Assembly: GCA_037039925.1 (NCBI GenBank)
Contig: JAXRKP010000359.1
Span: forward strand, 242,501 to 306,500
From: Doris montereyensis
Lineage: Eukaryota; Mollusca; Gastropoda; Nudibranchia; Dorididae
DNA: 64,000 nucleotides
Direction of reading: 5' to 3'
In this document: positions 1 to 64,000 of the stretch, piece by piece
How positions within the stretch are numbered: the first letter of the stretch is position 1
How the letters are laid out: the number at the start of each line of letters is the position of its first letter
Position numbers and translations under genes: made by a program
The notes under the pieces: generated by a model
What the model was told of the DNA's origin: nothing
The model's database searches: none
Seen by the model: the letters and a program-made list of their open reading frames with translations, nothing else

Positions 1-427
1 GAAATCAAACGAAGAAAACGTGGAAAAAGGGAGGTGTCAAAGAAAGAAATGGAAAGAGAGGTTTTAGACCCATGCTACCGTCTATCTTACTCGAAAGTGT
101 ACGTTCTATAAATAATAAATTAGATGAGTTTCACGGTCTTATCAAATTTGACAGCACGTTTTTGTACTAGCAGTATAATGTGTTTTTCGGAGATCTGGCT
201 CGACGATTCAATTAAAGACAGCTGTGTGGAAGTTCATGCCTTTGAGCTCTTCAGGGGGATAGAATGAAGGAATCGGGAAGAAGAAGGGAGGTGGAGTGTG
301 CCTACGTCAACAAGAGATGGTGTCACCCCAACAACGTGTCATTTCGCCACAGATCGTGCACTCCGACCGTCGAGATCCTGACTATCAACGCACACCCTTA
401 TTATTTACCCCGTGAACTTTCCATGTA

Positions 428-2158
428 TTGGTCACTATAGTTTATGTTCCACCACAAGCCAACGCAAAGGACGCAGCTCTTGACATCTCTAGTCACGTGC
501 ATGACCTAGGTAGCAGTGCGCCTGATGCCTTTAAGATCGTCACAGGCGATTTCAACCACTGCGAACTAAAACAAGTTTTGCCAGGTTATCACCAACAGGT
601 TAAATGCAAGACCTGTGAGAATACCACAATAGACCTGCTCTACTGCAACATCCGCGACACATACACATCAACCCCTCTCCCACCCATACTCTACAAGGAT
701 GTTTTGAGTCAACAGACTGGTCTATTTTTACAGAAAACAACAATGACATCAAGTGATACTGTATGTTCTTATATTAATTTTTGTGTAGAAACTGTCATCA
801 TACCTAAGAAAAATATTAAAATTTTCAGCAATAATAAGCCATGGGTTACTGTTAAAATAAAAGAGCTCTTAAACAAAAAGAAAAAAAAAGCATTTCAGGC
901 GAATGATAAAAATGAGCGTCGTATAGTCCAAAAGAAATTAAAAAAGGCCATTGATAAAGGTAAAAAAGAGTATAAAAGTAAGATTGAAGAAAATTTCAAA
1001 CTAAATGACATGAGTAAAGTCTGGAAGGGTATGCATTTGATGAGTGGGTCACAGTGTAAAAGTTCGGAAGTGGTGTCTGATTCTGTGTCATATCTTAATG
1101 ATTTAAATAATTTTTATGCAAGGTTTGATTGTCATGATTTCAGTGAGGAAAAAGAGAATATTAAAAACAAACTAACAGGGATAAATGTTGACAAAAGTGA
1201 ATGTATTATCATAACTGAAAAATCTGTTAAAGACACCATGAAAAGGGTTAACCCAAATAAGGCGAATGGCCCCGATGGTGTTCAGCCCAAAGTCCTTAAA
1301 ACGTGCGCTGATCAGCTGAGTGCTGTTTTCTGCTACATTTATAATATGTCATTGTCCCAGTGTGTAATCCCAAGTATTTGGAAAACCTCGTGTATTGTCC
1401 CAGTCCCAAAAAAGAAACCTGTTACCAACATGAATGACCTCCGCCCCATAGCATTAACGGCTTATCCTATGAAAATATTTGAAAAAGTAATTCTTTGCAC
1501 ATTACAAATCTTGGTTGACAATTTTATCGATCCTTTGCAGTTTGCATATAGGAAACATAGATCTGTTGATGATGCTTTGGTACATGTATTAAATTCTATT
1601 TACTCACATCTTGAGAAAAAAGGCAGTTCTATCCGAATTATGTTTTACGATTTTTCTAGTGCATTTAACACCATCCAACCACACATACTCGCTGAAAAGC
1701 TCCTTAAAATGAATGTCAACGCTAACACTGTACTTTGGATTTTAGATTACCTCAGCAACCGCCCACAATTTGTCAAAATGCGGCGTTCATCTTCCCCCTT
1801 TCTCTTAGAAAACCAAACCAAACCTCCCGTTGACCTTACTTCTGACACATTATATACTAATACTGGTGCTCCCCAGGGTACAGTAATATCCCCATTTCTC
1901 TTCTCCCTGTACACCGCAGACTGTAGATCCAAACATGACGACGTCATCATAGACAAATACGCGGACGATACTGTGGAAATCGGACTTATAATTAATGACA
2001 ATGACAATAACTATTTGAGTGAAGTAGACAATTTTGTGAGCTGGTGCGACCAAAACTACATTGAATTAAATATTTCAAAAACTAAAGAAATGATAATTGA
2101 TTTCCGGAAAAATAAAATTGAAACCCTCCCCAGTCACCATAAAAGGGATAGAAATTGA
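428..2158 (+). pseudogene. LINE reverse transcriptase ORF (endonuclease C-terminus plus RT)
   Basis: A 576-residue open stretch. Residues 1-75 are the end of the endonuclease (VYVPPQANAKDA, VTGDFNH). The RT domain follows: a fingers motif KANGPDGVQPK, RPIALT, the palm DFSSAFNTIQP with its catalytic Asp, TGAPQGTVISPFLF, and the catalytic KYADDTVE. The frame is lost near 2120 and the protein continues in another frame (YKYLGIIIDNTLNW, 2097-2381), then a third (2266-2676, containing LPSWGGNITKFDRRRLD). The start at 428 is not a true start because the endonuclease N-terminus lies upstream in another frame. This is the longest LINE ORF in the window. Its product would be the polymerase of the element and has no host role. 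Confidence 0.85.
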
Positions 2159-2638
2159 GCGAGCACAGAGCTACAAGTATTTAGGAATAATAATTGATAA
2201 CACATTGAATTGGACCGAGAACACAGACAACATCATGAAAAAAAGCGAACACACGGCTTTATTGCATGAGAAAACTGAGATCTTTTCATGTCGATACACA
2301 CCTATTACAAATGTTCTATTCGTCAGTTATATGTTCGGTGTTGACCTTTGGGCTTCCCAGTTGGGGTGGGAACATAACTAAATTTGATAGGAGGAGACTT
2401 GACGGGGTGATCAGAAAGGCAGGTGGGCTGATAGGGAACACACAGGACTCATTTGACACAGTTTATGAACGACGTATAACCAAAAAACTGACTGACATCA
2501 CTGATGACGAAACTCATCCACTTCGTGCAGACATTGACTGTCTAAAAATAATTAGAAGTGGTAGGTTCAGAGTCCCAGTGGCCAACACAAACAGATACCT
2601 GAAATCATTCATTCCGTCAGCAGTCAAGATTTTTAACA

Positions 2639-2930
2639 AAACAAATGGACGTGGGGGGTTGGACGTGGATGAATGAGCTTTGACCGAGGGCGTGTATGTG
2701 GGGGTTGGTTGGGATGTAGTATGTGTGTGTGTGTGGGGGGGGGGATGAGGATCCTATGCATTTCTGTGATGTATTTATCAACACAAATGGAGGTGGGGGT
2801 TGGGCATGGATGAATGAGCTTTGTCCGAAGGCGTGTGTATGGGGGTCAGTTTCGATGTATTGTGTGTGTGTGGGGGGGGGGGGGGGTTGAATGAGGTTGT
2901 GTATCCTACGCATTTCTGTGATCTATTTAT
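2639..2930 (+). repeat. Two-copy ~140-bp tandem repeat in LINE 3' UTR
   Basis: The block beginning ACAAATGGACGTGGGGG recurs as ACAAATGGAGGTGGGGG near 2781. Both copies contain GGATGAATGAGCTTTG, a GT-rich tract, a poly-G run and GCATTTCTGTGAT. The copies differ by many substitutions, so the duplication is old. The same sequence is present once in the truncated copy at 54224-54500. Confidence 0.8.
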
Positions 2931-3020
2931 CATATTCTATGTATTGTGATCTTTTAAACTTATGTGGAACAGAATGTAATTTCCTTCTTTGGATGAATAA
3001 AGGTATTATTATTATTATAT

Positions 3021-3372
3021 CCGACATGTTACATGATTATTTTCGTTTCATAGGGAGATGTATCAATGATTTTCATACTGTGCTTTTGGTTTCACAGCAT
3101 TGTGATCCCCTTTTGTGTTTTAGGTCTTGATTAACATAACTGGAAGCTCTGTTGATGGGTAATTTGCTGGTGCCACTGGCAGATCCTACTTCTTTCCTTT
3201 CTCTCTTTCATATGTATTTCATTTTCATCTTGTGGTGTCCTCTTAATATTCATTCTGAGATGACCATATGTGATGCATGTTTTAGATTTCAATGAAACAA
3301 ACAAAGAATAAACAAACAAGGAAACTGTGCTCATCTTGACATCTATGGCATTTGTTGTTCTTGTTTCCATAG
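3021..3372. other. Intergenic or intronic sequence with degenerate dispersed repeat
   Basis: No coding potential is supported. Around 3140-3280 the sequence (TTCTTTCCTTTCTCTC, then TCATTCTGAGATGACCATATG) resembles the dispersed repeat containing CCTGAGATCACC seen at 42230-42330, and is probably an old copy. Confidence 0.4.
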
Positions 3373-3457
3373 AAACTGGCCACTCCTGACAATGACAACA
3401 AAAGAATCAACATCAAGCCTCCAGCCAACAGCTACGGATCCAACCGAACTCGTGCTG
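3373..3457 (+). CDS. LRCH: Candidate LRCH exon upstream of the CH domain
   Basis: A possible 85-nt coding exon preceded by a good acceptor (pyrimidine-rich, TTGTTTCCATAG) and followed by a weak donor (CTG|GTGATG). Two of the three frames stay open. One reads KLATPDNDNKRINIKPPANS and onward, but it ends in phase 1. The other starts one base later, ends ESTSSLQPTATDPTELVL, and joins the exon at 6131 in phase. LRCH proteins have a low-complexity linker between the LRRs and the CH domain, which either peptide would suit. There is no conserved motif to settle it, so this could be a chance open segment. Confidence 0.3.
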
Positions 3458-4505
3458 GTGATGTAGAATTGCTTCTTTTTTTTTATCGTGTATTTTTGTG
3501 TGTTTGTGAAGTGTATGATTGTAAATTGTGTATAAAAGTATCTGTGTGTGTTTGTTAAATAGGTTGACATGTTTATTAAGTGTGTATTTGTATGTTTGTT
3601 TAATGTCATTGTATTTCTACTTTCTAAACTAATGAGAAATGTGATATAATGAATATGATTGAAGCGATTTGATACAGCTGTGTCACTCTGATTCAGTAAA
3701 AAAATATTGTACAACCATCTTATACCCGTAGACAATAGGGATGAAAAGTAACAGTCTTTTGAGCATTTTCCTTGGTAAGAAAAACTTATACTATGGTAAG
3801 AACCGAGCATTTTCTTTCCAAAAACTTATACTATGGTAAGAACCGAGGCAACATGCATGTGAAATATGAACCATGCCCAGAGACAATGGTGGATTGTGAT
3901 ATAATTTTTTGTTGAAGCTGGGTTACTCGGACTGTGACTATGGTAAAAGTCAAAACATGCAAAATTGCAACCATGTGTGATGTCATGTATTAGACTGAGT
4001 CAGTACTTGGTTTTGAGGTTATGTTAGGTCTTTTTTACCATAACGACCCGGAAACAGATGAATTGGTATCAAGAGAAAGTTCCCTCTATTGCAGGCAGAC
4101 AATATTTCCCCTTTCAGTCCAAATACTGTTGGGATCAAAAACCTAGAGACAATATGGATTATGATTTACCTTTATAATAAAGCTAGGTATCTTTGATTGA
4201 ATTTTGACTATGGTGAATGGAACTAAAAATCCAGCTGTAACCGGCATGGGTGATGTCAAGTACCACTCTGGACATTAGTAACAAATTGATCGCAGGTAAA
4301 GAATCTTTTTCCAATCAATGGATGTTTATTTGCTTTTTACATTCAAAATATGGAGGTGGGATTGATTCAGAAATTATTTTTTTCAATGTATTAAAATACT
4401 TCCAAAAGCAGCTATTTGAAATCCACAGTGAAACATGGTAGCATTTGCAGTGGTTTGAGTTTGATCAAAGTTACAGCAGTATAATATAATATATAGATAT
4501 AGTCA
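3458..4505. other. Intron-like AT-rich sequence with short duplications
   Basis: No gene is seen. A segment ACTTATACTATGGTAAGAA occurs twice (3783 and 3824). A diverged block with GAGACAATGGTGGATTGTGAT (3880) recurs near 4143 about 260 bp later. These look like decayed tandem duplications. Confidence 0.4.
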
Positions 4506-5235
<730 letters not shown>

Positions 5236-6130
5236 AGGAGTGCCTTGTGTGTGTGTGTGTGTATTTCATCATGCTGTTTCCTGTTAATTCACCCTGAGAT
5301 CACTACATACATATATATATGTGATCAGGATACATTCTTATGAAATAAGCAAAAAACTCATAAGCAGTGATTTCATAAAAGACCAAAATTTTTTGTTTTT
5401 GGGATGTTTAAGATGTGAAATTCAAAAAATCTTCTTTGAGACTTAAAAACAGATAAGAATTATAATCTGTATCCCCCTTAACGCAATACATGAAACAAAA
5501 ATTTGCATTTAAATTTCTGTGGTGACCCGGATGTTTATTTTTTTTTGGTCTAAATTTTGAGGTTGTTTGGCACATTATTTGGAGGTGTAAACAAAGATTT
5601 TTTATCTGGTTGTAACTTACATGAATCAAAAAGAACACTGATCTCATAATTTTGAATTTGGAAAGTGTGTGTTTGTAACTTACATGAATAAAGAACAGAT
5701 CTGTAATTCCAAAAGAAAGTGATTTTAGTTGTTAGTTGTGTATGTGGGGGAGCCAGATTTTTATTTATTGAAAAGGTTGGCAGCTATTAGATCTAGATAT
5801 GATAAATTTGTATTCATAAAATTAAACAAGAGTGCTAAAAGTTCAATGTTAGTTCATAAGTGTCTTCATATTTGACACTTTGACAAGGTAATCAGTACAT
5901 GTATTTTTACTACATCTACCCTATACTCTACAAAAACAGGCAAAAGAAACCCCAACCATCCGTCTCTATCATTCTCTTATCTGTCTATGTCTGTCTCTGC
6001 TCTGTGTTTCTTGTCTGCCTGCCTGTCTCTCTGTCTCTTCCCCCCTCTCGATCACCTATGAAATAGGTGTTGCTTTAAATTTGGCTGTAATTTCATGTTC
6101 TATAGTTGTCGTTCTTAACTGAAAATGCAG
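5236..6130. other. Intronic sequence before CH exon 1
   Basis: No gene is seen. CACCCTGAGATCACTAC at 5291 matches the dispersed CCTGAGATCACC repeat. An octamer-rich TTAGATCTAGATATGAT lies near 5789 and a CTGTCTCTG-rich stretch at 5980-6040. The last 60 bases supply the acceptor for the next exon. Confidence 0.4.
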
Positions 6131-6289
6131 CCTGTTTATGATGTTCAACAGACCGTGGAATCACGCCTTAAATTGACATTGCCAGACAATCTGGCAGAGG
6201 CCTTGCGAGATGGTGTCGTCCTGTGTCATCTAGCCAATCAAATCCGGCCTCGATCTGTCGGCAGCATACATGTCCCGTCTCCAGCAGTG
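6131..6289 (+). CDS. LRCH: LRCH, calponin-homology domain exon 1
   Basis: LRCH proteins carry N-terminal leucine-rich repeats and a C-terminal CH domain. They act as cytoskeleton- or membrane-linked scaffolds, for example with septins and DOCK-family exchange factors. This exon encodes 53 residues with the family's signature: SRLKLTLPDNLAEALRDG, VVLCHLANQIRPRSVGSIHV, then PSPAV. The acceptor is TGCAG before CCT and the donor is GTG|GTAAGT. Both ends are phase 0. An ATG lies at 6125 but inside the acceptor region, and the LRR exons are expected upstream, so it is not taken as the start. CpG and codon content differ from the surrounding AT-rich transposons, as expected for a host exon. Confidence 0.88.
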
Positions 6290-6339
6290 GTAAGTTTGCT
6301 CCCGTATCTTGTATTTGGCACCTTTAAGTACTTTTCTTC

Positions 6340-6500
6340 AGAGATAAGTTGTAAGCACGTTCTAGTGGCTAGGCTTCCAGACCTTTGATCATGAGATCAT
6401 GGGTTTGAATCCTCGTACATACATTGCAACATTGTGCTTTAACATCAGCTGGGGAGTAAAATTGTGACAGACTAGCATCCTGTCCAGGAGCAGATGTATT
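6340..6500 (+). mobile_element. tRNA-derived SINE (decayed)
   Basis: An internal B-box-like GGGTTTGAATCCT lies at 6410. A body motif GACTAGCATCCTGTCCAGG follows at 6470, and its counterpart AGACTAGCGTCTTGT occurs in the SINE at 53818-54020. It lies just inside the intron after CH exon 1. The ends are unclear. Confidence 0.55.
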
Positions 6501-6639
6501 ATCCTGTTATGTTTCATATTTTTTGACAACATTTGTCATAACAAAATAATTGACTTGTGAACCTTCTCCTTCAGCCGAATAAAGTTGCAAGGGACCTCTC
6601 ATACATTTCCTGACAGCTCAACTTCTTTAAAGATCAAGA

Positions 6640-6772
6640 TTTTTCAGTTAAATTTGAGATAGATTTAGATTTTTCAGATGAATATGAGTTAGATTTAGAT
6701 CTTTCAGATAAATATGAAATAGATTTATATCTTTTAGATAAGTATAAGGTAGTTAGGGGGGGGGGGGGGGGG
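6640..6772 (+). repeat. 30-bp minisatellite followed by poly-G
   Basis: About four diverged copies of a 30-bp unit around AGATCTTTCAGATAAATATG. A run of 17 G follows (6756-6772). The same unit appears at 14478-14590. Confidence 0.75.
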
Positions 6773-6839
6773 TTTCTGGGCATGCCATTTTTGCTGAAAA
6801 TGGCACAAATCTAGTCTACCGTACTAGTGGACAGAGCAG

Positions 6840-7290
6840 TTAATTCCTGTCATAATGATACCATAAAAGCAGCTCACTATCGATTTTTTTAATTTATAAG
6901 AAATTTTTATAAACGATAAATGCCTATCTTTCAACACAGCTATTATATAATAAAAGCCAGAAATATTATCTTAAGTATATCAAGTTGGTACCCATTTTGA
7001 TCGTTACAATAACTGCTATCCAAAACAATCTTATTTGAGGATCTCTTATAGGTATTGCCTTAGATTGGCCAGAAAATACGGAACATATTCCACGCATCAA
7101 AAGCCACCATCTCAAAATAAGTAAAAAAGGTGCTGGTGCACTTGAAACAGTGTCAATGATAAGTAGTTGAGAGCCTCTCAAGGTTTTATGATGTTTCAAA
7201 GTATTATCCTACTTTTCTTAGGTTAACGGGAGAAAAATGTAATCAAATAACAGAAAATACGATTTTCTCTAAATGTCCTATTTTGTTCAT
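6840..7290 (+). repeat. Dispersed repeat R2, copy 1
   Basis: Shares GATACCATAAAA, CCCATTTTGATC, and TTTTATGATGTTTCAAAG with 29370-29815 in the same order and orientation. No ORF is recognisable. It is probably a non-autonomous DNA transposon or an old intron-spread repeat. Confidence 0.65.
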
Positions 7291-7351
7291 TATTTCCCAT
7301 TTACTTTTTTTATTTCTCAACATATCTTAAGGAAATTTGGTATGGACGATT

Positions 7352-7370
7352 GGGGGGGGGGGGGGGGGGG
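7352..7370 (+). repeat. Poly-G run
   Basis: Nineteen consecutive G following TTGG. The length is likely polymorphic or uncertain. Confidence 0.9.
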
Positions 7371-7469
7371 TGACAAAGAAATGATCATATGCTTTTTTTG
7401 CTATGTATTATAGGTTGGGAAAAATTGAATTTTTTGTGCAATATTTTTGTATATTTTTGGTTGTTCGCA

Positions 7470-8540
7470 TATGCTTTCATTATCAGCTCCCATTCTACCT
7501 CCCGGTGTATGAGTTTTAGATGCCTGAAATGATCTTTCTCCAGGCTGCCCTGTCCTGACAGTTTCTGTTTCCTTCCGTGAAAGTTAAATTTCTTTGCGTT
7601 AATGCCTCTTTTATATCTTCTTCCCACTTTCTCCGAGGTCTGCCTTTTGGTCTTTTACCTTAAGTTTTAGCACTGTATACTGATTTAGCTATTCTATTGT
7701 CATTCATTCTGTTAATATGCCCAAACCATCTCAGTTGATTCATATCTTAGTTTTTATGCTATCTGCTTTGGTTTGATCTCTTATTTTTGTGTTTCTGATT
7801 TTGTCTCTTTTAGTTTTCCCTACTACTCTTCTTAGATATTTCATTTCGGCTGCCTGCACTCTACTGTATCCCCTACTAAGGTCCAGGTTTCGCTGCCATA
7901 GAGGAGAGTTTTCAATTCTCCCTGCCTAATTTAAGATTTTGTGTTTTAGCTTCCCTAGTTACTTGCATTGTTTTGGTTTTTTGCATTTCCTCTCATTCCT
8001 CTTTTATTTAATTCATTATTCATTATGTTGATATTTGATTGGAAGTCTCTCTGATGTTCCAAACAGAACTAAATCATTAGCAAATGAAAACATTGATACA
8101 TTTACTGGTTTGAGCTTCCACATACCTACATTCATTTTCTTCATGTTTGAGGATAACTTTGCGACTGAATCCATAAATGTGATAAACAAAAGAGGACTTA
8201 GGATACAACCCTGTCTTACTCTAATATCTACATCAAATTCTTCAGATACATTTCCAGCTACTCTCACAGCATGTTGGTTTATTGTAAAAACTTTTAATGG
8301 CTTCTGCTTCTATTAAATTTTGCTCTACGTTGTGTTCTTTTAAGGAATGCCATAGTTCGTTCCTCCTCAGTGTCAAATGCCTTTTCAGTCAATAGAACAC
8401 AGGTGCAAGTCAATGTTTTTCTCAAGGAATTTTTCTCTTATTCGTCTAATTGTAAATATGTGATCTTGTACACTTCTTCCTGGTCTAAATCCACTCTTGT
8501 GTTCTTCAATCTGATCCTCTACTCTTTTCCTTAATTCAAA
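7470..8540 (-). mobile_element. RTE-like LINE, copy A, 5'-truncated
   Basis: The minus strand carries the 3' third of the RTE-like family found at 21770, 46070 and 50465. It includes the RT segment VRQGCILSPLLFITFMDS, then NVSMFSFANDLVLFG, where the catalytic YADD-type motif is FANDL instead of FADDL. Degraded C-terminal and 3' tail sequence follows (family tail GGTAGAATGGGAGCTGAT on this strand). Many stops and frameshifts are present. Truncation at the 5' end is the normal outcome of incomplete reverse transcription. Confidence 0.85.
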
Positions 8541-8725
8541 AATTCGTAAAATCAAAACTTACTATTGAAACAAAAAATCCCATCTGATCAAATTTAGATA
8601 CGGTGTGTGCCAAGTTTGAAAGAAATTTGTTGAAAAATGAAAAAGCCTATCGATATTGAAATTGGTGAAATTTGAAGGCCATATCCAAGATGGCAGCTGT
8701 TTCCGTGGCAACCGAAAGCGTCAAA
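8536..8725 (+). repeat. Dispersed repeat R1, copy 1
   Basis: Shares AAATTCGTAAAATCAAAAC, TGAAAAAGCCTAT, and ATCCAAGATGGCAGC...GGCAACC with 41005-41205, same orientation. Non-coding. Confidence 0.7.
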
Positions 8726-9379
8726 AAACAAAACAACGACATATTTCAACTCAGTACACCATGCTCTAACAAACAGGGAAATTTTCACTCCAGGATAAAT
8801 AAAGAGTAAAATACGATTGGCAGCTGTGGTCAAGTTGTGTAGGAATAGGGCCCTACAATGCTTCTTCTACAATCGCGCCTAAATTACAACACTTTGTGTC
8901 TTTCTAGCATAAATAACACATGGCTGTGCAGGCTAGTGCTCTGAGCATTCCTTTAGTTCGCTGGCCGGCGCCCAATAAATCACTTATCAGTGACCACCCA
9001 GGAAATTCCCTGGTGCGCATCAGGTTTCCGTTATTGCGCTGATATCGGCGGGATATCACTTGTTTTTTCTGTTATTCCACGGATGCCACTGAAGCGAACA
9101 TCGTTTTCTCCCTATCTCTGAATTGTTATGTTTCTGTGCTTTCAGACTGTGCTATTTCCATTGCTAGGGTATTCTTCCTTGTGTTACAGTGATTATTTTA
9201 AAATACCGTCTTTTTATCCACAAAGCGATCAACTATCATTAGCTAATATCTAAATATCATCACTTGGCTAAGTCAAAATAAGTTGTCTTTGTTTCAATCA
9301 AATATGCTTTTATTGTTCTTCAATCCGTAAAAATCGTGCAAATAACCCACCCATATAATGTGAGTTCTGAATATTTTTT
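8726..9379. other. Unassigned sequence
   Basis: No gene is recognised. It is richer in GC around 8950-9110. It may include the 5' non-coding end of the DNA transposon that begins in coding sequence near 9400, but no terminal inverted repeat could be paired by eye. Confidence 0.3.
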
Positions 9380-9402
9380 CTTATCTATAGCAGGATTTCC
9401 TT

Positions 9403-10141
9403 ATGATAGCTCATTCCATTGTTTCACATAACAGTTTTGTTAATGACTTGTACCGCGCCTGTGGTGAACGTGTTTTAAAACGTCAGCAAAGACAACAATA
9501 TTGTTCTAAAACTTCATGCGTTTGTTTTAAAGACGATCTTTTATTATATTTTAATATAAACGTTGACACTGACATTTGTGTGCTTAAATGGCAAGAAGAG
9601 AATAAATAATTTGAAAAAGAGGACAAATAATAGCAGTGCTCTGACAACAGCTAGAAATTTACAAACGTCCCAACACATTTGGTCGAGTTTTAATGCAGAC
9701 CTTACCAAGCAAGCATGTTCTGTTTGCTGTCACCACACACAGCTTTGTCTAGGCCCGATAGTGATACATAATAAACGAAAGCAACAGACATCATCGGAAA
9801 CTCCAGCAACACCAAGTCGACAGCCAACATACCCTACAGTCATTACAAACATGATAGATGAGCTAACGGCAAGCATCACAACACGATCAGCAGAGGCCTC
9901 GTTTACATCAGAGATGACAGATACACTAACTCAAAGCAATACAACAGAATCAACAGATCAGATCAGTAATTCACATGCAGGCACTGAAGATGCTTTCATC
10001 AACAATTTCGTCGTTTTCCCACAGCATTTCATCCATTCTACACCAATCAAACAAAAACCACAGTTGACAGACTATGCAACATCTCCTATTACTAATATCT
10101 GTCCACTCAAGCTTCCACACGCACAGCAGGCACTCACATGA
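9403..10141 (+). pseudogene. Transposase-like gene, N-terminal part
   Basis: Two overlapping frames (9403-9609 and 9563-10141) together read as one product after a frameshift near 9600. The first has YRACGERVLKRQQRQQYC. The second has a CSVCCHHTQLC cysteine cluster and then a Ser/Thr-rich linker (ITTRSAEASFTSEMTDTLTQ). It continues in degraded form to 10500 (for example ITYTQKTIIGIKKVRQHIAG in another frame). It probably encodes DNA-binding and linker regions of the transposase. No host function is claimed. Confidence 0.5.
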
Positions 10142-10521
10142 AGAAGTTCTACTCACAAACTTAGTAAAATGAAAATTAGCACAATCACAAAGCAACACTG
10201 TTCAGTGTAAAACAAAAGGCCAACCCATCTACCTGACTAAAGTGATAAAACAGGAAATCGTCAGTAATTGTAGCATCACCTACACACAGAAAACGATCAT
10301 TGGCATTAAAAAGGTTAGACAACACATAGCAGGTCCATCACACGAAGCAATTCTGAAACCAACACGCACATGAAATAAAGAAAAATAGCCCCTCTACAAA
10401 ACAAAACATATGTAAACAGGCAGGTGTTTCATGCAGGTTGCGTTTATCTTCTAGATTCGCTTTGGCCATGAAAGAAACTGTGGGGTTAACATGGTCTCAG
10501 GAAAGAGTGCTCCGATAATTC

Positions 10522-11334
10522 TTGAAAGAAGGCGGTGTTAACCTTGCCAATGAAAAGTCAGAGCGACAGTTCGCGAAAGAGCTTGTTGCAGATGATGTGC
10601 CTTTTACAGACTCAAATGGTGCACTCACAGAAACTCCCCTTGCTGCTATCAAGAATCTTCCAGAATTTGTCTCTAAGATTCTTGATGAGCAGCATGAAAA
10701 ACTCACTTCGCACGATGAGAATCTTCCAGCAGATGAGATATGGATCAAAGCAGGAGTGGACCACGGAAAAGGAAGCTTAAAACTCTCCTTAGTTAGTGTG
10801 GCCAATACCACACATCCAAATTCCAAAGTCAATAGCATTTTGGCAACAATGGCCAGAACAAAAGATAACAGAGAAAATCTGGATATATTTTTTGAAGAAC
10901 TCAAGACACCGCTTGAAAGTCTAGATGGTATGATGTGGAAAGATTAAATTATTCATTTTTGACGATTATGATTTTTTGACAAAAGCTTATGGCCTTTCTG
11001 GGGCCTGTGGTACATATCCTTGTCTCTGGTGTCTCATAAGAAAGAGTGAGATACCTTTTGAGCAGAACAGTGATGCGCCCATAGATCTTTGACAGAGCTC
11101 CATAGCGACTACCAGAGATACATCCTACATGGGCAAGGCCTAAAGAAGCATGCATCTGCATTCAACAACTACATTCACCCACCAATACTCAACATTCCTT
11201 TACATAGAGTAGTAGTAGTAGTACCACCATACCTACATTGCCTCCTGGGAATTGCTCTTAAACACCACAGGCTTTTAGAGAATGCTGCAGATGAAATAGA
11301 CAGGCTTATACATGGAGATAGTGCTTGCAAGAAT
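10522..11334 (+). pseudogene. Transposase-like gene, catalytic core part
   Basis: Open from 10522 to 10947 with FTDSNGALTETPLAAIKNLP, IWIKAGVDHGKGSLK and NTTHPNSKVNSILATM. A frameshift then leads to FLTKAYGLSGACGTYPCLWC (about 10976-11035). A second shift near 11085 leads to the frame containing FNNYIHPPILNIPLHRV and PPYLHCLLGIALKHHRLLEN. Asp in GVDHG and the following DYDF are candidate metal ligands; this is inference. The last intact codon before the nested insertion is Asn at 11332-11334. Confidence 0.55.
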
Positions 11335-12504
11335 CAGGGATGTAAATCTTTCAGATTTTCTCTGATTTCAGATTATTTGATTGTGTTGAAATTTGGGGGT
11401 AAATTCTCTATTTCTAGTCTAGAAATAGATCTAGATTCTAGATCTAATTCTATTTAATTTTTGTTCTTTCAAATAATTATTTTTTTAATTCACTGATAGA
11501 TCTATTATATTTTTTCAACTGTAAGAATTCTAAACCTAAAAACTATGAACAAAAGGAAGTTATTTTCACAATTACATTAATTACTATTGTCACGATATCC
11601 GTTCGCTATTTGTAAGACGAATTTTCAGAGAACAATTCTCTGACGGCCGAGTTTCCTTCACTATCATTAGTCCGAGATTCTCCGAGGATTCAGAGAAAAA
11701 TTCTCTGACCCACGTAAATAGCCGAAGCGGCGAAATAGATGGTAGGTATAAGGAAGTAACTCTCATTGGTAAGTATTAAAATTAGTAAGCACAACATGGC
11801 GTCGTGTTCCCGAAGGTCTCCTAATTTTGTGGAGCGAGATACAACAGTTGATGCGATAGATCTAGAGTGTAGGAACAAATGTCGATGGGATTGGTTATTG
11901 TTGAAAGATGACAACGGCAATCTTTTTTTTCAGATTATTTCCGAAAGGTAGACAAAGATGGATTTGCTTGGTGCTGTTACTGTAAGTGCGAGATAAAGTA
12001 CGGCAGTGGTGGGTGCGTTGTTTAAATGACCGTGCTAGCCGATCTAAAGCTCACAATCGAAACCGTCATATTTTTCGATCTAATCTTAGTCTTCCAGCTG
12101 CAATGCAGGCAGCATGCGGTAAGATTTCTGGTACTGCAGATATCAGTAGTCCATCACTGCCTAGATCTAGTTCTAGTTCAGCTCTACCGTCCTCTTTACC
12201 TTATGGTGCTGCTCCAAACATTGAACAAGAGCACAATAGATCTAGGGTACCACTCATTTATTTATTTTTTGTCCATTGTATGTCAGTTCTAGTTCTGTTT
12301 CTTCATTTTAAAGTTTCTTTATCCCTAGTAATTTAACTAAATTAAGCCCAGGAGAGGCCATTTTTAAGCTGTACAAGTGTGAAAATTCAATTTCGGCCGG
12401 GGGTTCCCCCTGACCCCCAACGGGGCGTTTGCCTACACGGCCCCTGGACCCCAGCGGTTCTTTTCAGAGAATTTCTCCAGATGCCATTTACATCCCTGAA
12501 GAAT
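11329..12504 (+). mobile_element. CAG...CTG DNA transposon with 6-bp target duplication, nested
   Basis: The element occupies 11335-12498. Its ends are perfect 13-bp inverted repeats (CAGGGATGTAAAT at 11335; complement ATTTACATCCCTG at 12486-12498). It is flanked by AAGAAT at 11329-11334 and 12499-12504. Joining the flanks with one copy of AAGAAT restores the host transposase frame (...SACKN|EDVKNFKTYRG...), which proves the insertion. Inside is only the N-terminal zinc-finger part of a transposase. Length is 1164 bp, so it is non-autonomous. The BED-like finger and CAG ends suggest a relative of hAT, though classical hAT makes 8-bp duplications. Confidence 0.85.
11796..12336 (+). pseudogene. 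BED-like zinc-finger fragment of a transposase
   Basis: From the ATG at 11796 (MASCSRRSPNFVERDTTVDA) through CRWDWLL, then in a second frame DGFAWCCYCKCEIKYGSGG, then in a third CLNDRASRSKAHNRNRHIF. Together this gives a C-x2-C ... H/R-x5-H-type finger of the kind found at the N-terminus of hAT-like transposases, followed by a Ser-rich linker. Two frameshifts (near 11930 and 12010) break it. The catalytic domain is absent. The finger is closely parallel to that in 58327-58671 (CTPCGLDVSIASGGKDDIRK). Confidence 0.65.
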
Positions 12505-12690
12505 GAAGATGTCAAAAACTTTAAAACGTATCGGGGTAATTGGTTAAAACACAACAAATTAGTTGCTAGATCTAACTTTTTTCAGTGTAATGTTATAGTG
12601 GCATCTCAGTCTCAGGAAGAAGAAAAAATGGAATGGAAGACGAAATTTGAATTAGTTCCAAATGAATTGGAAAGGCTAGAAAAAAACTGA
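12505..12690 (+). pseudogene. Transposase-like gene continues after nested insertion
   Basis: Frame continuing from 11334: EDVKNFKTYRGNWLKHNKLV, then a charged segment EEEKMEWKTKFELVPNELER and a stop at 12688-12690. Degraded sequence of the same gene continues to 13036 (for example RPIDENTIALIDTEEDKYMK near 12970 in another frame). Confidence 0.55.
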
Positions 12691-13036
12691 GCTTTGTACA
12701 CGATGTGGACCTGTCTGCAGCACTCTCGACAACATCTTACAGAAAAACAAAATCACACCCCAGTCATACCATAGTAGAAGTTTCATAGGCAATCAATGCC
12801 ATCGGTATTTTACAAACTATGTGTATACACATCTCACAAAACAAATCGTATCAAAAACATTGGACTGTACAGACAACGTACCTGACAAATCATTTCAGAT
12901 TAGAAGTCAATTTAATAGCATAAATGAAGCATTCAGTCAAGTTCCTTCACTCATTTCACACACACACGGCCAATAGATGAAAACACTATAGCTCTGATTG
13001 ACACCGAAGAAGACAAGTACATGAAACTACCGTAAA

Positions 13037-13294
13037 TTGTTCCCTACAAGCATCCTTCCTAAACATCATATAGAAAGACACTGCATTCCTTTTATTGAAC
13101 ACAGACTGGGGTTAGGTTTATTAGATGAACAGGGCGGGGAGCTTATTCATTCAACAGTTGTAAAACTAGAGAAGAGGGCAAATGCAATAAGAAATGAATT
13201 ATCACAATTACACACAGTCATGAATACCAGCCTTTTACAAACATCACAACGATTACAATCACTAGTGCCACCGAAAAAGAAAAAGAAATCATAA
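13037..13294 (+). pseudogene. Transposase-like gene, C-terminal part
   Basis: An 85-residue open segment: FPTSILPKHHIERHCIPFIE, then GLGLLDEQGGELIHSTVVKL, an amphipathic segment, and a Lys-rich end PPKKKKKS. The GEQGGE-like block is the most conserved part of this transposon family as I recognise it, and could supply the final catalytic Glu. No host gene is implied. Confidence 0.55.
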
Positions 13295-13310
13295 AACCAA
13301 AACATTATCA

Positions 13311-14285
13311 ACACATAGGCCTACACTGTAGCATGTCTCACTACGGCTTTATTGTGCGGCAACTACATTTTATGTGGTGAGCTGTGACTAAATATCTCGC
13401 TTATTTAACGAAACACAATGGAGGGTATGTCCTTACAAACTGTTCGACAATAGTCATCTATATCGTATAGCAATATGTTGCATGACGTTATTGTTTTCAA
13501 GGAAGCAGAAATAACATTATATTTTCCAAGGAATGTTCATGTACTGGATGATACAACTATGCCTATAAAGACAATTGAAACGCACACCAAGGTCAATGAG
13601 GAGCTGAGTGTTCTCAATCGACAGCGCCATGATGTGTGCATTAGAGGTGACAGTACGGAAATGCCAATTATAAGAAAACCAGACGTGGGCGGGAATTACA
13701 GTAATTACAGTTAAAACGGTAAATTCTTCTTCTGTCTCATTGTATACTTTAAAAAAAAGAAACATTTGGCCAAATGTACAAAAATCGACATAAAAGAAGT
13801 AAGATGATGTCATTAAATATGTCAAACTTTGCCCGGTTTGTACGTATTAATATAGTTTTATATAGCCATCATGTAAGAAAATGCCTGATTAAAAGTGTGT
13901 CAGGACAACAAATAAACTTTGATCTTTATGTTTTTAGTCAAATGAAAGTGTATTCTTCCGTCTTGTGTAATTGTAGTTGTTTTTAATAGGCCATGTTACA
14001 CAACCGAGAGGTTGGGGAGAAACTAAACGAACGCTCCTGCACAGCCATGAACACACCCCCAAACTCCACGCTTTGTACAGAAGATACAATTTTAGTGTGT
14101 AAAGATGCGGTCAAAACAATCCACTTCAATAAAAATCCGTTCGTTCTCTGAAACAGAAGGGTCTATTCTTCGCACCTTCAAACCTAACACCTCCTATCTA
14201 CCTGGGACTCTACAAACAAGATTCACTAATCCGCGAAGCAAGTATCTGTTTTCTCTAATATGATTGGCTGAGCAATCAGAAAGCT
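13311..14285. other. Unassigned sequence, possibly 3' part of the transposon
   Basis: Open stretches at 13475-13714 lack recognisable motifs. AATAAACTTTG occurs near 13910. No terminal repeat matching the 5' side was found by eye. Confidence 0.3.
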
Positions 14286-14289
14286 AGAT

Positions 14290-14475
14290 TTTAGCTTTAT
14301 ATGAATCAGTGAGTGGAAATACAATGAAAGGAGACATTTTTTAGGGTATCCCTGATCCACATGGAAATATCCGGACTTTGCGCCACACGATCTGTGGAGG
14401 AAGACGGCAAAAGCCGCCCGTCGCACTACACACACTGTTAGTGCAGGGCGTAAATAACCAGTCGCCGCGCCAGAG
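14290..14475 (+). repeat. Dispersed repeat R3, copy 1
   Basis: Shares ATCCACA..GAAATATCCGG, CTTTGCGCCACA, GAGGAAG.CGGCAAAAGCCG and a closing CCGCGCCA/CCGTGCCA with 21125-21290, same orientation. GC-rich, non-coding. Confidence 0.75.
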
Positions 14476-14477
14476 GT

Positions 14478-14590
14478 GTTAAGATCTTTCAAATAAATAT
14501 GAGGAAGATCATAGATATAGATCTGTCAGGTAAATATGAGGTAGATTGAAACCTTTCAGTTTTCAGATAAATCTGATAGATTTTCTTTAG
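14478..14590 (+). repeat. 30-bp minisatellite, second locus
   Basis: Diverged copies of the unit AGATCTTTCAAATAAATATG, the same unit as at 6640-6755. It immediately follows repeat R3. Confidence 0.65.
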
Positions 14591-16140
14591 AAATATCCAG
14601 ACAATGACTTAGGAAGTGCTTGTATTGAAGATGAAACAGGTACTGAGGCACTTCTTTGTGATTCTTACGTCAAATACAAGGTTGCCTGGGCCTAATGGCT
14701 GGTTTACGTTTTTGTGCTGTGTTGTTGTGAATAAAAAATCCCTGAAACTTATTATTAATGATATTTAGATGTGAAACCCATATATTCTGATAAAGTCTTA
14801 TTAACTCTTGTAAGGCTAACCTGCCGGCTGACCTCAATATGGGTCAATAATCTCGTTCAGCTGTGTACGAGGTTTCCGCACGTGGCACCGATAGTTTTCT
14901 CATCCCGCTGATGAGGCTGCCGCGCTTGACCACGACGTACCTGTGATTATTGTGATTGGTTTTCGATCTTCGTTGAGTGAGGTGACATAGCGGACAATTC
15001 ATTTTGTTATTATTGTCATCGTGTTGATATTGCATTTCTTTTACTAACAATAACATCTATTACAGCCTACTTTTATTAAACATGAAAAGGAATGATACTG
15101 CAGTTGGCCCATTACTAATGAAGAGGAATATGAAAGTTATAAGTATAATACTAAAAGATAGAAAACGGGTCAGGACTGAGAAATATTCAGTGTGCCCAAC
15201 GTTCAAAAGCAACAAGGAGTCATATAAACAAATAAACACTAAATAATGCTGAAATAAACTAAAAAACTAATAGAGCCATTGGTGTAACGACCCATCGAGC
15301 AATGTTCATCAACAGAGCAAGCCTCATAACAACAATAAACAAAAAGAAAAGACAAAAAAAAAAAGAAGAAAAACGAAATACAACTGCCATAAGAGAGACG
15401 GAGAGAGAGGAGGGAGGGATAGAAAGGGAGAGAGAAAGAGGAAAGGAAACAAACAGAAGACATAAAGAGAACGAGGAAGATAAAGAAAGACGAATAGAGA
15501 GGATGAAGAAAATGAGAGAGAGATGAAGTAACATATAGAGGGAGGGGGGGCAAGTGGCTGCATGGTTAGGCTTTATTCCAGCCATTCAATAATATTAATA
15601 GCGTGTTTGGCCGTGTCGAATTTTATGTAGTAGAGTTTCAATGAACAACATCATTACATCTTTATTTCTAAAGGAATCAATTTCATTCTCACATCTAATT
15701 AAAATGATGGAACTATAATACTAGATCTAATACTAGAGGAAATGTCCAACCGCCTTTCGCTTATTCCATGACCCAGTCCAATGTGCATAGGTAACACATT
15801 TCCATGATGAATTGAAAGAAACAGGCCTCCGGGTTATTGCTTACACAAGTGTGTGCCGCCCCAGCTGCTGCAACACTCTTTATCCCAGACCTAACACCTC
15901 TCCTCGGCTACATGCTTTTGAAAACTCCCTCCCTACCCTATGTCTATAACTAGTATCACCCTCTCTCCTCATTTACAATGACATAAGTGACCATCGTTTT
16001 GTATTCTTGGCTGTTCCCTTCCTACAGTCCAATAGTAATCCACCTCCTCCCAAACAGTCCCTACCCCTTACGTGATCCAGTGGTTTTTCACATCTTCCCC
16101 CACTTCTGGATGTCAGTCTCCCTCCTTAGTCATTTCTATA
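14591..16140. other. Unassigned sequence with a purine-rich tract
   Basis: No gene is supported. 15335-15550 is almost pure purine on the + strand (A-rich then GAGAGA-rich), giving artefactual open frames on both strands. TACTAGATCTAATACTAGA lies near 15718. Confidence 0.45.
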
Positions 16141-17090
16141 TACAGTGCAATCCCTCGATAACAACATCTCCGAATAATGACAACCCCGATAGCGACATGG
16201 ATCCCTGGTCCCGTTTTTTTTTTCGCTATATATCATTACAAAAAGTAAAAAAAACCTCCGAATAGCGACGTGAAACCTCCCAATAATGACATAAGTCTAG
16301 CCGTAAACACTACATTTGACATGAAAATTTGATCAATATTGACAAAATTGAGACGTATTCTTAGCAATGAAAACACTTCTTTTTCGGCCAATGACAACGT
16401 GTGAAACCCCATGTTCTTAGCCAATGAAAACACTTCTTTTTCGGCCAATGACAACGCTACAGCAAGTGCTTCAAATGTTCCTATTACTGACGCGGCGACT
16501 GAGGAGCTGACTGCCCTGTTGAGCTGAATAGACGACATTGACATTAGTCCCGATGAGTATGTCAACATTGACGACGAAGACTTGGCAGTGAACGGTGGGG
16601 TATCTGTTGATACCATTATTGACAGCATCAAAGAAAGAGAGCAGCAACTTGACGACGATGATGCAGACGACGACGAACCTGACCCACTTGTGACAGGCAG
16701 TGATGCGCACACGGCACTACAAACCCTAAAACGTTTCGCCCTGCAACACAAAGATGGTGACCGGTTATTTGGCTTGCTGTTTGAGATGGATGAGCAAGTG
16801 GCACACATGGTTAACAGCTCCAAGGTGCAGTCTGGCATAAGGGATTATTTCTCCATCTCTGAGGGTACCAAGGCCGTGACAACCAGCTAGTAAACCCATC
16901 TGCTGGCTCTACCAACCCCACCCTAACACACCGGCCCTTTTCAGGGCCCCACCACATCTTCCCAATTGACTAGCCTCACTCGTAACGCCCCTTTCGCCGC
17001 CATTTTGAAAAATTCTGAATAACGATATCCCCCGATAACGACATGATTGTTCGGTCCCGAGCGATGTCGTTATCGGGGGATTGCACTGTA
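16141..17090 (+). mobile_element. Tigger/pogo-like DNA transposon, deletion derivative
   Basis: Imperfect inverted ends CAGTGCAATCCCTCGATAAC (from 16143) and the complement of CAGTGCAATCCCCCGATAAC (ending 17088) are flanked by TA dinucleotides, the target duplication of the Tc1/mariner/pogo superfamily. At 946 bp it is non-autonomous. It contains a 57-bp tandem duplication (from 16357 and 16414, TTCTTAGC.AATGAAAACAC) and the end of a transposase ORF. Confidence 0.85.
16582..16890 (+). pseudogene. C-terminal fragment of a Tigger/pogo-like transposase
   Basis: A 102-residue stretch: an acidic patch EREQQLDDDDADDDEPDPLV, a helical region AHTALQTLKRFALQHKDGDR, then VQSGIRDYFSI near the end, which corresponds to the IxDFF-type tail of Tigger/pogo transposases. 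The DDE catalytic core is missing, so it is inactive. Confidence 0.6.
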
Positions 17091-17464
17091 GTAGGAAGAT
17101 AAACTCTTGTAGTTTCTAATGTCTATACACTAGGCACTTCAGTGAAAATTTCAAAAATCAAGAGAATGAATTGAAAGTAGTAGCAATGCCTAGGGCTTGG
17201 TATTCTAATTAAATTATAAAGCTTTTTAAATTTTCCTGATATCTTTATTGGTTCAAGAGATATGAATTTTGTTATTCTTTTTTTCGGCCTGTTTTGGGGT
17301 CGTTTTTTTGCATTGCATTTTGTGACGCCTGCTGCCTGAGAAAGCACACTTTTCATTGTAATTTCTTTAAAAATCACCCGATTTTCATGTACCTTATATC
17401 AAATTATGCATAAATGTATACTGATTAAGAATAACATATAACAATTTATACACTTCTTTAAAGA
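17091..17464. other. Unassigned AT-rich sequence
   Basis: No gene, RNA or terminal repeat recognised. Confidence 0.3.
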
Positions 17465-18260
17465 AAGACACAATGCCCTTTTCTTTGATCTTAATTTTAG
17501 TTTATTCCATGCAGTGAATATGCAGCAAAATAATTTCAGTCATAAATTCCTTAAAAATCAACATATTCTGACAAATAATACATCAAATTGTTTGTCATAA
17601 CATTGACATGTCAGATATAAACTGTAATCCCATGCAAACATAATAAAATATAACTTATTTAAAGTATTTTTAAGCCGTAATTCCCATTGAGAAAAATTAT
17701 CATTGTAAAAACGATGGTCTTAAAATGAACACGAAGAACGGAACTCATTTTCATAAATCAGACTACTTATAACTTATACTTATATATTTATAACAAATAC
17801 ACTGTACATTAGATTTAGATAAACAAAATATTGCTCAAACTCAAACCAACATGTGCATACAAATACAACAAACTTGCAGTCAACGGACGTGAAAACTCAA
17901 GATTATCCCAAAATTGTAAATTTCTTAAAATGAAATCAAGAATATTATATTATAACAAATAATACAGCACATAAAATTGTGTGTTATAACAATAACTAAT
18001 GAATCTAACATATCAAATATAAAGTTATAAATTCTTATCCTGTGTAGTATAAAATAAGAGTTTATGTTCAAGTATTTCATATGAAAAATGGAACTTATGT
18101 TGATGAATCAAACTATAATTTATCAATACCTTGTATGTGACAATGTGAGCCATTTACATAAACAAAATATTGCTCAAAACAACATCTGCATAAAAGGAAC
18201 TTGCAGTAATCTTGAAATCAACAGATGTTGACTCAGATTCTCCTAAATTCCAAAATGAAA
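17465..18260 (-). repeat. Diverged direct duplication of a transposon 3' end
   Basis: AAACAAAATATTGCTCAAA occurs at 17821 and 18164. ACAAATAATACA and AACTTGCAGT are paired at similar spacing (343-387 bp). The duplicated unit includes the last codons of the minus-strand gene ending at 18154 plus its downstream sequence. Confidence 0.5.
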
Positions 18261-18726
18261 GAACAAGTTTCTTATCTTTCTTTACATTTTGAATCTGATC
18301 ATACACCTCCCGATTACTATAATTATATAAGACCAAACTGCCTATGACAGATTCTGGTGAGGACAGAAAAGGTTCAATATGCTTGAAAGCAACATCACTG
18401 CAGTGAAAACTATTACTGGCATTAGTATTAAAATTAAAATCCTTTTTGGAGGAAAAGACTTTGTTAAGTTCCCTAATGAGAGAACGTCTTTTTGACTCCT
18501 CCCGTTTAGAGGCCACTTCCAGTCTCCTTTCAGAAATGACCGTTTTAGTAGCCACTTCCTCCAGATTCTTTTTTTTTTTAGTAGCCACTTCCTCCAGATT
18601 CTTTTTATGGCGTTCAGTATGTGCCTGTCTCATAGCAAAGCTAATGAGAGATGTCTTCTGGGCACACTCCTTGGCATGAAGCCACTGAAGGGTCTTATTC
18701 ATCTTTGAACGGACTTTGCCGTTCAA
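18154..18726 (-). pseudogene. C-terminus of a decayed transposase-like protein
   Basis: On the minus strand, NGKVRSKMNKTLQWLHAKEC is followed by a Lys/Arg/Glu-rich coiled-coil segment. That segment includes a short tandem repeat KKNLEEVATK, seen as two near-identical nucleotide blocks (TAGTAGCCACTTCCTCCAGATTC). A C-terminal region follows. The arrangement (ASER..., NATIGFLNGK..., NKTLxWL, then coiled coil) matches a widespread multicopy invertebrate/fish family that I believe is transposon-derived but cannot name. The upstream part is the triplicated segment at 18704-19290, so the gene is broken. A host function is unlikely. Confidence 0.5.
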
Positions 18727-19290
18727 AAATCCAATTATGGCATTTGGCGCTCTCCTCCAAAGTCGATCGAGTGTCTCTCTGACGCAATGTTATCCGTAGG
18801 GGCAGAGGCTGCCTGATCCAACATCTCTGTTGATGGTCTAGAATATCGCCCGTCCACAAAGTCAGCAAGCTGCCGTGATAGAACAGACAATATGGACACT
18901 TTGAACGGACTTTGCCGTTCAAAATCCAATTGTGGCATTTGGCGCTCTCCTCCAAAGTCGATCGAGTGTCTCTCTGACGCAATGTTATGCGTAGGGGCAG
19001 AGGCTGCCTGATCCAACATCTCTGTTGATGGTCTAGAATATCGCCCGTCCACAAAGTCAGCAAGCTGCCGTGATAGAACAGACAATATGGACACTTTGAA
19101 CGGACTTTGCCGTTCAAAAATCCAATTGTGGCATTTGGCGCTCTCCTCCAAAGTCGATCGAGTGTCTCTCTGACGCAATGTTATGCGTAGGGGCAGAGGC
19201 TGCCTGATCCAACATCTCTGTTGATGGTCTAGAATATCGCCCGTCCACAAAGTCAGCAAGCTGCCGTGATAGAACAGACAATATGGACAG
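18704..19290 (-). repeat. 195-bp tandem repeat, three copies, hairpin at each junction
   Basis: Copies start at 18704, 18900 and 19095 (periods 196 and 195). They are nearly identical; variants include TTATCCGTAGG versus TTATGCGTAGG and one A indel. Each begins with the perfect inverted repeat TTGAACGG-ACTTTG-CCGTTCAA (18705-18726, 18901-18922, 19096-19117). On the minus strand the unit encodes VLSRQLADFVDGRYSRPSTE and AASAPTHNIASER. It then loses frame, so the copies are duplicated coding sequence of the transposase-like gene. Confidence 0.9.
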
Positions 19291-19476
19291 CATGACACTG
19301 ACAGACTCGGTGGCTCCTCGCTGAATATCCACCTCCTCTGTCTCGTAGAAGTAACAGCTGAGTGATAGCTGAGAGCACATCATCCAGGTCTGGGTCCAGC
19401 CTCTCTCCAAAAACATTACACTGGGGCTGGAGAAGAGCACCCACATCCACAACCCAAATCTGAAGTTGAGCCACAC
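19253..19476 (-). pseudogene. Upstream fragment of the same transposase-like gene
   Basis: Minus-strand frame with LQIWVVDVGALLQPQCNVFG and LDPDLDDVLSAITQLLL, leading into the triplicated block. No start or earlier domain is visible. The relationship to 18154-18726 is inferred from colinearity. Confidence 0.35.
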
Positions 19477-19529
19477 ACTTTTGAATAAGGTGTCCCTGTC
19501 ACACTGTCACTGTCAGGGGAAAAAATATA

Positions 19530-20970
19530 GAAATAATATAATGATCAATTGGTGGCCTTGGAAAAAGTTAATAAAAACTCAAAGAAAAAGGTCTGAAGTT
19601 AAGCTATTTAGATTTGAACGAGGTTTTCCCAGTTTGGGGGAGGGGGCAAAAAATATGATCCATTGGCAGCCTTAGAGTTAGAAAATGGAAAGGATGGTGA
19701 TATGGGCTGAAATTGAAAAGAAAAATTCTACTGGTCTGTCCCTTGAATAAAGAAAAAATGATGTTTGTTTTGTTAATGTCAATCGAACAACATTACAATA
19801 CATTCATAGAAATGGAACTACCGGTATGCTTAGAAATTAATAAGTCTGCTCCTATGGACAGTAAAAATTGAAATAGATTACACTTCATAATTTACTACAA
19901 CTAAGACAATTTAATCCTCATAATTATCAACTTAAAATTGAATAATTAATTTTGAACATAAAAATCCTAATTTTACCATTTCAAGATTTGATATGGTTGA
20001 GGAATAAAACTTTGTCATCCATGGCCCTGTAAAAGTCTTTCCTACGAGTGCAAGAGCCCACACTTGGGCCATGATCTTTTTGTTGTTAAGGTCCCTCAAG
20101 ATACTGGAACGAAGAAGTCCCGCTGGGAAATGAGAGAAAACAAAGGGGAAAGTTGAAATCAAAACATCGTTAAAATTATGGTGTCAATACAAGATTTCAG
20201 AATTGATCAAATGCTTTACCATCTGAATGTTCATCAAAACTAAAACTGTAGCCTACTACTACTACTTACTACTTACAACAAGACTAAACTAGAGCTGACA
20301 CTGACGTTATTGAGTAAATTGAGCACTTCCTTTTGGCCTTTTCTAAAGATACACTTCAAATAGCCGTCCTTCCTCTTGTCCAGATAACACGTGTCATCAT
20401 GACCATGTGAAATGGACCTGTTTGAGACTATTGAGAGATCAAAGTTCCTTTGTTGCTGGTCGCTGACCTCAGATGAAAGCTTCAATTTTCCCTTGTACTT
20501 TCAACACTCTAATTGTCTAATTTCTAATCCCTTCATTCCTTATGTGAAGGTAACACCCTCCCTTCAGGCTGACCTTAGGTGTGCAATGTGATTGGCCACT
20601 GATATCTTTTATTTATATCAATCACTATTTCTTGCTTGTGGATGGAGCTTGTTACTATACTATAATACTAAAGTAATTGACATCTGTCCAGAAGTTGCGT
20701 CGGTCATACGAAGACAAGAGTCTTTGGTTTTGTCCACTTTGCAGAGGGTCCACAGCCTGCATTTGAGATAGAGCTCCTGTGTGTTGTTGTATCTCTTTAT
20801 AAGAAATATATCGAGTGTGTGTTAGCCTCGGAAATGAACTATCACTTTTACCCCTTTAGAATAATAGACTTTCTCTGTTTGGCGTGCCATGGGTTGATCA
20901 GCGTAATTGGTCAGAATAGAGGCATTCCCAAAATCCGTCTTTGACTGAGTGCACTGCAGTGCAGTTATTT
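19530..20970. other. Unassigned sequence
   Basis: No gene recognised. Contains scattered short open frames without motifs. A palindrome GCACTGCAGTGC lies near 20950. Confidence 0.3.
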
Positions 20971-21290
20971 GTACGAGACCCCCGCTAACGCTTAGTCTTG
21001 CTAGAAGGCTGGGAGTAATGCAAACATACGGGACGCGCCACTAGCGTAGGTTTCAAAGTAGGTGTGCTGAGAGTGACCAGCGGCATGCAAGTATACGGGA
21101 CCCGCCTGGAAAGGGTTAATAAATACAATGAAAATTGACACATTTTGAGGGCATCCCTCATCCACACAGAAATATCCGGCCTTTGCGCCACATGGTTTGC
21201 AGGAGGAAGGCGGCAAAAGCCGGCCTTCACGCTACATGGTTTGTTGGGGAATGACGGAAATAGCCGGTCACCGTGCCACATGTGTCAAAG
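20971..21290 (+). repeat. Dispersed repeat R3, copy 2, plus a short internal duplication
   Basis: 21125-21290 matches 14290-14475. Just before it, GCAAACATACGGGACGCGCC and GCAAGTATACGGGACCCGCC are about 70 bp apart, a small diverged duplication. Confidence 0.65.
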
Positions 21291-21769
21291 TTGAATGACA
21301 CAGATGGTCTTAGAGGGGAAAATCCTTTTATCTAAGGGTAATAACAATTGCAACTAGAAAAACACTCAAAGAGGGCAGACCTCTGTTAAGGTTGCTCATT
21401 GCCCCCATATGACGTCTGAAAGGCAGCATGTATTGTAAGACCAAGAGGGTAGATTATAAGATATAGGCCTAATCCAGAGCAGATCTAATATATATTTGCT
21501 CTTTAAATGAGGAAACAGTTGATCTCTAGGTAGAATTTCAGTCTATCTAGTGCAGTCTATCTTAGATCTTTTATTTAACAAAACAAAACTAGATCTAGTT
21601 TTAGAAAATCTACATGTCATGTCGTATTAGGAGTCTAATGAAGTGGTAGATCTAGATCTATCCAGATCTGAATCTAAATCTGCCCTATCTCACAATGAAA
21701 AGAATCTTCAAAGAATTTGTGGATCTAGATGGTGATCTGAAACACTCCGACAATTTAATGATATTGTTT
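21291..21769. other. Unassigned sequence rich in AGATCTAG
   Basis: No gene. Several overlapping AGATCTAG octamers occur (near 21591, 21647 and 21720). Confidence 0.5.
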
Positions 21770-24150
21770 CTTGTCTCAGGAGAGACAACAACTTCTCCAA
21801 ATGGAGAGAGACTAATAATGAAATAACCTGCCAAGGGTTCCCTCAGAGCTCGCAGATTTCACACATTTTCGATGATGATTCGATGAGAGAGACTAATACT
21901 TAGATTTTTGCCTAAAGAATAACATGAAAAAAACCCAATAAATTTTGTCGTCATAAAGATATCCACAAATATACAAGAGTAACTGAAGACATGTGAAAAG
22001 TCAATCAGACGACATAATAGTTAGCAGCTCTCTTTTTTACAACACAATGGATGCAAGAGTAAATAGAGGAGCTGAAATATTTAGTGATCATCACCTAAGG
22101 ATCTTGCCAAAATGAGATTACTGACTGAAGAAAACAAACAGAAAAGTAGAAAAGAAAAGAGAAGAAAGCTACAAAACTCAAAAATAGAAGAACTAAATAA
22201 ACCATTAGTAAAACAGATGTACCAATCTAGGATAAAAATATTTATCAGTGAAAGGCAGTTGGATCTGAATGTTAGCACAATAGAAGAAAAGTGGCAAATG
22301 TATAAAGAAACAGGAGATAGGAAAGGAACAGCATGGTGGAATGAGAATGTCAAGACTAAGGTCAGACTAGTCAGAGAAAAGAAGGATGTTTGGAAGAATT
22401 ATTTGCAAACAAAGAGGCCAGAGAATAGGATAGATTATGTGAGTAAAAGAACTATCACCAAAGAGGAAGTTGGGAAAGCAAAACAGGAATAGTGGGAAGA
22501 GATTGGACAAAGACTTCAAGAAAGCTATCAAGGAAATCAAAAGCTGTTCTAGGGAGCAATAAAGAGCATGAGAAAGACTAAAATATACCCAATATGACAA
22601 ATTAAAAACGCCAAAGGAGAAATACTGCAAGAAGACAGCGAAATCATGGAAACATGGAGAAAGTATTTTCAACAATTACACAATCCCTCCAGAACATATG
22701 ATACAAATACAAGGAGAACAGATCAATAAGTGAGGGTAACAAGTAATCCAAATGAGACAGCTGAAGATGTATATATCTCAATGGAAGAACTCCACAAACA
22801 GCTATACTATAAGTATAAGAAAAGTGAAATTAGGAAAGGCCCCAGGAGCAGATCAAGTATCAAGTGTATCCAGAAATGATTAAAAAAAAAAAACCAAGGG
22901 AGAGAGGCAGACAAACTACTACATGCAATATGTCAACAAGCATAGAAGTAGAAGTCAAAACAGGTGCCACACGACTGGAAAAAGGGAACAGTAGTACCAA
23001 TACACAAGAAAGGATCAACTATAGAATACTCAAACTAGTCAAACTATAGAGATAGAGAGAGGGATATCACTCCTTAGCAATAGCATACTAGGAAAAGTGT
23101 ATGCCAGAATTCTGGAAATGAGACTAAGGAAAAGAGTAGAGGATCAAATTGAAGAGCATCAGACAATCAGAGTGGATTTAGACCAGGAAGAAGTGTACAA
23201 GACCGCATATTTCAATTAGACGTATAAGAGAAAAATTCCTTGAGAGAAACATTGACTTGCACCTGTGTTTTATTGACTTAGAAAAGGCATTTGACACTGT
23301 GAGGGACGAACTATGGCATTCCTTAAAAGAACACAATGTAGAACAAAATTTAATAGAAGCCATTACAAGTTTTTACAAAAAATTTATTTGTGCAGAAAGA
23401 GTAGCTTGAAGCTTATCTTAAGAATTTGATGTAGATATAGGTGTAAGTAAGACAGGGTTGTATCCTCTTTTTGCTTATCACATTTATGGATTCAGTCGCA
23501 AAGGCATCCTCAAAAAGGAAGACACTAAATGTAGGTATGTGGAAGCTCAAACCAGTAAATGTATCAATCAATGCTTTCATTTGCCGATGATTTAGTTCTA
23601 TTTGGAAAATCAGAAAGGGACCTTCAGTCGAATATCAACATGATGAATAATGAACTAAAGAAAAGGGGTTTGACTTGAGAGTAAATGCAATTTGAATGCA
23701 AAGAAAACCAAAACAATGCTAGTAATTAGGGAAGCTAAACCACTTGAGGACCTTAAATTGGGCAGGGAGATTTTAGAACAAGTTCAAAGCTACAATTACC
23801 TATGAGTATGAGTAATGATTAACTCAGAGGGAAAACTAAGAAAAGAAATCAGCCAGAGAATTCAAAAGGCAATAACAATATATAACCTTCTATGAAAGGC
23901 ATGTATAGGTAAACAAGAATTGTCAACAAAAACCAAAACAACAGTATACAACACAGTTTATTGTCCTACTCTCTTCTATGGCAGTGAAACTTGGACCTTA
24001 GGCAGTTGGGAATACAGTAGAGTACAAGCAGCTGAAATGAAATGTCTAGGATATGGCACCCTGGAGAAAGATCATTTCTGGCATCTAAACCCATATGCCG
24101 GAAGATAGAGTGGGAGCTGATAACAGATAAAGAAAGAAAGTTTGATTAGT
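21770..24150 (+). mobile_element. RTE-like LINE, copy B, 5'-truncated and broken
   Basis: Aligns by eye with 51300-53815. It begins in the endonuclease (GGAGAGACAACAACTTCTCC) and contains the linker (MRLLTEENKQKSRKEKRR). It then has RT remnants (DLHLCFIDLEKAFDTV near 23255, SFADDLVLFGKSERDLQSN near 23575 across frames) and a C-terminal [19 protein letters not shown] segment. An extra ~85 bp duplicating GAGAGACTAATA interrupts the endonuclease at about 21820-21905, and the end of the ORF is deleted near 24050. Frameshifts throughout. Stretches near 22870 and 23040 have extra bases compared with copy D. Confidence 0.85.
22112..22492 (+). pseudogene. RTE-like LINE linker region (copy B)
   Basis: A 126-residue basic, helical segment between endonuclease and RT: SRIKIFISERQLDLNVSTIE, GTAWWNENVKTKVRLVREKK, then RTITKEEVGKAKQE. 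It matches 51524-52141 of copy D. It belongs to the single LINE polyprotein. Confidence 0.75.
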
Positions 24151-24482
24151 ATCATTTCTGACCTTCCCTCAAATATTTTTATCACAATACGTTAAGCCTT
24201 CTTGAGTTATGTTGCTACCAGACAGTCAAGCAAACAAACAGACAAATTAACACAGGCAGAAACATAACCTCCTTGGCGGAATTAATTATTACAGCAAAGA
24301 TTTGTCAAGTCAGCACTCTGCTAAGTAGATCTATTAATAACTTGATGTGCGTAAAATGTGTCAACTGTAAATTTGGTTTAGCAGTGTGCTAGTCCTAAAT
24401 AACAGTTTGTGACTTCATGGATGAATGGAGGCCTCCACTAAGGCTAATGCTGAAAATGGCCCTATCTCACAGTACAGTAAAA
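24151..24482. other. Unassigned sequence
   Basis: No gene recognised between two transposons. Confidence 0.3.
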
Positions 24483-25876
24483 AGAATCCTTATTCAATTC
24501 AATTCAATTCAATTCTAATACTAATACTTTGTTTCATCCCAGAGGGAAATTTGGTTTTCAGATGTGTAAAAATGAATAGAAGTATAAGTAAGATAAATCG
24601 TGTAGATGGACATAAGATTAATAAGAAGTAACGTTTTCATGCACACAACATTTATAATATATATATATATTTTTTTTTTTTTAAAGAAAGTAATAGATAA
24701 ATATTCCATTTAAAAGTTATTACTTATCGTATCACATATTCCGATATAAATAATAATTATGGTTAAAAAACATGTTCCGTCTTCAAATTATCTCTAGAAT
24801 TTTCATTACTTAAACTTTATTATTTGTATTATTTAAAAATGTTATGCCTATCGGTAAAAATGAATTTAGGTGTCTTTCAGTTTTAGTCTTAATAGAGATA
24901 AATCCGTCGTGTCTTTTTGATCTTGACTTAACTATAGTTGTATATTGGTAAATAAAGGGTGTTTTATTTATTGTCGTCTTTTTATCAACAATATTTTCTT
25001 TAAAGTATTTCCAACAAAGATTTCATCGATGAGACTAACACTAACATCAGTTGGGAATCTAACTGCCATTTTGATTAATCTATCCAATTTCATTTTGTCC
25101 CCTTTCTGACTGTTTCTTCCCAACAAGTGATACAAAAAGACAAAATACTCTTTATAATTGATCTATAAAAAGAGTTATCAATACTTTATCTACATGACCT
25201 GACTCAGGTTCCTAACAAATATAAGATAAGCGCTTGTTCACGTTAGTTTTTATGCTATTTACAATTTACATGATCTTTCTAGTTGAGTTTATCGTCAATG
25301 GTAACTCCAAGATATTTGTAATTAGAAACTTGTTCGATAGTTTGATTTTTTATGTCTAGGGGCGAGATTACATTATCTTTCCTTCTGAAATTAATGATCA
25401 TTTCCTTGGTCTTTTTAACATTTAAATGGAGATGGTTCGTATCACACCACTGGACAAACTTTAAAACTTCTGATCTGTATACATTTTCGTTGTTATTAGT
25501 AATCAAACCCATGAGAATGGTGTCATCAACAAATTTCAAAAGTGGATTTTGGTCTGCCATTGAGCTCTGGCCATCATTTGTATATACAAATAATACAATA
25601 TGAATAAGACAGGCGAGATGACAGCCTTGAGGTGCACCAGTGTCTGTAATTAACTTGTTTGAGTATTTACTATTTATAAAGACAAATTTGGGTCAATCTC
25701 AAAAACTCTAAAATCCAGGCAGTTAAGTACTTATTGATGCTCATCTGACATAATTTCTCTACAAGAAGATGTGTTTGAATAGTATTGAAAGCAGAAGAAA
25801 AATCAACGAACAAAATTTTACAATAGTTCTTCATAAAATTCCTGGATTCAAATGCTGCTTCAGAACATCCCCACAA
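24483..25876 (-). mobile_element. CR1/Rex1-like LINE, minus strand, 5'-truncated
   Basis: The 3' end is at 24490-24560: on the minus strand, CCCTCTGGGATGAAACAAAG is followed by AGTATTAG and (GAATT)n, a typical LINE microsatellite tail. The RT palm ILFVDFSSAFNTIQTHLLVE is at 25670-25876. KFVDDTILMGLITNNNENVY and NHLHLNVKKTKEMIINFRRK are at 25279-25560. The catalytic motif is FVDD. Stops separate the segments. It is a different subfamily from the element at 1-3020, because the tails differ. Confidence 0.85.
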
Positions 25877-26340
25877 TTTTTAATCATTTGTTCTTTGTGT
25901 CATTTCCGACCTCAAAATTTCATCAAAATGCATTCATGCATTTGTGAGTTTGTTGCTTTCAGACAAACCAATGCTGATAAAACCAATACCTCCACCATCT
26001 TTGTCGGAGGTAATGATAATAGTAAAAATTATAATGATAGTATATGGAGTAATACTACTGAAAACAAAGACAACAGTAATAGTAATAGTAATAGAATTAT
26101 AATAATTTGTATTTATGTAGTGCATGTTCAACATCAATTAATGCTCTATGCATTGTACAGTGGTATTTCAAGATTATGTTATATATGTATATATAAATTC
26201 ATAAAAATACAATGAGATCATAGAGACACATTAAAATAATGGCCTTCGTCATCTGCTATCATTCTGCTGAGGAGAGGAGGATTGGTAGAACAGTACTTTT
26301 AAAGGTTTAGAGTTTTCTCAAAATCAGTATAATGGTTCAG
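25877..26340. other. Intron sequence
   Basis: AT-rich. Contains ATAGTAATAGTAATAG triplets near 26070. No gene recognised. Confidence 0.4.
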
Positions 26341-26470
26341 AAGGCACCAGTAGCTCAGTCGGTGGAGTGACTGGCTACCTGCTAGCATGCCGTATGCCTA
26401 GAAAAATCAGAACTCTACTCCCAATTACTTTATGCTCAACTCTGAATATGGAACTTACTTAACTTACTAT
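26341..26470 (+). mobile_element. Possible tRNA-derived SINE
   Basis: GGCACCAGTAGCTCAGTCGG resembles a tRNA head with an A box (TAGCTCAGTCGG). There is no proper tRNA fold or clear B box, so it is a SINE remnant and not a tRNA gene. Confidence 0.4.
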
Positions 26471-26581
26471 GACTCATTGTGCTTTGTCATCAAAATAGAT
26501 TATGCGAAGATATAATGAGTATTAAGTAATAAATGTAAAAATTTCCTTTCGTTATTTCTCAACTCATCTCCTCTCTGCCAG

Positions 26582-26659
26582 CCCAAACTGACACTCGCTA
26601 AATGTCGTCGCAACGTAGACAACTTCCTGGAGGCATGTCGGAAGATCGGGGTGGGAGCG
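26582..26659 (+). CDS. LRCH: LRCH, calponin-homology domain exon 2
   Basis: A 26-codon exon encoding PKLTLAKCRRNVDNFLEACR and KIGVGA, the central helix of the LRCH CH domain. It joins directly to VPSPAV of the previous exon. The acceptor is a strong pyrimidine tract (CATCTCCTCTCTGCCAG) and the donor GCG|GTAAGT. Both boundaries are phase 0, so it can splice in frame either to 44765 or to 55899. No stop or odd residue is seen. Confidence 0.9.
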
Positions 26660-27705
26660 GTAAGTTAATTTTGCTCATATTGTTATGACCCTTTATATTT
26701 ACGCTTTCAGTGTTGATGTTGTTATCTTTTTCTTTGTATTATTTGATAACATTTATCGCACATTCATACAAAAAAATTCACTGACATAGATGTGGCTGTT
26801 TTGTGAAATGTAAACGTATTTGAATTATTATATTATATGTTATATACATCTCACCCTTTGCACTTTACTTTCCAGTTTCATATTTATAATATTTATACAT
26901 ATATTGATATCTTTTCAAGCCCTCTGCTTCCTGATATATTCACTAGTTGTCACAAAACTGTTGAATGCTGTATAATACTGTCTTGGCTTTCTGTAAAGAT
27001 TATTGTTACCAAAACTCGTTCAATTGTTTAAAATATCCCCGTTCCCATTTTGATTTTCAAAATGATAAGAAATGTTAATTTATTGCTATGGGCACACAAG
27101 AAAAATTGTGGGCAAAATTGTTTGACACTGGCACATATTTTTCCCCTTTTCTCTCTCAATAATTATAATACTAATTCTTTCTTGCCATGCATGATTGAGA
27201 AAGAAAGATTCAAAAATGTTTTTATACACATGCTTGAAAATTTGTTAGGATGTGAAACTAATGTTCAAATTTATTATCAAAAGGAAATTTCTTCAAAGCA
27301 TGTGTCTCTGCATTGATGTTACAAGTGATGATTTTCTGTATTTGTAAAGGAAAAAAATAAGACGAAGACAAAAACAATATTATGCGTGCATTTCAAGACA
27401 GTTTTAGCAGATAATTCAAACCTTTTTTACTTTCATAATCAGTTTTAACAAGTCTGATGACATGTATCTCATGCCAAACGCATTTATTAATATCTTTTTG
27501 TCACATCCGCTAGGAGTTTTCTTCTTTTCTTGCTTTGTGTTTTAGTTGAGCTACTCATGTCATAACTATATTATGTGTATTTTGTTTGCAAGGTTAATGC
27601 TTTGATCCCAATGTCATTTTATATGTTACATTATTGATGTTTGTAAGTTTCTTCATGTGACGTAGAAATTCCCTGAAAGAACATGTATTTACAGTTGTCA
27701 TTGTC
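26660..27705. other. Intron sequence
   Basis: AT-rich, no gene recognised. Open stretches at 26837 and 27050 are compositionally AT-driven. Confidence 0.4.
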
Positions 27706-28549
27706 TAAATGCCCGTCGCCATAATACCCGTTTGTCCTAAATGCCAGCGACCTCAGTGAAACTGATTGTTTCCTATATAATATGCCCCTCTAAATGCCAG
27801 TTTCAAAACCAAAATTTCCCCCTAAATGCTAGGCCTCAACCGCAACTACAGGTATAATCTTCTCCGAATTATCATAAAGTTATGTTGGTAATTCATTTAA
27901 AATTCTGGGGTCTTTTCATTATGCATGTAATCCCATCGCTAATAGGGTTAACTTATGCCTGTCAAAAATTTGCCATGCATTGTAACCACCCTTCATATAC
28001 CTATCCAATGTATTGTGATAAAGGATGATCAGTCTTTTCTTCCTAACTCCACCCACTGTACTACACAGTCTTTGTCCCATTGGATCCCTGGTTTGTCACC
28101 AGGCAATTCAAATTAAGCAGTCTTTTCAACTCAGCCCACAGTCCTTCCTTGATATCGTAATGTGCACAAAACTACCTGGCGTTTTAAAAAATTGATGAGG
28201 CACGCATCGCGATCAAGATAGAAACCGGGTTTGAACAGTTTTATTGCTCCTTGTCTCGCATTGGCCGTATCCATTGTGCCTTCAAGTTTTCGTGTGAGAA
28301 ATGATCTATGCAGAAATGATCTACGCAGAAAGACGCTTCAGATTCCACATACACTTTTATGTAAAACTGAGGACTCTTCTAAAGCAAACAACCTTGTTAT
28401 GAATCTTTATCCTCGTCTGTCGGTTGTCTTAATTTTAATGTGAGAATCGAAGGAGTTGTAGGATTCATGTTAATTTTTTGTCCTGATCGATTTCCCCTTA
28501 AATGCCAGTATCGCCTTAATGCCTGTTATCTCTGCTTCCTGGGCATTTA
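27706..28549. mobile_element. Short TIR element with AATGCC subterminal repeats
   Basis: The left end is TAAATGCCCGTCGCC and the right end complement is TAAATGCCCAGGAAG. Additional AAATGCCAG copies lie inside each end (27753 and 28500 regions; also 27795 and 27830). The TA at each border could be the target duplication. No transposase is recognised; the open frame at 28231-28443 has no motif. Probably a MITE-type element of about 844 bp. Confidence 0.55.
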
Positions 28550-29136
28550 GGTTATAACTATAACTACTATTTGTCTTATTTGATCTATCATCATTATGTT
28601 TTATCTATCTTAACTTTGTGAAATGTTTGGATCCAGCTTATCACATTAAGTGAATGAACAATATGTAAAAACAGATGAACGGGTATACTTAACTAAAAAC
28701 GAATAGAATAAAAATAATAATGCTAATGCTATAGCAAATACTTTAAGTGCGAAAAGGAGAATTGTCAGCTGAAAAGACTTTAATCAAGGGACAAAAGAAA
28801 TGAAGGTGGTTATACTTAACTGCTCATAAGGGAATCCAATGTGATGCCGGTAGCATGGAGTTTTGTCATTTGTGACTTGTACCTGCCCTTTGATTCAATC
28901 CATGCCGATATCTGGTAAAGAAAAGTCCTTAGTTCTACTTCTATTGATGCACTATGGTCTATGGCCCGAGCGGTTTGTCTTCAATGTACTTTGTTAAAGT
29001 GGCAGTAGTTGTGAGATTGACCTCATTATTATTTATTTCAGGTATTATTTCCTTTGCAGCGGAAAATACTTTTAGTTTGGTCGTTATTTGACTTTTTTTG
29101 TTCAAAATTTAGAAACTTAGTAGATATTATTGTATG
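28550..29136. other. Intron sequence
   Basis: No gene or clear repeat recognised. Confidence 0.3.
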
Positions 29137-29815
29137 CAGTCAACTCGGGTTAATCGTAACACTGCGGGAACATCAAATTTATTGCGATTATCCAAAGTTG
29201 CAATAATTCCACTGTGGCCCCATTATTTAGGGTCATGTGAGTACTCGATGACTAGGTTGTTGCAATATTTTTTGCATAAATGATTTTGCCCTCTAAACTT
29301 CACACACTTAGGAACATTCTCATCTGTGAGGGGGGATCTCATTTATTGACTACTGGATGGGAAAGTTCATTCTCTTCACATTGATACCATAAAAAGAGCT
29401 CAGCATCAATTCTTTCATTTTATATGATTATTTTAGAGATTAACTTCAACACATCGGATGTACCATAAAAATCGGAAATTTTGTATATAAGCAGTTCGTA
29501 CTCATTTTAATCAACTCAAAGTACTCTATCCAAAAAATGTACTTTTGAGGAATTATTGTCAATATTAGCTACGATCAGGGAAATTACGGGAGACATTCTG
29601 CACACCTGTTATAAGAAAAATGCCATCTGACATGAGTATAAGGGACTCGAGCAATTGAAATAGGGTCGACATGAAGTATTTGATAGCATCTCAAGATTTT
29701 ATGACGTTTCAAAGTATTATACTATTTTTTTCTAGCTTTATATGTGAAAAAACCTTCAAATAACGGGGGAAATGTTTTAATGTAATTTTCTCAAAAAGTT
29801 ACTTTTTTGATTGTG
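29137..29815 (+). repeat. Dispersed repeat R2, copy 2, with a pogo-like end
   Basis: 29370-29815 matches 6840-7290. The block is preceded by CAGTCAACTCGGGTTAATCG at 29137, which looks like a terminal inverted repeat of a Tc1/pogo-type element. A similar end, inverted (GAGTCGACTG), occurs at 41976-41985. The other end of this copy was not found. Confidence 0.5.
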
Positions 29816-30380
29816 ATTTGCGATCTCCTTTTGTATTTATCGTCGGATTGCCTCCAAATTCTGTAACATAGTTGCTTGAAGCTCTAATAGAGATTTCCCA
29901 TAGTAAGTTAAAACCCATGACGTGAATCAATCTTAGTGTGTACTGAGGCCTAGCGAGATTGTGACGTAATCGTTTGGGTGTGCCCTAGTATTCGATTTCT
30001 TTAGGTCTAGAGGGAACAAACTTTGTATCGTGTTGTCTCGGATCATATCCGTATAAAAGGGCAGTTTGGGACGATTGGGAGAGGGTGAGAAGTAGTTTTG
30101 ACAAGTGTGAGAGAAGTCCCTGCCTGTGATTCCACTTTTATATGCCAGCATTGTGAATTTGCTTCACCTCATTGATTGATTGTCGATGTGATTATAATAA
30201 ACATGTTTGTTGTAATTATTAATAGAACATTGGTGTTTCTAGATTGTGTCTACACCTTCGTCGATATCTAGAGCTAACGAAAATTGTCTCGCTCCATATT
30301 ACCCTTCGCAGCAATATGAAGCAATACAAAATTCAGCCAGTAGCGATTTTTGGTATCTTCAAATTTTTGCAAAAAAATGC
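29816..30380. other. Unassigned sequence
   Basis: No gene recognised. ATAATAAACATG near 30195 is not supported as a polyadenylation site. Confidence 0.3.
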
Positions 30381-30382
30381 CC

Positions 30383-30923
30383 CGGGACTTCTCCAACAGA
30401 GGAGAGGAGCAGAATATGTACCCTGCTGTCTCTCCATATCCACATGTGTCGTAGAAGGCGAGTAAGGATGTCGTAGCTGCTGTGGGTTGCGAATGGCAAC
30501 AAGGCAGGGTGTCGCTTATGCATTACAAGCTATACGCAGAGGCGGCATCTCTTTTGTCTTACTTTTTCTTCTATCCACCGACTCTTTCATGCTCTATTGT
30601 CATGTCTTAACAATCTTCTCTCCTTCCTACTTCTTACTCTCCCGTGGGAACACGGGACCTTTCAAACAGAGGGAAGGAGCAGAATAGTTACCCGCCATCT
30701 CTCCATCCATGCGTGTCGTAGAAGGCGATTAAGGATACCGTGGCTGTCACGGGTTGCGAATGGCAACAAGACGAGGTGTTGCCTATGCATTACAAGCTCT
30801 TTTGTGTCGCAGAGGCGACATCTCTTTTGTCTTACTTTTGTCTTCTATCCATCCACTCCTTTTTGCTCTATCGTCATGTCTATGTCTCCTTTTCCTTTTA
30901 CTTCTTGGTCTCTCCTTTTGGGA
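30383..30923 (+). repeat. Two ~270-bp tandem 5' UTR units
   Basis: CGGGACTTCTCCAACAGAGG at 30383 and CGGGACCTTTCAAACAGAGG at 30653 begin two diverged copies. Both share GTGTCGTAGAAGGCGA, GGGTTGCGAATGGCAACAAG and GGCGRCATCTCTTTTGTCTT (the R is G or A). The layout is like promoter monomers at the 5' ends of some LINEs. Confidence 0.8.
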
Positions 30924-31379
30924 CAACCTCCCCTTAATTGGCGCCTCGTTTTCTGTGAGGTGCCCGGTAAGGCAGGAAAGGGGGATCCTGGAGGTTGAGG
31001 TGAAGCACCCTGCTGGGATGTCTTAACCAACACACCTCTTTGGTCCTGGCTTCTCCTAAAATAGGCGGCGGTGTGGCCTACAACGCTCAATCTGGTGGGA
31101 CACCATATCGATATGGTGTCTGGGTCAATCTTGGTTGGGGGAGGGGGACACCTTTACCCCTAAGGGGTGGGGGTGCTCGCTTCCTCTCGACAAAGAGTAT
31201 AACCTCAGAGTATGTCCTGGCAGGCGGAGCCTATCTCCTTGTTGGAGGCACAGTAAGCGTGGAAGCTGCTGAGGCAGAAATTAAACGAAATTATTTATAT
31301 GGATTCTAAACAAACTTCTCCTCACCCCAAATCTCCCTAGCAAATCCGAAGCGGGGAGGAGCAGGTGCTTCCTTCGAAA

Positions 31380-32190
31380 AACTTATGTGCGATTAAGGTT
31401 GAGAGCATTTGGGATACTCCCAAACGTACATCCTTGTGTTACTCCCAAATGTATATCCTTGGGTTGGCCACATTTTCTGGTGGTCAAATCGAAAGATGAA
31501 GCTCGACCTGTAGTATCACTCAATGTCTTCAAGATAGCTCGAGCACTAAGATCTAGTGGCGTGATGAGCAAGCCCTCCAAAGCGTCAGCAGACTTCGCTC
31601 TGGTGACCTTTTGATTAACATCGCATCAAAAGATCAGTCACAAAGCTGCTCCGCATGGAGCAATTTGGTGATATTCCTGTGAATGTTGAGCCTCAATAGT
31701 TCAAAGGGCGTCATCAAATTCTGTGATCTAGATGGATGCACTGACAAGAGCTGGTGAGTGAACTGATGGGGTTACCCATGCACGACTAATAATCGTCCGC
31801 AAGGGGGTAAGAAGATCAAGGCCCATACGTGGGTCTTGGCCTTCGATGCATCCAAACCACCAACAGTCCTTACCATTGAGTATTTGGTTTTGGCTGTCAG
31901 ACCTTTTGTCCTGAACCCAATGAGGTGCTTTAATTGTCATCTGTTCGGACATAGAAAGACAAAGTGTCGCCGAGAGGCCGCTTGCCCCCGCTGTGGTAAG
32001 GGTGGACACTGATGAGCAATGCTCTTCAAAGCCCTGTTGCCCAAACTACAGAGGTGGACACTCCGCCTCGTCCAAAGACTGTCCAAAGCGGCAGGAGGAA
32101 AAAGCCATCCTCCAGTACAAAGCACAGCATGGTGGTACGTTTTCCCAGGCTAGAGCGGCTCTTCTCCCGAGTTTAGCTGCCTCTGTGTAG
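31380..32190 (+). pseudogene. LINE ORF1 (gag-like) with CCHC zinc knuckles
   Basis: An upstream frame has PHFLVVKSKDEARPVVSLNV (31387-31614), the RNA-binding N-terminal region. At 31921 CFNCHLFGHRKTKC is a canonical CX2CX4HX4C knuckle, followed by CPRCGKGGH, where the frame breaks at a stop near 32012. A third, damaged knuckle (CCPNYRGGHSASSKDC) follows in the next frame. ORF1 proteins bind element RNA in the ribonucleoprotein used for retrotransposition. Confidence 0.75.
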
Positions 32191-32532
32191 GGAGAAACGT
32201 ATGCTGCCACTGTTGGGGACAGAACGCCTCGACTTCCTAGTAGCCTACCTGCTACTGGAGCCAAAGCCAAAACAGCCTCGTCGCCCAGACATGTAAAAAA
32301 CGACTAGACCAGTAGTTAACGGGGCAAGGCTGTCCCCACCAAAAACAGATTTTCTGTTCTTTGGGATTTCGATCCATCATCTTCTCACACCCCATCATCC
32401 CCTCCACCTTCACCCCTACCCTCCTCTCATCGTTAGAGACCCACCCTCCATCACCCCTACGTCCCTCTCCTACCCCAGACCATCTCCTTCCTCCCAGACC
32501 CTGGTCCCTTCGTCCCAACCCACCCCTCTGAT

Positions 32533-32549
32533 CCCCCCCCCCCCCCCCC
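32533..32549 (+). repeat. Poly-C run
   Basis: Seventeen consecutive C between LINE ORF1 and ORF2. Confidence 0.9.
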
Positions 32550-32686
32550 AACTAACTATCCCTTCCCAACGAACTCCCCCTTTCCATTCAAGTACAGAAA
32601 AAACAGACACCAAGGGCGAAGCCGATCGGTGTCCAAACAGCATGGAGGACTGAAGCCTAAAAGTACAAATATAAATTAAATTTAAA

Positions 32687-33444
32687 ATGGATACCATTCT
32701 GCAGTGGAATGGGAGAAGTGTAAGAGCAAATTATGAAGAACTAATTTTGTTATGTAATTCAAAAAGACCGCTTGCACTGGCACGGCAGGAGAGTAAAGAA
32801 AAAGAGAAACTTAATGGTAAAAGGATACACCTGTATACAGGGTAATGACACAACACTTTTACTCCATAATTCTTGTCACTTCACCCATTTGGAGTTGAAC
32901 ACCAGCATAGATATGATGGCTGCTACTGTCAGCCATTCATCTCATAAATCTTTCACTATCTATTCCGTATGCGTGTATGACATGGAAAACCTTTTATCTC
33001 AGCTTCCCTCCCTTTCGTCTTACTTGGGGATTTCAATGCCCATTCTTCTCTATGGGGCGATTCCCGACTAGACAACCGTGGTCGAATGATAGAAAAGTTG
33101 ATTTCTGATCATGATTTAATTCTCTTAAATTCAGGAGAAGTAACATTTATTCATTCAGCCTATCAATCCGTTTCAGCCATTGATCTATCAATTGCCTTTC
33201 CCTCTCTTGTTGTCATGGCACATTAGTGATGACCTCTGTGGTAGTGATCACTACCCTACCGTCTTAGGCTTTCAAGCCAACAGAACAGAGGACTACTGCA
33301 TATTTCAATTTCAATAAAGTAAACTGGACTCTTTTCAAAATATTATTTTCTTCTAACATAGATGATTCTATTCTATCATCCGATGACCCCATGTCTACTT
33401 TCTCTGAGAAATTTATTTCTTTAGCAAAAAGGACAGTTCCCTTC
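32687..33444 (+). pseudogene. I-clade LINE ORF2, endonuclease domain
   Basis: Starts at the ATG 32687: MDTILQWNGRSVRANYEELI is the metal-binding N-rich start of the apurinic-type endonuclease. ALARQESKEKEK follows near 32775, where the catalytic Glu sits (usual form QET). LLLHNSCHFTHLEL and a later ILLNSGEVTFIHSA-like stretch follow across frameshifts. The last part before the Gypsy insertion reads AKRTVPF. Confidence 0.7.
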
Positions 33445-33626
33445 TGTAAAGGATTGGAATTACTAAGTCAATAAGCAAGTGTGCTCTTGTAAAATGGCTG
33501 CAACTTTATTCAACTAACAGGAACAGGAAGTCATCAAAACAATAACATCAAAGCAATGTAGTTCATACATACATCATAATAGTGGACATGCATAATGTTA
33601 CTTTAACTATACTTTCATACATTACA
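33445..33626 (-). repeat. Gypsy 3' LTR
   Basis: 182 bp, ends TGTAAAGG...CATTACA on the + strand. Nearly identical to 37947-38120; the differences are one substitution and about five short indels. Confidence 0.95.
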
Positions 33627-33894
33627 TTCCTCCCAGCTTAGTTATCATCAAAGCATCAAATAGAGCAGAAATCATTAAAATCAAAAGAAATGCATATTAT
33701 TACGACAATGATAACCTAGTACCTCTAGGCGTTCAAAAGTTAAACTTGAACATAATACTAATCAAAAATTGCTTCGACTTCAAACATGATTTATATTTAG
33801 AATACCTATACCAATAATTAGAGTATGTGTATAATGTTAAATGCTCGATCAATATGTATTAAAATAGAATTTGACTAGAAATATATATGTCAAT

Positions 33895-34266
33895 TTATAT
33901 GTCAAGTCTAGCGGGAACCTTTCTTTGTCTTTTAGATCTTCTAATCTGGGTAGACACAGAAGGTGATGGATTGTTATGTTCGGGTGATGAGCTAGTTTCT
34001 ACATGTACTTGTTCAGGTGTAATATTATCATTATCTCCTCCTCCATCAAGATTGGTAGATGGTGAAAAGGAGTTTGAATCCTCTTCAGTCTTTTCAAATT
34101 CAACATCACATGCAGTGACACGCACTTGGTCTTGGTGTCTGCGGACAACTTTTGACTCAGTTTGTACCCGATAAGAAAGGGGACCTGTTTGTTCAGTTAC
34201 AATTCCAGGGGTCCATTTGTCCTTACTACATGTATTATAATTTCTCACAAACACAGAATCATTCAC
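33895..34266 (-). pseudogene. Gypsy integrase C-terminal region
   Basis: VFVRNYNTCSKDKWTPGIVT and GPLSYRVQTESKVVRRHQDQ form a GPY/F-like module after the integrase core. It is followed by an acidic, Ser-rich tail ending RRSKRQRKVPARLDI, close to the end of pol. In retrotransposons of the K02A2.6-like type this module aids DNA binding. Confidence 0.8.
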
Positions 34267-34325
34267 TCCAATTTCTCTCTCACAAGTATTTTTATCATCG
34301 TTTCTCTTCTGAGCTGATTGCTGAT

Positions 34326-35413
34326 CTAATACTTTAGCATTGAGGAGGGGTGTAAGAGGTCAAGATGGGTTCTAGTCTTTCTACCAAACATGAGTTCTGC
34401 TGGGGAGAGACCTGTAGTAGAGTGGGGAGTGGTCCTATATTTGGACAGGAATCTATACACTTTCTCTCTCATGCAACCAGGAGATAATTTTATCATGGAT
34501 TGTTTGAATGTTTGGACAGCTCTCTCTGCCAAACCGTTTGAGGAAGGATGGTATGGGGACACAGTGACATGTTTAATACCATTGAACAACATAAATTTAG
34601 CAAATTCATTACTAATCCATGTAGGACCATTGTCTGTAACAATTGTTATTGGTAATCCCATGGTGGAAAAAATGTCTCTTAGTTCTTGAATTGTTTCTGA
34701 TGCAGTTATCTTGTTCATAATTTTAACATCTATCCATTTTGCATGAGAGTATTTTTGAGAGTCAACTACAATAAGGAACATTTTACCCATGAACGGTCCT
34801 GCAAAATCCATATGAAGCCTGTTCCAAGGTTCAGTAGGCCATTCCCATGGAAGTAAAGGTAATTTGGAAGGCTCATTCTATGACTCTGACACGGATAGCA
34901 GATTTTCACGCTCCTCTCAATGTCTGCATCAATGTTTGGCCACCATACCCATGAGCGTGCAATAGATTTCATTCGCGCCACACCAACATGAGTATCATGA
35001 ATAATATCCAACACTTTTGAGCGCAATGACTCAGGAATCACAACACGCGTACCCCATGAGAATAAGAGGCAATCATATTCTAAACTTAATTCATTTCTAC
35101 GGCTAAAAAATGCACGAAGAGAAGAATCACATTTCTCAGGCCATCCCTGATATGTGTGTTGACGAACACTATTGAGTAGAGGATTGCATCTCGTCTCACG
35201 AGCGATATCAGCTGGTGTCACAGGGCAATTTGTGATAAAATTGAAGAGAGCGTCCACTTCTGCAGGATTGATGTTCACGTTGTCATCTGTTGTAGGAAGG
35301 GGAAGGCGGCTGAAGGCGTCAGCGTTGTTTTGTTTACCAGGTTGATATTCCAGTGTGTAGGAATACGCAGACAAGGTAAAGGCCCAATGTTGGACTCGCT
35401 GAGGCATGCTCAA
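34326..35413 (-). pseudogene. Gypsy RNase H end, integrase zinc-binding and core domains
   Basis: The frame 34766-35413 carries the RNase H end (SYTLEYQPGKQNNADAFSRL). The integrase HHCC zinc-binding domain follows (HDTHVGVARMKS ... CYPCQ). A frameshift near 34800 leads to the core 34326-34811. There the DDE acidic residues are visible as VVDSQ, VTDNGPTWIS and GLAERAVQTF, with the expected spacing. YRTTPHSTTGLSPAELMFGR ends the core. The enzyme would insert element DNA, leaving the 5-bp duplication seen here. Confidence 0.9.
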
Positions 35414-35789
35414 GAATTGGTTTGCCTTCTGCCAGAATGCCTAGGAGAGGCTTATGATCGGTGACAATCTTGATCCTCTGGCCAAGAATATACTTATGGA
35501 ATTTTTTAACACCAAAGTTAATACCTAAGGCTTCCCTATCGATTTGAGAATATTTCCTTTCAGCACATGAAAGTGATCTGCTAGCAAAATACACAGGCTT
35601 TTCAATGCCATCATTATCTATTTGACTAAGTACAGCACCTACTCCGACAGGCGAGGCATCACATGTAAGAAGTATCGGCCTTTTGGTATTGAAATGAGAT
35701 AGCACTTTATCAGATGAAAGAAGGCTTTTTGCTTTCAAGAGAGCTTTATCTTGTACGTTGCCCCAACACCAACGGGTGTTCTTGTGCAA
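35334..35789 (-). pseudogene. Gypsy RNase H domain
   Basis: LLTCDASPVGVGAVLSQIDN with the first catalytic Asp, then PVYFASRSLSCAERKYSQID with the REAL motif (catalytic Glu near IDREALG), and IVTDHKPLLGIL with a further Asp. Typical Gypsy RNase H following RT. Frame is lost at both ends. Confidence 0.9.
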
Positions 35790-36467
35790 TAAATCGTAGA
35801 GGGTGAAAGAATGGTGGAGCTCCCTGGGATGAATTTTGAGTAATGATTTATCAAGCCCAGGAACGAATGAAGCTCATGAATATTTCTTGGGCGAGGTGCA
35901 TCGACGATAGCTTTGACGGTGTCACCCAGATGACGGATTCCATCTTTGCTCAGCATGTGACCGAGGAAGGTGACCTCATTTCTCATGAACTCACACTTCT
36001 CCCGATTGATAGCTAGACCTTTCTTCCTGCATGTATCCAATACTTGTTCTAGATTTTTCATGTGGTCTTTGTCATCTTTTCCAGTGACTTAATAGGTCAT
36101 CAAAGTAGATCACTGTCATTGGAATGTGTAGAAATGTGCTCTCCATAGCACGCTGAAAAATACCAGGGGCAGAGGAGATTCCAAAGCATAGTCGCTGGTA
36201 CTGAAAAAGACCTTTATGGGTATTGATCATTGTTAACTTCCGAGATTCGGGATCTAGTTCAAGTTGTGTGTAGGCATTAGTAAAGTCCAATTTTGTGAAT
36301 TTTTGTCCACCGGCCAGCTGTTGTGCTAGGTCTTCAATTCGAGGAATAGGATGACTGTCACACTCAGCAGATTGATTGATTGTGCTTTTATAGTCCCCAC
36401 AAATTCTAATAGCTCCACTTTTCTTTAAGACAGGTACTATGGGTGTGGCCCAGTCTGAGAATTTCAC
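35735..36467 (-). pseudogene. Gypsy reverse transcriptase
   Basis: 36072-36467 carries RICGDYKSTINQSAECDSHP, FTKLDFTNAYTQLELDPESR with the first catalytic Asp, LCFGISSAPGIFQRAME, and the catalytic box VIYFDDLL. A frameshift just after this box leads to 35735-36061 with GLAINREKCEFMRNEVTFLG and LHSFLGLINHYSKFIP. All core blocks are recognisable. Upstream frame 36553-36783 is the N-terminal extension. Confidence 0.92.
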
Positions 36468-36894
36468 AGGTTTGATAATGTCCTCTTTTTCTAGTCTGGT
36501 AAGCTCTGTTTCAATACCCTCACGAAGGGCATATGGTGGTTGTCTTGCCTTTCTAAAAATGGGGCGAGTTTCCCGATTTCAGATGAATTTTGGCTGAAAA
36601 GTCTTGTAAGCACCCAGAAGAGTTGAAGACATCTTTGTACTGATCTACAACATTAGCTACCATCATGGAATCTTGCTCTTTAGTGTTACTAGTGTTAGCA
36701 TAAAGCTCATTGGAAAATAATTTGTTCCAACCTAATATGAGGTTTTCCACCAATTTCTGCCTAAAAGTGGTGGGCCTTTGCAAACAACAATGAGGAGAGG
36801 CAAAGTGAACTGTTGATCATCATATCTAACCAGTACTAATTTTTGCCAAAAAATAGGTACAGGTTTGACGTTTCAAGATTTTGTTTGACTTTTT

Positions 36895-37110
36895 TTAAAG
36901 CGGAGAATCAAAAATAGAGTTAAAATGAGCCTGGGTCATCACAGTTAAACTGGCACCAGTGTCGATTTGAAAATTAATGTCCTTATTATCAACGTTGATA
37001 TTCACATGTAGTGGTGGATTCCGTGAACCGAGAGTGAAAAGTTCAAATTCAGCCGATGCTGTGTGCGGTGAAGGACTTTGCACACAATGTTTGACGGGGA
37101 CCAGACGCAT
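36895..37110 (-). pseudogene. Gypsy aspartic protease
   Basis: INVDNKDINFQIDTGASLTV contains the DTGAS active-site motif of retropepsins. The domain lies between the gag knuckles and RT, as expected. The downstream half is degraded. Confidence 0.85.
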
Positions 37111-37129
37111 CGTAAGGCAATGATTTTTA

Positions 37130-37555
37130 AATCCATGCCTACGTGAGGATTTGTTTCTTCGCTGACGAAGATGAAGACTGACACATTTTTGATATGTGTC
37201 CTATTCTCTGACACTTGTAGCATGTCTCATTTATAAATTTGCATCTTGAATGATGGTGAGGGCCTCCACAACGATAACAAGGTTTCTGCTGATGATCTTG
37301 CTGCGCATGCTGTTGCTGTGGTTACGGACGCTGATGCTGTGGCTGTGATCTGTTGAAATGCAGATCTAAAGCACTTGAGCTCTGGCCAGTTGATGCTGGT
37401 TCATGCGCCCCCTCACTCGCCTGTTGAAAGGAAAGGGCGATGCTGACGGCTTTGTCGAGGGTTAGGTCCTGCTCAAATAGAAGCTTACGTTGAATAGGCT
37501 CATTGTTAATGCCGGTGGTCATACAGGTTCTCACCAAATTGACAGTATTCAGCAA
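37130..37555 (-). pseudogene. Gypsy gag with two zinc knuckles
   Basis: 37322-37555 is a capsid/linker segment (LFEQDLTLDKAVSIALSFQQ). Past a stop, 37170-37310 encodes CYRCGGPHHHSRC, a slightly irregular knuckle, then CYKCQRIGHISKMC, a canonical CX2CX4HX4C knuckle. The N-terminal gag (to 37930) is too degraded to follow. Confidence 0.85.
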
Positions 37556-37946
37556 TACTTCTAAGATCCGCTATAAACGACTGAATGGATTTGTTTTACG
37601 ACATCTCTTCAAATTTTGCCCGTTGTAAGTATTTGGGCGGAGGTAGGGCATAAAAATTCTTCAGTATGTTGCAGAGTTAGGTCAGTAAGACTTGTCGCCT
37701 ACTTTGGAAAGATCTTTAATTAATCTGAGTTGCTTCTGCCCTATAACTGTAAGCAAAATTGCTCTTTTCTTTACATCATCCACCAATGAAATAAAAGTTT
37801 ACCTGATCCAAGTAATCATGTATTGGTTTTGATAATAGTATTGACATTTTAACTTGAACACTAAATTCTAGATCTAGAAAATACTCTGTATTGCTCAAGA
37901 AAGCAATGCAATACTCATTATAAACAAAATGAGGAGATGTTTCCAA

Positions 37947-38120
37947 TGTAAAGGATTGAATTACTGTCAATAAGCAAGTGTGCTCTTGTAAAATGGCTGC
38001 AACTTTATTCAACTAACAGGAACAGTAAGTCATCAAAACAATAACAAAGCAATGTAGTTCATACATACATCATAATAGTGGACAATAATGTTACTTTAAC
38101 TATACTTTTCATACATTACA
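37947..38120 (-). repeat. Gypsy 5' LTR
   Basis: 174 bp, paired with 33445-33626. The primer-binding-site candidate starts one base inside it on the minus strand (TTGGAAACATCTCC). Confidence 0.95.
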
Positions 38121-39740
38121 CCTTCCATCCTGTAAGCACCACAGATTTCCAAGGGTCCCCTGGTTCTCCAGAGAATGTAAAGAAGCAATCAACAGAAGAA
38201 AGAAAGCACAAAGATACTTTTTTTAGAAATCCTTGTGTAGAAAATTTGATAAGTGTCAAAAAAGAAAAGGCAGAGACAAGATACATAATAAGACAAACCA
38301 AAAGGAAATCCTGGCAGAAATACGTTTCCTCTCTAAATTGTAATGCCACCACCAAAACCGTGTGGAAGGCAGTGAGGAAAATTAAGCTTGCGCAAATATC
38401 CACCTAAAAAAAGATGGCAAGTCAATTACCGATGTCAGAGATACAGCAAACTACCTTGGTCAAAGTATTACCCAGAATTCTTCCTCTGGACATTACTCCA
38501 CAGGTTTCCAAAAATTAAAACAAGTGAAAGGAAAAAAGACCATAAACTTTATCACCGACAATATAGAACCCTATAACAAACTTTTTTTCTATGGAAGAGT
38601 TGAGAGCATCCCTAGCGAAATCAAATGAATCAGCTGCAGGACCTGACTGTATTCACTATCAATTCCTGACTAATCTTCCTAACTCTTTTAAAAATAATCT
38701 AAGATCTTGACTACAGGCCGAATTCCCCCATCCTGGAAGAAAGCATTTGTGGTCACTATTCCAAAACCTAACCGATATCACAGTGATCCATCTAGTTTTC
38801 GACCATTAGCATTAACTAGTTGCCTTTGCAAAACCACGGAAAGAATGATGTATAACCGCCTTCTTTGGGTCTTGGAGAGAAAAAAATGTACTTTCTGAAG
38901 TCCAATGCGGTTCTCTCAAAGACCATAGTACTAATGATCATCTTATCCGTCTGGAAAGCTTATTCGAGAGGCCTGTGCTCGAAAAAGACAGGTCCTTGCT
39001 GTCTTTTTTTACCTGGAAAAGGCTTACGACACGACCTGGAAACATGGCATTCTTACTGACCTTTACAACCTCCATTTCCGTGGTCATCTGCCTTTTTTGT
39101 TTCAAGGTTAAATTAGGGTCTACACTATCTGAAGATTTTTCACAAGAAAATGGAGTTCCACTAAGGTAGTATTCTTTTCTCTGGTGTTATTTATCATAAA
39201 AATCAATATAAAGGCACTGCCGACCAATGTACAAGCTTTCTTTTTGTAGATGATTTTGCTATCTATATTGAAGGCAAACATTTACCATACCTCGAAAGAT
39301 CAATGCAACTATGTATCAACAATGTTCAAAAATGGGTCACTGACAATGGTTTTAAATTCTCCACATCAAAAACTGTGTGTGTCCATTTTCATAGCCAAAG
39401 TAATGTATATGCTTAACCCTGTCTTTATTTAAACAAAACGCTCTCAAAGTATCTTAGGAGGCCAAATTTGTAGGTGTCATCTTTGACACAAAGTTATCAT
39501 TCTTGCCTCATGTTCAGAGCCTTAAGAAAAAATGTCAAAAGACTGAATATTCTGCGAGTTGTGGGACACACGGATTGGGGTGCTGACAGTAGTGACAAAG
39601 TTACCCTATTGAAATTATATAAAGCATTGGTCCAGTCTGTTGCTTATGGATCCGCCCCCAAACATGTATTAAAAAATGCTAGACTCCATTCACCATTAGG
39701 GTCTTCGTATTGCCTAAAGGCGCATTCTGAACTTCACCCG
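38121..39740 (+). pseudogene. I-clade LINE ORF2 continues: linker and reverse transcriptase
   Basis: Resumes directly after the Gypsy copy with HPVSTTDFQGSPGSPENVKK, a direct continuation of AKRTVPF before the insertion. A linker follows (RQTKRKSWQKYVSSLNCNAT). RT blocks: GRIPPSWKKAFVVTIPKPNR, SFRPLALTSCLCKTTERMMY (38707-38898), a VFFYLEKAYDTTWKHGI-like palm near 39010 across a frameshift, and a FVDDFAIYI-like catalytic site near 39240. Thumb segments follow at 39474-39743. Heavily frameshifted. Confidence 0.8.
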
Positions 39741-40080
39741 TAAAGAGCCTATGTGTGGAATTTGGTGAACCATCTCTACATCACTGACGCCTAAAACTAA
39801 AACTGTCAATGAACTACTATTTGAAATTAAAGTCTTTACCCAAAACCCTGCCTTCAAAAACGCATTTGAAGCTTTCCTGTCTGTGATATTTGTGACATCC
39901 AAAACTACCCCCCTTTCGTTTTTCGAATTCTTCCTCCTATATTACAGGGAAATATAAATTACCAGGATATAAATAATAGTAACTTTTGAATTCCCCCACC
40001 ATGGACCAAAACCCATTTAAATTTAGATTTTTCATTGTCCAAATTTTCATTGCACACCATCCTTTTACTAACTTTTCGCT

Positions 40081-40640
40081 TTGAATGACTTAAAAAAGCT
40101 ATCGAGGAATTATAACAATTTTATTGTCTGGACGGATTATATGTCTACCCTTCAGGGTGTGAGAACTGTAGATAGTAAAAATCAAGTGATAATACTGATT
40201 AAACACGTTCTAAAATACCTTGTTAGAAAACGCATTACGTTTGTCTGGATACCGGGGCATGTTGGCATCAATGGAAATGAAAATGCCGACAAGTTAGCAA
40301 AAGAGGCACGCTCCAAAGATGTCAGCCCTGGTGCCTTACTTGATTGTGAGGATTTGAAAGTTTTAGTGAATAGTTATATTAGCAAACCTTGGCAGAAGGA
40401 GTGGGACCAAGAAGTTAATAACAAGCTTCATGAAGTGGTCTGAAAATGACAGGAAGGCCAAATGTAAAAGTAAGAAATAGAAAAGAAGAGAGCGTTGTAA
40501 GTCGCTTACATGTTGGTCATTCGTGGCTCACACAGGGTTTCATGTTGACTCGTGATGACCAGCCTTTCTGTCACTCCTGTGATTGCCTTTTTACCATTAA
40601 ACATATTTTAATAGAATGCTGTAATCTGATCGATATGTGA
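40081..40640 (+). pseudogene. I-clade LINE RNase H and C-terminal Cys/His motif
   Basis: RKRITFVWIPGHVGINGNEN and ADKLAKEARS are the C-terminal half of the RNase H domain that follows RT in I-group LINEs. The next frame (40446-40640) has SRLHVGHSWLTQGFML and CHSCDCLFTIKHILIECCNL, the C-terminal CCHC-type motif. An intact first RNase H Asp block is not clear (FIVWTDYMSTLQGV begins near 40108). Confidence 0.85.
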
Positions 40641-40860
40641 AGAAAATATTATTCCGAGGGAAGCATTTACAAACTCTTTCGGAATAATGATCTTGAAACT
40701 ATTTTTGTGTTTCTGAAAGAAATTGGAGTATATCAACAGATCTAGAAAACTAAATACGTGTCAATTTTTAACATATTGACTGTAGGTATATTTTAAAAAT
40801 ATTTACAAATATTTATGAAAACTTAAAATTTTTAAAGTGCTTTATGTTGTGCCTGGACAG

Positions 40861-41339
40861 TCATCAGTAATATTAGTCAACTACGAACCCTGAGATCACC
40901 GCCATGGTGGACAGGGTTGCTTCATAGAAAGACAGAAACAAACAAAGCAAAAAAATGTTTTTGTGATTAAATTTGCCAAAAATTAGAAAGGCTGCTGTAT
41001 GCATTTTTAAAAATTCATAAAATCAAAACCGTGTAATTTATCGAAAAAATGTACTGGGCGCTGCTAAATATTGAACTGAATCGCCAGTGTGCAAAGTAAC
41101 AGCAAGTTTGCTTAAAACTGAAAAAGCCTATCTGAATTGAAGTTGAGGGTATTTTCGCTATGAAAATCCAAGATGGCGGCGTTCCCATGGCAACCACATG
41201 ATTAAAATATTATTTAATAATCTCCCACCCCCACACCCCCCCCTCCCCCCAAAGCTAATTTAGATATGCCGAGTACAATGGTAGTTGTTAAAATTGTCTA
41301 TATCAAAATTATAAAAATCCCACATGTTCAGGACCTTAA
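40861..41339 (+). repeat. Dispersed repeats: CCTGAGATCACC motif and R1 copy 2
   Basis: CCCTGAGATCACCGCCATGG at 40889 belongs to the palindromic dispersed motif. 41005-41205 is R1 copy 2 (ATAAAATCAAAACC, TGAAAAAGCCTAT, CCAAGATGGCGGC). C-rich run at 41226-41250. No gene. Confidence 0.6.
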
Positions 41340-41957
41340 CCCTATACCTGCTGACAGTTTTTTGTGAGCTGCGGAGGCTTTAAATGGGTATATAATGACA
41401 TGTTTGTCATAGTTATTTCAAGTGTTGTTTATGCTAAAACAACTAACAAATTATACATTTCTGGAAAGGTTTTGAGTCATGCTTTATGCTAAAATTTGCG
41501 ACGACATAGCCTTGACACCTAGGCAAAAATCGAATATGGCCGCAAAGCTACGTAATTCTTATGTTGGAATCCCTTGAACAGTGTAAATATTGTCATTTTT
41601 ATTCAAAAACCCTCACTTAAAAAATTTCTTGACCTTTCCAGAAATGTATAGTTTGTTGGGGTTCTTATCAAATGTTCATGCTAAATTCATCTAAAAATGA
41701 AAGCAGTGATATTTTTTTCACGATACTGTAATCACAAGACGGCTATGAATAATACTATGACGACAGGAAGACAATCGCTATTTCCGGAAGCAGGAGAGCT
41801 ACAGGTGTTTTTCAATCGTCGGAGATACGGAATACAATAAAAACAGCTAGTAGTCAAAGGGAATTAATGAAAAACTGGGCAGATGAGTTTGCCAATGCCG
41901 CAGAATAGTGTACAGCAATTAGCTGATTTAATCGGCTATATTCTGTTATAGGGTTAA
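41336..41957. mobile_element. piggyBac-like foldback MITE
   Basis: TTAA at 41336-41339 and 41954-41957 flank ends that begin CCCTATA and finish TATAGGG, fitting the TTAA target choice and CCY-type ends of piggyBac. Inside, TATACATTTCTGGAAAGGT (about 41452) and its inverted counterpart ACCTTTCCAGAAATGTATA (41634) form a long internal stem. No transposase. Confidence 0.65.
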
Positions 41958-43197
41958 GCGAGTTGCGATAAACCAGAGTCGACTGTGCATGCATTTTTAC
42001 TTAAAAAGAAAGAAAAGATAGTTTTCCTCAGTTTGTTTCTTTCGTACACTAAAGATTATTTTTGTTTTGGTGAGAGGTCGCCTTTGTACTGAATGGGACG
42101 CCTTAAGATCTCAATCAAGTCTAGGCATATTGTGTAAATTATGAATGTCACTGTGGCTACTGATTCAGATGTAATTTGACAGAATTTTTTTTGTCTTTAA
42201 GGGTTTTGTGGGCGATTGGTGAGCACTACTGGTAGGTTCTACTACTTTCTTTTCCCTTTTCAATTTTACTTCTCTTTCATCTTGCTGTTTCTTCTCATTC
42301 ACCCTGAGATCACCGCATATGGTGGACAGAGTAAATTTCAATTAAAGAAACTTTAAGGATTTCAGGGTAAGGGGAATCAAAATTTCCTTTTCCATCCATA
42401 GTATTTGATAATATATATATGGCAACGCCAATTTTGTGTAGAGGAGGAAAACAGTACTATTAGCTGCTTCAAGTTGGGATGGCATAACTTTGGGCTTTTA
42501 TCCGTCCGGTCATTTCCATGTTAACGTGGGAGTGTAGGTTTACCCCTATTTTGTATTAATAAATATAGTTTCGTAGGAAATTAAATTTTTGGGGGTTTTT
42601 TTTCTGTGGATTTTTAATGTATAACTTTGCTCTCAGTGTTCTACTGTTTTCTTCAAAGATGGTTAACAACATTTAATTGTTGGATAGATTGTTTATTTAA
42701 TAAATATGCATACAGTCAGCCTGATGAATGAGGCGGAAATAAGATTTATTTTCTGGAAAAAGACTGAAATAGACGTAGAAGGCAAAGGTCAATTCACAAG
42801 TGTAAATAACATGGTTCTGGTGGTTGTGGTGGACTAATTAGAGTTGAATCTTTCACAATTGCTGTTTTATTTACCTATTTATTTGTTTAATTATTATGCA
42901 AGTATTCTTTTTTTGTTTGTTATTGCATGCGTGTCTATTTTTTATACGCAGTTATTCTTTTTGTAGTTATATTTTATGTATTCATTCATTTATTTCTCTA
43001 TTTTTCATTTGTTTATTTATTAAAATTTTTATTTAATGTTGTGTTTACTCATTTGGTTAAATTTGTTGTGTGTTTGTAATCTTTTCTTTTTCTTTGATGT
43101 TTTTTCATCTATTCATTATTATTCATGTGTTATTCATTCATTCATTATCTATTTATTTATTGTCCACATGTTCATTCATTTTTTGTGTGTATCCAGG
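41958..43197. other. Intron sequence with dispersed repeat
   Basis: A pogo-like end GAGTCGACTG lies at 41976. A CCTGAGATCACCGCATATGG repeat lies at 42302 with a pyrimidine-rich left side (42240-42300). AT-rich after 42840. No gene. Confidence 0.45.
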
Positions 43198-43255
43198 TAT
43201 TTGTTTATTTATTTATTTATTTATTTATTTATTATTTATTTATTTATTTATGTAT

Positions 43256-43318
<63 letters not shown>

Positions 43319-43325
43319 TTCATAC
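43198..43325 (+). repeat. TTTA tetranucleotide microsatellite
   Basis: About 30 copies of TTTA with few interruptions, in a wider AT-rich region (42840-43720). The FIYLFIYL-type open frames here are repeat artefacts. Confidence 0.95.
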
Positions 43326-44764
43326 ATTTATTTGTGTATGCATCTGTATTTCCTTATTTTGAAAGAAAAAGAAGAAAACAAAGATTTTCAATTTTTTTCT
43401 CAATTGCTTTTAGTGACACAAGCTACAGCCAGCATAATTCTTTGTCCCAAGTTCTTGTTCACACATTGGTTTGCAAGGCTATCTCTAGCCAGTAACGTGG
43501 AACTTTGAATTTTCCATAGTGTTTATCTATGTGTGAATGTATATTTCTATATCTATCAATTCTCTTTTCATGTTTTAATTATATATTTGTATATTTTATT
43601 CATAAATCATCGTTCATTTTATCTTCACTGTTTAACTTAATTTATTCATATGTGTATTATTTCTTTCTTTATTGAACTTATTTCTTAACATATATTCTGG
43701 AGTAGTTCAGTAAGAAGTTATCTCAATCGTAGAAGACATTTATGTCCATTACTGTGGGAAAATAGCTGTGATGTCTAGTGGTCCTTTTCTTTTTTGGGTG
43801 TGTGTCTATTATATTGTGTAGGTATTTAAAATGATAGCTTAGTGAGGAATCGTTATTTGGATCATCAGTAAATATATTAATTTTGAATTTTGGCTTTTTT
43901 CCCTTGCTAGTCTTGTGTGGCATTTCCTTTCCTCTCTCTGATTTTGTCACGCATGGCTGCTTTGAGCAAAACCGCATAACAAACTTGTTATTTGAGTATA
44001 TTCTTTGAAGTCGATAAAAGTTTCAAATACATTGTAAATTGTTTTCTATGGCAATTGATAAAATATCGGCAATAAAAATGTTCAATGGAGAGGAAAAAAG
44101 TACAAATTTTATTTAAGATATGAAAGGAGAGCCGATATAAAGCGATGAGCCGGTTCTGAACACTTTGTTTGATAGTAGGATGGAGCTTCTTTGTTTGCAA
44201 TAAGGGAGTAAGTGCTGTATCATACTTTTATGTCTGAAAATGTGTAGAAAGCACATAAGGGGATTGGAAATTTGTACAAAAGAACATTTTAGTAGAATAT
44301 TTGTAATGCTGACAACTACAGAAGGGAATTGGAAATTGAGGTACAAGAACGTTTTTTGACATGAACATTTTTATGTTGCTGAAGAAGAGAATTTAGATCA
44401 ACAGTTCCATTTGTAGCCATTAAGATTGTAAGTATGTATCTTGTATCCGACGCAATTTAAACTTGGGGGGGGGGGTCCTCTTATAAAAGTCTTTGTCAGT
44501 GCCTTGAAAAGTAGAAAAGTAACAAAAAGAAAGAAGACAGAATTTGTGATCAAATTGTGAATTCATAGCATCAAGGAGAGATTTGATAAATCGTCTCAAT
44601 TCATCAACTTGAGTTACACATTATTGGATAGAAGCTTCCTTCTGGCCACATCGCCACATTGATATTGTTGTTAAAGACACAATACCTAGCCCACATGTTA
44701 GATGGGGGGAGTCCCTGGTTGGCTGAGAGTTACCTCCCCTTCACCCAACTGTGTACTCTTGCAG
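43326..44764. other. Intron sequence before the membrane-tail exon
   Basis: No gene or transposon recognised. A short duplication (GGGGATTGGAAATTTGTACA near 44260 and GGGAATTGGAAATTGAGGTA near 44325) is present. A poly-G run lies at 44465-44475. Confidence 0.4.
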
Positions 44765-44944
44765 AGGGAGCTGTGCGACCCTGATGACATCATCGAAGGC
44801 ATCAGATTGGTTCCTGTCTCTGAAACCGTCCAGCGATTGATGTCCTTTCGTCGTCTTGCACCCTCCGACTTCCACGCAGCCAATTTCTGCTTGTTCATTT
44901 TGAGCACCACTATGATAATAGTCTTTCTATACCCATTTGTATAA
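44765..44944 (+). CDS. LRCH: LRCH alternative last exon with membrane anchor
   Basis: A phase-0 terminal exon of 59 codons plus stop. The acceptor is TGTACTCTTGCAG after a CT-rich tract. RELCDPDDIIEGIRLVPVSE and TVQRLMSF complete the last helices of the CH domain after KIGVGA of exon 2. RRLAPSDFHAAN is a short linker, and FCLFILSTTMIIVFLYPFV is a 19-residue hydrophobic C-terminal segment ending at the stop. That is the layout of tail-anchored LRCH3/LRCH4-type proteins. No donor is needed. AATAAA follows at 45628. The alternative is the exon at 55899. Confidence 0.82.
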   Translation, partial: RELCDPDDIIEGIRLVPVSETVQRLMSFRRLAPSDFHAANFCLFILSTTMIIVFLYPFV

Positions 44945-46069
44945 ACTATTTGGACGATTATGTAGTGTGTTTATATTTTAATTGATTTGAAATTGAGAAT
45001 AAGTCTAATAAGTGTAGTATGGCATTATGTATCGTTACTGCTGGCTGCTATCTGTGCATGTAGCATTTGACAACTTTTGAGTGAGACCTAAAAATAATGA
45101 ATAATGGTTGATGGAAATGTTCACTGTCGCTAATTGAGCAATGAAGATTTTTTAAAAGTCATTTTCATTGAGTTGAATTCTCATGCAGACAGCAGGTACA
45201 GCTATTTTTAGATGTTTGAGAAAATACAGGTTTTTACAATACTGCTCCATATGCGGATGGCGATGGGCAGGGAAGATATGTACGCTGATCGAACTTGAAT
45301 TGATTTATCAACCTTTATCAGAACTTGAATCTCAAAGCAAGTTGATGATGGAGAAGTCGACAGAAGCGTTGTTGTCTGCTGTTTCCTAAAGATATATGAA
45401 TCTATAGTTAACTCTTTTATAGTAGAAAGATGCAACAAAATTTGTCAGCAGTCAAATTTTGAAATAGGCAGAGGTTTTTAATTTTTAACTGAACTGTACA
45501 AGTTTTAATGACCATCACAAATGGATGGGATTAACTGTAATATTGAAGGTTGCATTATTGAATTTATTTACTGCAGGATATTTTTTGCGAATTGTTATTG
45601 TTGAGAGTAATTATACACCTCTACTTAAATAAAATCTCAGATCTTCAACACCTTTTTGCATAGAAGATAAAATCATACCGGGACCAGAATTATTGATTAT
45701 TGTATGCCAGTTTTCTTATTCCTTCACTTAATCTATACAATCATTTTATCCAATTATATTATATAAACCTCTGTTCACCTCGTTATCCATTATGCTGATT
45801 TGGTCGGTGTTAAAATCTGTAACACACCATAAAGCTTTTATTATTTTGTAGACGTTCTTTGTTGAAGAAGAATAAAAGAAGAGAAAGGAGAGGTAAATCT
45901 GATATGAAGAATGTTTCGTCTCTTTACTATTTATTTCTTTGAATTTCTACACCCGTATTCATATTTTCTATTTAACTTGTAACACCCCCATCCCATCCCC
46001 ACGTCCACCGACTCTCCCTTATAGGAATCTAAATGTAATATATTATAAAGCACAAAATCAAAATTCTTT
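44945..46069 (+). other. Probable 3' UTR of the membrane form, then intron
   Basis: No other gene. Would carry the 3' UTR up to a polyadenylation site. AATAAA occurs at 45628-45633 and AATAAAAG near 45871. The extent is inferred. Confidence 0.4.
45628..45633 (+). terminator. LRCH: Candidate polyadenylation signal for the membrane form
   Basis: AATAAA about 685 bases after the stop at 44944, with T-rich sequence shortly after (CCTTTTTGC at 45651). Not proven to be used. Confidence 0.35.
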
Positions 46070-46138
46070 TTTCTTTCTTTATCAGTTCCTATTTCTACCT
46101 TCCTGTGTATGGGTTCAGAAGCCCGAGATGAACCTTCT

Positions 46139-46552
46139 TCAGGCTGCCCTGTCCTGGCATTTTCTGTTTCCTTCCAAAAAAGTTAAATTTCTTTGCTTTA
46201 ATGCCTCTTTTATATCTTCTTCCCACTTTCTCCGAGGTCTGCCTTTTGGTCTTTTACTTTGGTTTTCTGACTTAGCTATTCTATTGTCATTCATTCTCTT
46301 TACATGCCCAAACCATCTAAGTTGATTCATTTCTATCTTAGTTATAATGCCATCTGCTTTGGTTTGATCTCTTATTGTTGTGTTTCTGATTTTGTCTCTT
46401 TTAATTTTCCCTACTGCTCTTCTTAGATATTTCATTTCAGCAGCTTGTATTCTACTGTATTCTCTACTGTCAAAGGTCCAGGTTTCACTGCCATGGAGGA
46501 GAGTAGGACAATAAACTGTGTTGTATACTGTCATTTTGGTTTTTGTTGACAA
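46139..46552 (-). pseudogene. RTE-like LINE C-terminal domain (copy C)
   Basis: A 137-residue open segment containing [40 protein letters not shown] and the motifs LRWFGHVKRM and RPKGRPRRKWEEDI. This is the conserved end of RTE-group polyproteins after the RT thumb. It is the most intact copy of this region in the window. Confidence 0.85.
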
Positions 46553-48451
46553 TTCTTGTTTATCTATAAATGTCTTTTCTTTTGGATTCTCTGGCTGATT
46601 TCTTCTCTTAGTTTTCCTCTGAGTTAATCATTACTCCTAGGCAATTCTAGCTTTGAATTTGTTCTAAATTCTCCTGCCCAATTTAAGATCTTCAAGTGGT
46701 TTAGCTTCCCTAATTACTAGCATTTTTTGGGTTTTCTTTGCTCTTTTCTTTAATTCATTATTCATCAAGTTGATATTAGACTGAAGGTCACTTTCTGATT
46801 TTCCAAACAGAACTAAATCATCAGCAAATGAAAACATTGATACATTTACTGGTTTGAGCTTCCACATACCTACATTCAGTTTCTTCATTTTTGAGGATGC
46901 CTTTGTGATTGAATCCATGAATGTGATAAACAAAAGAGGACTTAGGATACAAACCCTGTTTTACTCCTATATCTACATCAAATTCTTCAGATATGTTTCC
47001 AGCTACTCTCTCTGCACATGTTGGTTTATTGTAAAAACTTGTAATGGCTTCTATTAAATTTTGCTCTTCATTGTGTTCTTTTTAAAGAATGCCATAGTTC
47101 GTTCCTCCTCAGTGTCAAATGTTTTTTCTAAGTAACTAAAACCAATAAAACACAGGTGCAAATCAATGTTTCTCTCAAGGAATATTTGTATTATATGTCT
47201 AATTATGAATATGTGGTCTTTTACACTTCTTCCTGGTCTTAATCCACTCTGATGTTCTTTAATCTGATCCTCTACTCTTGTCCTTAGTCTCATTTCAGAA
47301 TCCTAGCATACACTTTTCCTGGTACGCTAAGTAGTGATATCCTCTATAGTTTGAGTATTCCATAGTTGATCCTTTCTTGTGTATTGGTACTACCAGTTCC
47401 TTTTTCCAGCCATCCGCAACCTTGTTGGCCTTTCCTAATTTCACTTTCACTTTTCTTATAGCTGTTTGGAGTTCTTCCATCTTCCATCTTCAACTGTCTC
47501 ATCTGGATTACTTGTTACTCTTACTTATTGATCCGTACTCCTTGTTTCATATGTTCTGGAGGGATTATGTAATTGTTGAAAATACTTTCTAAATGTTTTC
47601 ATGATTTGGCTGTCTTCTTTCATTCTTTCCCTTTTGGTGTTCTCAATTTGTCGTATTGGGCATGCTTTATACGTTCTCATGCTCTTCATTGCACCCCAGA
47701 ACAGCTTTTGATTTCCTTGATAGCTTTCTTGAAGTCTTTGTCCAAACACTTCCCATTTTTCCTGTTTTTCTTTCCTCACTTCTTCTTTGGCGATAGTTCT
47801 TTTACTCATGTAATCTATCCTATCCTCTGGCCTCTTTGTTTACAAGTATTTCTTTCAGGCATCTTTCTTTTCTTTGATCTTAGTCTTGACATTCTCATTC
47901 CACCATGCTGTTCTTTTCCTACCTCCTTTAATTTGGTTCATTGCACCAAGCTGTTCTTTTCCTATGTCCTTTAAGTTGATTCCTACCACAGACCTCTTCA
48001 GCACAACTGAGGAGTGTTTTTTTTATTATACATTTGCCACTTTCTTCTACTGTGCTATCATTCATATCCACCTGCCTTTCACAGATAAATCTTTTTATCC
48101 TAGATACGTATATCTGTTTTATTATTGGTTTATTTAGTTTTCCTATTTTGAGTTTTGTAGCTTTTTCTCTGGTTACTCTTGCATCCATTGTATTGTAAAA
48201 AGGGAGCTGCTAACTGTCTATGACTTTTCACATCTGTCTTCATTTACCCTTGTATAGTTGTGGATATGAGGAAAAAAGGTGTTGGCTATTTCATGTTATT
48301 CTTTAGACAAAAATCTATTAGTCTCTCCATTTGAAGAAGTTGTCTCTCCTTCTTTACCTATCACTCCTGACGTTTCTACATTGTAGCCTACTCTAGCGTT
48401 TAAATCTCCCTTAAACCATTACTTTCTGTTTGAGTTTGAGATTCTCTGCAG

Positions 48452-48766
48452 CTATTTGTAAATCTTTTTCAAAAATATCGTTTTCTTTTTGGTTGCGTCT
48501 TCGTTTGGTCCATAAGCTATTATTAATTTAATTTCTCTTCCTCTTGGTTTAATATTTACCTCTAATAGCAGTGGGCTTATAAATTTCCAACTTTGTAGTA
48601 TCGTTTCATGCCTTTTATGTATTAGGAGGCCTACTCCTGCTCTAGCTCTATCTTTGACATCTACTCCTGAGAAGATTAAAATATGATTTGGTCCTACCTT
48701 TTCTATTCCTTGTCCTTTTTTCTTTGCCTCTGTAATGGCCAAAATGTCTATTTTGAATTTTTCCAT
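48452..48766 (-). pseudogene. RTE-like LINE endonuclease (copy C)
   Basis: MEKFKIDILAITEAKKKGQG includes the position of the catalytic Glu (ITEAK). FSGVDVKDRARAGVGLLIHK, then LLEVNIKPRGREIKLIIAYG with the following PNED. Apurinic/apyrimidinic-type nuclease that nicks target DNA. The upstream GTWNVRAIN-type start is partly readable at 48770-48830 in another frame. Confidence 0.85.
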
Positions 48767-49140
48767 TTTTTCAGCTAATTTTATCTCTTTTCTGTTAATT
48801 GCCCTAATATTCCATGTTCCAAAAATCAGTCCGTGCTCGTTTCCATGTTCGTCTTCGAAAGGTCAAGCCGGGTATATTGTATATTGTGTTTATTTCTCTG
48901 CATCAGTTGATTTTGGATAAGCAGGTTATTGGCCCACTATATCCTAGGTATATGATAGGGCTGTCACCTTAAGGCCCCCTACCAGGCCTTGTTATTTTCT
49001 GTCAGGGTTAACTCCCTTAGCCTGCCCAAAACCAGCCTGCAAGGCAGCAGGAGTCTCGAAGAGGGCGGGACCGTCTAATCCCCGTACAGGTGTTCACCTG
49101 TCCACTGCCCGGACAATATCAAAATGACTCTGGCTGCCAA

Positions 49141-49208
49141 TGTGTCTGTCTCTGTCTCTGTTTACCTCTCTTTCTCTCTATCTCTCTGTCTCTCTCACTC
49201 TGTCTGTC

Positions 49209-49290
<82 letters not shown>

Positions 49291-49325
49291 TCTCTCCTCT
49301 CTCCTCTCAGTCGTCTCTCTCTCAC
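49141..49325 (+). repeat. CT/CTGT microsatellite
   Basis: TCTG-type repeats pass into (CT)n, then CTCTCCTCT variants. It lies 50 bp beyond the 5' end of LINE copy C, the same association as at 4506-5235. Confidence 0.95.
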
Positions 49326-50464
49326 TCTGCATTTGGATTTTTTTGTTATGAGTGAACCATATTTGAAATGTGATATAATTTGATAGCCTTTTACTTTATA
49401 TTTTATTGACTTGTGTGCATTAATTGTGTTCACACCTCCAGTTTTGTTGTGATTTGAATAAAGTAGTTTCTTTCTGGATTATTTACTTCAACCTATACAA
49501 AATGGGAAGTTTGACCTGAAGACCTGCAACACTTGAAAGTTTTCCATTATTGTTGTTATAATCTTTACATTACAACATTCTGTTTCTGCAATCATAAGAT
49601 ATTTTAAAATTTTATGTTAATTTATCATGTTGCTGCAAAATTGTGTTTGCATGCAATCTTGTGTGTTTAAGGGTTTTAAAAAAAAAGTAATAACACAGAT
49701 GTTTTCCATTATATTTTATGTACAAGCCTCTGATGAACTGGTGCGCATAAGATTTATTATCGGGTGGGTGGGATGGGGGGCACCACCATTTCTTTCACCT
49801 TTGCCACTATATTATGTTCTTCATTTGTTCTGTCTGGTTACAGGATGATTCAGGCGTGATGTTGGTTTCTGCTTTACTTTCTTTCTGTTACATGTGTCTT
49901 TCATCACACGTTTTCCTTTTTATTTGCTCTGCGATCACCGCTTATGGTGATCTCAATAACCTGACAAGTTACAGTCGTATGCGATGTCAAATTGTTATCT
50001 GGGATTCAATTTTTATGACATGTAATGTTTGGTTGGTCCTTGGCTGGGAATTCTTTACCTCTTTGACGTTTATTTCATATTGCTGTCTCATTTTGATTCA
50101 TCCTGAGGTGAGCAAATATGGTGGACGGGGTAAATTACGATGAAACAGGAGGAGTATGGGATACGTAATATGTGATGAATAATCTCTATCCTGTTCTGAC
50201 AATAGTATCGGTCATCTTTATAATAATATGTAATGTATGTAGAGTCTAACCATTAAATTATATGTGATAATACAAGTGTCTACAATTTTTAATGGTATAC
50301 CACGGCTGTGTTTTATTGCTAATGCTGTAAGATACATCTTTCAATGACTGTATATATTTGACAATGTGATAAAAGTTCTAAAATATCCCTTTATGTTATG
50401 TAGAATTATGCTTTGCTCCATGTCATGTACAAGAGTTAACAATTTCCAGTTGTTAATGTGTTTT
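49326..50464. other. Spacer between head-to-head LINEs
   Basis: No gene. GCGATCACCGCTTATGGTGA at 49931 is a near-palindromic version of the dispersed motif, and TCCTGAGGTGAGCAAATATG at 50101 a second copy. Confidence 0.45.
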
Positions 50465-50510
50465 GCATTGTTTGTGCTGGGGAGTAGATGATCCCGCCCT
50501 CCACGAGTCT

Positions 50511-50645
50511 CCTGTTGCCTTGCAGGCAGGTCTTTGCTGACCAAAGGCTAAGGGAGTTAACCCTGAAAGAAAACAACCTGCTGCCTTGCAGGCCGGTCTT
50601 GAATGACTAAAGGCTAAGGGAGTTAACCCTGAGAGAAAATAACAA
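50511..50645 (+). repeat. Two 66-bp 5' UTR monomers of the RTE-like LINE
   Basis: CCTGTTGCCTTGCAGGCAGG (50511) and CCTGCTGCCTTGCAGGCCGG (50577) each lead to GGCTAAGGGAGTTAACCCTG. Copy C carries one such unit. Confidence 0.85.
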
Positions 50646-50804
50646 GGCCCGATAGGGGGGCCTCAAAGTGGCAGCCCCACCATCTACCTAGGGTACAGTG
50701 GGCTAATCCCCTGCTTATGCAAAACAACATGATTCAAAGTAACATATATAATGATATACCTGGCTTGAACTTTCAAGACGACTGGAAGGAAAAGAACAAG
50801 GACT

Positions 50805-51254
50805 GTGATTTTTGGAACATGGAATGTTAGGGCAATTAATGGAAAGGAGTTAGAATTAGCTGAAGAAATGGAAAAATTCAAAGTAGACATTTTAGCTATT
50901 ACAGAAACAAAGAAAAAAGGACAAGGAATAGAAAATGTAGGACCAAATCATATTTTAATCTTCTCAGGAGTAGATGTCAAAGATAGAATTAGAGCAGGAA
51001 TAGGCCTCCTAATGCATAAAAGGCAAGAAATGCTACTAGAAATTTTGAAATTTGTAAGCTCACGGCTATTAGAGGTAAATATTAAACCAAAAGGAAGAGA
51101 AATTAAATTATTAATAGCTTATGGACCAAACGAAGATGCCACCAAAGAAGAAAAAGATATCTTCGAAAATGATTTTAAAATAGTTGCACAGAATCTCAAA
51201 CCCTTGAAACAGAAATTCATGGTTTTGCTAAGTTTTAGGAGATTTAAATGCTAG
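50805..51254 (+). pseudogene. RTE-like LINE endonuclease (copy D)
   Basis: MIFGTWNVRAINGKELELAE has the metal-binding Asn of this nuclease family. DILAITETKKKGQG carries the catalytic Glu, followed by DVKDRIRAGIGLLMHKRQEM and LLIAYGPNEDATKEEKDIF. The frame is lost near 51230. The continuation GDLNARVGN-like (near 51240) and CEKPMIDYIMV (near 51435) lie in the next frame. Confidence 0.88.
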
Positions 51255-51460
51255 AGTAGGCAACAATGTAGAAACATCAGGAGGAGTAATAGGTAGAGAA
51301 GGAGAGACAACAACTTCTCCAAATGGAGAGAGACTAATAGATTTTTGCCTAAAGAATAACATGAAAATAGCTAACACATTTTTTCCTCATAAAGATATAC
51401 ACAAATATACAGGAGTAAATGAAGACAGATGTGAAAAGCCAATGATAGACTACATAATGG

Positions 51461-51606
51461 TTAGTAGCTCCCTTTTTTACAGTACAATGGATGCTAGAGT
51501 AAGCAGAGGAGCTGAAATATTTAGTGATAATAGTTAGCAGCTCCCTTTTTTACAGTACAATGGATGCTAGAGTAAGCAGAGGAGCTGAAATATTTAGTGA
51601 TCATCA
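51461..51606 (+). repeat. 73-bp tandem duplication in LINE copy D
   Basis: The block TTAGTAGCTCCCTTTTTTAC begins at 51461 and recurs almost unchanged at 51534. Because 73 is not a multiple of three, it shifts the frame. It is absent from copies B and C. Confidence 0.9.
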
Positions 51607-52141
51607 CCTAGTGATAGCCAAAATGAGATTATTAACTGAAGAAAACAAACAGAAAAGGGAAGAGAAGAAAGCTACTAAACTCAAAATAGAAGAACTAAAT
51701 AAACCAATGGTAAAACAAATGTACCAATCCAGGATAAAAAGATCTATCAGTGTAAGGCAGATGGATTTGAAGGAAAGCACAATAGAAGAAAAGTGGCAAA
51801 TATATAAAGAAACACTCCTCAGTTGAACTGAAGTGATCTGTGGTAGGAAACAAATTAAAGGAGATATGAAAAGAACAGCATGGTGGAATGAGAATGTCAA
51901 GACTAAGATCAAAGAAAAGAAAGATGCCTGGAAGAAATACTTGCAAACAAAGAGAGCAGAGGATAGGATAGATTGCCTGAATAAAAGAACTATCGCCAAA
52001 GAGGAAGTTAGGAAAGCAAAACAGGAACAGTGGGAAGACTTGGACAAAGACTTCAAGAAAGCTATCAAGGAAATCGAAAGCTGTTCTGGGAGCAATGAAG
52101 AGCATGAGAAAGACCAAAGCATGCCCAATACGACAAATTAA
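51524..52141 (+). pseudogene. RTE-like LINE linker region (copy D)
   Basis: Frames 51524-51826 and 51833-52141: MRLLTEENKQKREEKKATKL, YQSRIKRSISVRQMDLKEST, then RTAWWNENVKTKIKEKKDAW and EEVRKAKQEQWEDLDKDFKK. Basic helical region between nuclease and RT. Confidence 0.75.
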
Positions 52142-52599
52142 GAATGCCAAAGGAGAAATAATGAAAGGAGATAGCGAAATTATGGAAACGTAGAGGAAGT
52201 ATTGTCAACAATTACATAATCCCTCAGGAACATATGAAACAAGGAGTAAAGATCAATTATTAAGAGTAACAAGTAATCGAGATGAGACAGCTGAAAATGT
52301 AGATATCTCAATGGAAGAACTTCAAACAGGTATAAGAAAAGTGAAATTAGGAAAAGCCCCAGGAGCAGATCAAGTTTATCCAGAAATGATTGAAAACCAA
52401 GGAGAGAGGCAGACAAACTACTACATGCAATATGTCAAGAAGCATGGAAGTCCAAAAGGTGCCAGACGAAAAAGGGAACGGTAGTACCAATACATAAGAA
52501 AGGATCAACTATGGAATGCTCAAACTATAGAGGGATATCACTACTTAGGGTACCAGGAAAAGTGTATGCTAGGATTCTGGAAATGAGACTAAGAAAAGA

Positions 52600-53173
52600 G
52601 TAGAGGATCAGATTGAAGAGCATCAGAGTGGATTTAGACCAGAAAGAAGTGTACAAGACCACATTTTACAATTAGACAAATAATAGAAACATTCCTTGAG
52701 AGAAACATTGACTTGCACCTGTGTTTTATTGACTTAGAAAAGGCATTTGACACTGAGGAGGGACAAACTATGGCATTCCTTAAAAGCACAATGTAGAGCA
52801 AAACTTAATAGAAGCCATTAAAAGTTTTTACAATAAACCAACATGTGTAGTGAGAGTAGCTGTAAATGTATCTGAAGAATTTGATGTAGATATAGGAGTA
52901 AGACAGTGTTATATCGTAAGTCCTCTTTTGTTTATCACATTTATGGATTCAGTCGCAAAGGCATCCTCAAACATAAAGAAACTGAATGTAGGTATGTGGA
53001 AGCTCAAACCAATAAATGTATCAATACTTTCATTTGCTGATGATTTAATTCTGTTTGGAAAATCAGAAAGGGACCTCCAGTCAAATATCAACATAATGAA
53101 CAATGAATTAAATAAAAGAGGAATGAGAGTAAATGCAAAGAAAACCAAAACAATGCTAGTAACAAAATCTTAA
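52600..53173 (+). pseudogene. RTE-like LINE reverse transcriptase (copy D)
   Basis: 52610-52760 holds a HQSGFRP.RSVQDHI block and DLHLCFIDLEKAFDT with the first catalytic Asp, across frameshifts. 52850-53173 is open with VSEEFDVDIGVRQCYIVSPL (the usual QGC is QCY), LFITFMDSVAKASS, SILSFADDLILFGKSERDLQ with the catalytic FADD, and RGMRVNAKKTKTMLV. The C-terminal domain follows in broken form to 53690. Confidence 0.88.
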
Positions 53174-53815
53174 ATTAGGCAGGGAGAATTTAGAACCAGT
53201 TTAAAGCTACAATTACTTAGGAGTAATGATTAAATCAGAGGGAAAACTAAGAGAAGAAATCAGCCAGGGAATCCAAAAGGCAAATGTAATAGAAAGGCAT
53301 TTGTAGGTAAACAAGAATTGTTGTCAACAAAAACCAAAATGGCAGTATACAACACAGTTTATTGTCCTACTCTCCTCTATGGCAGTGAAACGTGGACCTT
53401 AGACAATAGGGACTACAGTAGAGTGCAGGCAGTCAAAATGAAATATCTAAGAAGTAGGGAAAACTAAAAGAGACAAAATCAGAAACACAACAATAAGAGA
53501 TCAAAACAAAGCAGATAGCATAAAAACTAAGATAGAAATGAATCAACTGAGATGGTTTGGGCATGTTAACAGAATGAATGACATTAGCATAGCTAAATCA
53601 GTATACAGTGCTAAAACTTGAGGTAAAAGACCAAAAGGCAGACCTCGGAGAGAGTGGGAAGAAGATATAAAAGAGGCATTAACGCAAAGAAATTAAACTT
53701 TCCCCGGAAGAAAACAGAAAATGTCAGGACAGGGCAGCCTGGAGAAAGATCATTTCGGGCATCTAAAACCCATACACCAGAAGGTAGAATGGGAACTGAT
53801 AAAGAAAGAGAAAGC

Positions 53816-54020
53816 ATTGTTTGTGGTGTCCGTAACTTACCGGACTTCAGGTTGTGAGGTTCTGGGTTCGAATCTTGCCAATGCTTGGTCTGACATTGTT
53901 CTTCCCTGGAAGGACACTTAACATGCCATTCCCCATTCTTGCACATGCATAGCAGCACAAACGGGGGAGGAATCCGCCATAGACTAGCGTCTTGTAATGG
54001 CCTTAAAACAACTTTTTGTG
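53816..54020 (+). mobile_element. tRNA-derived SINE at the 3' end of LINE copy D
   Basis: GGTTCTGGGTTCGAATCTTG carries a B box (GGTTCGAATCT). Downstream body AGACTAGCGTCTTGTAATGG matches the SINE at 6340. It abuts the LINE tail directly. Confidence 0.65.
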
Positions 54021-54223
54021 TTGTTTTTCTCTTTTTTGGGTGTGCACACGCACGTCTTTGACTCATCGTAAGTTGTGAACATTCATAGAATATTCGGCCT
54101 TTGTATGTGATGTGTACATAAGATTTTGAGTTGATTTAGATCTACTTTTCAGTTTGGTTGATGTATATGCCATGGCTGTGAATGAAACAGTTTTTTCTTC
54201 CATTCAACATTCCGTTGGTAACT

Positions 54224-54500
54224 GATGATAATAATAATAATAACACTTTATTCATCCAATGAAGGAAATTACATTATGTTCCTCATAAATAAGTTTAAAA
54301 ATCATAATACATATTCATAATTAAAATTGCTAAACATTAATGCAGTAATATAATAAGAGTATTAGTATGACAAGTACATCACAAAAATGCATAAGATATA
54401 CAACCTCCCCCCTTACCCACACACACACACACACAACCGACCCCCTCACACACGCCTCGGTCAAAGCTCATTCATCCATGCTCATCCCCCCACTGCCATT
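54224..54500 (-). mobile_element. CR1/Rex1-like LINE 3' end, truncated
   Basis: On the minus strand it ends GGATGAATAAAGTGTTATTATT, as does the element at 1-3020. It includes GGATGAATGAGCTTTGACCG and a GT-rich tract. Only the 3' UTR is present. Confidence 0.85.
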
Positions 54501-55898
54501 GGTTTTTGGATGTGACAGTTTATGTAATCTACAATATTCTTGCACCAGATTGTCTGCTTTTTGTATGAAATATCTATGATTTCCTGTTTGTCTTCCAAAA
54601 ATATAACTTTGTTTTGTTTTTTAAAGCCTGCAAATCATTTGTTCGGAAAATATGAGTTGTTGTTAATTTTGACATTGTTCTGGGTATCTTAGTTGAAAAT
54701 ATATTACGTTAAAAAGAGATTTGTAAGGAAATTAATAGGATTGTGCTAATCATCAAAACTTCGATAACAAGAAAAGAAAAGAAGAAAAAAATAAGAACTA
54801 GAAAATATTGATATCGATTAATGATGATGACAGGTTTGCAGGTTATTATTTCTTCAGATAAACGCAGCTAGTCTTCCATTTTTTGTATTCTTAGCTAAGA
54901 TTAATATTAATTATTAGCACTAACATTTGTTATAGATACCTCTATTTTATTTCTGTAGTCATAGCTGCCAATCAGTAGGTATAAAATGTATTTAGTACGT
55001 TTTTTTGGCTTTGAGTCCACAAGTTTGTATTTACCTTGAAAAGTGTGATATGAGGGTTAACTGTAAGTTTTGTTTAAAGAAACCCTAAGTCAATGGTAGA
55101 GACTGCAAGAGATGGGGATGAAAGTATTGAGACACCATTCTGAGTTCACAAAACTACTGTCACATTTCACCGGAAAGACCGACTGTTGATAGACTTTTTG
55201 TTATTTAACTTAAAGGGAGTAAATTCAAGAAGTTAAACTATCAATGTCTTCTACAATATTGCAAAGCATCGTGCAAGTTAGAATTAGTTTGCATGGTAAG
55301 AGTTGATTGGCAGCTACGTGTAGATGAATTCAAGTAGTGTTATGGAATTGTACATTTTGATGTTTTGTGAGAAGTATTTTGTATAACAATCATATTCATT
55401 TATTTATACTGGATGAGTTTATTGTATAAATATACAATATAAACAATATGTTTGTCCAAGTGTGTAGCAGTGAATAGGCTTAAACCAAACAATTACGTAT
55501 TTGACAGCCCTGATATTTTGATCATATATATGTTAAGCCAATGTCATCAGTTTTTCGGATGTTGGTTGGTTGGTTGTGTGATCTGTTTCTTCTTCTTCTT
55601 CTTTAGACTAACTCAATTCTTGAGTATTACTGTCAGTGCACATGATTATGAATTTAATCATGGTTAATCAAATTTTGATTGTGAAAAAGAAAATGTTATG
55701 ATGTTTTTCATAACATAACCTTTAAACAGAATTTATGTCCATTTTTCTCTCTTTTATCTCTTGAAATAAAACAACATCAAGACAAAAGAACAAAAAGCAA
55801 CCAAAACAAAACAATACCGAAAAACATTAAGAAAAACATAAAAGGTCACACCATGTATATTTTTTCACACTTTTTCGTCCCTGCGTGTCATATTCTAG
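54501..55898. other. Intron sequence before the soluble-tail exon
   Basis: AT-rich, no gene or transposon recognised. The last 40 bases are pyrimidine-rich and supply the acceptor TCATATTCTAG. Confidence 0.4.
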
Positions 55899-56012
55899 GA
55901 ACAAATCTGTGGAGCCCAGGACATCTTTGAGGAGAAGGGCATCTCTCGTGTGGCCATCACGGTGGCCGCCCTAGTCGCCATAGGAACCAACCCCAAGCAG
56001 TCGGCAGTTTGA
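55899..56012 (+). CDS. LRCH: LRCH alternative last exon with soluble tail
   Basis: A phase-0 terminal exon of 37 codons plus stop after TCATATTCTAG. EQICGAQDIFEEKGISRVAI and TVAALVAIG complete the last helices of the CH domain. The tail TNPKQSAV follows and then TGA. There is no hydrophobic anchor. It follows KIGVGA of exon 2 in frame, exactly as exon 44765 does, so the two are alternatives. Its sequence (C..QDI.EEKG...VA.TV.AL) is the more CH-typical of the two, resembling soluble LRCH1/2-type ends. An opposite-strand open frame over this exon is a shadow. Confidence 0.86.
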   Translation, partial: EQICGAQDIFEEKGISRVAITVAALVAIGTNPKQSAV

Positions 56013-56320
56013 CAGTTAGGAGAGTTGCTTGCTGGAATGGCTGGCAATGTCATCATGCTGGCACTGTTCATCACAGCCACGGACATCATGGGCATACCTA
56101 TCTGCCCATATCTTTGAGGCTACTAGGCTCCGTTTGAGAATTCATCCCGTTTATCCATAATCAGCAATGACTCCTTTTTTTGTCTCCTTTTCTCTTTCTT
56201 TTTTCTTCATTTTCATTTAGCGGTGTCATTGTTTTTAAAATATTTTTGTACTTTAAAAATACATATTTCAACAGATATCTCACCCCTCTGTATTTTCTTA
56301 ATATTCAAAAAACATATCTT

Positions 56321-56324
<4 letters not shown>

Positions 56325-56415
<91 letters not shown>

Positions 56416-56490
56416 ACAGAGACATGGAGATGGATATATATATATATATAATATATATATATATAACACACAGAGACATGGAGATGGATA
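56325..56490 (+). repeat. TA microsatellite with duplicated flank
   Basis: (TA)n at about 56325-56411 and again at 56437-56463. ACACAGAGACATGGAGATGG occurs after each tract (56415 and 56468), so tract and flank were duplicated together. Confidence 0.9.
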
Positions 56491-57245
56491 TTATTTTATA
56501 CAATATTATATCAAGCAACAAGTGGACACAATGCCTAAAAGAAGTAGAATATCAGGTCTCCGCCGGGACCCAATGTATGTTTACCTCCCTTCTAACCTTC
56601 TTGTTATCTAACCCGTCAATAATGCCAAACTTTGAACAGAAATTATTTTTACTTTATAGTATTGTTTGTGTTTGAAATTTTGGTTAGACAGCAAAAAAGA
56701 AGAAGCATGTTTTAAAAAATTAATTCCATGCTTTGTTCAATTGTATAATATATGTGATCATTATATAAAGGATTCAGGTCTTATCATTTCAAACTTGGCA
56801 TCAAAGAATGAGAAAAGAAAGATAAGGTAAAACAATAATTTAAAGAATAAGAAATAACAGAAGTGACTTTCTTTTCTTTTTTTGCGTAACAAGTTTTTTT
56901 TAAAGAAAAGAAATATTTTTAAAAATTAAAATTTTAAGTTATAACTGATTTGCTTGTGGTTAAGGAAAATAGACATAAAAAAGTTTCGTATGTATTGAAT
57001 TGATTTGCATTAAAAAAGAAAAAGAAATGTTCAAAATTTCTCTTCCAACACCACTTGTGCTCTCTTCTGTTTTTGACCTTTGCCCTTTTGTTTAACCCTA
57101 ACTTGTGTCTCTCACACATTCTTCATTGAGACTTTGCTTACTTAGTTAAGTTAAGAAAGAAAAAAAACCCAGATAAAAGGGGCCTTTACATAAATGGAAA
57201 GGGTAAAGAAAGGATAAATTGCAAATGAGAAGAAAACCTTACCCA

Positions 57246-57251
57246 AATAAA
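57246..57251 (+). terminator. LRCH: Candidate polyadenylation signal for the soluble form
   Basis: AATAAA about 1.2 kb after the stop at 56012. Usage unproven, and no clear T/GT-rich element directly follows. Confidence 0.25.
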
Positions 57252-57633
57252 ATGAAAACACTAAAAAAGACCCATGAAACCCCAGCGACCCGAAATGAAA
57301 TACGTAGCACAAAGGAGCCAAAGTTGAAAGAAATTAAAAATGATAATGACAATACGTGACAACTCCACCAGGAAGACTGAAGAAACGTGGAGATACGGGT
57401 ATGACCCTTCGTCAGACAACAAGTGAGGAATATCTACACACTCACACAGTGTGATGTCAGAAGGAAAAACAGAAAGGAAGAAGAAAAAAGGGATAGTACT
57501 AGAGAGGAGAAGAATCAAGAAAGAATAGACAGTGAGGCACACCTCTCTCTCTTTCTTTTTGTCTACTTTCTCTGTTTCTAGATGGAAATTTCCTATTTTT
57601 TTATCTTTTCTTTTACCCTTTCACTTTTCCTAT

Positions 57634-58038
57634 CTACCCTGTTCCTTTTTCATCATCATTTGTGGCTTGCGCTATGCAACACGTGGCTGACATTTTTCTG
57701 TCTTCAGCACTTCTTGTAAAATCCAAGTTGGTGGTGATATCGGACGTGTTTTGTCTTAATGCCGTTACGTTTGTGGTGCGTTGTCTGCCACAAGCTCTTG
57801 TCCCTTCTATGAATCTAGATGTTGCTAGTTTTTCTATTCTTTTTGTCTCCACATATGGCCAAAACATCTCATTTGCCTTTTCTTGTCGTTCTCCGTAGGT
57901 TTTCTTGTTTTTCCAATTTTCACTAGAACTTCCATGTTTGTTACTCTTGCTGTCCATGGGATTTTCAATATTCTTCTATATATCCACATTTCAAATGCTT
58001 CTAAACAATTGCGACATTGTGCATCTAAAGTCCACGTT
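57634..58038 (-). pseudogene. C-terminal part of a LINE relic
   Basis: Minus-strand sequence with RQEKANEMFWPYVETKRIEK and LATSRFIEGTRACGRQRTTN, resembling the GHV.R....L....EGKR.GRQR block at the end of LINE polyproteins. The preceding part, FRSIWNVDI (near 57980), lies next to the nested insertion. Confidence 0.55.
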
Positions 58039-59326
58039 CAGACCTGCCAACTTTCTCAGGGACAAAATAGAGAAAATGAATATTTTGAATCGTGACATGT
58101 CAATCGATTCACATTTGCAATAACGGACGGTGCACCCTATGCTATCGCAGTTGTTTTTGTGCGACCATAAGCAAATTTCTTAGCGATTTTTGAATCTGGG
58201 CACATTTTTCTTACTCTTCTTAACAGAGTCCCAAACTGATTACTAACCGAGACAGGCAAGTTTTTCTCAAAATAAATTTTGTCCATAAAACCTCTGCTCT
58301 AATCATAGAGCAATCTCTGTCCTTGGTCATGAGCCACTGATATTCCTACTGGATAGACTGCTGTCCTTAACTGCAGTAGCATGCTTTGCAGTTTTCACAT
58401 GTTTTCTGATGTCATCCTTGCCACCACTGGCAATGCTAACATCTAAACCACAAGGTGTACAATGTGCAAAGCTCTCCCCTTTCACAGAAGGTTTAATGCA
58501 TGGCCATTCCTTCCTATGTCCCTCCCAAAATTTAACACTTGGTTTAGGTTTCTTGCTTGGTTGAGAACTATTAGTATTACAACTAGATCTAGAGGTAGGT
58601 TCCAGTTCCACATCTTCTGAATGTTCTATTTCCAAAGGCCTTTTTTTTTTCAGAAATCGATCCATGCCCAATTCGAAATTCGAGATGAAACGTTTATATT
58701 ATCTAGGTCTAGATCTCAGTTGTAGAGCCTAGAATTCCCATTTTAGACATGGTAAATTATAAAAACAGTAGTAAAGTAATTAATAAATCAGGATTGAATA
58801 AATCCAAAACGAAGGTAAAACTAATAAAAAATATAATCCAGGTAAGATTCGAAGAAAACAGACGCAATCAAGAAAGCGCACTAGATATAGAAATAATATA
58901 AGTCAGTCATCAGCTTCATAAACAAAGGAAAGAGACAAACTGTGAAACAATAATAATAGACTGTATGTAAATGATTACAATTTAAACCCGGCAAAGCGAA
59001 AGCAGTTTCTAGCCAAACAGCATTAATAGGTGAATATCGAGTACTCAAAATCACTGAATGTAATCTACGATTACTATCAATAAAACTATTTTTATTTAGT
59101 ATCGAACCAAAAAGGTTTTATTGTCTTCGATTATTTCTACCAAGTACAATTCTAAGCTTAATACTTAGTAGAGCTTAGTAGAAATTATAATTTGCAACTT
59201 TCTTCTCCAAAATAATTTTTCGCTCTCGAGAACAAAATATCGGGAAAATTGCGGCCACATCGGGAATAGGGGTTCCAAATCGGGAATTTCCCGATTAAAT
59301 GGGGAAATTTGGCAGGTCTGCACGTT
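58033..59326 (-). mobile_element. CAG...CTG DNA transposon with 6-bp target duplication, second
   Basis: Element 58039-59320 (1282 bp). Perfect 12-bp inverted ends CAGACCTGCCAA and TTGGCAGGTCTG. Flanked by CACGTT at 58033-58038 and 59321-59326. Inside the right end is a palindrome AATCGGGAATTTCCCGATT (59279 onward). It encodes only a zinc-finger domain. Same design as 11335-12498 but with different end sequences. Confidence 0.88.
58327..58671 (-). pseudogene. BED-like zinc-finger fragment of a transposase
   Basis: 114 open codons. Basic start MGMDRFLKKKRPLEIEHSED and a Ser-rich linker, then KFWEGHRKEWPCIKPSVKGE and SFAHCTPCGLDVSIASGGKD, then DIRKHVKTAKHATAV. This gives C-x2-C and H-x5-H spacing typical of BED-like fingers at the N-terminus of hAT-like transposases. 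It ends at a stop with no catalytic domain, so it could only bind DNA. Confidence 0.7.
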
Positions 59327-59669
59327 TCGCATGCATATAATAGTGTGGAAAAGACATGTCTGAGCTGTTTGTATTTTCGTGTCTATTTTCAGTTTTGAAT
59401 TGGAGATAACAGCTCTAATATTGTGCAATGTTTGTTTTGCTATTGCTGTCCTTTGACTTATTTTTGTGGTGTCTTTGCAGTTGTGTGTTATGATTGCACT
59501 GAGGTATTTAAACTTTGTTACTTGTTTTATGGTTTCTCCTCCATTTGTTAAATTGAAGGACAGGTTGTCATCTTGTTAACATGCTACCCTGCATTCTGTC
59601 TTTTTCACGTTTAGTAACAATACTTTTGTCTCACTTAATTCTACTAATTTGTCTAATATTTGTTGGACA

Positions 59670-59876
59670 TCATCTGGCATGTATGTATGTCTTTAATATG
59701 GCATCATCTGCATATCTTATTTTAGTCAGGTTAATGCCACCAATGCTTATTCCTCTCGTGTTTTCAATTTCACGGAAGATGATTTCGCTATATGAGGTTA
59801 AGAGGTCTGGTGAGAGAACACAGCCTTGTTTCACTCCTTTCTTGATGTTTATAAAAGCTGATGTCTGGTTATCCAC
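59670..59876 (-). pseudogene. RT fragment of a LINE relic
   Basis: KKGVKQGCVLSPDLLTSYSE and GISIGGINLTKIRYADDAIL contain the QGC block and the catalytic YADD of a LINE reverse transcriptase. Further RT fragments extend to about 60090 (complement of GTCAAAGGCTTTGGAATAGTCGATG reads as the DYSKAFD palm). Different from the other LINE families in the window. Confidence 0.85.
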
Positions 59877-60249
59877 TTTGACGCAAGCTGTGTTTGGTGC
59901 TAGTACAGGTTTCTTACCAATCTAAGGTCTTTATCATCTGTTCCTATTCTTTAACATTTTGAAGAGGGTTATGTGCTGTATGGAGTCAAAGGCTTTGGAA
60001 TAGTCGATGAAGCAAAGGTGTAATGTTTTTCTGTTTTTAAGTGACCTTTGCATGATCATTTTCAGTGTAAAAATCGCGTTGACACTCCTCACAAGTCCAC
60101 AAACATAGAAGTTCCCTTCTACTCAATCTTATTATCAACATCTTCCTTTTCCTGATTATTTTCCTCTCCACTCACCCTCTTTTTCTTTTTCCTTTCTGTT
60201 TTGTCCTCTGACATCACACTGTGTGATGCATGTATAAGTATAAGTAAGT

Positions 60250-60321
60250 AGATATTCTTTATTTATTATCTGACGAAGGGTTACCTGAAACATCACATGT
60301 TTGTTCAGTCTTCCAAGATGG
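60250..60321 (+). ncRNA. Hammerhead-ribozyme-like core (candidate)
   Basis: CTGACGA (60270-60276), a three-pair stem II AGG-GTTA-CCT, and GAAAC (60287-60291) follow the hammerhead consensus CUGANGA-stem-GAAA. Then ATCACATGT can form a short stem III (ACAT/ATGT). Stem I pairing is poor as far as I can see. A mutated counterpart is present inverted at 57391-57416. Such minimal hammerheads are known in Penelope-like elements. Low confidence. Confidence 0.3.
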
Positions 60322-60341
60322 AGTTGTCACTTAATGTTGTT

Positions 60342-60543
60342 TATCACAAATGTGGTTTTTGGATAATATAATACAAGCACTTAATGTTTGATGAATTTTT
60401 TTTTACAGTTGAGTTAAAGAACAAAACCGTGTTCACTAGCTTTGTTATTTTCGTTCATTGTTCATTTTTCACCTTGAGCTAACTTCAAGCTCTGACCACT
60501 TCATATATTTGCATATATAAACTATATATAGTATTGAAATGTA

Positions 60544-60551
<8 letters not shown>
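60342..60551. other. 3' flank
   Basis: No gene recognised. Confidence 0.3.
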
Positions 60552-60595
<44 letters not shown>

Positions 60596-60633
60596 GTTGT
60601 TATTGTTATTACTATTATCATTATTATTATTAT
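60552..60633 (+). repeat. ATT trinucleotide microsatellite
   Basis: (TTA)n with a few GTT interruptions. Poly-Leu, poly-Asn and poly-Ile frames here are artefacts. Confidence 0.95.
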
Positions 60634-62115
60634 GTTGTCTACATGAATTGATTCGCAATGATGCAATCATTTCCAAGATGCAAACATTTGCCATCCGGTT
60701 GCTCAGAAAACCATTTACCCCCACCCAACTCTCACTCACCATTAACACATTATCAGAAGAGTTGTCTCCCACTCACCCGCACCAAAATTGAGAAAATTTA
60801 GTTACCCACAATTTTGCCTTGCAAATCAAAAGTGCCAAACAATCACTGTGTCCCATCGTATCATTGTATCTGTCGTCGGCATCGTGATTTCAGTTTAGAT
60901 CCAGTGCCATTCATGTCAGTTGTTGAGACTTATGAAGAGAACATTTCTATGATGATAGTTGATACAGATTATAGATTTTGGACAGACTGAATTTGAAAAA
61001 AAGAAAAAGAAACTTCTTTACACTTGCAACATTATGAAATCCAATTTTCAAAAGATGAGATTGTTTGTTTGATTTGGTTTACCAACATACATCCACAATT
61101 AAGGTGATCTCAGGGTTTTGGTAGGATTTCAAATTTTGCCCAGAGTGCCCTGTTACAAGCCAATGGATATTTAACATGCACAGAGTGTTGTGATCTGCAC
61201 ATGGAACCTCCTTTTTATCATCCGTCTGATGGGACTAGGTGTCGATCTACCTACCTGGACCAGGGATTTTGCTCGAAAAAAACTAGAGAAAATTTTTAAA
61301 ATTTGGCGGGGCTTACTTGGTTGAGAGGCCGACACCTTGCCTCTGGATTACAGAGTCCCCACAAAAGATGAAAAAAACGATAAAAAATCTGATTATTAAC
61401 AAAACAACACTTTAAATAAACCTATCCCAACCCAGATTGAAAAGGCAAACTGAACAAAGAATGACACTCTCGCAGCGACAGATGGGTGTGTTGTAGTCAA
61501 TGTAACGTTCATAGAAATGGTTTATAAGAAAATAAAAACCTTTTTGGATTGACAAACTTCTTTCTTTCTTTTTGTGTGGTTTTTTTTTCCTACTAAGATG
61601 GGGTTTGATTTTATAAGGGGGGATGTTATGTAACATGTTCTTTTCCACTTTGCACTGTTTAGTTCTCAGGTCTTTGGATTCTGGCTTCATTTGACATTGA
61701 GAAAGACTTAAAAAACAAGTCCACAAAAAAGTTTCTTCCAAATAAAAATCCTGTCGATCAATGAAGAATACAAGTTACTCACAAAAACCTTTTTCCTTAC
61801 CTCTCCAATTTACAATTTGTCAACTAGAATCTACTCGAGTGAGTCATCTCGCCGCACTTACCGACCCCCAATCCGTTGGTCTTTGCGTATCTATTGCTGA
61901 TTGTTTTGCTGAGCTTTTACAAGTCTTCCTCTATTTCAATCAGTTCCTCAAAAGTTTCCCGCTGAAAAGTGACCCCATTCTCAGTATTTTTCCTTTGTAC
62001 ATTTACTACCCTGCAGTCATCAATCGTCACTAGAGCTAAATCACTGTTTTACATATTATGTTATCATTATTTTTTTTGTTGCTATTATTATATTGTGACT
62101 TATTTATATCATTGC
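60634..62115. other. Unassigned 3' flank
   Basis: No gene. AAGGTGATCTCAGGG at 61101 is an inverted copy of the dispersed CCTGAGATCACC motif. Sequence 61190-61350 (GGACTAGGTGTCGATCTACC, GAGGCCGACACC) looks SINE-like but is not assignable. Confidence 0.35.
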
Positions 62116-62134
62116 TGTTATTATTATTATTGTT

Positions 62135-62201
<67 letters not shown>

Positions 62202-62212
62202 TATTATTATTC
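62116..62212 (+). repeat. ATT trinucleotide microsatellite, second
   Basis: (TTA)n of about 30 units with GTT variants at the start. Confidence 0.95.
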
Positions 62213-62984
62213 TTAAAAATTTTAAATATTAAAAAATGTATTGCCTTGTCATTGTAGATTGTGTGTTCATTGCATGATCGAGCAATTATCAGCAATCTTT
62301 GTACATTAAAGTTTTTAAGTTCTTATTGTCACCTTGAAGTTCAAGTTCGTATCGTTTGAAACTCCATCCATGTCTTTTAAACTTATTTTATATGAATTGA
62401 AATCTGAAGTCCTTTAATGTTGTTTTTGAATCTGATTTTACATTTGCTTGATCAGGGATATTCAAAATTTGTACTTTAGGCTTATGTATAGATTTCTCTT
62501 CTTTCACTCCATGTCCTTTGATTTGTGTTGGTTTTTAAAACTTATTTTTATGGCCTTTGCTTTGTGTTAATGATTGTCCTTTTTGTATGGTTCCACTGTT
62601 CCTCTATGATCAATATCACAAATGTTCAAAGCTTTTATTTAATAGAGCTATTTGTGACTTTTTCTCTTTCCCCTATTTGATCATAAGGTTTGGCAGAAAT
62701 TTGTGTATTTTAAAATCAATGTGGACTGATAGTAGACATTTTATATTGTTAATATACTTGTATATCATAATGTAAAAACAAAATATACAATCAACATCAA
62801 AACAGAATCACATTCATATGTCTAAATATGGTGCTGAATTTTTATTTCATGTGACACAAAAGGCTCCAGAGCAAGATATATTTAAGGGCCTATCTGTTTG
62901 TTTGCTTATTCTATGTGTTAGGCGTATGCATGTATCTTTTCTTTGTGACTTGTTTTCTTTCCTCTCTATCCCTATCTGTATGGG
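62213..62984. other. Unassigned 3' flank
   Basis: AT-rich, short motif-free open frames. ATTAAA at 62305-62310 could be a weak polyadenylation signal. Confidence 0.3.
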
Positions 62985-63200
62985 TGGGTGGTGTTGTGGT
63001 TAGGCTTGCAGACTCAGCATCATAAGGTTCTTAGTTCAAATCCATATCTATACTAGGCCTGACGGAGTATGCTCCGTAGGAAAGGCACAACAGAATGGGT
63101 ATCAGCATCAGCAAGAGAGTAAAGCTATGCGACAGACTACTGTCCTATCACTGTCAAGGAAGCGATGTGGTATCCTTTTTTTCCAGGTTTGTGCCATAGA
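62985..63200 (+). mobile_element. tRNA-derived SINE
   Basis: GGTGTTGTGGTTAGGCTTGC (A-box-like GTGGTTAGGC) and CTTAGTTCAAATCC (B box) are spaced as in a tRNA promoter. Body motif CAGACTACTGTCCTATC follows. No tRNA fold. Confidence 0.65.
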
Positions 63201-64000
63201 AACTGGGATAAACTCCAGTCATATTGGTTGTAATGGTCTTTTAGGAACGATCTTCGTCTCAATGGCTTTTCTCCTCCTTGACTGTGTTGTTGGTTAGGGC
63301 TGACACTGACAGTATGATGTCTTATAAAACTCTTTCGCAATGTTATAATGCATCATCACCCATGTGCGTCTTATGTGTCGAAATGTGCTACATACATTTA
63401 TGTGTTGCAATTTTATACGATGTAATGTTGTACTGTCTTAGACTTGGAGCGCAGCATGTTTTCGCAACATTATAGTTTACTAGCAAGTCTTGTATAGGTG
63501 TATTAGTGTATTAAGAGTATGTCACATCATAGTGTTTCGTGTAACAGTGTATATATATTGGTATGTGGTGTTGCAAGCAATTATGGACTGGTGTATGTAA
63601 AGTATGGTACCATCTGTTCTACCTTGTCATTTGCCGTGTATATATAAATTAAAGGCCGAATAGTACAATACTCAGACAATTCAAATTTCATTATATACGG
63701 TTCATGAACGGTTTATATGTTATTGATAATGTTAACATTAATGAAAGTCTTTAAAAAGTTCTTTCTTTGTGTGAAATCATCATCTTTTTGTGTTACACAC
63801 ACGAATGGTATGCAAAAAACCCAACCCAACAAACTAAATGGTCACATTTACTTTCTGTATACAATGTAATACAATGTATTTTTTTTATTTTGGGGGGCAG
63901 GTGACAAGGTGATGAATGTCAACTTTCTCCTCCCCTTTTTACTGGGTACCAAAATTTTTTATTTATCTTACAATTTTGCTTCCATGTTTTTTCTGTCAAT
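63201..64000. other. Unassigned sequence to window end
   Basis: No gene recognised. TATATAAATTAAAGGCC near 63640. Confidence 0.3.

What the first reader, a model, noticed from the sequence alone, without database searches (positions are those of the whole stretch)
44765..56012. One LRCH gene with two alternative last exons: membrane-anchored versus soluble
Both 44765-44944 and 55899-56012 begin in phase 0 after good acceptors, both complete the same last helices of the CH domain after KIGVGA, and both end in a stop. One adds a 19-residue hydrophobic C-terminus; the other ends in a short polar tail. In vertebrates these two kinds of C-terminus are, as I recall, associated with different paralogues (LRCH3/4-type anchored, LRCH1/2-type soluble). 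A single invertebrate locus that offers both by exon choice would mean the ancestral gene did this and the paralogues later partitioned it.
Basis: partly seen in the sequence, partly recalled or inferred. Interest (0 to 1): 0.75.

Follow-up and report, generated by a model that had tools for sequence, protein, structure and literature searches.

The report
Gene with membrane and soluble endings
A single LRCH gene in this animal carries two different last exons that both complete the same CH domain, one ending in a stretch predicted to anchor the protein in a membrane and the other predicted to leave it soluble, so the cell likely chooses between the two forms by splicing, a choice already reported inside mammalian LRCH genes.

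Summary
Exons A (44765-44944) and B (55899-56012) both follow the shared CH-domain exon 26582-26659 in phase 0. Each raises the Pfam CH score of the shared part (40.3 bits; 48.9 with A, 52.4 with B) and ends in a stop. A ends in a hydrophobic 19-mer at the extreme C-terminus. Against 1849 AG-started open frames, A and B complete the CH domain best, apart from frames of the upstream CH exon itself. A has no usable donor before its stop. LRR exons and a first exon without a hydrophobic start lie upstream on the same strand: an LRCH gene of about 154 kb. The core exon was found once in the assembly.

A review reports isoforms with and without TM inside single mammalian genes (LRCH1, LRCH4; a predicted TM in the longest LRCH3 isoform). 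So the endings were not simply shared out among paralogues, and 'LRCH1 is soluble' is contradicted. This is a known kind of isoform choice in a new genome. Ancestral origin is plausible but untested: the protein searches failed, and no RNA data were available. The A form is predicted to be tail-anchored, with LRR and CH in the cytosol, unlike the extracellular placement suggested for TM forms.

The parts
3373..3457 (+). possible linker exon of the same gene (uncertain; frame and phase not settled)
   Evidence: open in two frames after ccatag, donor CTG|GTGATG at the 94.6th percentile of GT sites; in the frame KLATPDNDNKRINIKPP.. it ends one base past a codon and does not fit the phase-0 start of the next exon
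6131..6289 (+). first CH exon, PVYDVQQTVESRL..DGVVLCHLANQIRPRSVGSIHVPSPAV, donor GTG|GTAAGT
   Evidence: translation and Pfam CH; donor at the 99.9th percentile; its acceptor is weak (pyrimidine fraction 0.5), so its 5' edge is uncertain
26582..26659 (+). shared core CH exon, PKLTLAKCRRNVDNFLEACRKIGVGA, donor GCG|GTAAGT
   Evidence: translation, acceptor 97th and donor 99.9th percentile; found once in the assembly
44765..44944 (+). alternative last exon A: end of CH domain plus C-terminal hydrophobic segment, stop at 44942-44944
55899..56012 (+). alternative last exon B: end of CH domain plus short polar tail, stop at 56010-56012

Best explanation
The window holds the 3' end of a single LRCH gene whose shared CH exon (26582-26659) is followed by two last exons, A and B, each completing the CH domain; the pre-mRNA is likely spliced either to A, predicted to give a membrane-anchored protein, or past A to B, predicted to give a soluble one. 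Shown by sequence: both exons, their phase, CH fit and stops, the lack of a usable donor inside A, LRR exons upstream on the same strand, and a single core exon found in the assembly. Inferred: that both exons are used; that A carries its own poly(A) site in the 11 kb before B; that form A is a tail-anchored protein (no hydrophobic start, and the hydrophobic segment is the last thing translated), placing LRR and CH on the cytosolic side as a membrane-bound cortical or endomembrane scaffold; and that form B is a free cytosolic scaffold with the same LRR and a slightly different last CH helix.
For: Phase, frames and stops. CH score gains of 8.6 (A) and 12.1 bits (B). Ranks 2 and 4 in the null of 1849 frames, beaten or split only by frames of the gene's own CH exon. 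Alignment of the A end with calponin, alpha-PIX and Vav-3 and of the B end with calponin and Vav. No donor in A above -2.9, against +5.5 for the two donors upstream. LRR exons upstream, same strand. First exon opens hydrophilic: best 19-mer -0.55. Exon GC 0.467 (A) and 0.57 (B) against 0.368 for the window. The same pair of isoform kinds is reported in single mammalian genes (PMC7536344).
Against: No transcript data. A scored alone is not distinguished (9th of 1452), and its hydrophobic end is matched by 7 other frames of 419. A's GC is not exceptional (10% of tiles are as high). AATAAA signals after A are at chance frequency. Single-base frame breaks in two shared upstream exons are read as assembly errors, but decay of the gene is not strictly excluded. 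The genome-wide searches with A and with the first CH exon did not complete. A published reading puts LRR and CH of TM forms outside the cell.
Confidence: 0.8

Rival explanations
1. Only B is used; A is a relic of a former last exon, or an open frame that is no longer spliced.
For: No transcript data; A scores less than B on every test.
Against: A is open for 59 codons in the one phase that fits, ends in a hydrophobic segment of full membrane-spanning length, has an acceptor as good as B's, and stands 11 SD above the frames of the null when joined to the shared part.
Confidence: 0.12
2. A is an internal exon: an alternative donor before its stop joins it to B.
For: Ten GT dinucleotides lie in A.
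Against: All ten score -2.9 or lower; the best (44772) would put B out of frame, and the five in phase score -6.5 to -10.3, against +5.5 for the donors upstream. Use of a later one would also duplicate the last CH helices.
Confidence: 0.03
3. A and B belong to two tandem LRCH genes, or were brought together by misassembly.
For: They lie 11 kb apart between transposon pieces; only part of the contig was read and some stretches upstream are withheld.
Against: No second core or first CH exon between A and B or elsewhere in the window (tblastn); the core exon is found once in the assembly (only the best candidates are scored); the window has no gap.
Confidence: 0.04

Closest known systems
Mammalian LRCH1, LRCH3 and LRCH4 isoforms with and without a C-terminal transmembrane segment (review PMC7536344, section 4 read; the LRCH4 work of Aloor et al. 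2019 is not held and known to me only through it)
   Same: One gene, LRR plus C-terminal CH, isoforms that differ by a TM at the very C-terminus.
Drosophila dLRCH (CG6860), PMC2923620, abstract and passages seen
   Same: A single LRCH gene; the protein has N-terminal LRR and a C-terminal CH domain and acts at the cell cortex.
   Different: The words isoform, splic and transmembrane do not occur in the held text, so two ends are not reported there; whether the fly gene has them was not tested.
Calponin, Vav and PIX single (type 3) CH domains in solved structures
   Same: Both ends align as the last helices of this fold.
   Different: No LRR and no TM end in these chains as aligned; similarity of domain only.

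Membership tests
LRCH family | a C-terminal calponin homology domain | tested here: met
   Pfam PF00307 52.4 bits (with B) and 48.9 bits (with A), cut-off 26
LRCH family | N-terminal leucine-rich repeats in the same gene | tested here: met
   LRR exons at contig about 152.7, 158.9, 171.5 and 174.3 kb, same strand; LRR_8 E 2e-13 on the four exon peptides typed as one string. That they are spliced to the CH exons is inferred; exons between 174.5 and 245.9 kb were not worked out
LRCH family | direct sequence kinship with named LRCH proteins | tested here: inconclusive
   the protein searches failed; resemblance to LRCH exons is recalled, and the LRR plus CH combination is said to occur only in LRCH proteins (PMC7536344)
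alternative last exons | two exons after one donor, same phase, each with a stop, first one without a donor | tested here: met
alternative last exons | transcripts ending in each exon | not testable with these tools
   no RNA data on hand
tail-anchored membrane proteins | a hydrophobic segment at the extreme C-terminus | tested here: met
   FCLFILSTTMIIVFLYPFV, KD 2.31, ends at the last residue; 8 of 419 comparable frames reach 2.3
tail-anchored membrane proteins | no N-terminal signal peptide | tested here: met
   first 29 residues from the first ATG of the exon at contig about 144.81 kb, up to a frame break: best 19-mer KD -0.55. Hydropathy only; an alternative first exon is not excluded
tail-anchored membrane proteins | insertion with N-terminus in the cytosol | not testable with these tools
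   needs an experiment

The most novel reading that the evidence does not exclude
A pair of last CH exons, one tail-anchoring and one soluble, is an ancient splice switch of LRCH genes that predates the vertebrate paralogues and was kept inside several of them rather than shared out; the anchored form is a cytosol-facing tail-anchored scaffold, so the model of TM-bearing LRCH as an outside sensor would need revision.
Probability: 0.4. Interest if true: 0.6.

Novelty: new member of a known kind. Interest (0 to 1): 0.38.

Why it matters
If an animal with one LRCH gene has the same two last exons, the membrane/soluble choice is older than the vertebrate duplications. Such an animal would let the questions left open in the review (how forms with and without TM differ, and at which membrane the TM form works; PMC7536344, section 15 read) be tested without redundant paralogues. 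The predicted cytosolic topology also questions the extracellular placement suggested for TM forms.

Tried and rejected
Considered and rejected or set low: A as an internal exon; tandem genes; chance open frames; a third last exon (no other + strand frame stands out); paralogue partition. Left open: that A and B are duplicated exons. Their local score of 32 is reached by 14 of 5000 shuffles, but unrelated frames of the window score 33 against A and 32 against B. A first control on hydrophobic ends (0 of 413) used a cut-off of 2.4 that A itself does not reach; one search replaces it. In one search the acceptor of the first CH exon was scored at a wrong base and that value is not used.

No help: Rfam at gathering scores on the window and by E-value on 18500-19600 and tRNA: nothing. 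Viral contigs and genome-contig scans: 14 and 69 pattern matches, no relative. Paper searches: LRCH with 'tail-anchored', 1 paper, where the match is a plasmid name; with 'mollusc', 3 papers, listing only; with 'alternative last exon', none; two searches gave general papers, listing only. Aloor et al. 2019 is not held. Also seen in passages only, without bearing on the ends: PMC5891429, PMC8785530, PMC5481333 (LRCH3 exon skipping between LRR and CH), PMC9653400.

Full report
OBSERVATION. Exon 26582-26659 encodes PKLTLAKCRRNVDNFLEACRKIGVGA and ends in the donor GCG|GTAAGT. Exon A, 44765-44944, encodes RELCDPDDIIEGIRLVPVSETVQRLMSFRRLAPSDFHAANFCLFILSTTMIIVFLYPFV and a stop. Exon B, 55899-56012, encodes EQICGAQDIFEEKGISRVAITVAALVAIGTNPKQSAV and a stop. 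Both start in phase 0. Under an approximate matrix the acceptors of A and B are at the 94.5th and 93.8th percentile of AG sites in the window and the donor at the 99.9th.

BETTER THAN CHANCE. Pfam CH gives 40.3 bits for the shared part, 48.9 with A and 52.4 with B. The shared part was joined to each of 1849 AG-started 30-codon open frames of both strands and scored against an HMM of five solved CH domains. Ranks 1 and 3 are frames of its own upstream CH exon; B is 2nd (60.7) and A 4th (55.5). The other frames average 42.5, SD 1.15. The best unrelated frame, on the minus strand at 44045, reaches 52.4. Without the shared part, B is 3rd and A 9th of the 1452 frames reported, so A's fit depends on its context. 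Against solved structures, the A form aligns to its CH end with calponin, alpha-PIX and Vav-3, the B form with calponin and Vav.

THE ENDS. A's last 19 residues average 2.31 on the Kyte-Doolittle scale. That alone is not rare: 8 of 419 comparable open frames reach 2.3, A included. What tells is its combination with a CH completion in the right phase. B ends in a short tail; its best 19-mer, 1.29, lies in the last CH helix. The A and B parts look alike (C..xDI.E...V..TV..L), with 14 of 5000 shuffles as good, but unrelated frames of the window score as high, so kinship of the two exons is open.

A IS TERMINAL. All ten GT sites before A's stop score -2.9 or lower; the best is out of phase for B, and the five in phase score -6.5 to -10.3, against +5.5 for the two donors upstream. 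AATAAA lies at 45628, 45871 and 46510 after A, and ATTAAA or AATAAA at 56925-58271 after B; AATAAA occurs 0.94 times per kb in the window, so this says little.

THE GENE. The window is 242501-306500 of a 341-kb contig in a 513-Mb assembly. The one answered search of that assembly, with core plus B, gave two matches, both in this window. Searches with A and with the first CH exon did not complete. Upstream on the same strand are LRR exons at about 152.7, 158.9, 171.5 and 174.3 kb (LRR_8 E 2e-13) and a first exon at about 144.8 kb with a hydrophilic start. From there to the stop of B is 153.7 kb. LRR plus CH in one protein is said to occur only in LRCH proteins (PMC7536344, passages). The exons between 174.5 kb and the window were not worked out, and the stretches 207.5-225.0 and 240.0-242.5 kb are withheld. 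Single-base frame breaks show in the first exon and in the 152.7-kb exon, and one is possible at the 5' edge of the exon 6131-6289. In the 152.7-kb exon the reading after the break fits the phase of the next exon, so I take them as assembly errors; that is an inference. Neither last exon shows one.

HOW IT LIKELY WORKS. One donor faces two terminal acceptors, 18 and 29 kb away. Splicing to A, with poly(A) addition in the following 11 kb, would give the anchored form; skipping A would give the soluble form. Since no hydrophobic start is seen and the hydrophobic segment is the last thing made, the A form is predicted to be tail-anchored, with LRR and CH in the cytosol. The review suggests extracellular LRR and CH for TM forms (section 4), and two other papers call that part of LRCH4 an ectodomain (PMC7240100 and PMC9653400, passages); both cite work I could not read.

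WHAT IS KNOWN. The review says that two of three human LRCH1 isoforms and the longest human and mouse LRCH4 isoforms have a putative TM, that the longest human LRCH3 isoform is predicted to have one, and that mouse LRCH4 isoforms with and without TM were compared. For LRCH2 I saw no statement either way. The fly paper describes one gene; isoform, splic and transmembrane do not occur in its held text (PMC2923620). The exons here could not be aligned with those of any other animal. I make no claim that the invertebrate switch is unpublished.

VERDICT. A real and well-formed pair of alternative last exons and a known kind of isoform choice, here in a gene found once in its genome. Its use and its age remain to be shown.

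Noticed in passing
416-2155 (+): Open frame with a reverse transcriptase domain (RVT_1, E 2e-24), a LINE-like element within the LRCH gene.
   Followed up: no
34329-36578 (-): Pieces of a retrotransposon inside the 18-kb intron, on the opposite strand: RVT_1, RNase H, integrase zinc-binding and integrase core in four frames.
   Followed up: no
10519-10944 (+): Frame matching DUF1280 (E 2e-09) in the intron between the two shared CH exons.
   Followed up: no
18703-19289 (-): Three tandem copies of a 196-base unit, 98% alike, with a weak look of a small RNA 3' end; no Rfam match even by E-value.
   Followed up: partly
contig C2790 about 144.9 and 152.8 kb (L012, L011): Single-base frame breaks in the first exon and in an LRR exon of the same gene, likely assembly errors; they would make automatic gene models of this locus wrong.
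   Followed up: partly
45055: A TGCATG hexamer (RBFOX-type site, recalled) 111 bases after the stop of exon A; 21 such hexamers in the window, so it may be chance.
   Followed up: no
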